Assembly: GCA_947588845.1 (NCBI GenBank)
Contig: CANQAR010000030.1
Coordinates: 1 to 39,567, forward strand
Direction of reading: 5' to 3'
DNA: 39,567 nucleotides
Source of the DNA: an uncultured Lachnospiraceae bacterium
GTDB lineage: Bacteria; Bacillota; Clostridia; Lachnospirales; Lachnospiraceae
The translations under genes were made by a program, and so were the position numbers. This document shows, piece by piece, positions 1-39,567 of this stretch; the first letter of the stretch is position 1; each line of letters starts with the position of its first letter. Below the pieces are notes generated by a model that had not been told where the DNA came from, ran no database searches, and saw only the letters and a list, made by a program, of their open reading frames with translations.

Positions 1-127
1 ATTTTATTTTTTATTTCTTTCTATGTCAAGTATATTTATATAAAATTTACTAAATTTTCTCCTGCTTTCTGATCTGATTTTTCCAATTTTCCACAAATAA
101 ATTACATGTTTATCTTTTTCTCATGGT

Positions 128-2059
128 TCATTTTATAATCAGTACTCTTCCTTCTTCCGTCTTGCGCGTAAAACCGTTCTTGTCGAAATGTTCCAGCAGC
201 GCCAGCGCCACCTTGCGGGAGCAGGCCAGATAATCCCTGAACTCACCCAGCTGAATTGCTTTTCCGCCTTCTGCCATTTCCTGAAACGCTTCTTTTGCCT
301 TATTATAGTAATCACTGTGGACACTGTACTGTTCATTCAGGCGGATCAGTGTCTTCTTATTTACAAGCGAGACGTACAGAGCTCTGAACTTTTTGGACTT
401 TGAATGCTCCTGCAGGTAAACCTCAGTCGCCAGAGGTGCAAATCCCGCGTTTTTATAAAACTCCGTGATCTCTGTGAGAATGGCTGTCTCATCCTCCTGC
501 ATGACTACTTTGAATGAGTAACGGCTGAACACCTGACCGCGCTCTTTCAGTATCTTCTCCTCCGTCAGGATCTGAAGAATCCGGTCCGCCGCCCAGGTAC
601 GATCCGCAAGCTCCAGCCTGCTCCGCAGCTCTTCTCTGCCCATACCATCCTTGATCGGAAAATTTTTATGGAATTCATTGACGATACGGACTGCCTTTTT
701 TCTGTAAAAGTCAAATTCATCCTGGCATATGTAAACATCCCCGCCGGACTGCGCCGCATTGTCTTTCCCTTCCAGAAGCCTCACCGCCTTTCCTTCCTTC
801 TCAAGAAGAGCCGCATTATTTTTCAGAGGCCCTGATTCCAGCGAATGACGTCTCACCAGTTCCCCTAAAGTCGGAAAACTGCCCCAGTGTTCCCCGAGAA
901 CCGTCTCCAGGATCTCTTTCTGATTTCCTGATTCCTTGACCTGAAGCGCCTCCAGAACATGGCGGTTGTTCCTGCGGTGTTTGGCAGGGCTCGCCTCCAG
1001 AATGATCCCGCCGCCTACCGTCTCCACCGGCGAGTAAAAGCGGATCACAAAATGGTCTCCTTTCTTCGCCGCAAGCGTTTCCTCCAGCCGCAGCTGCGCA
1101 TAGCAGGTCTCTCCCGCGCCCAGTTCATCACGATCAAGCAGAATCACCTTTCCAAGCAGTTCTCTTGTCCCGTGGTAGATATGAACCCTGCTGCCGTTTT
1201 TGACCTTTCGGTCCGTATGCTTCAAAAGAGTCAGCCGCACATCCAGCATCATCGTATCATACATGCATCCGGGAGAGGCCAGGATATCTCCTCTCGCAAT
1301 CTCATCCTTTTTCTTATTGGGCAGGTTGACGGCCACCCGCTGGCCGGCATAAGCAACCTCCGCATCCGAAGAATGCACCTGGATACTGCGCATCCGCACC
1401 GCTTCCTCTTCCGGATACAGCACCGCTTCCTGCTCTTTCTTCATCCTTCCCTCCCAGAGAGTACCGGTCACGATCGTGCCGTACCCCTTCAGAGTAAACA
1501 CACGGTCGATGGGCATACGGAAAAATCCACTGCCTTTTCTCTCCGGCAGGGAAAGACAAAGCTCCTGAAGCGTCTGCTTCAGCTCTTCCAGGCCCTCCCC
1601 GCGAAACGCCGAGACAGGAACGATGGGCGCCATCTCCAGAAAAGTCCCCTTTACCAGCTCCCGGACATCCTCCTCCACAAGCTCCACAAAATCCGGCTCC
1701 ACAAGATCCGTTTTTGTGATCACAACCACACCCGCCGAAATGCCGAGAATGGACAGGATATCGAGATGCTCCACCGTCTGCGGCATGACGCCCTCATCGG
1801 CGGCCACGACCAGCATGGCCAGATCCATGCCGCCCGCCCCCGCCAGCATATTCCGGACAAATTTCTCATGTCCCGGCACATCCACGATGCCGACCCGCTG
1901 GCCATTGGGAAGATCCAGATAAGCAAAGCCCAGCTCGATTGTAATCCCTCTCTTTTTTTCTTCCTTCAGACGGTCTGTATCAATCCCTGTGAGCGCCTTG
2001 ATCAGGCATGTCTTTCCATGGTCGACATGGCCGGCGCTTCCTACGATCACATGTTTCAT
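128..2059 (-). CDS. selB: Selenocysteine-specific translation elongation factor SelB
   Basis: SelB is the EF-Tu-like GTPase that carries Sec-tRNA(Sec) to ribosomes stalled at a UGA followed by a SECIS hairpin. The 643-aa product has P-loop GHVDHGKT (about residues 10-17), switch motif DVPGH (60-64) and TKTD (about 115-118), then EF-Tu-like beta-barrels and a long C-terminal winged-helix region that binds the SECIS RNA. An open frame extends 67 codons upstream, but I chose the ATG at 2059: it is preceded by GGGAG and begins [17 protein letters not shown], exactly at the family N-terminus. Length is normal for SelB. It lies downstream of the Sec-containing fdhF operon and in the same window as tRNA-Sec, so its client is visible. 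selA and selD are not present here. Identification is firm. Confidence 0.97.
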
Positions 2060-2517
2060 ATTTTTCTCCCTGCTCAATATTTCTGAAATTTCCCATGATG
2101 TAATAAAAGATGTGGGCCTGCGCATAAAATATGTCAGGGTATCCCGGAGATGCTCTGTAAAAGATGCCCTCCCCGGGATATCCCTGACACTCACTGATAC
2201 TTCGTCAAATGACCGGTCCGGCTTTCCATCTGCTTCCCTTTCGGCGGTCAGCGATGCCACGCATTACTTTTCCTCCTTCGCCATTCTTCCGATGAAAATT
2301 TGCGGGAAAGCGAAGAAGAAACAGACATAACCGCTCTTTCAGGACCAAAACCGGCCGGACGCGCCTGCTGCAGACGGAACCTCCCCGGCATTTTCCGGCT
2401 CCCGCGGCGATATCCGGCAGAAAACCGTCTTCTATGCCACCATGGAATGCAGGATCTGTCAGGCCTGCCATTTTTGATGCCGGAACCGGAAGATGCCGTG
2501 CGGTCCGTTTCGTGCAG
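2060..2517. other. Intergenic region between the hydrogenase gene and selB
   Basis: This 458-base gap holds the leader of selB and the 3' flank of the hydrogenase operon. The only structure I can support is a long imperfect inverted repeat (2133-2188). Open frames on both strands here lack convincing ribosome-binding sites and have arginine/proline-rich compositions typical of shadow frames, so I annotate no gene. Confidence 0.5.
2133..2188 (-). terminator. Long imperfect hairpin upstream of selB, possible terminator or attenuator
   Basis: The arms GTCAGGGTATCCCGG (2133-2147) and CCGGGATATCCCTGAC (2173-2188) pair over about 15 bp with one bulged base and a 25-nt loop. On the minus strand the hairpin is followed by ATATTTTAT, a weak U-rich tract. 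It lies 3' of hydA and about 75 bases before the selB start. It could end the hydrogenase operon, attenuate read-through into selB, or be a dispersed palindrome. The structure is certain; the role is inferred. Confidence 0.45.
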
Positions 2518-3879
2518 TCATTTTATACAATACGACGTATGTAACAGGTGATGCGCCAGATGGCTGTTTGGCTCCTCCAGGAACTCGTCATACAGCTTCT
2601 TCACCGCCGGGCTCTCATGAGACTTACGCAACGGCAGCTCTCTGTCGTGTACGAACGTGGCTTCTCTTCTGGCTGCATATGCCTCTGCCCTGTCCGCATC
2701 CATGAGCAGCTTCGGCTGTCCGCCGCCGCTGACGCAGCCTTCCGGACAAGTCATCACTTCGATGAAGTGGAGATCCAGCGTTCCCGCCTTCATCGCCTCG
2801 ATCACCGGAACCACGTTCTTGAGTCCGGTCACGACGCCGACCTTCAGCTCCAGATCGCCGATCTTGATGATGGCTTTCCTGAAGCCTTCCGTACCTCTGA
2901 CCGGAGTTACGTCTACGTTCGGGATCGGCTGGCCCGTCACCAGCTCATAGCCTGTACGAAGAGCGGCCTCCATCACGCCGCCGGTCACGCCGAAGATCGT
3001 GCCGGCTCCCGTGTAGATACCGAACGGCTGGTCGAACTCTTCTTCCGGAAGAGATGCCCAGTCGATGCCCAGATCCTTGATCAGCCAAGCCAGATCCCTC
3101 GTCGTGATCGCCACGTCGACATCACGGTATCCGCTGTCCTTCATCTCCGGACGCCCGCACTCGAACACCTTGCAGGTGCACGGCATAACGGAAACACTGT
3201 AGATATCCGCGCCCGTCTTCCCGTCAATCTCTGCACCGAACGTCTTGAAGATAGCGCCGCCGATCTGCTGCGGACTCTTCGCGGAGGACAGATGATCCTT
3301 GATCTCCGGATAATTGTTTTCCATGTACTTCACCCATGCCGGACAGCAGGAGGTGAACATCGGAAGAACGCCGCCCTCTGTCACACGCTTCACAAGTTCC
3401 GTGCCCTCTTCCATAATCGTCACGTCAGCCGGGAAGTTCGTGTCGTAGATACGGTCAAAACCGATCCTGCGCAGAGCGGCCGCCAGTTTGCCGGGCGTCA
3501 GCTTGCCAAGCTCGTCGCCGAAATCCTCTCCGATCGCCACACGGACTGCCGGAGCGCACTGCACTACTGTAAATTTGTTCGGATCCGCCAGAGCTGCCTT
3601 CACCTTGTCCAGATTGCAGACCGGATAAGCGGCGAACAGCGGCTCTGTCACGCTGTCAGGGATGTTTCTCTCTTTCTTTACCTTCTCATAGGCTTCTTTC
3701 CCATGTGTCAGGATCGATACATAGGATTTACATTTCTGGACGCACTGGCCGCACATGACGCAGCGGTCCGTATTTATCGTCTGGGGCTTTCCCTGGTCTC
3801 CTTCGATGGCGAAAGCAGGACAGACCTCGGCACACTCACGGCAACCCGTACATATATTCTGATCAATTGCAACTATCAT
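2518..3879 (-). CDS. hydA: [FeFe]-hydrogenase catalytic subunit of an HDCR/formate-hydrogenase complex
   Basis: This subunit catalyses reversible proton reduction at an H-cluster. The 453-aa protein starts with two [4Fe-4S] ferredoxin motifs (Cys10-Cys20 and Cys40-Cys50), followed by the H-cluster domain. TSCCPAW (Cys178 probable proton relay, Cys179 ligand), MPCTCKVFE (Cys234) and MTCPEGCVSGGGQP (Cys378 and Cys382) are the L1, L2 and L3 signatures. It lacks the extra N-terminal [2Fe-2S] and HxxxC clusters of larger hydrogenases, as expected for the short HydA2 type of hydrogen-dependent CO2 reductase. It is the last gene of the fdhF-hycB-hycB-hydA operon, 21 bases after the second hycB. Electrons should flow between its H-cluster and the formate dehydrogenase through the HycB subunits. 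The maturases HydE, HydF and HydG are not in this window. Confidence 0.95.
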   Translation of the reverse strand: MIVAIDQNICTGCRECAEVCPAFAIEGDQGKPQTINTDRCVMCGQCVQKCKSYVSILTHGKEAYEKVKKERNIPDSVTEPLFAAYPVCNLDKVKAALADPNKFTVVQCAPAVRVAIGEDFGDELGKLTPGKLAAALRRIGFDRIYDTNFPADVTIMEEGTELVKRVTEGGVLPMFTSCCPAWVKYMENNYPEIKDHLSSAKSPQQIGGAIFKTFGAEIDGKTGADIYSVSVMPCTCKVFECGRPEMKDSGYRDVDVAITTRDLAWLIKDLGIDWASLPEEEFDQPFGIYTGAGTIFGVTGGVMEAALRTGYELVTGQPIPNVDVTPVRGTEGFRKAIIKIGDLELKVGVVTGLKNVVPVIEAMKAGTLDLHFIEVMTCPEGCVSGGGQPKLLMDADRAEAYAARREATFVHDRELPLRKSHESPAVKKLYDEFLEEPNSHLAHHLLHTSYCIK

Positions 3880-3900
3880 GTTGTATTCCGTCCTCCTTTC

Positions 3901-4464
3901 CTATCTCCAGTTTTTCGTCAGAAGCAGCGCTTCTGCCGCCTTGATGTTCTTCTCTTCTCTCTCAGCCTCCGGATCCACCAGTCTGAGCGCCTCATGCGGA
4001 CAGGCTCTGACACAGGCAGGCCCTCCGGGAACATCCTTGCAGAGATCGCACTTGGAAGCAAACACTCTCGTTTCATTACTTCCGATCTGTGCGACCACCT
4101 TGCCGTCCTTCGCGTACGGCAGCAGCGTAACCGCGCCAAACGGACATGCCTGCATGCAGTCCTTGCAGCCGATGCACTTCTCCGGATCCACGATCACCTG
4201 GTTGTCGATGCGGCTGATCGCGCCCTTCGTGCAGGCGTTCAGGCAGGGCGCATTCTCACAGTGCTTGCACTGGATGGGCATACACCCATACTCGAATTTC
4301 GTCAGAAACAGTCTCGGGACGACGGGAACCGTAACCGTTCCCACCGTCTTTCCAACATGGTTGCTCCCCTGATTGTGGACAGTAAAGCATGCCATCTCGC
4401 AGGCCTTGCAGCCGGTACACTTCGTACTGTCCCCGATCACAAATGAGCCAAGTTCTTTTTTCAT
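3901..4464 (-). CDS. hycB: HycB-like four-cluster ferredoxin subunit (second copy)
   Basis: This is a cytoplasmic electron-transfer subunit of 187 aa with four [4Fe-4S] motifs: CTGCKACEMAC near the N-terminus, CKHCENAPCLNAC, CIGCKDCMQACP, and CDLCKDVPGGPACVRACP near the C-terminus. The architecture is that of HycB/DmsB-type polyferredoxins. It sits between the first hycB (6-base gap) and hydA (21-base gap), so it most likely wires the hydrogenase to the rest of the complex. A basic/acidic helical tail follows the last cluster. In HDCR-type complexes one HycB-type subunit helps form filaments through its C-terminal helix; whether this copy does so cannot be told from sequence. No signal peptide or membrane segment is present. 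Confidence 0.92.
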   Translation of the reverse strand: MKKELGSFVIGDSTKCTGCKACEMACFTVHNQGSNHVGKTVGTVTVPVVPRLFLTKFEYGCMPIQCKHCENAPCLNACTKGAISRIDNQVIVDPEKCIGCKDCMQACPFGAVTLLPYAKDGKVVAQIGSNETRVFASKCDLCKDVPGGPACVRACPHEALRLVDPEAEREEKNIKAAEALLLTKNWR

Positions 4465-4470
4465 CGTTTA

Positions 4471-5016
4471 TCAACCCCCGTTCTGCGGATGGATTTCCAT
4501 GTAGGCATTCCGGGCCGCTTCCATGCGCTTTTTCTCCATGGCGCCGCCCAGATCCTCCTCCGTCACAAGGGAGAGAGCCTGGGTCGGACATACGCGCACG
4601 CAGGCCGGTCCGCCGGCAATGTTGTTACACAGGTCACACTTGTTCGCAACTTTCCGCTCGCTTCCGTCCGCCTGTCTGGTCCCGGCAAGAGATACGATGT
4701 CGATCGCGCCGAACGGGCAGGCAGTAGCGCAGGCCTTGCAGCCGATGCACTTGTCCGTATTGATCAGCACACGGTGATCCTCCTGATAGATCGCCTGAAC
4801 AGGACAGGCCGCCATGCAGGCAGGGTTCTCACAGTGCTTGCACTGGACCGGCACGGAGATCTTCGCCGTCTTGACCATATGCAGCCGCGGATTAAAGTTG
4901 TAGGAATCGGGATCCACTTCAAAAATATGCTTGCCCTCATGAACCACGACACAGCCGATCATACAGGTTCTGCAGCCGATACAAAGATCCGGGTTTCCTT
5001 TCACGAAGTAATTCAT
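4471..5016 (-). CDS. hycB: HycB-like four-cluster ferredoxin subunit (first copy)
   Basis: This 181-aa polyferredoxin carries four [4Fe-4S] motifs (CIGCRTCMIGC, CKHCENPACMAACP, CIGCKACATACP, CDLCNNIAGGPACVRVCP). Its ATG overlaps the fdhF stop codon in an ATGA arrangement, suggesting translational coupling and equimolar assembly with the formate dehydrogenase. It resembles the second HycB (3901-4464) in cluster order but differs in the N-terminal and C-terminal segments, so the two are paralogues rather than a recent duplication. The C-terminal 30 residues look helical and charged. It is the probable direct electron partner of FdhF, by position and by comparison with Acetobacterium-type HDCR. 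Confidence 0.93.
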   Translation of the reverse strand: MNYFVKGNPDLCIGCRTCMIGCVVVHEGKHIFEVDPDSYNFNPRLHMVKTAKISVPVQCKHCENPACMAACPVQAIYQEDHRVLINTDKCIGCKACATACPFGAIDIVSLAGTRQADGSERKVANKCDLCNNIAGGPACVRVCPTQALSLVTEEDLGGAMEKKRMEAARNAYMEIHPQNGG

Positions 5017-7202
5017 GACGCCGCCCCCTTTCCTGTATCAATGCCCATCTGGACGCGGATATCGTCATAGAGTTCCTTCACATGGCGTTCCGCCCATTCC
5101 TGATCCTCGATCTTCTCCACGCGGCACGCACAGTATTTGTACTCCGGCGTGTTGCTGATCGGGTCAAGATTGGCCAGCGTCAGCTCATTGCAGGCTCCGA
5201 TCCACCACTGATAGGTCATGTAGGTGGCTCCCGGTTTTACACGCTCCGTCGGGAGACAGCGCGTGATGCAGTAGCCTCTCTTCGAGAGAATCTTCACCAG
5301 CTCTCCCTTCTCCAGATTCAGGCGTTTGCAGTCGTCCGGATTCATCTGAACCCAGCCCGGCTCGTCCTCAAGACTGCGCAGCATACGGCAGTTGCCCGTC
5401 ATCGTACGCACAGAGTAGTGGCCGACCTCACGGACTGTCGAGAGGCTCATCGGATATTCGTCATTCTCCATCTCAAGAGGCGGATGCCAGTCGGTGCCGT
5501 AGAACAGGGCTTTCTTGTCCGCCGTGGCGAAATTGCCGCCCTTATGCAGGTACGGGGTTCCCTTGTCTTCCATGGATTTGTCGCGGCACGGCCACTGCAC
5601 GCCGTTGTACTTCTCCAGCTTCTCGTAAGTTGCTCCAGCAAAGCTCGGGCAGAGGTCGATCATCTCATTCCAGATCTCCTCTGTGTTCTTGTAGTTCATC
5701 GGGTAGCCCATCGCTGTGGAAATCTCCGCGATGATCTGCCAGTCAGGCTTCAAGTCGCCCTCCGGCTCGATGAGCTTGCGGAACCTCTGGAAACCGCGGT
5801 CCGCGCAGGTGTATACGCCTTCGTTCTCGCCCCACGCCGTCGCCGGCAGGATCACGTCCGCGTACAGACCTGTCTTGTTCATGTAAATATCCTGCATTAC
5901 CACGAAATCACACTTGTCAAGCGCTTCTCTGACTTCCGCAAGATCCGGATCCGACTGGGCCGGGTCCTCGCCGAAGATGTAGTATGCATGGATCCGTTTC
6001 TTTTCATCCTTCTCATGAAGAATTCTGTGAGGCACATGGGTGATCGGGCAGCCGACCTTGTCGGAGAGCGGTACGCCCCATGCTTTCTCGAATTTCTCCC
6101 TGATCTCAGGCACCGTGACATTCTGGTAGCCCGGGTAGGAGTTTGGCAGAGCTCCCATATCGCAGGCGCCCTGCACGTTGTTCTGACCACGCACAGGTCC
6201 GATGCCCATGGAAGGACCGCCGAAATTGCCGGTCATCAGCGCGAGGTTCGCAAGACCCTTGACCACATCCACCGCCTGGGAGAACTGGCAGACTCCCATG
6301 CCGTACAGGATCATGGCCGGTTTGGTCGTGGCGTACATTCTCGCCGCCTGGCGGATCATATCCGCCGGAATGTGCGTGATCGGCTCCGCATATTCTGGTG
6401 TATATTTCTCGATCACCTTCAGGAATTCGTCGTATCCCTTGGTATGTTCCTGGATAAATCTGTCGTCCGTCAGGCCCTCTTCCCAGATCACGTGGGCCAT
6501 GGCGTTTACAAGGGCAAGATTGGAACCGCCCTTTAACTGCAAGTGAATGTCGGATATACGTGCCGTTTCTGTGACACGCGGATCCACACAGATAATCTTC
6601 ATACCCTTCTGTCTGCCGCGGACGATCCGTCTGGCGACGATCGGGTGTGAATCTGCTCCATTGTAGCCAAAGCAAAGGAGACAGCCTGCATCCTCAACCT
6701 CGGGGATACCCATCGACATTGCGCCTGATCCTAAAGAATACAGTAGACCCGCTACCGAAGGCGCATGTCATATTCGCGCACAATGGTCGACATTGTTGGT
6801 TCCGATCGTGGCGCGCATGAATTTCTGCATCAGGTAGTTCGCCTCGTTGCCTGCGCCGCGGGCGGAGCCTGTGCCCATGATCGAATCCGGACCATATTTC
6901 TCCTTAATCTCTGAAAGTTTTTTCGCTACATAGGAAATTGCTTCCTCCCAGGATACCTCCTCGAGAGGCGACCTCTTGCCGCCCTTGCGGATCATGGGCT
7001 TCCTGAGACGTTTCGTCAGTATCTGGGGATCGTTCAGATAATCCCAGCCATAATGGCCTTTCAGACACAGCGTTCCGTCATTGGTACGCCCCGGCGCAGG
7101 AACGGCTTCCACAATCTTGTTCGCATCCGCGTCGACTGTGAACATGATCTGACAGCCGGCCCCGCAGTAGGGACAGGTTGTCTGAACCTGTTTGAGTGCC
7201 AT
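5013..7202 (-). CDS. fdhF: Selenocysteine-containing formate dehydrogenase (UGA at 6770-6768 read as Sec)
   Basis: This is a molybdenum or tungsten bis-MGD enzyme interconverting CO2 and formate. The reading frame carries an in-frame TGA at 6770-6768. Reading through gives 729 aa with Sec at residue 145 in the context CARI-U-HAPSVAGL, the canonical active-site motif (compare Sec140 in the 715-aa E. coli FdhF). The N-terminus has the [4Fe-4S] motif CPYCGAGC with CLKGHYGW following, and the C-terminal part has the molybdopterin dinucleotide-binding domain. The start at 7202 follows AAGGAGGT. It heads the operon with two hycB genes and hydA, and is preceded by a structured leader (7225-7304). 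mobB, fdhD and mobA upstream supply the cofactor and its sulfuration. An automatic caller would split it into two genes, 5013-6719 and 6768-7202. Confidence 0.97.
6717..6770 (-). promoter_or_regulatory. Bacterial SECIS element directly after the fdhF UGA
   Basis: Immediately 3' of the UGA the RNA can fold with GCGCCU (6764-6759) pairing to AGGCGC near 6726-6721, and an inner stem CGGUAG/CUACUG closing a small loop with GGGU. The E. coli fdhF SECIS has the same layout: stem starting just after the UGA and a GGUCU-containing apical loop. SelB encoded at 128-2059 is the expected binder. Pairing was done by eye. Confidence 0.85.
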
Positions 7203-7224
7203 TCTCTTACCTCCTTACATAGTG

Positions 7225-7304
7225 ATGCCCTGTTTGCAGGGCATAAACGTTTGGGGTCCCGGCACGCCACCCGCACGCAGATCTTTCTGCGGCGTATGCG
7301 GCCG
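7225..7304 (-). promoter_or_regulatory. Structured 5' leader of the fdhF operon (candidate cis-regulatory RNA)
   Basis: Between the putative promoter and the ribosome-binding site the leader contains two perfect hairpins: ATGCCCTG (7225-7232) with CAGGGCAT (7237-7244), 8 bp and a 4-nt loop; and CGCAGA (7276-7281) with TCTGCG (7286-7291), extended by CCGCA (7271-7275) with TGCGG (7297-7301). The proximal hairpin lies about 8 bases from the AAGGAGGT at 7211-7217, so it could influence initiation. A Moco or tungsten cofactor riboswitch is a reasonable hypothesis for a formate dehydrogenase operon, but I cannot match it to that consensus by eye. Confidence 0.4.
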
Positions 7305-7315
7305 ATTGCAAAAAA

Positions 7316-7359
7316 GTGAACAATAACCAGCTATTTCTCTAACTTGTTAATTTGTTCAC
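7316..7359 (-). promoter_or_regulatory. Putative promoter and operator of the fdhF operon
   Basis: An inverted repeat GTGAACA (7316-7322) / TGTTCAC (7353-7359) frames a possible minus-strand promoter (TTAACA, 17-base spacer, GTTATT). The -10 is a poor match. The arrangement of an operator bracketing the polymerase site fits a repressed fermentation operon, but no cognate regulator is identifiable here. Confidence 0.35.
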
Positions 7360-7361
7360 AA

Positions 7362-8006
7362 TTACTGCTCTATTTTATCACTTTTTACGATTTTTTTCAA
7401 TAGATAAGCACACAATTCATTTGCCTGATCAAAGCCAAATACAGGGATGCCGTCTTGCATCCAGGGCGGAATATGCCGCATACGGGAACTTTCCCCATCA
7501 GAAACAGGAGCGGCGGACAGATCAGACGGATCCTGAGAAGCTGCCTGATCAGGTTCGCAAGACAGTCCCGAAGAAGCTGGCAGAACCTTCAAATCCCGTT
7601 CGTCCAGAAGATCCGTCACATAGGCAAGCACATGCTCCGACGCGCAGACAGGCTCCCGCGAGATTTCCCTCCGCACCAGCTCTATCTTGGGAAAGTCCGA
7701 AAATTTCCCTCCCTCAAGGAGAATCAGATCAGCTTCCGAAAAACAGGCAGCCAGCATCTCAAACGTTACATCCGGCTCTTCCTTCACAATCACATATTTT
7801 GTGGCAGAAAAAACGGCCGTTCCGTACGCCCCGGCCCTCTTGTGCTTCCAGGAATCCGTGCCCGGCACGTCCGCCTCAAATTCATGCCCATCGTGCTTGA
7901 TGACCGCCACTTTCAGTCCCTTTTCTGTAAAGAACGGGATCATGCGGTCGATCAAGGTCGTCTTGCCGGAGTTTTTCACGCCGGAAACTGCCAGTATGTG
8001 CTGCAT
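7362..8006 (-). CDS. mobB: Molybdopterin-guanine dinucleotide biosynthesis accessory protein MobB
   Basis: MobB is a P-loop GTP-binding protein that assists MobA in building or delivering the MGD cofactor needed by FdhF. The 214-aa product shows Walker A GVKNSGKTTL (about residues 9-18), KHDGHEFEADVPGTDSWKHKRAG and EGGKFSDFPKIELVR, which are family signatures. Usual length is about 160-175 aa. The excess is a hydrophilic insert of roughly 40 residues (about 143-185), rich in Ser, Ala, Asp and Pro. It lies directly upstream of the fdhF promoter region on the same strand. The start follows AAGGAG. Confidence 0.92.
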   Translation of the reverse strand: MQHILAVSGVKNSGKTTLIDRMIPFFTEKGLKVAVIKHDGHEFEADVPGTDSWKHKRAGAYGTAVFSATKYVIVKEEPDVTFEMLAACFSEADLILLEGGKFSDFPKIELVRREISREPVCASEHVLAYVTDLLDERDLKVLPASSGLSCEPDQAASQDPSDLSAAPVSDGESSRMRHIPPWMQDGIPVFGFDQANELCAYLLKKIVKSDKIEQ

Positions 8007-8025
8007 AATTATTTCTCCTTATGTA

Positions 8026-8054
8026 CAAAAACCCCTCGGTTAAGCACCAAGGGT
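8026..8054 (-). terminator. Rho-independent terminator after the toxin-antitoxin pair
   Basis: On the minus strand an imperfect stem, ACCCTTGG with CCGAGGGGT, is followed by TTTTT (8030-8026). It lies between the toxin stop (8068) and the mobB start (8006), so it should insulate mobB from toxin-antitoxin transcription. Confidence 0.55.
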
Positions 8055-8067
8055 ATTTTATTCCTTT

Positions 8068-8370
8068 TCAGAAGCTGCATGGCGTATATCGCACCGTAAT
8101 AATATGCACCTCTTTCTTTCGTTTCAACACACGATAAATGATAACATAATTTTTCACAAATAACTGACGGTAATCTCCATTCGCATAAGCACCCACGCGC
8201 CGAATTGCTCCGCGCTCCGGTAACTGCTCCAAACTGAAAATCGCGGTTTCCAATTCGTCAGCCATATTTAAAGCGGTGCCAGGTTCCAACAGGTTTTCCG
8301 CAATATAAGTATAAATATCCTCCAAATCCCTGTAGGCGCGGGCATAAAGTTTAACAACATACTTATCCAA
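8068..8370 (-). CDS. RelE/ParE-family toxin
   Basis: This is a small basic protein of 100 aa with the RelE/ParE-fold pattern: an N-terminal helix pair (KLYARAYRDLEDIYTYIAENLL), a central GAYANGDYRQLFVKNYVIIYRV and the terminal strand EVHIITVRYT. Members either cleave mRNA at the ribosome or inhibit gyrase; the sequence does not settle which. The open frame extends to 8430, but I chose the TTG at 8370: it lies 7 bases after GGAGG and overlaps the end of the antitoxin gene, giving the standard antitoxin-first, coupled arrangement. Confidence 0.85.
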   Translation of the reverse strand: MDKYVVKLYARAYRDLEDIYTYIAENLLEPGTALNMADELETAIFSLEQLPERGAIRRVGAYANGDYRQLFVKNYVIIYRVLKRKKEVHIITVRYTPCSF

Positions 8371-8626
8371 AATGTTTCCTCCGTAAAGAAGAAAGAGCTT
8401 CCCTTGCATCCAGCAGAATACCGTCAGCATCGTATTCTTTTTCAGCTTCGCTGATTGCTGCGTCTGTACGCGCTGTCTCTATCATTTCCTCGTATGCTTC
8501 AATACTCATAACCACTAAATCCCCGTAACCATTCTTTGTGATAAAAAGCGGTTCGCGTCTTGCATGGCAAAGCTCGGAAATTTCTGTGGTATTTCTAAGA
8601 TCTGTAATAGGTCTGATCTGCGGCAT
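8363..8626 (-). CDS. Phd/YefM-family antitoxin
   Basis: This 87-aa protein starts MPQIRPITDLRNTTEISELC and continues REPLFITKNGYGDLVVMSIEAYE, the hallmark of the Phd/YefM DNA-binding fold. The C-terminal half is acidic and helical and should wrap the toxin. It precedes and overlaps the RelE/ParE gene by 8 bases. Such antitoxins normally repress their own promoter, which should lie in 8627-8690. The pair sits inside the formate dehydrogenase maturation genes, where it has no metabolic role I can see. Confidence 0.87.
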   Translation of the reverse strand: MPQIRPITDLRNTTEISELCHARREPLFITKNGYGDLVVMSIEAYEEMIETARTDAAISEAEKEYDADGILLDAREALSSLRRKHFG

Positions 8627-8784
8627 ATCATGCGCCCCCTTTTTTGTGCATTATTATAGCAGAATTATGTACAAAATACAATACTGCCGTACATAGAAAA
8701 TTCCATTTCAGTTTTCAACAGATAAACTCCCAATCCATTCACCTGCTCAAATCCAAATTTATCTGTCTCTTGTTCTTACTTTCT

Positions 8785-10371
8785 CTATACAACCGCTTCT
8801 ATAAGCGTTTTTCCCTCAATCACCAGCTTTTTAACCCCTGTCTTTTTCTTTTTGTTAAAGTTGAAGCTGAGCATATATCCGGTGGAAAGGTGGTAATCGT
8901 TCAGATAACCGATCAGCTGTTTTTCACCTCTACGGTTATATTCTTCCCCATGCCAGATTTTCAGCTCGCAAACATACTGCTTTCCGCAGTAATCAACGAT
9001 CACATCCGTCCGGCGCATATCTCTGGTCCGAGCCTCGATATAATAATTGCCGGTACCATTAATAATCGGTTTCAGATAAAGCAGAAAGAACCGCCTTCCA
9101 TTCTCTTCTATAAAAGACTGATCTGCATCTGCATAAATATCCGAAAAGGTTTCTGTAAATTTTTCCAGTATGCGCTCCATATTAAGATCACCATTTTGTA
9201 TAAACTGATTTTCGTCCAGAACGGCAGCCCGGTAGATCCTGCTGTTCATAATCTCTTCCGAAAGAAACAGGTTGTACAGCTGTGTCTCAAAAATACGGTT
9301 TGCTATGCTGACGGCGCCACAGTTATTCCTGATAAATCCGAACATTGATCCAATATCCAGGGCGTAATTATATGGATTGTAAGGAAATTTTTCACCATTA
9401 AACAGAATCGCCTCAAGCATTTTCTTAAGTTCCGGGAAATCGTTCAGTTTTTTGATCATGTCGTCAAATAAGGTGTTGGATTCCCCAAGAAGTTCTGAAA
9501 CCGCCGTCAGCAGTCCCTCTTTGTTCCATGCGGATGCAGGTTCTGCGAATTCGTCTTTGCAGGGAATGATTTCGTCCATGAGCTTGCAAAGCCGTGATAC
9601 AAGAAACGGATAACCGGAAGTATAATCATAGAGCATTTGAGAAAGTTCCGGGATGTTGATCTGATAACAGTGGTCTTTCTCATATTCGCGGAGCATTCCC
9701 GCAATATCAGATACGGAAAAACTCATATCGGCAGTAAAATCAGAGGAAATGTTCCACGGACTGTTGTACTGATGCTCTGTATCAGGCCGTATCTTTAATT
9801 TTAGATTTTTGATGTCATAAATCCCCGCGAGAATAACGGACCGGAAAGCAGGCTGTTCGTCGCTGTTCAGGTATTTATCGCGCAGCATTCCGAGAAAAGA
9901 AAGGAACACTTCCTGTCCGCCTGCCTGATCCGCCTCATCAATCATAAGAACGACAGGATGCTTCGTCTGTCGGCATAAGGAAGAAATAAAATCAGACAGA
10001 TCAATAAGATCAATGTTCGCATGGCATATATCCTTCAATTCCTGCACAACGGAAGGAGGAATTTCTTCCGGAGACTTTCCGATATCGGTTCGGTAAAGAA
10101 GCCGGCAGAAACTCTGGCAAAAAGCAGTCTCCGATGCATACGCATTCTTCCCGATTCCCTCAAAACTGATGGAAAATACCAGATACCGGCCGACAAGTTT
10201 CTTTTTCAGCAAACGCAGCGTTGTAGTTTTTCCGAACTGTCGGGCACGGTTGATTGTGAAATAAGCTCCCTTATCAATCAGCGCTTCCATTTGATTCAGA
10301 CGATCGTCAATGTTTACCATGTAATGTTTATCCGGATTGCACAGACCGGCAGTGTTAAAATACTTTTCCAT
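8785..10371 (-). CDS. AAA-type ATPase with C-terminal PD-(D/E)XK nuclease-like domain
   Basis: This 528-aa protein combines an N-terminal ATPase domain (degenerate P-loop RARQFGKTTT near residue 45, Walker B VVLMIDEAD) with a C-terminal PD-(D/E)XK-like domain (RRTDVIVDYCGKQYVCELKIW, showing D...ExK). This architecture is common in Firmicutes and Bacteroidetes as multi-copy genes often called AAA-ATPase-like/DUF1703; their function is unknown, with mobile or defence roles suspected. I chose the ATG at 10371. A GTG at 10386 is in frame but overlaps the GGGAGG ribosome site. It sits 48 bases after fdhD and before the toxin-antitoxin pair, so it looks inserted into the maturation operon. Confidence 0.8.
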   Translation of the reverse strand: MEKYFNTAGLCNPDKHYMVNIDDRLNQMEALIDKGAYFTINRARQFGKTTTLRLLKKKLVGRYLVFSISFEGIGKNAYASETAFCQSFCRLLYRTDIGKSPEEIPPSVVQELKDICHANIDLIDLSDFISSLCRQTKHPVVLMIDEADQAGGQEVFLSFLGMLRDKYLNSDEQPAFRSVILAGIYDIKNLKLKIRPDTEHQYNSPWNISSDFTADMSFSVSDIAGMLREYEKDHCYQINIPELSQMLYDYTSGYPFLVSRLCKLMDEIIPCKDEFAEPASAWNKEGLLTAVSELLGESNTLFDDMIKKLNDFPELKKMLEAILFNGEKFPYNPYNYALDIGSMFGFIRNNCGAVSIANRIFETQLYNLFLSEEIMNSRIYRAAVLDENQFIQNGDLNMERILEKFTETFSDIYADADQSFIEENGRRFFLLYLKPIINGTGNYYIEARTRDMRRTDVIVDYCGKQYVCELKIWHGEEYNRRGEKQLIGYLNDYHLSTGYMLSFNFNKKKKTGVKKLVIEGKTLIEAVV

Positions 10372-10419
10372 ATTTTCAGATTTCACCTCCCGAATTTGTC
10401 AGAATTATTTCAGACATTG

Positions 10420-11445
10420 TCATACTCGAGGTGGTTCTCCCGCATACAGTCTCAGTCCGCCTCTTTTCGCGGTCCGGATCAATGTCAGCCTGTATTCCTT
10501 CGCCAGTCGTACCGCCTCCACAGAAACCGCAGCCTTCGTCACAAGGATGGGGATCCCCGCCCGGATAACCTTAACTGCCATATCGGTCGGAACCCTGCCG
10601 CTCGTATAGACCATGCACTCAGTCAGATCAATCCCGCTTCGCAGCGCATAGCCGATCGCCTTGTCCAGAGCGTTGTGCCTGCCGATATCCTCGCACTGAA
10701 ACAGAAGTTCTCCGCCACATGCCAGATAGCAGCTGTGCGTGGCTGCTGTCCCACGATGAAGGGGCGTATCCTTTGAAAACTCGTCTGCAAGCTGCCGAAT
10801 CCAGGAAAGCTTATACGCAATCGGAATCACCGGCGCAATCTCATCCGAATATACAAAATAATCGTTCAGAATACGGTTGCCGGTACAGCACGATGGAGTT
10901 GTTTCCACATAAGTTTCCTGTTCCGGAAGCTGCTGGTCGGATTCCCCTTCAGTTCCTATACCACTGAATTTTTCATTTGACTCGTCTGCGGCTGTCGTTC
11001 CTCTATTCTGAAACCTTCCAGCCGGCCCTTCCCTGTCTTTCAGGATCACCTTCGCGCGGCTTCCATACTCGCAGATATAGATCCCTTCCACATCCTCTGT
11101 GCCGCGGATGATTCCCTCCGTAAACAGTCTTCCAAGCACAAGCTCCGCCAAAAGCTGCCCAATGCAGATCACCTTCATGGTCAGAATCCCGTTGATGTAA
11201 ATTTCCAGCAGATGCTCCCGCAGAAGCGGAGCGCTCATCACTTCGCAGGTTTCGGATTCTGAGCTTCCATCTTTGCGCCCTCCTGCTCTGTGCTCTCCGG
11301 ATTTGCAGTTTTCAGATCCGAAGTTTCCATCCTTTTGATTTCCGGATTCGAGATTCCCATCAAAATCAAGCTGAACAAAGGAAATATTCTCTGTCAGCTC
11401 CAGACCGGAAGACTCCCCGTTCTTATACTGTTCATTAATGTACAT
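10420..11445 (-). CDS. fdhD: Formate dehydrogenase accessory sulfurtransferase FdhD
   Basis: FdhD transfers sulfur from a cysteine desulfurase to the bis-MGD cofactor of formate dehydrogenase. The 341-aa product contains LLREHLLEIYINGI, a central active-site loop region, THSCYLACGGELLFQCEDIGRHNALDKAIG, YTSGRVPTDMAVKVIRAGIPILVTKAAVS and a LYAGEP end, all family landmarks. The start at 11445 is just after the mobA stop, using AGAGGACG inside the end of mobA. Typical FdhD is about 260 aa; this one has two hydrophilic inserts, around residues 15-70 and around 130-180. The cysteine loop reads TTPSCCTGN rather than the E. coli CxxC. Confidence 0.93.
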   Translation of the reverse strand: MYINEQYKNGESSGLELTENISFVQLDFDGNLESGNQKDGNFGSENCKSGEHRAGGRKDGSSESETCEVMSAPLLREHLLEIYINGILTMKVICIGQLLAELVLGRLFTEGIIRGTEDVEGIYICEYGSRAKVILKDREGPAGRFQNRGTTAADESNEKFSGIGTEGESDQQLPEQETYVETTPSCCTGNRILNDYFVYSDEIAPVIPIAYKLSWIRQLADEFSKDTPLHRGTAATHSCYLACGGELLFQCEDIGRHNALDKAIGYALRSGIDLTECMVYTSGRVPTDMAVKVIRAGIPILVTKAAVSVEAVRLAKEYRLTLIRTAKRGGLRLYAGEPPRV

Positions 11446-11449
11446 TGTT

Positions 11450-12211
11450 TTACGTCCTCTTATATCCATGCAATCCATTTGGCACCGTTTTGATCCCTGC
11501 TTCCTGCGAAGAAATCTCTGATTTCCCAACAAACTTATGATACTCTTCCGGCGTATTGATATTGCTGACCACGTTCTCCCCGTAACCAAGATCCTCTATA
11601 TCCAGATACCTGGTATTCATCCGGTCAAACAGGAGACGCGGCCTGCGGATTCCTTCCTCCCGCAATGTCTCCAGAACAGGAATACAGTTCTTATTATAAA
11701 TAGAACAGAGAGGTTCCAGAATTCCCCCGGCCCGCAGCACAAGACAGTCCTCTCCTTTATACGCTCCGGCAAAGTCCCGCAGAAAATCCTCCGTTAGTCC
11801 CGGCATGTCCGTCGCCGCGACAAGGCAGGCGGCCGTTTTTATATGTCTTAGAAGCTGATAGATTCCCTCTACCGGGCCGTAACCCTTAAGTTCGTCCTCC
11901 ACAAGAATCACAGAACTGCTTCCGTCTGTCAAAGTGGGAACCTGCCCCCGTTCTGCAGATGAGTGTTCCCGCTCCGATTCTGTCAGTGCAGAAATCCCGG
12001 CAGTCTCAGAAGCCCTTCCGGCACTCTCCGCCAGCCACTGATACTTTCTGACATCGTCCACAGAAAGCAGCCGTTCTTCAAACCCCCGCGCCTGCAACAA
12101 TATATACTCCAGAAAACTGCCGTCCCCATATTTTAGTTCCGCTTTATTGGAACCCATCCTGCTGCTTTTCCCGCCCGCAAGGATTCCGATGGATAATTCA
12201 CCGACCTGCAT
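11450..12211 (-). CDS. mobA: Molybdenum cofactor guanylyltransferase MobA
   Basis: MobA joins GMP from GTP to molybdopterin to make MGD, the cofactor form used by FdhF. The 253-aa protein starts with the nucleotidyltransferase signature ILAGGKSSRMGSNKA (about residues 9-23), has the metal-binding AATDMPGL and the C-terminal NINTPEEY. A Ser/Glu-rich insert (about residues 62-100) enlarges it relative to the usual ~200 aa. It is 4 bases upstream of fdhD and 58 bases from the DUF169 gene, forming a mobA-fdhD unit. The start follows CAGGAG. Confidence 0.93.
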   Translation of the reverse strand: MQVGELSIGILAGGKSSRMGSNKAELKYGDGSFLEYILLQARGFEERLLSVDDVRKYQWLAESAGRASETAGISALTESEREHSSAERGQVPTLTDGSSSVILVEDELKGYGPVEGIYQLLRHIKTAACLVAATDMPGLTEDFLRDFAGAYKGEDCLVLRAGGILEPLCSIYNKNCIPVLETLREEGIRRPRLLFDRMNTRYLDIEDLGYGENVVSNINTPEEYHKFVGKSEISSQEAGIKTVPNGLHGYKRT

Positions 12212-12269
12212 GATATCTCCTGCCTTTCCAGCAATCGGAATTTTCTATGTCGAATCCCGCTTTTTCGTT

Positions 12270-13022
12270 CTACAGCCTTTTTTCAATTTCTTTCCATGCG
12301 TGGGTGGTAAGACAGCTCTTATCTAAGTCCTTTGTCAATCCATCCCACAGAGTATACGGCATCGTCAGTGAGAGGCAATTTGCCAAAGCCGCCCGTCTCT
12401 GGGAAATATCAAACAGGCCCATAACTGCCATAGGCCGCTCTTTTTCCATTTGATTCACCGCATACACAATGGACTGGCAAGCCGCCCCGAAAGGAGCAAT
12501 CGTATTAAGCGCCTCGCCATTGTGGGAGCCAAGCATAGTGACCAGTGCTGACAACTGGTCCGGTTCCGCAAAGATGTAAACAATATCAGGAATTCCCACT
12601 TCGTCCCATCTGCTTATAGGAGCAAATACAATACGGGGATATCCTTTCTCCGAAAAAGGCACAGCATTACGCCACTTCAAAGCTAACTCTTCTGAACAGA
12701 AAAATCTCTCACCGTATTTCATATGCTCCGGCATCTGCGATGGTGCTCCATCGCCAAATCCCTGAGAAAGCATCTTATGGATATTCGGGTTCCTTCTGGT
12801 AAATCCATCGCCAAAGCAACATCCTGTTGCTCCACCCGGACAGTTGCAGCTTTCCTCATCCATAGAAATGATTTTTCCCTTTGAGGCCCCCATCAGGAAA
12901 GGAATAACACAATTTCTCTTATCCGGAGACACATTGATGTCGCAGACAGCATCAGTTTCCCCAAGAAAAATGCCTACAGGTTCCCATTTGAGATGCAGCA
13001 TGTTTAATAATTCTTTTTCCAT
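12270..13022 (-). CDS. DUF169 family protein
   Basis: This 250-aa protein matches the DUF169 family (COG2043): N-terminal LHLKWEPVGIFLGE, then a cysteine-bearing core (NCPGGATGCCFGDGF), PFSEKGYPRIVFAPIS and a conserved GAACQSIV segment. The family is found in anaerobes and archaea, often near redox enzymes; its function is unknown and the cysteines may bind metal. The start at 13022 follows GGGAGG. It is on the same strand and 58 bases upstream of mobA, so a link with formate dehydrogenase maturation is possible but only positional. Confidence 0.8.
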   Translation of the reverse strand: MEKELLNMLHLKWEPVGIFLGETDAVCDINVSPDKRNCVIPFLMGASKGKIISMDEESCNCPGGATGCCFGDGFTRRNPNIHKMLSQGFGDGAPSQMPEHMKYGERFFCSEELALKWRNAVPFSEKGYPRIVFAPISRWDEVGIPDIVYIFAEPDQLSALVTMLGSHNGEALNTIAPFGAACQSIVYAVNQMEKERPMAVMGLFDISQRRAALANCLSLTMPYTLWDGLTKDLDKSCLTTHAWKEIEKRL

Positions 13023-13512
13023 CTTATAATTCCCTCCCAGCCATTTTCACTTCCAGACCGCCGATCAGTCCTGAAAATTTCCGTTTTTGAACCATCTGTG
13101 CAGAAGATTCAGATACCTGTCCTGCGCTGCGGTTCCATTTACGCCGCCTGTCACAACGGCAGCTTTATTCACCGCACGCCTATGGATTTAAGATGACAAA
13201 CGATCTCAATCTCGCGTATGCAAAGCCGCAGTCTTTGGCAGCGTTGGCCATCAAGGGGCTCCAGTAATCAAAGGGCGCGGCAAAGCCTCTCACCTCCTGC
13301 CCGAAGAGACGGCAGAGAGTCTCTCTGTCCTGCCCCATCTCATGAAGTATGAACTCCCGGGGCTTTCCCTCAAAATACGGATGCGTAAGGCTGTGGCTGG
13401 CGATTTCGTGTCCGTCGTAAAGGCCCAGCACCGCATCGGGCGGCAGGCGCTTAACCACTATGCCGCTCTCGTGGATCCACGCAAACTCCGAACGCATGAG
13501 CCCGGAGTTTAA

Positions 13513-13650
13513 AGTGACGTCCTCCCCCACCTAAAGAGGTGGGGGCTTCCCACCGCTATCGGCAGGTTTGGTTCCCGCTCAATAGTTCCAGCGAACTAAG
13601 TATCAACGGGCTAACTCCGTGCGTCCCACGGTTTTCTATTTACAGTTATT
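13513..13650 (-). ncRNA. Putative omega-RNA (TnpB guide RNA scaffold) at the right end of the IS
   Basis: In IS605-type elements the TnpB guide RNA is made from the 3' end of tnpB through the right end, and its guide is the flanking DNA. Here the ~135 bases after tnpB contain CCGTGGGACGCACGG, GTTCGCTGGAAC and the terminal hairpin CCCCCACCT/AGGTGGGGG, a strongly structured non-coding segment. The predicted guide begins at 13512 with TTAAACTCCGGGCTCA, from the deacetylase gene. The RNA may start within tnpB, so the 5' limit is approximate. Confidence 0.65.
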
Positions 13651-14744
13651 TATGCAAATACTGAGCGCATGCCTTCGTTTCTGATATTGATTGCAGCATT
13701 TATATCTCTGTTATGATGAGTTCCGCATTGAGGACAATCCCATTCCCTGACAGACAGGTCTTTTGTATCCGGATTTTTACAGCCGCAGATATTACAGATC
13801 TGGGAGCTTGCAAAAAACTTATCTATCTTTACAAACCGTTTGCCTGAATCAGCAAGCTTATACCGCAGAAATGTTGTGAACATACCCCAACCATTATCGG
13901 CTACGGATTTACCGAAATTAAGAGCCTGCGACATCGCTTTCATATCAAGATCTTCTACGCATACGCAATCATAGGAAGCCGCTATTTGTCTGGATTGTTT
14001 ATGTAAAAAATCCCTGCGTTGATTTGCAGCCTTTTCATGGAGTCTGGCCACCCTGATACGCTGCCTGCTGCGGTTCCTGGAGCCTTTTTGCATAAGGGAT
14101 AATTTTCTTTGTTCCCTTTTCAGTTTCTTTTCGGCCTGTCTGTAATATCTCGGATAACACGGCTCATAACCGTTGCTGTCCATGTATAATTCGTGCATGG
14201 AAAAATCAAGCCCTAAAAAAGTTGCCGGCATTTGCTGCTGTACTTGGTTTTCGTACTCAAACAAAATGCTGACATAATACTTTCCGCTTGGGACCTGGCT
14301 CACTGTCACGGATTTCAGTTTGTAATCGGATGGTATGGGTCTGTGCTGCTTCATTTTTACAAAGCCGGTTTTGGGCAGTCTGATCTGCCCATCGGAAATA
14401 AAAATATTTCCATTTACATAGTTTGTCGTATAACTTTTGCGGTTCGATTTTTTTGATTTGAACTTTGGAAACCCCGTTTTTGGCTGTTTGAAAAAATTCC
14501 GAAAAGCCGTCTGTAAATTCATCTGGGCATTGGCAAGAGCCAGGCTGTCAACCTCTTTAAGCCACTCAAATTCCTTTTTATACTGTGCGGGAGTATTGTT
14601 CAGCTTTTGTCCGGTTTCCTCATAATGCCTGATTTTATCGGATAACATACGATTATAGATAAATCTGACGCAGCCGAAAGTCCTGGCAAACACTGCACAC
14701 TGTTCTTCATTTGGATATATTCTGAATTTATAAGCTTTGTTCAA
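13650..14744 (-). CDS. tnpB: TnpB, RNA-guided endonuclease of an IS605-family element
   Basis: TnpB is the RuvC-type nuclease ancestral to Cas12 that cuts DNA at sites matched by omega-RNA. The 364-aa protein is complete: N-terminal helix-turn-helix region (MNKAYKFRIYPNEEQ...FGCVRFIYN), RuvC-I with the catalytic Asp in FLGLDFSMHE, RuvC-II with Glu in VCVEDLDM, a zinc finger of two CxxC pairs (CNICGC and CPQCG) and RuvC-III Asp in HHNRDINAAINI. Length is normal and no frameshift is visible, so it is probably active. The TTG start overlaps the tnpA remnant stop (TTGA). The predicted target-adjacent motif is the left flank, TTTAAC or a shorter part of it. Confidence 0.92.
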   Translation of the reverse strand: MNKAYKFRIYPNEEQCAVFARTFGCVRFIYNRMLSDKIRHYEETGQKLNNTPAQYKKEFEWLKEVDSLALANAQMNLQTAFRNFFKQPKTGFPKFKSKKSNRKSYTTNYVNGNIFISDGQIRLPKTGFVKMKQHRPIPSDYKLKSVTVSQVPSGKYYVSILFEYENQVQQQMPATFLGLDFSMHELYMDSNGYEPCYPRYYRQAEKKLKREQRKLSLMQKGSRNRSRQRIRVARLHEKAANQRRDFLHKQSRQIAASYDCVCVEDLDMKAMSQALNFGKSVADNGWGMFTTFLRYKLADSGKRFVKIDKFFASSQICNICGCKNPDTKDLSVREWDCPQCGTHHNRDINAAINIRNEGMRSVFA

Positions 14745-14953
14745 TGCTTTTCACCCTGACTTTCCATGTGTTTTTCGATTACTTCGACAGGTGCGCCTCC
14801 TGTTGTAAGCAAACAAAAACTCTGACTCCAAAAATATTCCTTCCAAAGCTTCCGGCGTATCTGCGGAAATTCCTTTTTCAGTCGCCAAATACTTTTCTGC
14901 GGTATTTTATAACCAATACAAGATATAGTATAACAAAAACATGGAATGTGCAT
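14741..14953 (-). pseudogene. tnpA: C-terminal remnant of the TnpA (Y1, HUH) transposase
   Basis: Only the last ~55 residues are recognisable (RLKKEFPQIRRKLWKEYFW, then SQSFCLLTTGGAPVEVIEKHMESQ), matching the C-terminus of IS605-type TnpA. The N-terminal HUH metal-binding half is missing. In the catalytic helix, where the family has EVIKKYIExQ, the tyrosine is replaced by histidine (VIEKHMESQ). Both defects abolish transposase chemistry. The remnant stop overlaps the tnpB start. Confidence 0.8.
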
Positions 14954-15219
14954 TACTGTCCAATTCCAGGTATAATCAGCCTTTTTCTCTTTTCAACTGA
15001 TTCTATGATAACAAATTGTTATATTTATGTCAAGCAAAGTAGGAACGCAATTCATCCCCCACTTTAGAAGTGGGGGACTTCTTGCTGAAAAAGGTTAAAG
15101 GTTCCCTTTATGCCGTATTTATTTAGGAGTTTCACAAATCTCACGTCCTGTATGACACCGTCATCGTAAGAGACCGTGAAAACTTTTTTCTTCCCTCCGG
15201 GATAAAGCAGCTTTTCCAT

Positions 15220-15534
15220 ATTACCTCCTCTTACCACAGCAGCCTGCCTTCATATTTAATTCAATTACATTGTCTCCCTATGAGGAACAACACGGATGGA
15301 CTTTGAAAATTCCAAGCGAATCTCCTCATTCGGAATACAGACGGTCTTTGTCTCTGCATGGATTCATCTGATCATTTTCCGGCAGAATCTCCATTGAGTC
15401 AGCAGCTTCTTTTACATATCCACTCATTTTTTACTCCTTCAAGTGAAAATGCTAATAACCGTATTATACTCTATCCGGCAGAAAAAATATAGCAGGATTT
15501 CGATGATCTGCCGGCAAACAATGTCTTAACTTTG
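15220..15534 (-). other. Gene debris between the split deacetylase and tRNA-Sec
   Basis: No intact gene is present. A 33-codon frame at 15427-15326 (MSGYVKEAADSMEILPEND, with AAGGAG six bases before its ATG) looks like the N-terminus of a small protein that stops early. In another frame just downstream a 30-residue stretch containing ETKTVCIPNEEIRLEFSKS resembles a piece of the C-terminal region of AAA-ATPase/DUF1703-type proteins. Both are probably remnants of deleted or inserted genes. Confidence 0.4.
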
Positions 15535-15571
15535 AAAAACCCGGCAGATCACAACTGGATCTCCGGGTTTT
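15535..15571 (-). terminator. Terminator downstream of tRNA-Sec (possibly bidirectional)
   Basis: Arms AAAACCCGG (15536-15544) and CCGGGTTTT (15563-15571) extend inward through AGATC/GATCT with one bulge, giving a long GC-rich stem. On the minus strand it is followed by TTTTT. It lies 80 bases after the selC 3' end. Confidence 0.8.
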
Positions 15572-15651
15572 CTTTCATTCCGCACTATGATACCGGAAAA
15601 AATACTTTGCATTTCATATTCCTGTACCATACTATATGAGAAATTATGTTC

Positions 15652-15749
15652 TGGCGCAGACATGTGGGAATCGAACCCACCCAGGGCGCTGCTAACGCCC
15701 AACACTGGTTTTGAAGACCAGGAGGCACACCAGTTACCTTACTGCCTGC
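15652..15749 (-). tRNA. selC: tRNA-Sec, anticodon UCA
   Basis: The 98-nt gene encodes CCA. It has an extended acceptor (GCAGGCA pairing with UGUCUGC), an anticodon arm CUGGU-CUUCAAA-ACCAG with UCA, a long variable arm (GGGCG-UUAGCAG-CGCCC) and a T arm GUGGG-UUCGAUU-CCCAC, with a G discriminator. The UCA anticodon, long variable arm and length are diagnostic. It provides the tRNA for the UGA of fdhF. It stands downstream of the mod operon and upstream of a strong terminator. Confidence 0.96.
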
Positions 15750-15861
15750 ATGTTTTTATGGCAACACTGTAACACATTTTAAAAGAAGCGTCAAGCCCCG
15801 CCAAAACAGAGCCATGCTGCAGAAAGTCCGAAATTGACTGCCGTCTGATTTCTACGGCGAA

Positions 15862-16893
15862 TTATAAAGCCGCCGCTTTTCCGAAACTGCACGCCGGATA
15901 ACGGCACTCCTCACATCCAAGGCAAAGTCCTCCATGTCCGAGCACCGTGATATCTCTGCGCGTTACCGGCGCTTTCGCCGCGGCGCGCGGAAGCATCAGA
16001 TCAAAAATGGTGCTTTTCGCGTACATGACACAGCCAGGCAGACCCATGACCACAGTCCCGTCCTCAAAATACGCCAGGCAGAACATCGCACCGGGCAGAA
16101 CCGGGGCGCCGTAGGAAACAACTTTCGCGCCGCTCTCTTTGATCGCGCCGGGTGTCTGGTCATCCGGGTCAACGCTCATGCCGCCCGTCGTAATGATCAG
16201 TTCGCATCCCTTTTCCTTCAGCGCAAGGATCGCGTCCGTGATCATTTTCTTATCGTCATTGACAGTTATGTGATCGGTGACTTCGATCCCGTACTGTTCC
16301 AGTTTCTTTACCACCACCGGTGTGAAAGTATCTTTAATTCTGCCGTAGTATACCTCGCTTCCCGTCGTCACAATTCCTGCCTTTTTCAGCGTGTAGGGAA
16401 GCAGGCTGCACAGCGGTTTCTCTCCCGCTTTTTCCTTCACCAGCTCCATCTTCTCTTTTGCGATCACAAGCGGGATCACCCGCGTTCCGAGAAGTTTATC
16501 GCCCTTTTTCACCGGCGTGAAAGTGTGGCGCGAGGCAATCATGACCTGCTCGATGTCATTGATCTCGTTCAGACGGTTCACATCTATGCAGAAAAGGCCG
16601 TCGCAGTCTGCAATCAGATCAATTTTTCCCTCCTTGACAGGCGTCGGAGACATGTGTTCATTGATACAGACATCGCACAAGATCTGTGCTGCCTCGTTCT
16701 CGTGATAAACAGTGTCGTCATTTTCCCAGATATACAGCGTCTCTTTTCCCATACTGAGAAGCACCGGTATATCCTCTTCTGTCACAATATGTCCTTTTCT
16801 GAAACGGGCGTCTTTTGTCACGCCTCTGATAATCTGTGTCAGGTCATGGCAGAGCACCTGACCAACGGCATCTTCTGTTCGAATCAATTTCAT
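15862..16893 (-). CDS. MoeA/MoaB-like molybdopterin-binding protein with a C-terminal four-cysteine motif
   Basis: This 343-aa cytoplasmic protein has an N-terminal MoeA-like region (KLIRTEDAVGQVLCHDLTQI) and a MoCF_biosynth domain (VTTGSEV at about 175-181, TTGGMSVDPDD at 235-245, GLPGCVMY at 284-291). MoeA-type proteins insert molybdate into molybdopterin. It lacks the full MoeA domain set and ends with CxxCxxCxxxxC (Cys324, 327, 330, 335), a possible metal or Fe-S site. The start at 16893 follows AGAGGG; an upstream ATG at 16935 gives a poorer N-terminus. It follows modABC on the same strand, which supports a role in using imported molybdate. Confidence 0.85.
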   Translation of the reverse strand: MKLIRTEDAVGQVLCHDLTQIIRGVTKDARFRKGHIVTEEDIPVLLSMGKETLYIWENDDTVYHENEAAQILCDVCINEHMSPTPVKEGKIDLIADCDGLFCIDVNRLNEINDIEQVMIASRHTFTPVKKGDKLLGTRVIPLVIAKEKMELVKEKAGEKPLCSLLPYTLKKAGIVTTGSEVYYGRIKDTFTPVVVKKLEQYGIEVTDHITVNDDKKMITDAILALKEKGCELIITTGGMSVDPDDQTPGAIKESGAKVVSYGAPVLPGAMFCLAYFEDGTVVMGLPGCVMYAKSTIFDLMLPRAAAKAPVTRRDITVLGHGGLCLGCEECRYPACSFGKAAAL

Positions 16894-17130
16894 TGTAAAA
16901 CCCTCTTTTCTTTCTTCTTGCTGATAATTTACCAATATTCTTTCCCGGGGTGATCCCTCATAATGCCGCTTCCGTTCTGTCCCACTCAGACCGGAAACAA
17001 TGACGTTTTCTGATCTGTTTCATTCGGCAGGGCCAGAGCCCTCTTCCCACCTTTCTCATTTGGACGGGAATCGTGCTCTTTTGCTCTGCCTCATTCAGGT
17101 CAGGAACAACTCCTGCAAAAATCCCACGGC

Positions 17131-18177
17131 TCATTCCGGATACAGAAGCAGTACATTCTGCGGCGCGATCCCCAGCATCTTTGGCATCTGCTGCGGTCTG
17201 CGGTCCTTCGGAATTCTCCACCAGAGGTCCGGCGTCCCTTCCTGCTGTCCTGCATACCGAAACATCATCCGCACCTCAAACGGCTCCTCCCGTCTGGCCA
17301 GATACACAACCGGAAACAGGTTCTCCCGCGACTTCGGATTAAAATAATGGGCACGGAGCCCTACCGCGCAGAGATCATCCCTCACCGGCTGCGCCGTCTT
17401 CAGGCAGATTCCCCACTCCGGCACATCCACTTCATATTCCCCGGCTTTTCGCGCGCCCGCGATATTCTTGCATCCTGTCAATATGGCAGCCGCACGGCTT
17501 CCCGGATCCGCGAAAAGTTTCTTTGTTCTTGCCAGTTTCAGCAGCTTTCCGTTGTCCATCACAGCCACATCGCAGCAGAGATAGTAGACTTCATCCCTGT
17601 TGTGACTGACCAGAATCACATCTTTTCCAAATTTCTGCAGAATATGTCTCACCTGCGTCTGAAGCTGTTCCCTCAGATAAGCATCCAGAGCGGAAAACGG
17701 CTCGTCAAGCAGCAGAAGCTCCGGCCCGCTCACCAGCATCCGCGCAAGCGCAACCCGCTGCTGCTGCCCTCCGCTGAGCTGATGCGGATATTTCTTCCTG
17801 AATTTCTGGATCTCCATCGCTTCAATCACATCTTCCAGCTTTTTCTGGCGCGCTGTCCGGTCTTTTTCCCGGCTCAGTCCGCAGAGAATATTTTTTTCCG
17901 CCGTCATATTCGGAAAAAGCGCATAATTCTGAAACAAATAGCCGACGTTCCGCTCCTGCGGCTTCAGGTTAATCCGCTTCTCGCTGTCAAACAGCACCCG
18001 GCCGTTTAAGACGATTCTTCCTTCATCCGGCTTTTCAATCCCCGCAATGCTCTTGAGCGTCATGCTTTTCCCGCATCCCGAAGCGCCGAGAATCCCCAGA
18101 ATCCCTCCCTCATACTCCAGATCAATGCGGAGTGTGAAATTTCCAAGTTTTCTTTTTATATGCACAGAAAGACTCAT
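17131..18177 (-). CDS. modC: Molybdate ABC transporter ATP-binding protein
   Basis: This is the ATPase of the molybdate (or tungstate) importer, 348 aa. Walker A is GASGCGKSM (about residues 31-39), the signature LSGGQQQR and Walker B LLLLDEPFSALD follow, and the switch His lies in ILVSHNRDEV. The C-terminal 120 residues form a TOBE/MOP-like regulatory region. Its ATG overlaps the modB stop (ATGA), so the two are translationally coupled. Specificity is assigned from the modAB partners and the molybdenum context. Confidence 0.93.
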   Translation of the reverse strand: MSLSVHIKRKLGNFTLRIDLEYEGGILGILGASGCGKSMTLKSIAGIEKPDEGRIVLNGRVLFDSEKRINLKPQERNVGYLFQNYALFPNMTAEKNILCGLSREKDRTARQKKLEDVIEAMEIQKFRKKYPHQLSGGQQQRVALARMLVSGPELLLLDEPFSALDAYLREQLQTQVRHILQKFGKDVILVSHNRDEVYYLCCDVAVMDNGKLLKLARTKKLFADPGSRAAAILTGCKNIAGARKAGEYEVDVPEWGICLKTAQPVRDDLCAVGLRAHYFNPKSRENLFPVVYLARREEPFEVRMMFRYAGQQEGTPDLWWRIPKDRRPQQMPKMLGIAPQNVLLLYPE

Positions 18178-18842
18178 GTCCCACCTGCCTTCCTGTTCTT
18201 GCTTTCAAGCATATTCACCGTCAGCAAAATTACCGCCGATATCACCAGATTCACCATCACCCACCGGAATGCTCCGGCCTCGTCGTTCGTCCGCCAGAGC
18301 TGATAAACCGTCGTTGATATGGTTGCTGTTCTGCCAGGCACATATCCGATCAGCATGCTGGTCGCTCCGTACTCGCCGAGCGCCCGGGCAAACGCGAGCA
18401 CAACGCCTGCCAGAATCCCCTGTCTGCAGGCGGGCATCCGGATCCTCCAGAAAATATACGTGTTGGAGAGCCCAAGCGTCTGTCCCGAGTACGCCAGCGA
18501 CAAGTCAAAGCTCTCAAAAGCTCCCCGCGCCGTCCGGTACATGAGCGGGAAAGCAACCACCGCCGAGGCCGCAATCCCGCCGTACCATGTCATCGCAAAC
18601 TGAATCCCGTACCGTGCGAGAAACATCCCGAGCGGTCTTCTGGGACCCAGCAGGATCAGCAGAAAATATCCGCAGACGGTGGGCGGCAGGACCATCGGCA
18701 GCGTGAAGATCACATCCAGCAGTCCTTTCAGGACTCTCGGCAGTTTTGCCACATAATACGCGGCGGCAATCCCCGCAAAGAACACAATCACACAGCTCGC
18801 AGCCGCGATCCTGACGGAATTCCACAATGGATACCAGTCCAT
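18174..18842 (-). CDS. modB: Molybdate ABC transporter permease
   Basis: This integral membrane protein of 222 aa has about five hydrophobic segments, beginning with SVRIAAASCVIVFFAGIAAA. It carries the EAA loop sequence AYSGQTLGLSNTYIFWRIRMP that docks with ModC, and ends ALGEYGATSMLIGYVPGRT, which is characteristic of ModB. Two copies would form the membrane channel. It is coupled to modC by a 4-base overlap and lies 298 bases after modA. The start at 18842 follows GAGGTGAG. Confidence 0.94.
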   Translation of the reverse strand: MDWYPLWNSVRIAAASCVIVFFAGIAAAYYVAKLPRVLKGLLDVIFTLPMVLPPTVCGYFLLILLGPRRPLGMFLARYGIQFAMTWYGGIAASAVVAFPLMYRTARGAFESFDLSLAYSGQTLGLSNTYIFWRIRMPACRQGILAGVVLAFARALGEYGATSMLIGYVPGRTATISTTVYQLWRTNDEAGAFRWVMVNLVISAVILLTVNMLESKNRKAGGT

Positions 18843-19140
18843 GTCCGCTCACCTCATTCTTTTCTTAACATTCCCATTGTTTCACTGCACCTGTCATTTT
18901 CCAGGTTCCGGACCATTTCATATCCCCTGAAATTCTTTTCCAGGACCATGCTGTTCTGAAATCTTGTGCCAGTGACCGAAACTGCAGAGCATGAATTTTT
19001 TCTCCTGAAATCATGCCGTTCTGAAATCTTCCAGAACCTTAGACAAAATTCGGCATTCTGGCTTGGCCTCTTCTGTCCACTCAAACTTTTGCGGTCCGCA
19101 CCTGACCAATTCCATGGCTCTCAATCACGGCAGATCCTGT
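18843..19140. other. modA-modB intergenic gap
   Basis: This 298-base gap is unusually long inside a mod operon. It holds a short direct repeat (GTTCTGAAATCTT near 18953 and again near 19019). A minus-strand frame of 76 codons ends here but has no ribosome site or recognisable domain. No terminator is evident, so modA-modB read-through is likely. Confidence 0.35.
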
Positions 19141-20094
19141 TTACTCAGTCATTGCTTCGGCCATCTCTGTCTCGGCTGCTTCTCCATCGCCAGCCGGATT
19201 CACCGGCGAGAACCCTACATTTTCAAACACAGCCATGCTCTCATCTGTCAGCAGATAATTGAGAAATTCCTGCGCCTCAGCCGCATGAGCGCTGTTCTTC
19301 ATAACCGCCGCCGGATAGATGACCTGGCCGCACATCTCGGCCATCGCATAATCCTGCACAGTCAGCCCTGCGGAGAACGCATCCGTGCAGTAGATCACGC
19401 CGCAGTCGACGCTTCCCTCCGTGATCTGCGTCGTCACTTCCTTGACATTTGTGCCGTAGGAAATCACGCCGTTCGCGGCAAGTTCTTCCTCGCTGAGTCC
19501 GTAATACTCCAGAATTTTCTGCGTGTACTGACCAACCGGCACGTCGCTGTTACCCATCGCCATCAGAATCGTCCCTTCCTCAAGCGCCTTGGCCCAGTCG
19601 TCAAACGTCTCAATCCCTTTCGGATTGTCCTCGCTGACGCACAGCGTAACCTTGTTCTCAAGCAGATCGATCCGCGAGTCCTCCAGGACAAAATCAAGCC
19701 CGTCTGTGTTGACCTCGGAATCAGCCGTGATATCGAGCTGATTCATCTGAAGCTGTCCCGCTGAGATAAACAGATCGCACGCAGCGCCCTCCTCAATCTG
19801 AGTCTTCAGCGTCCCCGATGAGTCGAAGTTAAAGACCAGTGACACGTTCGGCGCGACCGCCTTGTAAAGATCACTGATCTCCGTCAGCGTCTCCGTCATG
19901 GACGCCGCCGCGAAGACCGTAAGCTCCACTTCTTCCGCATCCGCGGCCTGCTCTGCTCCTGCGCTCTCCTCCTGAACGGCATCCGCATCAGCTGATTCTG
20001 TGCTCTCCTCAGCACCTGCCGTCAGCACCTGTCCGGACACCAGACCAAGAACTGCCATAACTGCGAGTAACTTTGAAACCTTTTTTCTTTGCAT
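19141..20094 (-). CDS. modA: Molybdate ABC transporter substrate-binding protein
   Basis: This exported binding protein (317 aa) captures molybdate or tungstate. It begins with a signal peptide (MQRKKVSKLLAVMAVLGL, then SGQVLTAGAEE) without a lipobox cysteine, followed by an acidic linker (residues about 28-55). The mature domain has the family motifs VFAAASMTETLTEISDLYK, LVFNFDSSGTLKTQIEEGA and DLFISAG. Lack of a lipid anchor is unusual for a Firmicute ModA; the protein may be retained by other means, or the start may be mis-set. It is the first mod gene after the ModE-like regulator, and has operator-like repeats immediately upstream. Confidence 0.94.
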   Translation of the reverse strand: MQRKKVSKLLAVMAVLGLVSGQVLTAGAEESTESADADAVQEESAGAEQAADAEEVELTVFAAASMTETLTEISDLYKAVAPNVSLVFNFDSSGTLKTQIEEGAACDLFISAGQLQMNQLDITADSEVNTDGLDFVLEDSRIDLLENKVTLCVSEDNPKGIETFDDWAKALEEGTILMAMGNSDVPVGQYTQKILEYYGLSEEELAANGVISYGTNVKEVTTQITEGSVDCGVIYCTDAFSAGLTVQDYAMAEMCGQVIYPAAVMKNSAHAAEAQEFLNYLLTDESMAVFENVGFSPVNPAGDGEAAETEMAEAMTE

Positions 20095-20132
20095 CTTTTC
20101 TTTCTCCTTTCTTTTTCAGAAAATATATATTC

Positions 20133-20200
20133 AAAACGTGGATTTACACGTTTTGTGCAAAGAAAAGTATAAAAATTAATTTAGAAACGTGGATTTATAC
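20133..20200 (-). promoter_or_regulatory. Operator-like repeats upstream of modA
   Basis: AAAACGTG (20133-20140) and CACGTTTT (20147-20154) form a perfect 8-bp inverted repeat with a 6-base spacer. A second site 50 bases away, AACGTGGATTTATAC (20186-20200), repeats AACGTGGATTTACAC (20135-20149) almost exactly. The pair sits between the ModE-like gene and modA, so it is the likely binding site of that regulator controlling molybdate uptake. This is inferred from position and symmetry. Confidence 0.6.
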
Positions 20201-20219
20201 ACCTTATACAAAAAATTTT

Positions 20220-20603
20220 TTATTCGGAAGAGTCCGCGCATTTATAAGGCGGCTTGTCTCCCTCCAGTCTTCCATAGTATTTCTCTACCACACGGTCAGC
20301 AGCCTTCCAGGCCTCCCGCTCCGCCTCTTCATAGACGGACAGCAGTTTTCTCCCTTCCTCCGTAAGCTCCGACCCGTTTCTCCTCATGCGGTGAAGAAAT
20401 GTCATCCCCATGGCAGTTTCTGCATCCCGCATAATCCGCCACGCCTTGCTGTACGCCATTCCCATCTCCTGCGCCGCAAGATTCAGTGAATGGTATTTCT
20501 CCACACCATGAAGCAGATCCGCCACACCCCGGCCAAAATATTCACGAATCTCTGAATCCTTTCTCTGAATCCTGACTCTGGCTATATAAAAATAATCATT
20601 CAT
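20220..20603 (-). CDS. ModE-like winged-helix transcriptional regulator (DNA-binding domain only)
   Basis: This 127-aa protein matches the N-terminal DNA-binding domain of ModE: GRGVADLLHGVEKYHSLNLAAQEMGMAYSKAWRIMRDAETAMGMTF, with the typical LysR/ModE helix-turn-helix and wing (HRMRRNGSELTEEGRKLLSVY). It lacks the C-terminal molybdate-binding MOP domains, so how it senses metal is unclear. I chose the ATG at 20603, six bases after GGAG, over an ATG four codons earlier. It lies 27 bases after the ligase gene and before modA, bridging the ligase/radical SAM block and the mod genes. Confidence 0.88.
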   Translation of the reverse strand: MNDYFYIARVRIQRKDSEIREYFGRGVADLLHGVEKYHSLNLAAQEMGMAYSKAWRIMRDAETAMGMTFLHRMRRNGSELTEEGRKLLSVYEEAEREAWKAADRVVEKYYGRLEGDKPPYKCADSSE

Positions 20604-20629
20604 AAATGTCTCCATTCAGACAGGCTTCT

Positions 20630-21922
20630 TCAGGCCTGTCCATTTAAACTTTCCAATATCTTTCTCTTAGCCAGATAACAAGGCAAATCCCCCGCTTCCA
20701 CGCCTCTCCATGAATATGTGACAGGATAGCCATTCCAGACCTCCGGGAGACACTGCAACGAAACCGCAGAAGATCCACATGCCTGTCCGGCATCCCCCCC
20801 TGACAGCACATATCCTTCCACAAGTAAACTTCCGTCCCTCTGCGTCGCTCTGTAATCGATCACTTCCGGAAAGGAAAAAAGCAGCTCGTCCAGTTCTTCC
20901 ATGGAAATCCTTTTGTCTGTCTCCAGACAGGTTCCGCTCTCACACAAAGAATCTTCTTTTTCAATGCGCGTAACCTTATCAAGTCTGCAAAGTTCACTTC
21001 CACAGGGACACGGCTCCGAAAAAATCCGCGCGCGGTCCCCGGTACGGTACCGGATCAGGGGCATGGCATCCGCCTGTATCGTCGTGATCACAAGCTCCCC
21101 CCATTCTCCGTTGGGAACCAGAAATCCGTCTTCTCCGACAATCTCCGCAATGATATCATTCTCGCGAAGATGCATTCCCTCAAATGCAGGACAGGTCACT
21201 GCCCCTCCCATTCCCATCTCACGCGATCCGTAATGAGGATACAGCTTCGTGTGCAGGAGATTCTCAATCCCGCGCACGACAGAATCCGGACAGACATCCG
21301 CGCTGATCAGCGCCCTCTCCAGGGAACAGTCCGGCCGCATCCTCAAAAGAGACAGCAGCGGTACCGGCATTCCGACAAATGTCTGCGGCCTGTGCCGTTC
21401 CAGCAGATCCAGAAGTTCCCCGTAAGTTTTTCCGACTCCGCCCGGAACAGGTTCGGCGCCAAGACGCCTGATTGCCTCCGAGATCATTTCCCCAAGCCCG
21501 CTATGCCCTGAAAAGGGCATACAGATCAGCGTCCTCTCTCCCGGATTCACCAGTTCAGAAAGACCTGCCGCAAAAAATGAAATGGTGCGCTCATTATCCT
21601 TTTCTGAATAAAAAACCCGCTTGGCAAGGCCTGTCGTCCCCGAAGTCTCCTGCGTGCGCACACGGTCGATCTCCGCCTGACTCAGCAGCACCATTCGATT
21701 TCCAAAACGGACCATATCCTCCCCGGTTGTAAAAGGAAGCTCTGTAAGCTGCTCCAGACTTTCCAGTTTTTCCGGAAAGTTTCCGTAAAATCCGCCCCGC
21801 TTCTTTTCACGGGCAAGCAGGCGATTCAGCTTTTGCAGCTGTATTTCTTCTATATCTTTTCTTGTCAGAGAGGAACGGCCTTCTTTTTCCCTCACCCACC
21901 GATCCAGATTTGATTTTTTCAT
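20630..21922 (-). CDS. AMP-forming acyl ligase of the phenylacetate-CoA ligase type (DVU_1553-like)
   Basis: This 430-aa adenylate-forming enzyme carries P-loop TQETSGTTGLAKRVFYSE (about residues 90-107), HYGSREMG, the ribose-binding YRTGDRAR and a CPCGSELC cysteine pair typical of phenylacetate-CoA ligase relatives. Such enzymes activate a carboxylate with ATP and usually pass it to CoA. No aromatic-acid degradation genes are nearby; its partners are a radical SAM protein, desulfurase and Mo genes. From memory a homologue belongs to the DVU1551-DVU1559 neighbourhood of Desulfovibrio. The natural carboxylate is unknown: a cofactor intermediate or a product of the aldehyde oxidoreductase are both plausible. 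It starts 27 bases after the radical SAM gene. Confidence 0.85.
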   Translation of the reverse strand: MKKSNLDRWVREKEGRSSLTRKDIEEIQLQKLNRLLAREKKRGGFYGNFPEKLESLEQLTELPFTTGEDMVRFGNRMVLLSQAEIDRVRTQETSGTTGLAKRVFYSEKDNERTISFFAAGLSELVNPGERTLICMPFSGHSGLGEMISEAIRRLGAEPVPGGVGKTYGELLDLLERHRPQTFVGMPVPLLSLLRMRPDCSLERALISADVCPDSVVRGIENLLHTKLYPHYGSREMGMGGAVTCPAFEGMHLRENDIIAEIVGEDGFLVPNGEWGELVITTIQADAMPLIRYRTGDRARIFSEPCPCGSELCRLDKVTRIEKEDSLCESGTCLETDKRISMEELDELLFSFPEVIDYRATQRDGSLLVEGYVLSGGDAGQACGSSAVSLQCLPEVWNGYPVTYSWRGVEAGDLPCYLAKRKILESLNGQA

Positions 21923-21949
21923 TGCTGTTTTCCCCCGACTCAGCGTTTC

Positions 21950-23668
21950 TTATCTGTACAACGTTCTGCCCTTTATACTTGTCAGATTATATGCACAGAA
22001 CGGCACCATGCCATAGCGGCTGTCTGTCTCAAGTATATAACATCTCTTAAGACGCTCCAGATCAAGATTGTAAGCGTCCTGAAACAGCATCCCTGAAACA
22101 GCAAATGTATTGTTATGTATGTTCACAAGGAAATCATCCAGAGAAGACAGATCCAGCTGAAGCTGCGCCGTATCCTCGCCACAACAGCAGCCTCCGGATT
22201 CTTCCTCTGCCGCTTCGCCACAGCAACAGCAGCTTTCTTCTTCCGCGGCAGGTTCCGGCTCTCCGCAGCAGCTACTCTCTGTTTTTTCTTCCGCTTCTTC
22301 TCCACAGCAGCAACAGCTGCTTTCTTCTTCCGTGGCAGATTCCAGCTCCCCGCAGCAGCAGCTCTCTGCTTTCTCTTCCACTTCTTCACAGCAGCAACAG
22401 CTGCTTTCTTCTTCCGCGGCAGGTTCCGGCTCCCCGCAGCAGCAGCTCTCCGTTTTCTCTTCTGTTTCTTCTCCACAGCAGCAACAACAGCTTTCTTCCT
22501 CCACGGCAGGTTCCGGCTCCCCGCAACAGCAGTTTCCCTGTGCTCCGCTCCACTGTCGTGCAACGAACTCGCGCGCCTGCTCCGAAGAAGCTGTCGCCCT
22601 TGCCGCGGCATGCATCATTGGTTTCATGCTGCCGTCTGGCTGCCGCAGATAATTTGCCTGGAACGTACAGTAAGGATTCGTCGCATTCCCTCCGGTGAAA
22701 TGCTCTGCCCGCACAACACCGTCTGTCTGCTGTTCCATGAGCAGGAGCATCTTTGGCAGCGTGACCCGATAACTCCCCTGCTCTTCCACACATCTCCCGA
22801 AATAACTGATTGGCTGGAAATGCACGCCCCGCACATACGGCATCCGGCTCTTTGCATAGGAAAGAATCGCTCCCACCTGATCTTCATTGACCCCCGGTGC
22901 GATCACCGGCACCAGCACAACGCCGAGCCCTGCCCTGGCACAGGCATCAATCGCCGCAATTTTTTTATCCAAAAGAGGTTTTCCTCTCAGAGTCTTGTAA
23001 ACCTCATCGTTCATCCCGTCAAACTGCAGAAACACACAGGAAAGTCCCGCTTCTTTCAGCTTGTCAGCATATCCGGGTTCGTCAGCCAGACGCAGTCCGT
23101 TCGTATTCAGCTGGAAAAATGTAAAACCAATCTTCCTGCCTGTACGAATGATTTCAGGCAGATCATCCCGGACTGTCGGTTCACCGCCGGACAACTGAAT
23201 ATTAAAAGGTCCCCCGTGCTCCATCAGATACTCCATCTGCTTTTCCAGTTCCTCAAGGGGGGTATCCTGTCCCTGTTCTCCTGCACTTGCAAAACAGACC
23301 GGACAGCACAGATTGCAGCGGCTTGTCACTTCGAGAAGCACGCAGCAGCCTCTCCGTTCATGCGCCGCGCAGAGTCCACAGTCCTGCGGACACCCTTTTT
23401 CCACCTCTTTAGCGGCAGGAATTTTATCTGCCGGCTGGAGATTCTTCCCCCATGCTTCATAGCTCTCCACGGAACCTTCCCAGATCAGAGCCTCATACTC
23501 CCCATGCTCCGGGCACTTTTTTACCATGTAAATTCCATCATCCCGCACGATCTTCCTCGCCGGAATCACCTCGAGGCACTCCGGGCAGACACTTTCCGTC
23601 ACGCCAATTTCCGAAAAGTCATTTGATTTCATTTGTTCTTTCTTTGCATATTCAGAACTTTTCTGCAC
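21950..23668 (-). CDS. Radical SAM protein with a 31-cysteine repeat insert (TrsS-like)
   Basis: The 572-aa protein has N-terminal zinc-ribbon-like pairs (CPEC at 28-31, CPEH at 52-55), CPQDCGLC (93-100) and the radical SAM motif C118-x3-C122-x2-C125 (RCNLCCPVC), followed by QLSGGEPTVRDD and NTNGLR for SAM binding. Residues 380-496 are a tandem low-complexity region of CCC(C)GE(P/E)EPAAEEES type with 31 cysteines, then a conserved-looking C-terminus (LDDFLVNIHNNTFAVSGMLFQDAYN). The GTG start lies 8 bases after AAGGAG. The family resembles radical SAM proteins called TrsS in the DVU1551-1559 neighbourhood, some of which are selenoproteins (recalled, not checked). Its reaction is unknown. Confidence 0.86.
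   Translation of the reverse strand: MQKSSEYAKKEQMKSNDFSEIGVTESVCPECLEVIPARKIVRDDGIYMVKKCPEHGEYEALIWEGSVESYEAWGKNLQPADKIPAAKEVEKGCPQDCGLCAAHERRGCCVLLEVTSRCNLCCPVCFASAGEQGQDTPLEELEKQMEYLMEHGGPFNIQLSGGEPTVRDDLPEIIRTGRKIGFTFFQLNTNGLRLADEPGYADKLKEAGLSCVFLQFDGMNDEVYKTLRGKPLLDKKIAAIDACARAGLGVVLVPVIAPGVNEDQVGAILSYAKSRMPYVRGVHFQPISYFGRCVEEQGSYRVTLPKMLLLMEQQTDGVVRAEHFTGGNATNPYCTFQANYLRQPDGSMKPMMHAAARATASSEQAREFVARQWSGAQGNCCCGEPEPAVEEESCCCCCGEETEEKTESCCCGEPEPAAEEESSCCCCEEVEEKAESCCCGELESATEEESSCCCCGEEAEEKTESSCCGEPEPAAEEESCCCCGEAAEEESGGCCCGEDTAQLQLDLSSLDDFLVNIHNNTFAVSGMLFQDAYNLDLERLKRCYILETDSRYGMVPFCAYNLTSIKGRTLYR
22181..22531 (-). repeat. Tandem cysteine-rich coding repeat inside the radical SAM gene
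   Basis: About nine degenerate units of 36-45 bases encode alternating cysteine clusters (3, 5, 3, 4, 3, 4, 2, 4 and 3 cysteines) and acidic spacers such as GEPEPAAEEES and EEVEEKAES. On the plus strand it reads as repeated CAGCAGCAGC tracts. The frame is maintained throughout and unit spacing alternates between two spacer types, so the array appears to have grown by duplication of a two-unit module. Confidence 0.9.
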
Positions 23669-23719
23669 TTCTTTTTCTCCTTACTGTGAAAGCTCCGGAC
23701 GGCAGTCGTCCCGTCTTTT

Positions 23720-23995
23720 TCATCCGAGTCCGGCAAGCCAACGCTCCATCTCCTGCTTCTCGTCTTCCCAGTTTTCCTCCGTATAATTGATCTTCACCAC
23801 ATGGGCCGCGAGAATCCCCTTGACTTCCAGCGCCCCTTTTTTCGCGGAGAACACCGGACGCCGGAACTTATGATTTTCATGAATATCGAATCCTTCCAGC
23901 AATTTGGAAAGTTCACTTCCTGTGATTGGAAGCTCATATTCAAATGTCCGTGCCCCGGCAAAGCAGTTCTGCACTTTCCTGCACCGAAATTCCAT
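23720..23995 (-). CDS. Conserved-looking 91-aa protein of unknown function
   Basis: I do not recognise this family. The product starts MEFRCRKVQNCFAGARTFEY and ends with VVKINYTEENWEDEKQEMERWLAGLG; it is compact, with no signal peptide or transmembrane segment and two cysteines near the N-terminus (Cys5, Cys11). I chose the ATG at 23995, seven bases after AAGGAG, rather than an upstream ATG at 24037. It is packed between the cysteine desulfurase and the radical SAM gene, which argues that it is a real, functionally linked gene. It could be a small partner or carrier for one of these enzymes. Confidence 0.7.
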   Translation of the reverse strand: MEFRCRKVQNCFAGARTFEYELPITGSELSKLLEGFDIHENHKFRRPVFSAKKGALEVKGILAAHVVKINYTEENWEDEKQEMERWLAGLG

Positions 23996-24063
23996 TCCGA
24001 TTCTCCTTCCTTCAGAACCACAATTCAGACGCTTCATTTTTCTGCATTTAATTCAATTCCACG

Positions 24064-25206
24064 TCACGAAGATATGTCCTCTGCCATCGCGCGCACCGCC
24101 TCGATCACCACTTCCAGTTCCTCTTTTGTCGTAAACCGTGACAGACTCAGCCGCACCGTCCCGCGCGGCATCCCGATATCTTCCATGATTTCCGGCGCAC
24201 AGTGAAGTCCCACACGGCAGATTATATCGTAGCTTTCTGTGAGAATATCTCCGACATCGGCATTGGACATTCCCGGCACAGCAAAAGATACGACCGGGGT
24301 CACCGGTCCTTCCGGCAAAACAACCCTGCAACCCGCCTCCGTCAGCCCGGTCTTAATCAAATTCAGGAGATCATCCATCCGCTTTTTGTCGGCGGGATGT
24401 TCTTTGCTCCAGCGAAGCGCCGCAAGCAGTCCGTGATAAGACGGTTCATTTCCAGTACCCGCCTCCAGATGAAGCGGCATCTCCTCTGGCATATCGCGCA
24501 GATCGCTGAGTACACCCGTACCGCCGAGCAGATATGGCTTCAGGCTAAGACCCGGGCGCACATAAAGCCCGCCTGTTCCCTGCGGTCCTAGAAGATATTT
24601 GTGTCCTGTAAACGCCGCCATATCCACACCCCACTGTTCGAGCTCCATCGGAATCCAGCCAAGCGTCTGCGAAACGTCAAGCAGCACCGCAGATCCATAC
24701 TGCTTTGCCAGAGCGGTCAGCATGCGGGCATCATTCACAGCTCCCGTCACGTTCGACGCGTGATTCAGGATACAGAGCTTCGGAGCATTTTCTTTTAGCG
24801 CTTTTTCCCATGCCTCCGGCTGTACCCGGCCAAACGCATCTGCACGCAGATAGACAACGCGGACTCCCTGCTGCTCCAGACGATACAGGGGACGCAGCAC
24901 CGCATTGTGTTCCGAGCTGGTTGTCAGCACAACGCTGCCTGCCTCAAGCGGAAACCCGAAAATCCCTTCATTCAGCCCCCAGGTTGAATTACAGCCCAGC
25001 GCAATCTGCTCTGGCCACGAAACTCCCATAACCCAGGCCAGCTCTTTTCGCACTTCCTCAAACACATCAAAATCATTGATACCGCCCCGGTTCGCAGCGC
25101 CCGGAAGCTGACGCACCGCTTCCGCTATTGCCTCCGCAACCCCCGGCGCCTTGGGCCAGGAAGTCGCCGCATTATTCAGATAAATCCGTTTTTCACAGCT
25201 TTTCAC
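24064..25206 (-). CDS. Class V aminotransferase-fold cysteine desulfurase (EF2568 type)
   Basis: This 380-aa PLP enzyme should release sulfur (or selenium) from cysteine (or selenocysteine). It begins IYLNNAATSWPKAPGV, has SSEHNAVLRP, the cofactor-binding Asp/Gln pair in LLDVSQTLG, the Schiff-base lysine in FTGHKYLLGPQGTGGLY and the persulfide cysteine in CRVGLHCAP. The form matches the cysteine desulfurase subfamily named for Enterococcus EF2568, known to accompany selenium-dependent molybdenum hydroxylase genes. The GTG start at 25206 overlaps the end of the NTP-transferase gene by 14 bases. It probably feeds sulfur to the cofactor of the aldehyde oxidoreductase or to the XdhC-type factor. 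Confidence 0.9.
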   Translation of the reverse strand: MKSCEKRIYLNNAATSWPKAPGVAEAIAEAVRQLPGAANRGGINDFDVFEEVRKELAWVMGVSWPEQIALGCNSTWGLNEGIFGFPLEAGSVVLTTSSEHNAVLRPLYRLEQQGVRVVYLRADAFGRVQPEAWEKALKENAPKLCILNHASNVTGAVNDARMLTALAKQYGSAVLLDVSQTLGWIPMELEQWGVDMAAFTGHKYLLGPQGTGGLYVRPGLSLKPYLLGGTGVLSDLRDMPEEMPLHLEAGTGNEPSYHGLLAALRWSKEHPADKKRMDDLLNLIKTGLTEAGCRVVLPEGPVTPVVSFAVPGMSNADVGDILTESYDIICRVGLHCAPEIMEDIGMPRGTVRLSLSRFTTKEELEVVIEAVRAMAEDISS

Positions 25207-26311
25207 CCGTTATCACCTCAAATTCCTCTGCCAGTCCGCGGCAGATCTGCAGATCCCGCAGAATCCGCGGCTTTACATTCTCATGTGCAAGCGCTTTCTG
25301 ATACCGCTGTTCCAGTGTAACACGGCACGTTTCCCGGATCAGCTTATCCGCCAGGCAGACAATCGCAGATTCCCGGCAGATCGATATAGTTCCTTCCGAG
25401 ACAATCTCTGAAAATCCCATATGCGCCCTCACAATCTCCGCCAGCGCAAGATACCCTCTCTCTTCCAGAAAGGCCCCAGCCGCTTCGGCATGATGCGGTT
25501 CCAGCCTCAGAAGGTCATGGAGATACCCGCCGCTCCGGCAGAGTTCCACATCGAGAAACGCTCCGTGTTCCACGAGACGCTCCGCCATCCATCCTGCCAG
25601 CTCTCCTACTGCGAGACAGTGCTCTCTGATATGATTCGGCAAAGATACTTCCCTGTAAAATTCCTCGCACACTTTTTTTGAAACGCCTCTGCGCTCCTTT
25701 GCCTGCCTCTCGAGAAGTGCAAATTCTGCACGGTAATCCGCGTCGTCGGACGCATCCTCACGATCCACGACAATTTTCTCTGCCGTCAGACCTGCCAGCG
25801 CTCCGCCAAGTCCGCGTTCCCCGCCATACTCCAGCACTGCCTGCCATCCCGTCTTCAGAATAAGCGGAGGATGAATCTGCCGCAATGTTGTGCTCTGCCC
25901 GGCCGCCCTCTCTTCCACAAACGGGATCAGCGCCTGGCACCCATCCCCCAGCCGCGAGAGCCTGCCGATCATCTTCTGAAATACCACCGGGGAAGTCATG
26001 GGCACATCCGCCGGCAGGAAAAAAACTCCATCCGCACAGCCCAGTCCGGCAAGTCCCAGCCGCACAGAGGCAAACATATCGGTGGAAGCATAGTCCCTGT
26101 TCTCGACTACGGAAACATTCATGGAGGCCAGTGCTTCGCAGACTTCCTTCCCGCGGTATCCTGTCACGACTGTGATGTCCCGTATCCCGGCGTTTCTCAT
26201 GCTCTGCACCGCCATAACGACCATCGGAAACCCGTTCAGTTCCATCAGCGGTTTAAACCCATCCATCCGTCTCGAAAGTCCCGCTGCCGTAATCAATCCC
26301 GCAAATTTCAT
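25193..26311 (-). CDS. MocA-like nucleotidyltransferase fused to an HD domain (DVU_1551-like)
   Basis: This 372-aa two-domain protein has residues 1-200 as a MobA/MocA-type nucleotidyltransferase (GLITAAGLSRRMDGFKPLMEL, FLPADVPMTSP), the kind that makes molybdopterin cytosine dinucleotide (MCD). Residues about 220-370 are an HD-type domain (LPNHIREHCLAVGELAGWMAE, YLHDLLRL, HH.EA). Mop-type oxidoreductases use MCD, so the first domain fits the client at 30575-33322. The role of the HD domain (phosphohydrolase?) is unknown; proofreading or recycling of the nucleotide is one possibility. It overlaps the preceding gene by 4 bases and the desulfurase by 14. Confidence 0.88.
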   Translation of the reverse strand: MKFAGLITAAGLSRRMDGFKPLMELNGFPMVVMAVQSMRNAGIRDITVVTGYRGKEVCEALASMNVSVVENRDYASTDMFASVRLGLAGLGCADGVFFLPADVPMTSPVVFQKMIGRLSRLGDGCQALIPFVEERAAGQSTTLRQIHPPLILKTGWQAVLEYGGERGLGGALAGLTAEKIVVDREDASDDADYRAEFALLERQAKERRGVSKKVCEEFYREVSLPNHIREHCLAVGELAGWMAERLVEHGAFLDVELCRSGGYLHDLLRLEPHHAEAAGAFLEERGYLALAEIVRAHMGFSEIVSEGTISICRESAIVCLADKLIRETCRVTLEQRYQKALAHENVKPRILRDLQICRGLAEEFEVITGEKL

Positions 26312-26736
26312 CCCATCACACCGTTTTCCTGCAAAATCTCAATACATTTCGTAAAAACGCCTTCCACAATCTGCGGGCAGCGCTGCATCTTATTTGCCGG
26401 ATTTCCCTCAAGAATATCATCGCAGCGGCAGCCTCCATACTCTTGTCCGACCGCTTCTTCAAACCAGCGTACCAGTTCTGCCGTCACAGAGGACGCATTC
26501 GGATCCTCAATCTCCTCAGCCTCCCCTTTCCCCAGGAAATATCCCAGAAAACAGCAGCCGCCTGTCAGCGCTCCGCACACATGTCCTGTAAATCCAAGTC
26601 CGCCATTCAGCCCGCTCATCGCCCGTATAAGATCCGGGTCTTCTTTTCCTTCTGATTCAAGCGCCAGAATCAAAAGAATCTGCGCGCAGTAAAATCCCTG
26701 GTTCGACAATTCCAGCATACGGTCAAATAAATCCAT
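26308..26736 (-). CDS. C-GCAxxG-C-C family protein (DVU_1555-like)
   Basis: This is a 142-aa redox-type protein of the C_GCAxxG_C_C family, recognised by a lone cysteine in NQGFYCAQ, the GHVCGALTGGCCFLGYFLG core and later cysteines GGCRCDDI and RCPQIV. The cysteine pattern suggests metal binding or thiol redox chemistry; the family has no established function. I chose the ATG at 26736, five bases after GGAGG, over one at 26760 with no ribosome site. It overlaps the NTP-transferase gene (ATGA) and follows the methyltransferase by 24 bases. Confidence 0.85.
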   Translation of the reverse strand: MDLFDRMLELSNQGFYCAQILLILALESEGKEDPDLIRAMSGLNGGLGFTGHVCGALTGGCCFLGYFLGKGEAEEIEDPNASSVTAELVRWFEEAVGQEYGGCRCDDILEGNPANKMQRCPQIVEGVFTKCIEILQENGVMG

Positions 26737-26760
26737 CGCGTCCTCCTTTCCCACACTCAT

Positions 26761-27552
26761 TCAGACGGCTTTCTCAGTCAGGCAGTCCATTCTTTCCTGC
26801 TTTCCTGCCAGATCCGGTTTTTTCAGCCATGCGATAAAATATCCGCACTTTGCCCTGCCTGCCGCCCGAAAAAAATTACAGAGTTTTTCCTGTGCGTTGC
26901 CATTCCACAGGCTTTCCAGAAAAAATTCTTTCCAAAGCTCTGTTTCATCCCGCACGGCCTGAACTGCAAATCCTGAATTCCTGAAAGCTGTTTCCCAGCA
27001 TTCCCAGGTAAGCGGCCCTTCCATGGACATCGCAGGCGCATTTTTCCTTTCAAAAAAGATATCTGAAACCAGAAAATTTCCACCTGGTTTAAGCACGCGC
27101 CACGCTTCGCCCAGCGCCGCCATCCCGTCGCCGCATACGGAAATGCTGCATTCCGCAAGGCACACATCAAACACTTCATCCATAAAATCCAGCCGTGTCA
27201 TGTCCTGGCACAAGACCCATCCCGAAGTACATTCCTCAAAACGCCTTGCTGGTTTCCCAATATCCGGAGCCGTTTTGGGAACCTGAACTTTCTGTCCCCT
27301 GAAACATTCTGACAGCTTCCTCTCACATGCTCTGTCCGGCTGAGTTCTCTGTTCCCCGGAACCTCCCGCTGAATTTTCATTCGCATCAAGATCCACTCCG
27401 ACTGCCTGGAATCCCCGGCTGTCCAGATACCGCACCGATTCTCCGCTTCCTGCGCCAAGATCAAGTATCCAGGCCGGAGGCACAACATCCGATAACTCCA
27501 GAAGACGTTTTGTCAGGCTGATTCCTCCGGGATGTGATCCCATCAACTTCAT
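26761..27552 (-). CDS. SAM-dependent methyltransferase (DVU_1556/TrsM-like)
   Basis: This 263-aa class I methyltransferase has motif I ILDLGAGSGESVRYL (about residues 29-43), VGVDLD, CLAECSISVCGD at the position of motif IV and WRVLKPGGNFLVSDIF as post-motif. The N-terminus GSHPGGISLTKRLLEL is distinctive. A hydrophilic insert (about residues 58-105) interrupts the Rossmann fold after motif II. The substrate is unknown; within this operon it could be a small cofactor intermediate. It lies between the zinc-ribbon protein (22-base gap) and the C-GCAxxG gene. Confidence 0.84.
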   Translation of the reverse strand: MKLMGSHPGGISLTKRLLELSDVVPPAWILDLGAGSGESVRYLDSRGFQAVGVDLDANENSAGGSGEQRTQPDRACERKLSECFRGQKVQVPKTAPDIGKPARRFEECTSGWVLCQDMTRLDFMDEVFDVCLAECSISVCGDGMAALGEAWRVLKPGGNFLVSDIFFERKNAPAMSMEGPLTWECWETAFRNSGFAVQAVRDETELWKEFFLESLWNGNAQEKLCNFFRAAGRAKCGYFIAWLKKPDLAGKQERMDCLTEKAV

Positions 27553-27574
27553 CTTTCTCTTCTGACCTCCCTGT

Positions 27575-27811
27575 CTACTTGTCTTCCAGGCTCCGCTCCA
27601 CTGTCAGCACTTTTCCCAGAGCCAGTTCCTCAGGCACATAGATAAATCCGCAGTTCGGACAGACCGGCAGTTCCACCGGAAACGCATTTCCGAGATATCC
27701 GAAAGTCGCCCGTCCTTTGACCAGAGGAATCCCGCACTTCTGACATTTCAATTTTCCCAAAGGATCTACGGAATGATATGTCTTTTCTGACAAATGCTTT
27801 TTCTCCGCCAT
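27575..27811 (-). CDS. Small two-CxxC zinc-ribbon/redox protein (DVU_1557-like)
   Basis: This 78-aa protein has two CxxC pairs, KCQKCG (about residues 22-27) and VCPNCGFIYVPEE (about 50-62), spaced as in a zinc ribbon or rubredoxin-like fold. It may bind zinc or iron and act as a small electron or metal carrier for its neighbours. The start follows GAGGAG. It lies 26 bases after the large Fe-S flavoprotein gene and before the methyltransferase, in the same order as I recall for the Desulfovibrio set. Confidence 0.83.
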   Translation of the reverse strand: MAEKKHLSEKTYHSVDPLGKLKCQKCGIPLVKGRATFGYLGNAFPVELPVCPNCGFIYVPEELALGKVLTVERSLEDK

Positions 27812-27836
27812 AGTCTTCTCCTCACGTTTGCATTGT

Positions 27837-30308
27837 TTACTCTACCGTCATCCGGTGGCTGTAGGCTCCATGCACCAGATAACTTCCGTCGTCTGTCTCG
27901 CTGAATTTTACCCAGAACGTCACATTCCCAATCCGGGTATTCGTAACCAGCCAGCCGTTCTCCTCATCAAACACCGCGCTTCCCGTCTGCCGGTATGACT
28001 TCAGTACGTTATCGATATCGCTCTTCAGAATCATGCGCTCATCCATCAGCGCTTCCACACCGTCCGCGTAAATTACCGGAAGCATTTCTTCCATATTAAT
28101 ATCTTCCTTCCACAGTTCTTTCAGCATACGCTGTTTTAGTTTCAGTCTGTTCGCCCGTCTTGCAGACAGATCCGGTATCGGCTCTGGTGTAATCCCATAG
28201 GCAAGCTCAAGAATATGACGGCTGTCTGCCCCTGCACGCGCGAACTGATCGCGGCACGCCATACAATAAGTAAGCACCATATGCTCCGCCCGCCCTGCCG
28301 CAAAAGAGGCCTTCTTCGCGGATACTTCCGGATTCGCATACTTCACCAGACCGCCGTAGCCGCAGCACGGTGTGACATCCCTCGTAAAAGGCGCTTCCTC
28401 AATCTGATATCCGAACGCCCGGACAAACTCGCGGACTTCATCCTGCATCCTGCGGTTTCCCCGCGCTCCGCAGGCATCGTGAATCGAGACAATCCGTTCT
28501 CCGTTCGTTTTTTCTGATTCAGCTATCGGTTTTATGCCCAGTTTAAGCAAAACCTCCCAGATACCTGCAGTCGGAAGCTTTGTAAACTCTTCCAGAGTCT
28601 TTTTGCAGGTCGGACATGCGCAGATCACTTCCGGCTCTCCCAGTTCCCGCCATACCTGCGTCACTTTCTCAACTGCTTCCGCCAGGAGATCCTCACGGGC
28701 AGCCCAGTGGGAAATTGCCCCGCAGCAGCCAAGCAGAAGCCCGACGCCTCCTTCAAGCCGCTCGCAGAGATCACTGTACGCGGCCTCCACCGTCACAGGA
28801 GAGACAGCGGCAGCCTGGCAGCCCGGGAAGAACAGATAGCGGCATTTTTCAAATCCTGGCTGAGGCTTTGCCAGAAATCCTTCCCCGTTTGAAAACTGCT
28901 GATCAAGCAGCGCAAATTCATGAGCAGACGGCGGCATCTTCTGCGTCTCAACCATCGTATGTCGCGCAATCTGGCAGACATCCGGATAATCAAAACCATT
29001 CGGGCAGGCCGCTTTGCATTGCCCGCATTCATCACACGCATTGATCATGCCGTTCGCCATATGATTTCCCATGACAATCGAGAGATTATTGTAAATTTCG
29101 CGGATCGCACCTTTCGGGTTCCTCTTAAAATGCTGGAGATAAACACATCCTTTCACACATTCCAGACACTGACACTGAATACATCTTGCCGCTTCCGCAG
29201 CCGCATTCTCTTTTGTAAGAATACTGACATCCGTCACCCTGCCCAGAGCATCCGCTCCGGGGATCGCCGTGTGCAGTCTCCAGGAATCTTCCGCCGTCTT
29301 CTCTGTGCTATTCTCTCTGTTTTGAATTTCCGGTCCGCTCCTGCCGCCCAGACCGTCAATCCCGTCCATCGTCACATACAGTCTGCTCTCATGGACTTCC
29401 GGCTCCTTCACGTCATCCAGCGAAACGCCCTGCATATATCTGTCCGCAAGAAGAGAGGCATGTTTTGCAAAAGCCAAAAGCCACGCCGGATCCGTCTGTG
29501 ACGGCGCTGTAAAAGCATTTGGGATCTTTTTGTATCTGTCTGTCCACAACTCCGGCGAAATACACATGGTATCCGCTTCCTGAGCCCATTTTTCAATTTC
29601 TTCAAAATCGGGAATTTCCTCTTTCCCGCTCACAAGCCTGTCGGCACCCGCTGCTTCTTCTGACTGTTCCCCGGACATCTCCTTACGTGTAATCCGAAAT
29701 CCGGTGAATGCCGCCAGATCACTCTTAGCCTCCTGTTCTGTCAGTCCCCGCTTCATCAGCGGCTCCTGCATGGATCCACAGTCTGTATGCCACCAGATCT
29801 CATAACCCTTTTTGCCGAGTTCCCAGCAGCAGGCCAGCGCAAACAGATCATTGCCGACAACCGCCACACGTTTATTCTTCCTTGGAATCATAAAACGGCT
29901 CATCGCGCCGGAACCGCCATACAGCGCGCAGGCTTTCTCAATCGCAGGCATGGATATCCCGTCGCTCTGGCATACGGATTCCGTTGTTCCATCCAGATCC
30001 TTCGATGCAGATGTTTCCCCACCCGGCTTTGCAAGCGTACACTTTCCAATACAGTTTCCACTGCAGCTGCCTGCCAGCAAATGCAGAAACGGAGTCACCG
30101 CGCGAATTAACGCAGCCGCTTTTGAGAAATTTCCTTTCGCCGCATAACCGCAGATCCCCCTTATGTCAAGATGCAGAGGACAGGCTGCCTGACAGCCCGG
30201 AGGTTCTTCCCTCGTACAGACGCGTTCCCGCTCATGCAGTTCCTCCTGGCCGAAGGCCTGCTTCATCAGATAATGCTTTCCCACAAACGTATTTTCTTTT
30301 TTCTCCAT
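27837..30308 (-). CDS. Fe-S flavoprotein with GltD-like N-terminus and HdrD/GlpC-like CCG domains (DVU_1558-like)
   Basis: This 823-aa multidomain redox protein opens with a GltD-like Fe-S region (GCQAACPLHLDIRG and GSCSGNCIGKC), followed by a Rossmann segment (KRVAVVGNDLFALACCWELGKKG). A two-cluster ferredoxin region follows (CIQCQCLECVKGC; CDECGQCKAACP), then two CCG domains (FFPGCQAA...LGCCGA...CACPTCKK and HDACGARG...CCGYGG...YCMACRDQ), which bind the noncubane cluster in HdrB-type proteins. A C-terminal 75-residue domain is unassigned. I chose the ATG at 30308, six bases after GGAG. It probably relays electrons from the aldehyde oxidoreductase to an acceptor. The FAD site is weak: GxGxxA is altered to VGNDLF. 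Confidence 0.85.
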   Translation of the reverse strand: MEKKENTFVGKHYLMKQAFGQEELHERERVCTREEPPGCQAACPLHLDIRGICGYAAKGNFSKAAALIRAVTPFLHLLAGSCSGNCIGKCTLAKPGGETSASKDLDGTTESVCQSDGISMPAIEKACALYGGSGAMSRFMIPRKNKRVAVVGNDLFALACCWELGKKGYEIWWHTDCGSMQEPLMKRGLTEQEAKSDLAAFTGFRITRKEMSGEQSEEAAGADRLVSGKEEIPDFEEIEKWAQEADTMCISPELWTDRYKKIPNAFTAPSQTDPAWLLAFAKHASLLADRYMQGVSLDDVKEPEVHESRLYVTMDGIDGLGGRSGPEIQNRENSTEKTAEDSWRLHTAIPGADALGRVTDVSILTKENAAAEAARCIQCQCLECVKGCVYLQHFKRNPKGAIREIYNNLSIVMGNHMANGMINACDECGQCKAACPNGFDYPDVCQIARHTMVETQKMPPSAHEFALLDQQFSNGEGFLAKPQPGFEKCRYLFFPGCQAAAVSPVTVEAAYSDLCERLEGGVGLLLGCCGAISHWAAREDLLAEAVEKVTQVWRELGEPEVICACPTCKKTLEEFTKLPTAGIWEVLLKLGIKPIAESEKTNGERIVSIHDACGARGNRRMQDEVREFVRAFGYQIEEAPFTRDVTPCCGYGGLVKYANPEVSAKKASFAAGRAEHMVLTYCMACRDQFARAGADSRHILELAYGITPEPIPDLSARRANRLKLKQRMLKELWKEDINMEEMLPVIYADGVEALMDERMILKSDIDNVLKSYRQTGSAVFDEENGWLVTNTRIGNVTFWVKFSETDDGSYLVHGAYSHRMTVE

Positions 30309-30410
30309 TATGATCTCCATATACTGCTGTCCACAGTTTTGCGCGGCGCAGAATTATCTGAAAACAATAGCGCCCATATATCTTTTTTTGAGAATAAATG
30401 CAGGTAAAGA

Positions 30411-30448
30411 AAGAGGTGCCGCAACGTGAAGCCTCTGCAACACCTCTT
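30411..30448 (-). terminator. Bidirectional terminator hairpin between mop and the downstream operon
   Basis: AAGAGGTG (30411-30418) pairs with CACCTCTT (30441-30448) around a 22-nt loop. On the minus strand it is followed by TCTTTA-type sequence. It lies 127 bases after the mop stop, so most mop transcripts should end before the Fe-S flavoprotein gene. Confidence 0.6.
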
Positions 30449-30574
30449 TAATTATATCACAATTGCAGCAAAACGCCAGAATTTTCAGGTTTTCGCCCAA
30501 AATTGCTGTTTGCGTTGTTACTGTTCACTTCCCTGCAGGCTGTAACCACCCGCATTTCGCGAAGCTTTATTGGA

Positions 30575-33322
30575 TCAAAGTGCGTCGATCGCCGCTTTGA
30601 CTGCCTCCGGAAGCGCCGGGATTCTCGTGATACGTGCGCCTGTCGCGTTGAAGATTGCGTTCAGGATTGCCGGATGCGGAGCGGCCAGCGGGCCCTCGCC
30701 GCAGCCTGCAGCGCCGTACGGTCCAAGTGGACGCGGATGATTCTCCTGATAGATCAGTTCGATGTCATCCGGAATGTCGTTCGGATAAGAGATACCGCAC
30801 TTCTGCAGCGTCGTATGTTTCTTCAGATCCTCGAAGTCCTCAGTCAGAGCAAGGCCGATGCCCTGTGCGATTGCACCCATAACCTGTCCGTCAACAACGC
30901 TCTTGTTGATGATCGTACCAAAGTCGGATACCATCGTGAACTTGATCACCTTCACCTTACCGGTTGCCATCTCAACGCGGACTACCGGAAGGTTGATGCA
31001 GTACATGTAAACTGAGAACGGATTGCCCTGTGCTGTCTCCATATCGCAGTCTGAGCATGCCGTAGCAACCCACTTGCCTTCATACTTCAGCGGAATATTC
31101 TCCGCCTTCATCTCATCATAGGTGCGGAAGCTGCCATCCGGCTTCTTCATCGCATTGATCAGCATCTCGCAGGCAACGCGCGTCGCGTTTCCGGTCATGA
31201 CGTTCGAACGTGATCCGCCTGCCGGGCCGGAGTTCGGAGTAAGGCCTGTATCATTCATGACAAGCTTAATCTGATCCGGTGTGATGCCGGCCTGACGCAG
31301 TGTCTCATGCGCATGAGTCAGCGTACCGATATCAGCGCCCTGTCCATGATCTTCCCAGGAGTTGTAAACTGTCACGGTTCCGTCAGCGTTCAGCTCTGCC
31401 CATGCTTCGGAAGAATCAACGCCGTCAAGACCGCAGCCATAGATACCAAGAGATACGCCGACACCATATTTATACTTGCCGTCCTCACCCTTCGTTGCAT
31501 TCAGTTCTTCCACATACGCCTTGTTCTTCTGATAGTACGGACGTGCCAGATCAAAAAGATCCTCAAGGCAGTATACATCCGGCTTGCAGCCGTTCGGAGT
31601 TGTGGAACCAGCGGATTCCTTGTAGCAGTTCATTGCGCGGAACTCGAACGGATCGATTCCCATCTTGGCCGCCATTACATCCATTGCAATGTCGCCGCCC
31701 ATGAAGGACTGCGGAGCACCATAACCGCGGAATGCGGCGCCGTATGCATGGTTCGTGCAGACTGTTCTGGAACGGTTGCGGATATTCGGAATATCAACGC
31801 CCGCGCCTACGAACTGGCTGAGACGCATGGTCAGCAGATCGCCGAACTCAGAGTACGGACCATGATCGATCAGGTTGTCGCCTTCGAGAGCAAGGATCTT
31901 GCCCTTCTCATCAGCAGCGAGCTTGATGTGCATGAAGCCCGGGCTTCTCTTTCCTGTGTAGGTGATCATCTGATACATATCAAAGTTCAGAGCTACCGGA
32001 CGGCCTGTCACGAGCGCCGCGACACCTACCAGAGCCTCGATTGTCGGAGAGAACTTATAACCAAACGTACCGCCTGTATGGAGCTGTACGATGCGGAGCT
32101 TCTCAGGCTCAACACCGATACCAGCGCAGATCATCGCGTGATGCAGATGGATACCGATGGATTTGGAGTGGATCGTCAGACGGCCCTCTTCATCCATGTA
32201 TGCGTAAGCAACATCCGGCTCGATCGGCAGATGCGGCTGACGTGAGCAGTAAGAATCGATCTCGACGACATTCGGAGCGCTCTCCATGATCGGAGCTGTC
32301 TCGTCGCCCTTGATGCAGTTCGTCTCGTAGTAGACATTCGGTGTGCCCGGATGAATCTCGATTGCGTCGGGAGCCATGGCTTCCGGAGCGGACATGTAAG
32401 CCGGAAGAACCTCAAGGTCTACCTTCACTGCCTTTGCCGCTGCTTTCGCGTGTTCTACCGTATCCGCACAGACCATCGCGATTGCGTCGCCATACTGGAA
32501 CACCTTCTCGTCGCAGAGGATCGGACGATCCCAGCCGTCGCCCTTGTTCGTCGGGAATGTGATAAGGCCCGTGATTCTGTTCTTGCCCGGAACATCTTTA
32601 TACGTGATAACCTTGGCAACACCCGGCATCTTCTCCGCTTCTGAAGCGTCGATGCCTTTGATCAGAGCGTGGGAAACTTCCGCCTGTACCAGAGCGATCT
32701 GGAGCGTATTCTCCGGCAGAGTCTTGATTTCGTCAGCGCCGAAATCCCATGCTCCGGTAACCTTCGCAATGCCTGACGGACGTGCATATGTTGTGCCGAG
32801 GATCTTGTTGTCTGTCGGAACGAACATCAGATCTTCCTTGCTCATCTCACCGCGCATTACCTTTGCAGCATCCATGACTGCGTCAATAAGCGGCTTATAA
32901 CCGGTGCAGCGGCAGAGATTCCTGTTCTTGTTGAACCAGTCGCGAACTTCCTCTCTCGTCGGAGACGGATTGTTCTCAAGAAGCACTTTCGCGCTCATGA
33001 TAAAGCCTGGTGAACAGAAACCGCACTGTGCACAGCCGTGAGCTACCCACGCAGCCTGCAGCGGATGCAGGTTATCCAATGTGCCGATACCCTCAATCGT
33101 CTCGATCTTCGCGTTATCCGGCACCTTTGACATCTTTGTGATACAGGAACGCGTCACCTTGCCGTCCATAATAACGTTGCAGGCGCCGCAGTGGCCCTGA
33201 CCGCAGCCAATCTTACAGCCTGTCAGAAGCAGTCTGTCGCGCAGTACCTGAGCCAGCGTCTCATTACCTTCCAGAACGAGAGTTCTGGGCGTGCCATTGA
33301 TTATGAGTGGTTTCTTAATCAT
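30575..33322 (-). CDS. mop: Mop-type molybdenum aldehyde oxidoreductase (single subunit, MCD cofactor)
   Basis: This 915-aa xanthine-oxidase-family enzyme oxidises aldehydes to carboxylic acids. Two [2Fe-2S] domains occupy the N-terminus, with ligands Cys40, 45, 48, 60 and Cys100, 103, 137, 139, the same numbers as in the 907-aa Desulfovibrio gigas Mop. No FAD domain intervenes; the Mo domains begin near residue 190. GGTFGYKF is the cofactor-binding loop and GCGEGPLAAPHP holds the catalytic glutamate (Glu876, equivalent to Glu869 in D. gigas). It starts after AAGGAGG and is transcribed toward the maturation-like operon. The Mo ligand could be sulfur or selenium; sequence does not decide. Substrate is unknown. 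Confidence 0.95.
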   Translation of the reverse strand: MIKKPLIINGTPRTLVLEGNETLAQVLRDRLLLTGCKIGCGQGHCGACNVIMDGKVTRSCITKMSKVPDNAKIETIEGIGTLDNLHPLQAAWVAHGCAQCGFCSPGFIMSAKVLLENNPSPTREEVRDWFNKNRNLCRCTGYKPLIDAVMDAAKVMRGEMSKEDLMFVPTDNKILGTTYARPSGIAKVTGAWDFGADEIKTLPENTLQIALVQAEVSHALIKGIDASEAEKMPGVAKVITYKDVPGKNRITGLITFPTNKGDGWDRPILCDEKVFQYGDAIAMVCADTVEHAKAAAKAVKVDLEVLPAYMSAPEAMAPDAIEIHPGTPNVYYETNCIKGDETAPIMESAPNVVEIDSYCSRQPHLPIEPDVAYAYMDEEGRLTIHSKSIGIHLHHAMICAGIGVEPEKLRIVQLHTGGTFGYKFSPTIEALVGVAALVTGRPVALNFDMYQMITYTGKRSPGFMHIKLAADEKGKILALEGDNLIDHGPYSEFGDLLTMRLSQFVGAGVDIPNIRNRSRTVCTNHAYGAAFRGYGAPQSFMGGDIAMDVMAAKMGIDPFEFRAMNCYKESAGSTTPNGCKPDVYCLEDLFDLARPYYQKNKAYVEELNATKGEDGKYKYGVGVSLGIYGCGLDGVDSSEAWAELNADGTVTVYNSWEDHGQGADIGTLTHAHETLRQAGITPDQIKLVMNDTGLTPNSGPAGGSRSNVMTGNATRVACEMLINAMKKPDGSFRTYDEMKAENIPLKYEGKWVATACSDCDMETAQGNPFSVYMYCINLPVVRVEMATGKVKVIKFTMVSDFGTIINKSVVDGQVMGAIAQGIGLALTEDFEDLKKHTTLQKCGISYPNDIPDDIELIYQENHPRPLGPYGAAGCGEGPLAAPHPAILNAIFNATGARITRIPALPEAVKAAIDAL

Positions 33323-33629
33323 TTCTTACCTCCTTAACAACATTCACTTGTAACCAGCTTTCTGCCATCTGACGCAAAGCAGATGACAATACCTTTATTT
33401 ACACAAACAGAGAGCCGTCACTACCTGTATATGTCTGGAGGCCGCTGTGAGAACGCACAAAATCCGCGCAGTGCGTTTCATTGCATTTTCACAGGCCGAA
33501 AACAGTCTGAATGAATCAGCCGTTTTATAAATTTTTATAAAATCTTACTTTTATTAAAATTTTAAAATATATATAGTAAATCCCTTTATTGTCTGTTATA
33601 ATTGTAAAAAATTAAGGGAGGAATATTCA
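33323..33629. promoter_or_regulatory. Divergent promoter region between mop and a small plus-strand gene
   Basis: This 307-base region is AT-rich in its right half. On the plus strand an extended -10 (TGTTATAAT, 33594-33602) lies 28 bases before the ATG of the 81-aa gene; a -35 is not evident. The minus-strand promoter of mop must lie here too, but I cannot place it. Confidence 0.5.
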
Positions 33630-33875
33630 ATGGAGTTACATGAAATACACGCTGAAAGTGTTGTCCTTGAAGTTACTGATGAAGTGACCGGCGAAACATT
33701 CCGCCGCGAGCTTCCGATCGAGTTCTATGAGAATGCTAACTTTCTCCGCTTAAGAGGAGAAAATTTTGAGGGGAATCCAAGCGAACTGGTATTCATCTCA
33801 GATACTGGAGCTCGCCGCCTGCAGGATCTGACCGGCCGCGGGCCAAACCAGGATCCCTGCGGCTCGCACCGCTGA
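33630..33875 (+). CDS. 81-aa protein of unknown function
   Basis: I do not recognise this family. The product MELHEIHAESVVLEVTDEVT continues as a beta-rich, acidic protein (GETFRRELPIEFYENANFLRL, ELVFISDTGARRLQDLTG), ending in a disordered GPNQDPCGSHR tail. No signal peptide or membrane segment is visible. An extended -10 promoter and AGGGAGG ribosome site 9 bases before the ATG make it a convincing gene. It is divergent from mop and could be a small regulator or accessory of it; that is only positional. Confidence 0.72.
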   Translation: MELHEIHAESVVLEVTDEVTGETFRRELPIEFYENANFLRLRGENFEGNPSELVFISDTGARRLQDLTGRGPNQDPCGSHR

Positions 33876-33905
33876 ACAAATGGTTTTAAGCTTTTAAAAT
33901 TGTTC
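33874..33905 (+). terminator. Weak AT-rich hairpin after the 81-aa gene
   Basis: GAACAA and TTGTTC enclose TTTTAAGCTTTTAAAA, giving an extended palindrome that begins at the stop codon of the 81-aa gene. There is little G+C in the stem, so termination would be weak. The 230 bases from here to the convergent gene at 34138 hold no gene I can support. Confidence 0.35.
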
Positions 33906-34137
33906 CCTGTCTATTTATTTCATGAAGACCCGGTTTCCATTAAAACCAGGAGACAAATTCACCTGCCGGATCAGCCATGCACAGGAGATACTGACGTGTA
34001 TGAGCAAAAACAACAGTGCGAATGAACATGAGCGACCCATGTGGGCTTCCATTCATCATAATCGTCCGCAAGCAGGCACAATAAACAGGGAACTAATTTT
34101 GTCTGTTCAAAGATTACGCAATGAATTTATTCTATAA

Positions 34138-35124
34138 TTATTCCGTAATCGCCGCAAGTCCGGCTTCCGCTACGGAAGTGTCTTCTGCCACACTGCCGCC
34201 GGAAACGCCAATTGCGCCAATCTGCGCGCCATCCACGTCATATACAGGGATACCGCCGCCAAACTCTACGATACGTCCTGCATGGCTGACTGCGATGCCC
34301 TGGAGTTCCTGTCCTTCCTGCGCCAGTTCTTTTACATCCGCGCTCGGCATCTTCAGCGCAACTGAAGTAAACGCCTTGTTTGGAGCGATCTCAAGACTCG
34401 CGAGCAGAGAATTCTCCATCCTGTGCAGCAGTACAAGATTGCCTCCCATGTCGACATAGCTGATCACCATCGGGGCATTGATCTCAATCGCCTTCTGCTC
34501 GGCAGCTTCCACCATAACCATGGCCTTGTCCAGAAGTACGCCTCCGGAAGCCGCTGTCAGCTCTTCTCCCGCCGAATACGCATCCAGCCCCGCCTGCGCG
34601 ACCGAAGTGTCCTCTTCCACGCTGCCGCCTGATACGCCGATCCCGCCGATCTGCGTACCGTCTGCGTCATAAACCGGAAGGCCTCCTCCAAATTCTACGA
34701 TCCGCCCTGCATATTTGACTGCAACACCCTGCAGCTCCTGGCCTTCCTGCGCCAGTTCCTTCACATCTGAACTCGGCATCTTCAGCGCGACCGCCGTAAA
34801 TGCCTTATTCTGCGCAATGTCAAGGCTCGCCAGAAGGGAATTCTCCATTCTGTGGAGCAGCACAAGATTGCCATCCATGTCTACAACAGAAATAACCATC
34901 GGAACGCCAATCTCCTCCGCCTTGTTCTGGGCTCCGGCAACCATAATCTTGGCCGCGTCAAGCAGTTCTCCCGTCACAGTATCTCCCGCAGGAGCCTCTG
35001 CCTCCTCCGCCGACATTTCTGTCTCAGTCCCAACCGCCTCAGTCTCTTCAGCGGCAGACTGCATTGCCATCATGCCGGACATCATTGTTCCTGCCAGCAG
35101 CAGCGCCAGTAACTTTCTTTTCAT
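34138..35124 (-). CDS. Secreted protein with two tandem DUF336 (GlcG/HbpS-like) domains
   Basis: This 328-aa protein has a signal peptide (MKRKLLALLLAGTMMSGMMA) with no lipobox cysteine, an acidic linker to about residue 50 and two copies of the DUF336 fold. Each copy has (I/V)SVVDMDGNLVLLHRME-type and GGG(L/I)PVYD sequences. The repeats share long identical blocks (for example MENSLLASL and DVKELAQEGQELQG), so the duplication is recent. HbpS and PduO C-terminal relatives bind haem or corrinoid; GlcG relatives are uncharacterised. The start at 35124 follows AAGGAGG; an in-frame upstream ATG at 35178 is not used. It has its own promoter at 35301-35328. Its role beside alcohol and aldehyde enzymes is unclear. 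Confidence 0.85.
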   Translation of the reverse strand: MKRKLLALLLAGTMMSGMMAMQSAAEETEAVGTETEMSAEEAEAPAGDTVTGELLDAAKIMVAGAQNKAEEIGVPMVISVVDMDGNLVLLHRMENSLLASLDIAQNKAFTAVALKMPSSDVKELAQEGQELQGVAVKYAGRIVEFGGGLPVYDADGTQIGGIGVSGGSVEEDTSVAQAGLDAYSAGEELTAASGGVLLDKAMVMVEAAEQKAIEINAPMVISYVDMGGNLVLLHRMENSLLASLEIAPNKAFTSVALKMPSADVKELAQEGQELQGIAVSHAGRIVEFGGGIPVYDVDGAQIGAIGVSGGSVAEDTSVAEAGLAAITE

Positions 35125-35300
35125 GTTCCTTTTCCTCCTTTTTTTTAAATACATAAATATATGATTACTTAACATCATTTCAATGTTTTGTAAGATGATT
35201 CCAAAAAATACAGGCTATTTTCTGTCTTTTTTACTAAAATTTCTTTTCTGCTATTTTATATACTTGAAAAATGCATATATAATTTTTAAAATCATTTTTC

Positions 35301-35328
35301 ATTATAGTTTATTTTAGCCAAAAGTCAA
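35301..35328 (-). promoter_or_regulatory. Sigma-A-type promoter of the DUF336 gene
   Basis: On the minus strand TTGACT (35328-35323) and TATAAT (35306-35301) are separated by 16 bases. Transcription would start near 35294, about 170 bases before the ATG at 35124. Confidence 0.75.
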
Positions 35329-35481
35329 CTTATTCGTCGTTTCTTATTTATTCTATTTTAAGAATAAATAAATTTAATGTGTTTTAACGCTTTATCCAGA
35401 TAAAATTTATCGACTATGTAATTGTATTCTGTAAAAATTATTCATCCTCAAAATAGAATAATTCGAAAATACAGGAATATA

Positions 35482-35510
35482 TTGACATTTGTTTAAAATA
35501 AATATATAAT
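35482..35510 (+). promoter_or_regulatory. Consensus sigma-A promoter of the alcohol dehydrogenase gene
   Basis: TTGACA (35482-35487) and TATAAT (35505-35510) are perfect consensus boxes with a 17-base spacer. The start point near 35517 leaves a leader of roughly 400 bases before the ATG at 35921, long enough for RNA-level control. Confidence 0.85.
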
Positions 35511-35920
35511 GTCGAAAATGATATTAAAATTGTTTTTTAATTTAAATTGTTTAAATTGTTTTGATTTTTGCTTTAAATTGTGTTAATTGTTTTAAAATTA
35601 TATTTAATTTTCTCTGCTATCGTCGAAAAATCGGATTTTTAGATAAATTATTTTAGAAACCTACATAAAATTCCGAAGCAACTACAGTTTTTTCATCCCA
35701 TTATAGCCTTTTGATTACGATTTCAATTTCATAATTATATGTATATTAAAAAATAGACTCTCGAAATCTTAAGCTGACCAGCTGTGGTTCACCAGTTTCC
35801 CGCATTTATTAATTATCTTTGAAATAAAAACGGGGGTTTTACGAAAGCAATCGCAGAAATTTGTCTAAAAGCCCTGAGATTATGAGAGACTAAATAAATT
35901 TATTTAAGGAGGACTTGAAA

Positions 35921-37102
35921 ATGGCTAGATTTACACTGCCAAGAGACCTGTACTACGGAAAGGGCGCTTTGGAAAACCTTAAAACTCTTCCGGGCAAGAA
36001 GGCTATCATCGTATCAGGCGGAAGCTCAATGAGAAAGGGCGGCTTTCTCGACAAGGTAGAGAACTACCTGAAAGAAGCGGGTATGGAAATCACATCCTTC
36101 GAAGGCGTTGAGCCGGATCCGTCAGTTGAGACTGTTATGAAGGGCAAAGCTGCCATGCTGGAATTTGAGCCGGACTGGATCGTTGCGATAGGCGGCGGCT
36201 CACCGATCGACGCGGCAAAGGCCATGTGGGCATTCTATGAATATCCTGATACTACGTTCGAGGATCTGATCACACCGTTCAGCTTCCCGAAGCTGAGAAC
36301 GAAAGCTCATTTCTGCGCGATCTCCTCTACTTCAGGTACAGCGACAGAGGTAACTGCATTCTCGGTTATCACCGACTATGCAAAGGGAATAAAATACCCG
36401 CTCGCTGATTTCGAGATAACGCCTGACGTTGCTATCGTTGATCCGGAACTTGTTGAGAGTCTCCCCGTTAAGCAGGTTGCATATACAGGAATGGATGCGC
36501 TCACACATGCGATCGAGGCATATGTTTCAACGCTCAACAGCCCGTTTACCGATCCGCTCGCAATAAAAGCGATCGAAATGGTATTCGATTATCTGCTTCA
36601 GTCCTACAAGAAAGATATGGACGCAAGAGAGCAGATGCATTATGCACAGTGCCTTGCAGGCCAGGCATTCTCGAACGCTCTGCTTGGTATTGTTCATTCG
36701 ATGGCGCACAAGACAGGCGCTGTATTCTCGACAGGACATATTCCTCATGGCTGCGCAAACGCAATTTATCTGCCGTATGTTATCAAATACAACGCACATG
36801 TGCCTGAAGCTATGAGAAGATATGCAGATATCGCAAGACGTGTAGGCCTCGGCGGAACATCCGAGAAGGCTCAGGTCAACGCTCTGATTGACAAGATCGA
36901 AGAGTTTAACCGCGCTATGAACATTCCGAAGACTATTCAGGAATTCGGCGTTAAGGAAGATGAATTCCTTGAGAAGCTTGACGCTATCGCAGAGAACGCT
37001 GTCGCTGACGCATGCACAGGCTCGAACCCGAGACCGATCACTCCGGCACAGATGGCACAGCTGTTCAAGTGCACATTCTACGGTACAGAAGTAGACTTCT
37101 AA
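35921..37102 (+). CDS. Iron-containing alcohol dehydrogenase
   Basis: This 393-aa group III NAD(P)-dependent alcohol dehydrogenase interconverts aldehydes and alcohols. GGGSPIDAAKAM (about residues 94-105) is the nucleotide loop; Asp in ITPDVAIVDPEL and His residues in TGMDALTHAIEAYVS and GIVHSMAHKTGAVFSTGHIPHG fit the Fe2+ ligands. I chose the ATG at 35921 (8 bases after AAGGAGG). A perfect promoter, strong ribosome site, codon use visibly different from the neighbours and a strong terminator suggest a highly expressed fermentation enzyme. It could supply or remove the aldehydes handled by Mop. Confidence 0.94.
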   Translation: MARFTLPRDLYYGKGALENLKTLPGKKAIIVSGGSSMRKGGFLDKVENYLKEAGMEITSFEGVEPDPSVETVMKGKAAMLEFEPDWIVAIGGGSPIDAAKAMWAFYEYPDTTFEDLITPFSFPKLRTKAHFCAISSTSGTATEVTAFSVITDYAKGIKYPLADFEITPDVAIVDPELVESLPVKQVAYTGMDALTHAIEAYVSTLNSPFTDPLAIKAIEMVFDYLLQSYKKDMDAREQMHYAQCLAGQAFSNALLGIVHSMAHKTGAVFSTGHIPHGCANAIYLPYVIKYNAHVPEAMRRYADIARRVGLGGTSEKAQVNALIDKIEEFNRAMNIPKTIQEFGVKEDEFLEKLDAIAENAVADACTGSNPRPITPAQMAQLFKCTFYGTEVDF

Positions 37103-37205
37103 GCCGACGGTCAGCTCAGTAACACTCTGCGGGCCGGAGTACCGGTATAGCGCTGTACCAGATTTTCCGGCGGAAAACGCACGGGTGAATATGGAATAAG
37201 TCAAT

Positions 37206-37235
37206 AAACGGGGGCTCTTACGGGCCCCCGTTTTT
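37206..37235 (+). terminator. Strong rho-independent terminator after the alcohol dehydrogenase gene
   Basis: AAACGGGGGC (37206-37215) pairs with GCCCCCGTTT (37224-37233) over 10 bp with an 8-nt loop, followed by a T run to 37235. Confidence 0.92.
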
Positions 37236-37246
37236 ATTCTGCATTT

Positions 37247-37321
37247 ATGCGCAGGCCCGTGTAAGGAAAACAGCTGCTGACGCAGCATACGGGCCGCACG
37301 GCGGCAGGAAAAAAACTGCCT
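37247..37321 (+). repeat. Inverted repeat copy 1 (about 75 bp), left of the methyltransferase/XdhC pair
   Basis: The block starting ATGCGCAGGCCCGTG and containing GCTGACGCAGCATAC and GGCCGC is repeated in reverse orientation at 39411-39487 with roughly 75-80% identity by eye. It contains the small palindrome GCCGCACGGC. It sits after the alcohol dehydrogenase terminator. Confidence 0.7.
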
Positions 37322-37372
37322 CCTGCTTAATCAGGCAGAAGCATTTTTGAAATACAAACATCGGAGGTCTAA

Positions 37373-38299
37373 ATGAAAGTTATGATTTTCGGCTGCGGAC
37401 AGGCCGGTCGAATGGCCGCGAACTGGCTCGCTCCCAACTGTCAGCTTATCGCCTTTACTGACAACAACCAGAACAAGTGGAATGGCTGGATTGACAGCAT
37501 TCCCGTGGTTTCACCGGCACAGATCCCGGAACTTGCGCCCGATCTGATCTGGATCGCCGTCCTGAACCGCGAGGCCGCTTCTTCTATCGAAACTCAGCTT
37601 CACGGACTTGGATACACCGGAAAAATCCAGAGTCTTACACCGCTGCGCTCCACCGTCGATCTGAGGCTTGCACATCTGCGCCTGATCGCCCGTGAGATTA
37701 CAGACCGGAATCTGCCGGGGGCCGTCGCGGAACTCGGCGTGTACCAGGGGACTTTCGCCGCAGAAATCAACCGGCTGTTCCCGGACAGAAAGCTCTACCT
37801 GTTTGATACTTTCCAGGGATTTCCGCTAAGAGATCTGGAAATTGAAGCGCAAATCCTGGCATCTGCTGATTCTTCCGGATACACCCAGACATCATCCACT
37901 GCTTCGTTCCGCCCTGGGACTGAGAATGAAAAACCCCGGACGCCTGGATTTCACCGGAATTTCAATGACACAGACATTGATACGGTCCTCTCCCGCCTTC
38001 CGCACCCGGAGCAGGCCGTTTTATGCCCCGGATACTTTCCGGAAACTCTGCCGGAGGATCTTCCGGAACTCGCTTTCGTCAGCCTCGATGCGGATTTATA
38101 CGAACCGACCCGCCAGGGACTTCTGGCGTTCTGGCCGCGTCTTGTGCCCGGCGGAATTATTCTGATTCACGATTACAACAGCACCCAGTTTGAAGGAGCA
38201 GGACGGGCCGTGCGGGAATTCTGCACGGAAAACCATCTGATGACCGTTCCTCTTGCAGATCTGCACGGAAGTGCGGTCCTTTTAAAACAATGCAGTTGA
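37373..38299 (+). CDS. TylF/MycF-like methyltransferase with N-terminal nucleotide-binding domain
   Basis: This 308-aa protein has an N-terminal Rossmann-like domain (MKVMIFGCGQAGRMAANWL to about residue 90) resembling the nucleotide-binding module of sugar-modifying proteins, followed by a TylF-type O-methyltransferase domain. GAVAELGVYQGTFA is the SAM motif, LYLFDTFQGFP follows, and SLDADLYEPTRQGL with GGIILIHDYN provides the metal-binding aspartates. A Ser/Thr-rich hydrophilic insert lies near residues 163-192. The start follows GGAGG by 5 bases. Its neighbour is an XdhC-type factor, but no functional link is obvious; cell-surface glycan methylation is a guess. Confidence 0.83.
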   Translation: MKVMIFGCGQAGRMAANWLAPNCQLIAFTDNNQNKWNGWIDSIPVVSPAQIPELAPDLIWIAVLNREAASSIETQLHGLGYTGKIQSLTPLRSTVDLRLAHLRLIAREITDRNLPGAVAELGVYQGTFAAEINRLFPDRKLYLFDTFQGFPLRDLEIEAQILASADSSGYTQTSSTASFRPGTENEKPRTPGFHRNFNDTDIDTVLSRLPHPEQAVLCPGYFPETLPEDLPELAFVSLDADLYEPTRQGLLAFWPRLVPGGIILIHDYNSTQFEGAGRAVREFCTENHLMTVPLADLHGSAVLLKQCS

Positions 38300-38377
38300 T
38301 TTTTTGCCCGGGATTGATATATTATTAAATTAAATTTTTATTATTGGTTTTTGTTCTATTCATGGAGGTGTCTCATT

Positions 38378-39409
38378 ATGTCCGAATTTTTTGAAAAACT
38401 TGCAGACTGCAATCCCAATCACCAGAACATCGTCTTCACTGTCATCGCACCGGAACCTGCCGGGGAAAAGGCTCTGCTTTCTGACCACAAATTAATCTGG
38501 GAATCCACAGAAAACGGCTTTTTCTCCCGGAATTTTGAGAAACTGTCCGAAATAACCGACAGCGGCGTCGCTGTCATTGAGGGGAAACAGGTATTCTGTG
38601 AATATCTCGGGCAGGAAAAGCAGCTTGTCGTCTGCGGAGCCGGCCATGTCTCGATCCCGGTCATCCGCATTGGCCGGATGATCGGCTGTGCGGTGACTGT
38701 GCTTGAGGATCGTCCTAAATTTGCCGACGACGCCAGAAGAGCCGGCGCGACTGAAGTTCTCTGTGAACCATTCGCGGAAGGACTGAAAAAAATCCCCGGC
38801 AGCAAGAATACATTCTTTATCATCGTGACCAGAGGACACCGCTATGATCAGACATGCCTGGAACTGATTGCGCAGAAAGAGCATGCCTACATCGGCATGA
38901 TCGGAAGCCGCGCAAGAACCCTCAGAGTCAAGCAGGCCCTTGCCGAAAAAGGTATCGACCGGGCGGTCCTTGATTCTGTGTACACTCCGATCGGTCTGAA
39001 GATTGGCGCCGATACTCCGGAGGAAATTGCCGTTTCCATTATGGCGGAAGTCATCCAGGTCAAAAACAAATCGCTGCGCCGGGGCAGTTATTCCAAAGAA
39101 ATCATCAACGCCGCTCTCGATGAAACGGCAAAAGACATGAAAAAAGTTCTGGCGACGATCGTCACCAGAAAAGGATCCGCTCCCAGAGAGGTCGGAACAA
39201 AAATGCTGATTTTCCGGGACGGACGCACATTCGGCACGATCGGAGGCGGCTGCCTTGAGGCTGATGTGTTCCGCAAAGCCGTCTCTCTTCTCTCGGATGA
39301 CGACCGGAAAACCTGTCTCTACCGCGCGGATATGACCGGCAGGGACGCGGAAGACGAAGGAATGGTCTGCGGAGGAATCATCGACGTGCTTCTGGAAATA
39401 ATCGAGTAG
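38378..39409 (+). CDS. XdhC/CoxI-family maturation factor for a molybdenum hydroxylase, with permuted domain order
   Basis: XdhC proteins bind Moco and hand it over, sulfurated, to xanthine-oxidase-family enzymes such as Mop. In this 343-aa protein the Rossmann XdhC_C domain comes first (VVCGAGHVSIPVIRI near residue 84, TRGHRYDQ, YIGMIGSRAR). The CoxI-type domain comes last (ATIVTRKGSAPREVGTKML near 263, GTIGGGCLEAD, MVCGGIIDVLLE). Usual XdhC proteins have the opposite order, though the N-terminal 75 residues here may be a degenerate first copy. I chose the ATG at 38378 (9 bases after GGAGG) over one at 38351. It is probably the sulfuration factor for the oxidoreductase at 30575-33322. Confidence 0.9.
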   Translation: MSEFFEKLADCNPNHQNIVFTVIAPEPAGEKALLSDHKLIWESTENGFFSRNFEKLSEITDSGVAVIEGKQVFCEYLGQEKQLVVCGAGHVSIPVIRIGRMIGCAVTVLEDRPKFADDARRAGATEVLCEPFAEGLKKIPGSKNTFFIIVTRGHRYDQTCLELIAQKEHAYIGMIGSRARTLRVKQALAEKGIDRAVLDSVYTPIGLKIGADTPEEIAVSIMAEVIQVKNKSLRRGSYSKEIINAALDETAKDMKKVLATIVTRKGSAPREVGTKMLIFRDGRTFGTIGGGCLEADVFRKAVSLLSDDDRKTCLYRADMTGRDAEDEGMVCGGIIDVLLEIIE

Positions 39410-39410
39410 G

Positions 39411-39487
39411 AGGCGGCTTTCCCTCCTGCTTGCCGCGCGGCCTGTATGCTGCGTCAGCAACTGATTTCCATGTGCGGTCCTGCGCAT
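39411..39487 (-). repeat. Inverted repeat copy 2, right of the methyltransferase/XdhC pair
   Basis: This is the reverse-orientation partner of 37247-37321. Shared blocks on the minus strand are ATGCGCAGG, GGAAA, GCTGACGCAGCATAC, GGCCGC and CAGGA. The palindrome here is GCCGCGCGGC, a small change that preserves the stem. It begins two bases after the XdhC-type stop codon. Confidence 0.7.
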
Positions 39488-39529
39488 AATCATCGGATAG
39501 GGGAGATTTTATCCTCCCCTTCCACACCA

Positions 39530-39567
39530 CGCAGCATACCGTTCGGTACTGCGCGGTTCAATAGTTT
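39530..39567 (+). repeat. Partial third relative of the repeat, cut by the window edge
   Basis: CGCAGCATAC recurs at 39530-39539, followed by CGTTCGG and TACTGCGCGG, which can fold into a hairpin with GCAG/CTGC and TACCG/CGGTA. The similarity to the other two copies is limited to the core. A hairpin AGGGGAG/CTCCCCT (39499-39520) without a T run precedes it. Confidence 0.35.

Follow-up and report, generated by a model that had tools for sequence, protein, structure and literature searches.

The aldehyde oxidoreductase (AOR) of Desulfovibrio gigas, encoded by mop, has served since 1995 as a structural model of the xanthine oxidase enzymes. According to the available part of PMC10223205, its crystal structures contain an ordinary molybdenum cytosine dinucleotide (MCD) cofactor, electrons are passed to flavodoxin in vitro, and flavodoxin is termed merely a putative physiological partner. 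Accessible excerpts also describe an unusual ligand, oxo instead of sulfido, and inactive samples that need activation. The enzyme alone is discussed in the available parts of PMC10223205, where "operon" and "gene cluster" are absent, and of PMC4287179, where "radical SAM" is absent. D. gigas mop sits in an operon of the same kind as the one analysed here, one that is conserved and also encodes a radical SAM enzyme from the tetraether lipid synthase (Tes) family.

The available part of a review (PMC13188914), which cites Haft and Tolstoy 2025, counts this enzyme, TrsS, among the selenoprotein families. Tes (GDGT-MAS, MJ0619, PDB 7tol) scored 410.9 bits with the TrsS profile; its bacterial homologues were left open in the accessible part of the Tes paper. 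TrsS and its DVU_155x neighbours are covered by NCBIfam families NF045645, NF045646 and NF045663 to NF045669, and most proteins of the set are already named by database curators. A search for published experiments on the products of the extra genes found none. Selenium-dependent molybdenum hydroxylases belong to the same superfamily as Mop, and XdhC-like and desulfurase-like genes are presumably features shared with their systems.

Composition of the locus

The window, a stretch of 39,567 nucleotides from an uncultured Lachnospiraceae bacterium, contains mop and nine further genes at 20630-33322, all on the minus strand (Table 1). Neighbouring genes are separated by about 70 nt or less or overlap slightly, except for a gap of 254 nt between mop and Diclust. 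The nine packed same-strand genes downstream of mop noted in the sequence-only reading were borne out by coordinates, strand, spacing and family matches, and the XdhC-like gene lies, as noted there, apart from the cluster. The same-strand run extends past 20630 with ModE-like, ModABC-like and MoeA-like genes (15862-20615). NCBIfam models were available for seven of the nine downstream genes; Diclust, CGCA, TrsS, ligase and ZnRib scored over the cut-off, and MTase (just short of it) and NTP-HD under. Six of the nine models of the TrsS/DVU_155x set exceeded their curated cut-offs in the window, which were not reached for NF045665 (DVU_1551 NTP transferase), NF045667 and NF045664. The desulfurase was covered by a general NCBIfam model alone, and the 91-aa gene had no NCBIfam or Pfam match at E<=0.001.

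Table 1. Features of the window with coordinates, strand and family matches (scores in bits).
Feature	Coordinates	Strand	Description	Match
Mop	30575..33322	-	xanthine oxidase family aldehyde oxidoreductase, 915 aa	NF045668 1581.7, cut-off 1100
Diclust	27837..30320	-		NF045663 722.5, cut-off 530; Pfam Fer4_20, Fer4_17, CCG
ZnRib	27575..27811	-	78 aa	NF045645 92.3, cut-off 60; PF24292 90.2
MTase	26761..27552	-	DVU_1556-like SAM-dependent methyltransferase	NF045667 148.3, cut-off 155; Methyltransf_11
CGCA	26308..26760	-	DVU_1555 family C-GCAxxG-C-C redox protein	NF045669 169.7, cut-off 103
NTP-HD	25193..26311	-	MocA-like nucleotidyltransferase fused to HD domain	NF045665 259.9, cut-off 315
Desulfurase	24064..25206	-	cysteine desulfurase-like PLP enzyme	TIGR01977 305.6, cut-off 377
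Small	23720..23995	-	91-aa orphan; longer start possible (105 aa)	
TrsS	21950..23668	-	Tes-like radical SAM enzyme	NF045646 565.7, cut-off 490
Ligase	20630..21922	-	DVU_1553 family PaaK-like AMP-dependent ligase	NF045666 338.9, cut-off 300
ModE-like	20220..20615	-	regulator	weak ModE_repress match, 31.3, cut-off 98.5
ModA, ModB, ModC-like	17131..20094	-	molybdate transporter	modA, modB over cut-off; ModC-like below
MoeA-like	15862..16935	-	molybdopterin-binding protein; adjoins mop in many relatives	MoCF_biosynth
XdhC-like	38351..39409	+	XdhC family AOR maturation factor-like	NF045664 273.9, cut-off 350

Mop matched its model over the full length (residues 2-912). Two [2Fe-2S] domains (Fer2, Fer2_2) and MoCoBD_1/2 were assigned with Pfam, and the catalytic Glu region GxxGxGE aligned with that of D. 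gigas AOR, to which 542 of 915 residues (59%) are identical. PDB 1dgj (1259 bits) and 1sij/1vlb (1227 bits) were matched as well, and the D. gigas and D. desulfuricans aldehyde oxidoreductases are its closest known counterparts. An assignment of Mop as a selenium-dependent molybdenum hydroxylase was rejected (TIGR03311 416.1 bits, cut-off 830.45). SelD was not found in 7 of 40 genomes having TrsS loci.

The radical SAM motif CX3CX2C of TrsS (C103/C107/C110) is kept in 97/97 alignment rows, window included. Fifteen positions corresponding to Tes metal-site ligands are kept in 95-97 of the 97 rows (95 distinct), and all of them in the window. Common to Tes and TrsS are a rubredoxin-type CX2C..CX2H, a CX3CX2C..H cluster, the radical SAM motif and C-terminal cluster ligands, the last being a likely assignment. 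TrsS differs from Tes in its linkage to Mop and in a linker with CC pairs (84 of 97 rows), and in the alignment Tes carries some 30 more residues in the C-terminal region, which is shorter in TrsS. The window protein was rejected as Tes (NF045702 330.6 bits, cut-off 450). As regards selenocysteine, a feature of some TrsS members, the window gene reads through as a single open frame, and no stop inside TrsS matches over the cut-off was reported from the samples of 249 Bacillota and 149 Desulfovibrio-family genomes.

Diclust consists of a GltD-like 4Fe-4S N-terminus, a 4Fe-4S dicluster and a CCG domain; comparison of conserved columns showed that the Rossmann glycines are lost or degraded in the window protein. 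Of 84 distinct full-length Mops, 77 have Diclust as a neighbour, in loci mostly picked for the cluster, which makes an electron-transfer role of the unit plausible. The ligase resembles phenylacetate-CoA ligases, with the C-terminal Lys kept and its adenylation residues retained in 92% or more of 84 sequences. NTP-HD, the sole MocA-like match at E<=1e-8 in the window's genome and the sole such match in 3 of 25 genomes (G000, G260, G310), is likely the MCD cytidylyltransferase. ZnRib belongs to the DVU_1557 family (DUF7479), with CxxC..CxxC and a C-terminal -LEDK. The family was found in 17 of the 249 Bacillota genomes, all with Mop; one copy (G076) was cut by a contig end and scored under the cut-off.

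Conservation and copy number

A recurrent, though variable, gene order in the 80 named TrsS loci, which come from several phyla, is Mop-Diclust-ZnRib-MTase-CGCA-TrsS-ligase. An XdhC-like gene is present in 47 of these. Mop was found in 17, TrsS in 15 and both in 14 of 249 genomes of the window's phylum, Bacillota (Fisher p 3.6e-19), and in 95, 90 and 89, respectively, of 149 genomes of one Desulfovibrio family (p 2.5e-32); these values ignore species relatedness. Mop and TrsS are nearly inseparable. Where both flanks were complete, Mop was present in 38 of 40 TrsS loci, so the families were not found to be common without Mop. It is absent from 24 of the 80 loci, mainly on short contigs; a genome search for nine of these recovered Mop over the cut-off elsewhere in six, matches under the cut-off only in G256, and none in G253 and G259. 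Six Desulfovibrio-sample genomes appeared to have Mop only. TrsS lies beside Mop in two of them, contig ends cut the locus in two, G289 has a fragment at a contig start, and G314 encodes two Mops along with XdhC and NTP-HD, TrsS being absent from the 18 kb seen. A TrsS match without a Mop match occurs in G263.

Pairwise distances from 43 loci were correlated for all ten protein pairs (0.52-0.79; Mop-Diclust 0.79, TrsS-ligase 0.77, Mop-TrsS 0.59); 0 of 999 permutations were as high, and the correlations partly reflect shared species history. The proposal of a conserved functional unit across phyla is thus supported by gene order and by Mop/TrsS co-occurrence. The Desulfovibrio counterpart proposed in the sequence-only reading was matched as well: five NCBIfam model names carry DVU_1551, 1553, 1555, 1556 and 1557, and the Desulfovibrio loci examined have the set.

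Mop copies in the Desulfovibrio sample were counted at >=55% identity to the D. gigas query. In each of the eight genomes holding TrsS and two or three Mops, TrsS was matched once. Nine second-copy Mop loci were without the set, seven of them beside an iron alcohol dehydrogenase. TrsS is not always single. In the Bacillota genome G042 two Mops each have their own TrsS, two TrsS loci were seen in Sporomusa sp. KB1, and TrsS was matched twice in each of G258 and G263; three extra Bacillota Mop loci (L229-L231) have parts of the set. A single TrsS per genome also fits a pathway for the cluster's own Mop alone.

Possible functions of the unit

The tentatively preferred reading (probability about 0.37) is a Mop-dedicated unit of three sub-modules, the radical SAM part of which would make a shared product. 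It draws on conservation, gene order, co-occurrence, copy number and metal ligands. Judged by family membership, MoeA-like, NTP-HD and XdhC-like proteins with molybdate transport would build and insert ordinary MCD. Diclust would accept electrons from Mop, which lacks a flavin of its own, and ZnRib, encoded beside it, probably docks on the complex via its invariant C-terminal tail. TrsS, the PaaK-like ligase, MTase and the C-GCAxxG protein would jointly make, in trans, a single shared product required during Mop activity. On the model of PQQ and mycofactocin, which serve dehydrogenases of their own, this product is perhaps a small redox mediator or acceptor dedicated to Mop rather than an altered molybdenum cofactor. 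Flavodoxin accepts electrons of D. gigas AOR in vitro, so that enzyme needs no special mediator. The genomes with more than one TrsS, the extra Bacillota Mops bearing parts of the set, G314, the Mop-less G263 and the lost Rossmann glycines of the window's Diclust also weigh against this reading.

It is possible, though doubtful, that the unit is instead one metabolic pathway, in which the acid formed by Mop, or a precursor, would be activated by the ligase to acyl-AMP or acyl-CoA, with TrsS and MTase performing carbon chemistry on that same substrate. The likeness of the ligase to phenylacetate-CoA ligases with its adenylation motifs and Lys, its adjacency to TrsS (72 times in 80 loci), the relation of TrsS to a C-C coupling enzyme and an iron alcohol dehydrogenase in 7 of 80 loci are consistent with such a route. 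However, the hosts, going by their names, span sulfate reducers, acetogens, Anaerolineae and alphaproteobacteria, a phosphatase and a regulator are the sole ORFs outside the profiled families to occur in more than 7 of 80 loci, and the set is absent at the extra Mop copies of the Desulfovibrio sample. ZnRib might alternatively be a carrier or scaffold like the amino-group carrier LysW, another small zinc-ribbon protein, whose likewise invariant C-terminus is EDWGE; the ligase would load the -LEDK tail of ZnRib, which TrsS and MTase would then process. Of 77 distinct sequences 75 terminate in EDK and two in EEK, K is last in 32/32 of a chosen alignment, the family is restricted to Mop-bearing genomes among the 249, and a conserved adenylating ligase is encoded in the same operon. 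A docking tail accounts for the same facts, though; the LysW model gave 12.8 bits for one relative (L090; cut-off 75) and did not match the window copy, and the predicted ZnRib model is of low confidence (pLDDT 65.7) with no Foldseek match at E<=0.001. A carrier role is unlikely. Slimmer still are the chances of its fuller version, in which the ligase would acylate the tail, TrsS would join or functionalise carbon with Tes-type Fe-S chemistry and MTase would finish a new Mop-dedicated redox mediator, either set free or kept on the protein.

The sequence-only reading had proposed, next to an electron-transfer and acid-activation route coupled to aldehyde oxidation, a new cofactor or ligand made for Mop, by which TrsS and its partners would modify the molybdenum cofactor within the enzyme. 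Near-strict co-occurrence with TrsS and the oxo ligand and activation requirement of D. gigas AOR, as given in accessible excerpts, would suit this idea, and a labile ligand in Mop may be conceivable. The D. gigas enzyme, however, comes from the same operon type and has ordinary MCD in its crystal structures (PMC10223205, available part), which argues against a modified cofactor and makes it improbable. What the pattern suggests is a shared product, or a relay, in the service of Mop, not a changed metal cofactor inside it. Of that earlier interpretation the conserved unit was supported, the new cofactor or ligand in Mop was not, and the sulfur donor proved not to be core. That TrsS couples lipids for membrane-spanning lipids, with fatty aldehydes as Mop substrate, is most improbable: GDGT-MAS is close and its metal ligands are kept, yet TrsS falls short of the Tes model, lacks the extra C-terminal residues of Tes and is almost strictly linked to Mop.

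Features particular to the window

The nine genes had been taken as one set. Their core recurs, but a desulfurase and 91-aa gene pair next to TrsS is confined to the window and, among the 80 related loci, to four (L084, L085, L100, L129). Among 49 genomes searched (25 with and 24 without the cluster), the 91-aa gene was found in four, all with the cluster. The pair is an optional accessory, not core. The alpha-ribazole-type phosphatase of many relatives had no match in the window. Compared with relatives of the same NCBIfam families, the window has this extra pair and an XdhC-like gene that lies apart and encodes an unusual domain order, XdhC_C before XdhC_CoxI. Its TrsS linker is expanded by Cys-rich tandem repeats, the array lying at 22221-22532.

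Gene unit of the window

The sequence-only reading had placed nine tightly packed same-strand genes after mop, and this arrangement was confirmed by gene coordinates. Intergenic gaps are about 70 nt or less, or are replaced by small overlaps; 254 nt follow mop. Matches over the NCBIfam cut-off were obtained for the aldehyde oxidoreductase Mop, an oxidoreductase-like protein (Diclust; model 'pyridine nucleotide-disulfide oxidoreductase/dicluster-binding protein'), ZnRib (DVU_1557/DUF7479), the C-GCAxxG-C-C protein CGCA (DVU_1555), the Tes-like radical SAM protein TrsS and the PaaK-like DVU_1553 ligase. The methyltransferase, the NTP transferase-HD protein (NTP-HD) and the desulfurase scored below cut-off. 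Since five NCBIfam models are named after DVU_1551, 1553, 1555, 1556 and 1557, these families have already been modelled by database curators. A ModE-like gene, then ModABC-like genes and a MoeA-like protein follow downstream of the unit.

Features of the window and their coordinates
Feature	Coordinates	Strand	Remark
mop + nine genes	33322-20630	-	ORFs
87-bp tandem repeats, TrsS linker	22221-22532	-	31 cysteines in window linker
XdhC-like gene	38351-39409	+	Rossmann domain precedes XdhC_CoxI domain, the reverse of the usual order
Diclust	27837-30320	-	Rossmann glycines missing that relatives keep
Protein with HbpS-like domains (two stretches)	34138-35178	-	upstream of mop
IS200/IS605-type TnpB-like protein	13650-14744	-	419.8 bits vs cut-off 425; subfamily model above cut-off
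Formate dehydrogenase alpha	5013-7202; 128-2260	-	in-frame TGA (CARI-stop-HAPS), read as selenocysteine

SelB lies near formate dehydrogenase alpha in the window, and SelD is present in its genome. In this genome a different contig carries, at its start, an additional Diclust fragment whose GAGLSGLA motif is intact (G000:C34:153-1999, locus L254), together with a second ZnRib ending in -LEDK (L251).

Conservation and co-occurrence

Related loci (L numbers) were collected with a TrsS-alignment scan; the 80 named loci are the best-scoring among the matches listed (at least 80). Their families were annotated with profiles built here, not NCBIfam, ORF calls were mechanical, and many contigs are short MAG pieces. 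Rows include duplicates (97 TrsS, 95 distinct; 80 ZnRib, 77 distinct; 87 Mop, 84 distinct). Hosts among the matches listed include members of Bacillota, Desulfobacterota, Chloroflexota, Pseudomonadota and Acidobacteriota, with phyla assigned here to the host genera.

Full 10-kb flanks were present in 40 of the 80 loci, all with TrsS by construction. Among the matches listed, these 40 contained Diclust in 40, the ligase in 39, Mop, ZnRib and the methyltransferase in 38 each, CGCA in 36, XdhC in 30, NTP-HD in 28, a CobC-like histidine phosphatase in 24 (no match in the window) and a MoeA-like gene in 16. The desulfurase was found in seven and the orphan 91-aa gene beside it in two, and a sulfur donor was rejected as a core part on these counts. 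The most frequent neighbour pairs in the 80 loci (among the matches listed) were TrsS-ligase (72), Diclust-ZnRib (67), ZnRib-methyltransferase (54), methyltransferase-CGCA (49), Mop-Diclust (47) and CGCA-TrsS (45); gene order is partly variable, e.g. in Desulfosporosinus. The first locus set holds 84 distinct full-length Mops, and 77 have Diclust next to them. An activator judged by eye to be of PAS/sigma-54 type adjoins the unit in 25 loci (e.g. L099:2-1687), and L084-L086 have two XdhC-like ORFs in succession.

For 249 genomes (G numbers) of Bacillota, the window's phylum, TrsS exceeded the cut-off in 15, Mop in 17 and both in 14. G076, counted with TrsS alone, carries a Mop truncated where its contig ends (L051). 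The three genomes counted with Mop alone are G072, in which a contig start interrupts TrsS (L018), G083, with a weaker TrsS relative, and G207, with no strong match. DUF7479 occurs in 17 of the 249 genomes, namely 16 of the 17 with Mop and G076 with its partial Mop. Among 149 Desulfovibrio-family genomes, Mop was counted in 95 (97 matched the D. gigas query; weak fragments in G279 and G324 were dropped), TrsS in 90 and both in 89. Six of these genomes appeared to be Mop-only: G361 and G373 carry TrsS beside Mop (L205, L207), G385 and G397 run into contig ends, in G289 the match is a fragment where a contig begins, and TrsS is absent from the 18 kb examined of G314. TrsS is present without a Mop match in G263. 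Among the matches listed, 24 of the 80 named loci lack Mop; the genomes of nine of these were searched, yielding Mop over cut-off elsewhere in six, only matches under cut-off in G256 and no Mop in G253 and G259. Neighbourhood survey and co-occurrence check together upheld the proposed association with Mop.

No functional study of the gene set was found in the literature searched, with subscription papers outside its coverage; DVU_1559 appears in tables of two D. vulgaris papers.

Cofactor, with proposed sub-modules and a proposed shared product

A new cofactor for Mop, as proposed from the sequence, was weighed against the D. gigas enzyme. Genome G277 was taken as D. gigas because a 206-residue stretch is 100% identical to the crystallised D. 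gigas aldehyde oxidoreductase; its locus (L186) reads MoeA-like, Mop, Diclust, ZnRib, methyltransferase, CGCA, TrsS, ligase, XdhC, phosphatase, and its Mop is 59% identical to that of the window. In a historical account the D. gigas cofactor is described as pyranopterin cytosine dinucleotide, with flavodoxin as putative partner (PMC10223205), and the catalytically competent enzyme has an oxo ligand (PMC3877041). As an ordinary cofactor is described and the same kind of operon is present, the molybdenum cofactor is not visibly changed by the operon in D. gigas, which speaks against the proposal.

Our preferred reading, to which we give a probability of a little over one in three, is that maturation genes and an Fe-S relay would act together with a TrsS sub-module, the source of a shared product for Mop that is probably a redox mediator. 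FeGP-cofactor biosynthesis, which employs a radical SAM enzyme, a nucleotidyltransferase, a methyltransferase and an adenylating enzyme, was considered as a possible analogy for the window's gene set.

Eight genomes of the Desulfovibrio sample with two to three Mops (at least 55% identity) and TrsS have one TrsS match each; in G398, a stop lies inside the second Mop match. The nine second-copy Mop loci L220-L228 are without Diclust, ZnRib, ligase and TrsS, and seven of them adjoin an iron alcohol dehydrogenase; of the 13 loci collected later for second copies, nine in all have no Diclust. L190 and L200 keep the MoeA-like gene without the remainder, L200 also NTP-HD. Because these loci split the two, the maturation sub-module is separable from the TrsS sub-module, and the distribution suggests that the latter serves in trans, with use of its product by the extra Mops a possibility. 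Counter-cases are G042 and Sporomusa sp. KB1 with more than one TrsS locus, G258 and G263 with two TrsS matches, and extra Bacillota Mops in L229-L231 that keep parts of the set. The Desulfovibrio-family loci L220-L226 contain a second Mop type (about 1459-1510 bits to the profile built here) beside iron alcohol dehydrogenase, with no cluster genes.

Individual components

The TrsS profile scored 410.9 bits against 7tol, the structure of Tes/GDGT-MAS. For Tes, ligands are published for the rubredoxin iron, the N-terminal cluster and the radical SAM cluster, along with a labile Met of the C-terminal cluster (PMC9433317); the positions to which these map are kept in 95-97 of 97 TrsS rows (95 distinct). 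We infer C320, C438 and C453 to be C-terminal cluster ligands of TrsS. A CC pair occurs in the C320-M422 linker in 84 of 97 rows; the Consotaella linker (L161), with 12 cysteines against the window's count, also has expanded CC pairs. No in-frame stop was found inside TrsS matches over cut-off in the Bacillota or Desulfovibrio samples.

The C-terminus of ZnRib is EDK in 75 of 77 distinct sequences and EEK in the other two. Because it is so fixed, the invariant tail may act in docking or loading; a relationship to LysW was unsupported by fold and sequence searches. In three of 25 genomes tested, namely G260, G310 and that of the window, NTP-HD is the sole MocA-like match (E<=1e-8), which is consistent with a role as cytidylyltransferase for the cytosine-dinucleotide molybdenum cofactor. 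Adenylation motifs and the C-terminal Lys of the ligase are kept in 92% or more of the 84 sequences aligned, and among PDB entries phenylacetate-CoA ligases match it best.

Selenium dependence was rejected as a requirement. SelD was found in 20/20 cluster genomes of the first set and is enriched in the Bacillota sample (15/15 genomes with TrsS over cut-off versus 151/234 others; Fisher p 0.003), yet the 40 genomes with TrsS loci include seven that gave no match, the isolates Pleomorphomonas koreensis and Acetobacterium dehalogenans among them.

Weaker Tes/TrsS-like radical SAM genes, with no Mop in the stretch examined, were seen in L080, L081 and L201 (Bacillota G186, G105) and possibly have other functions.
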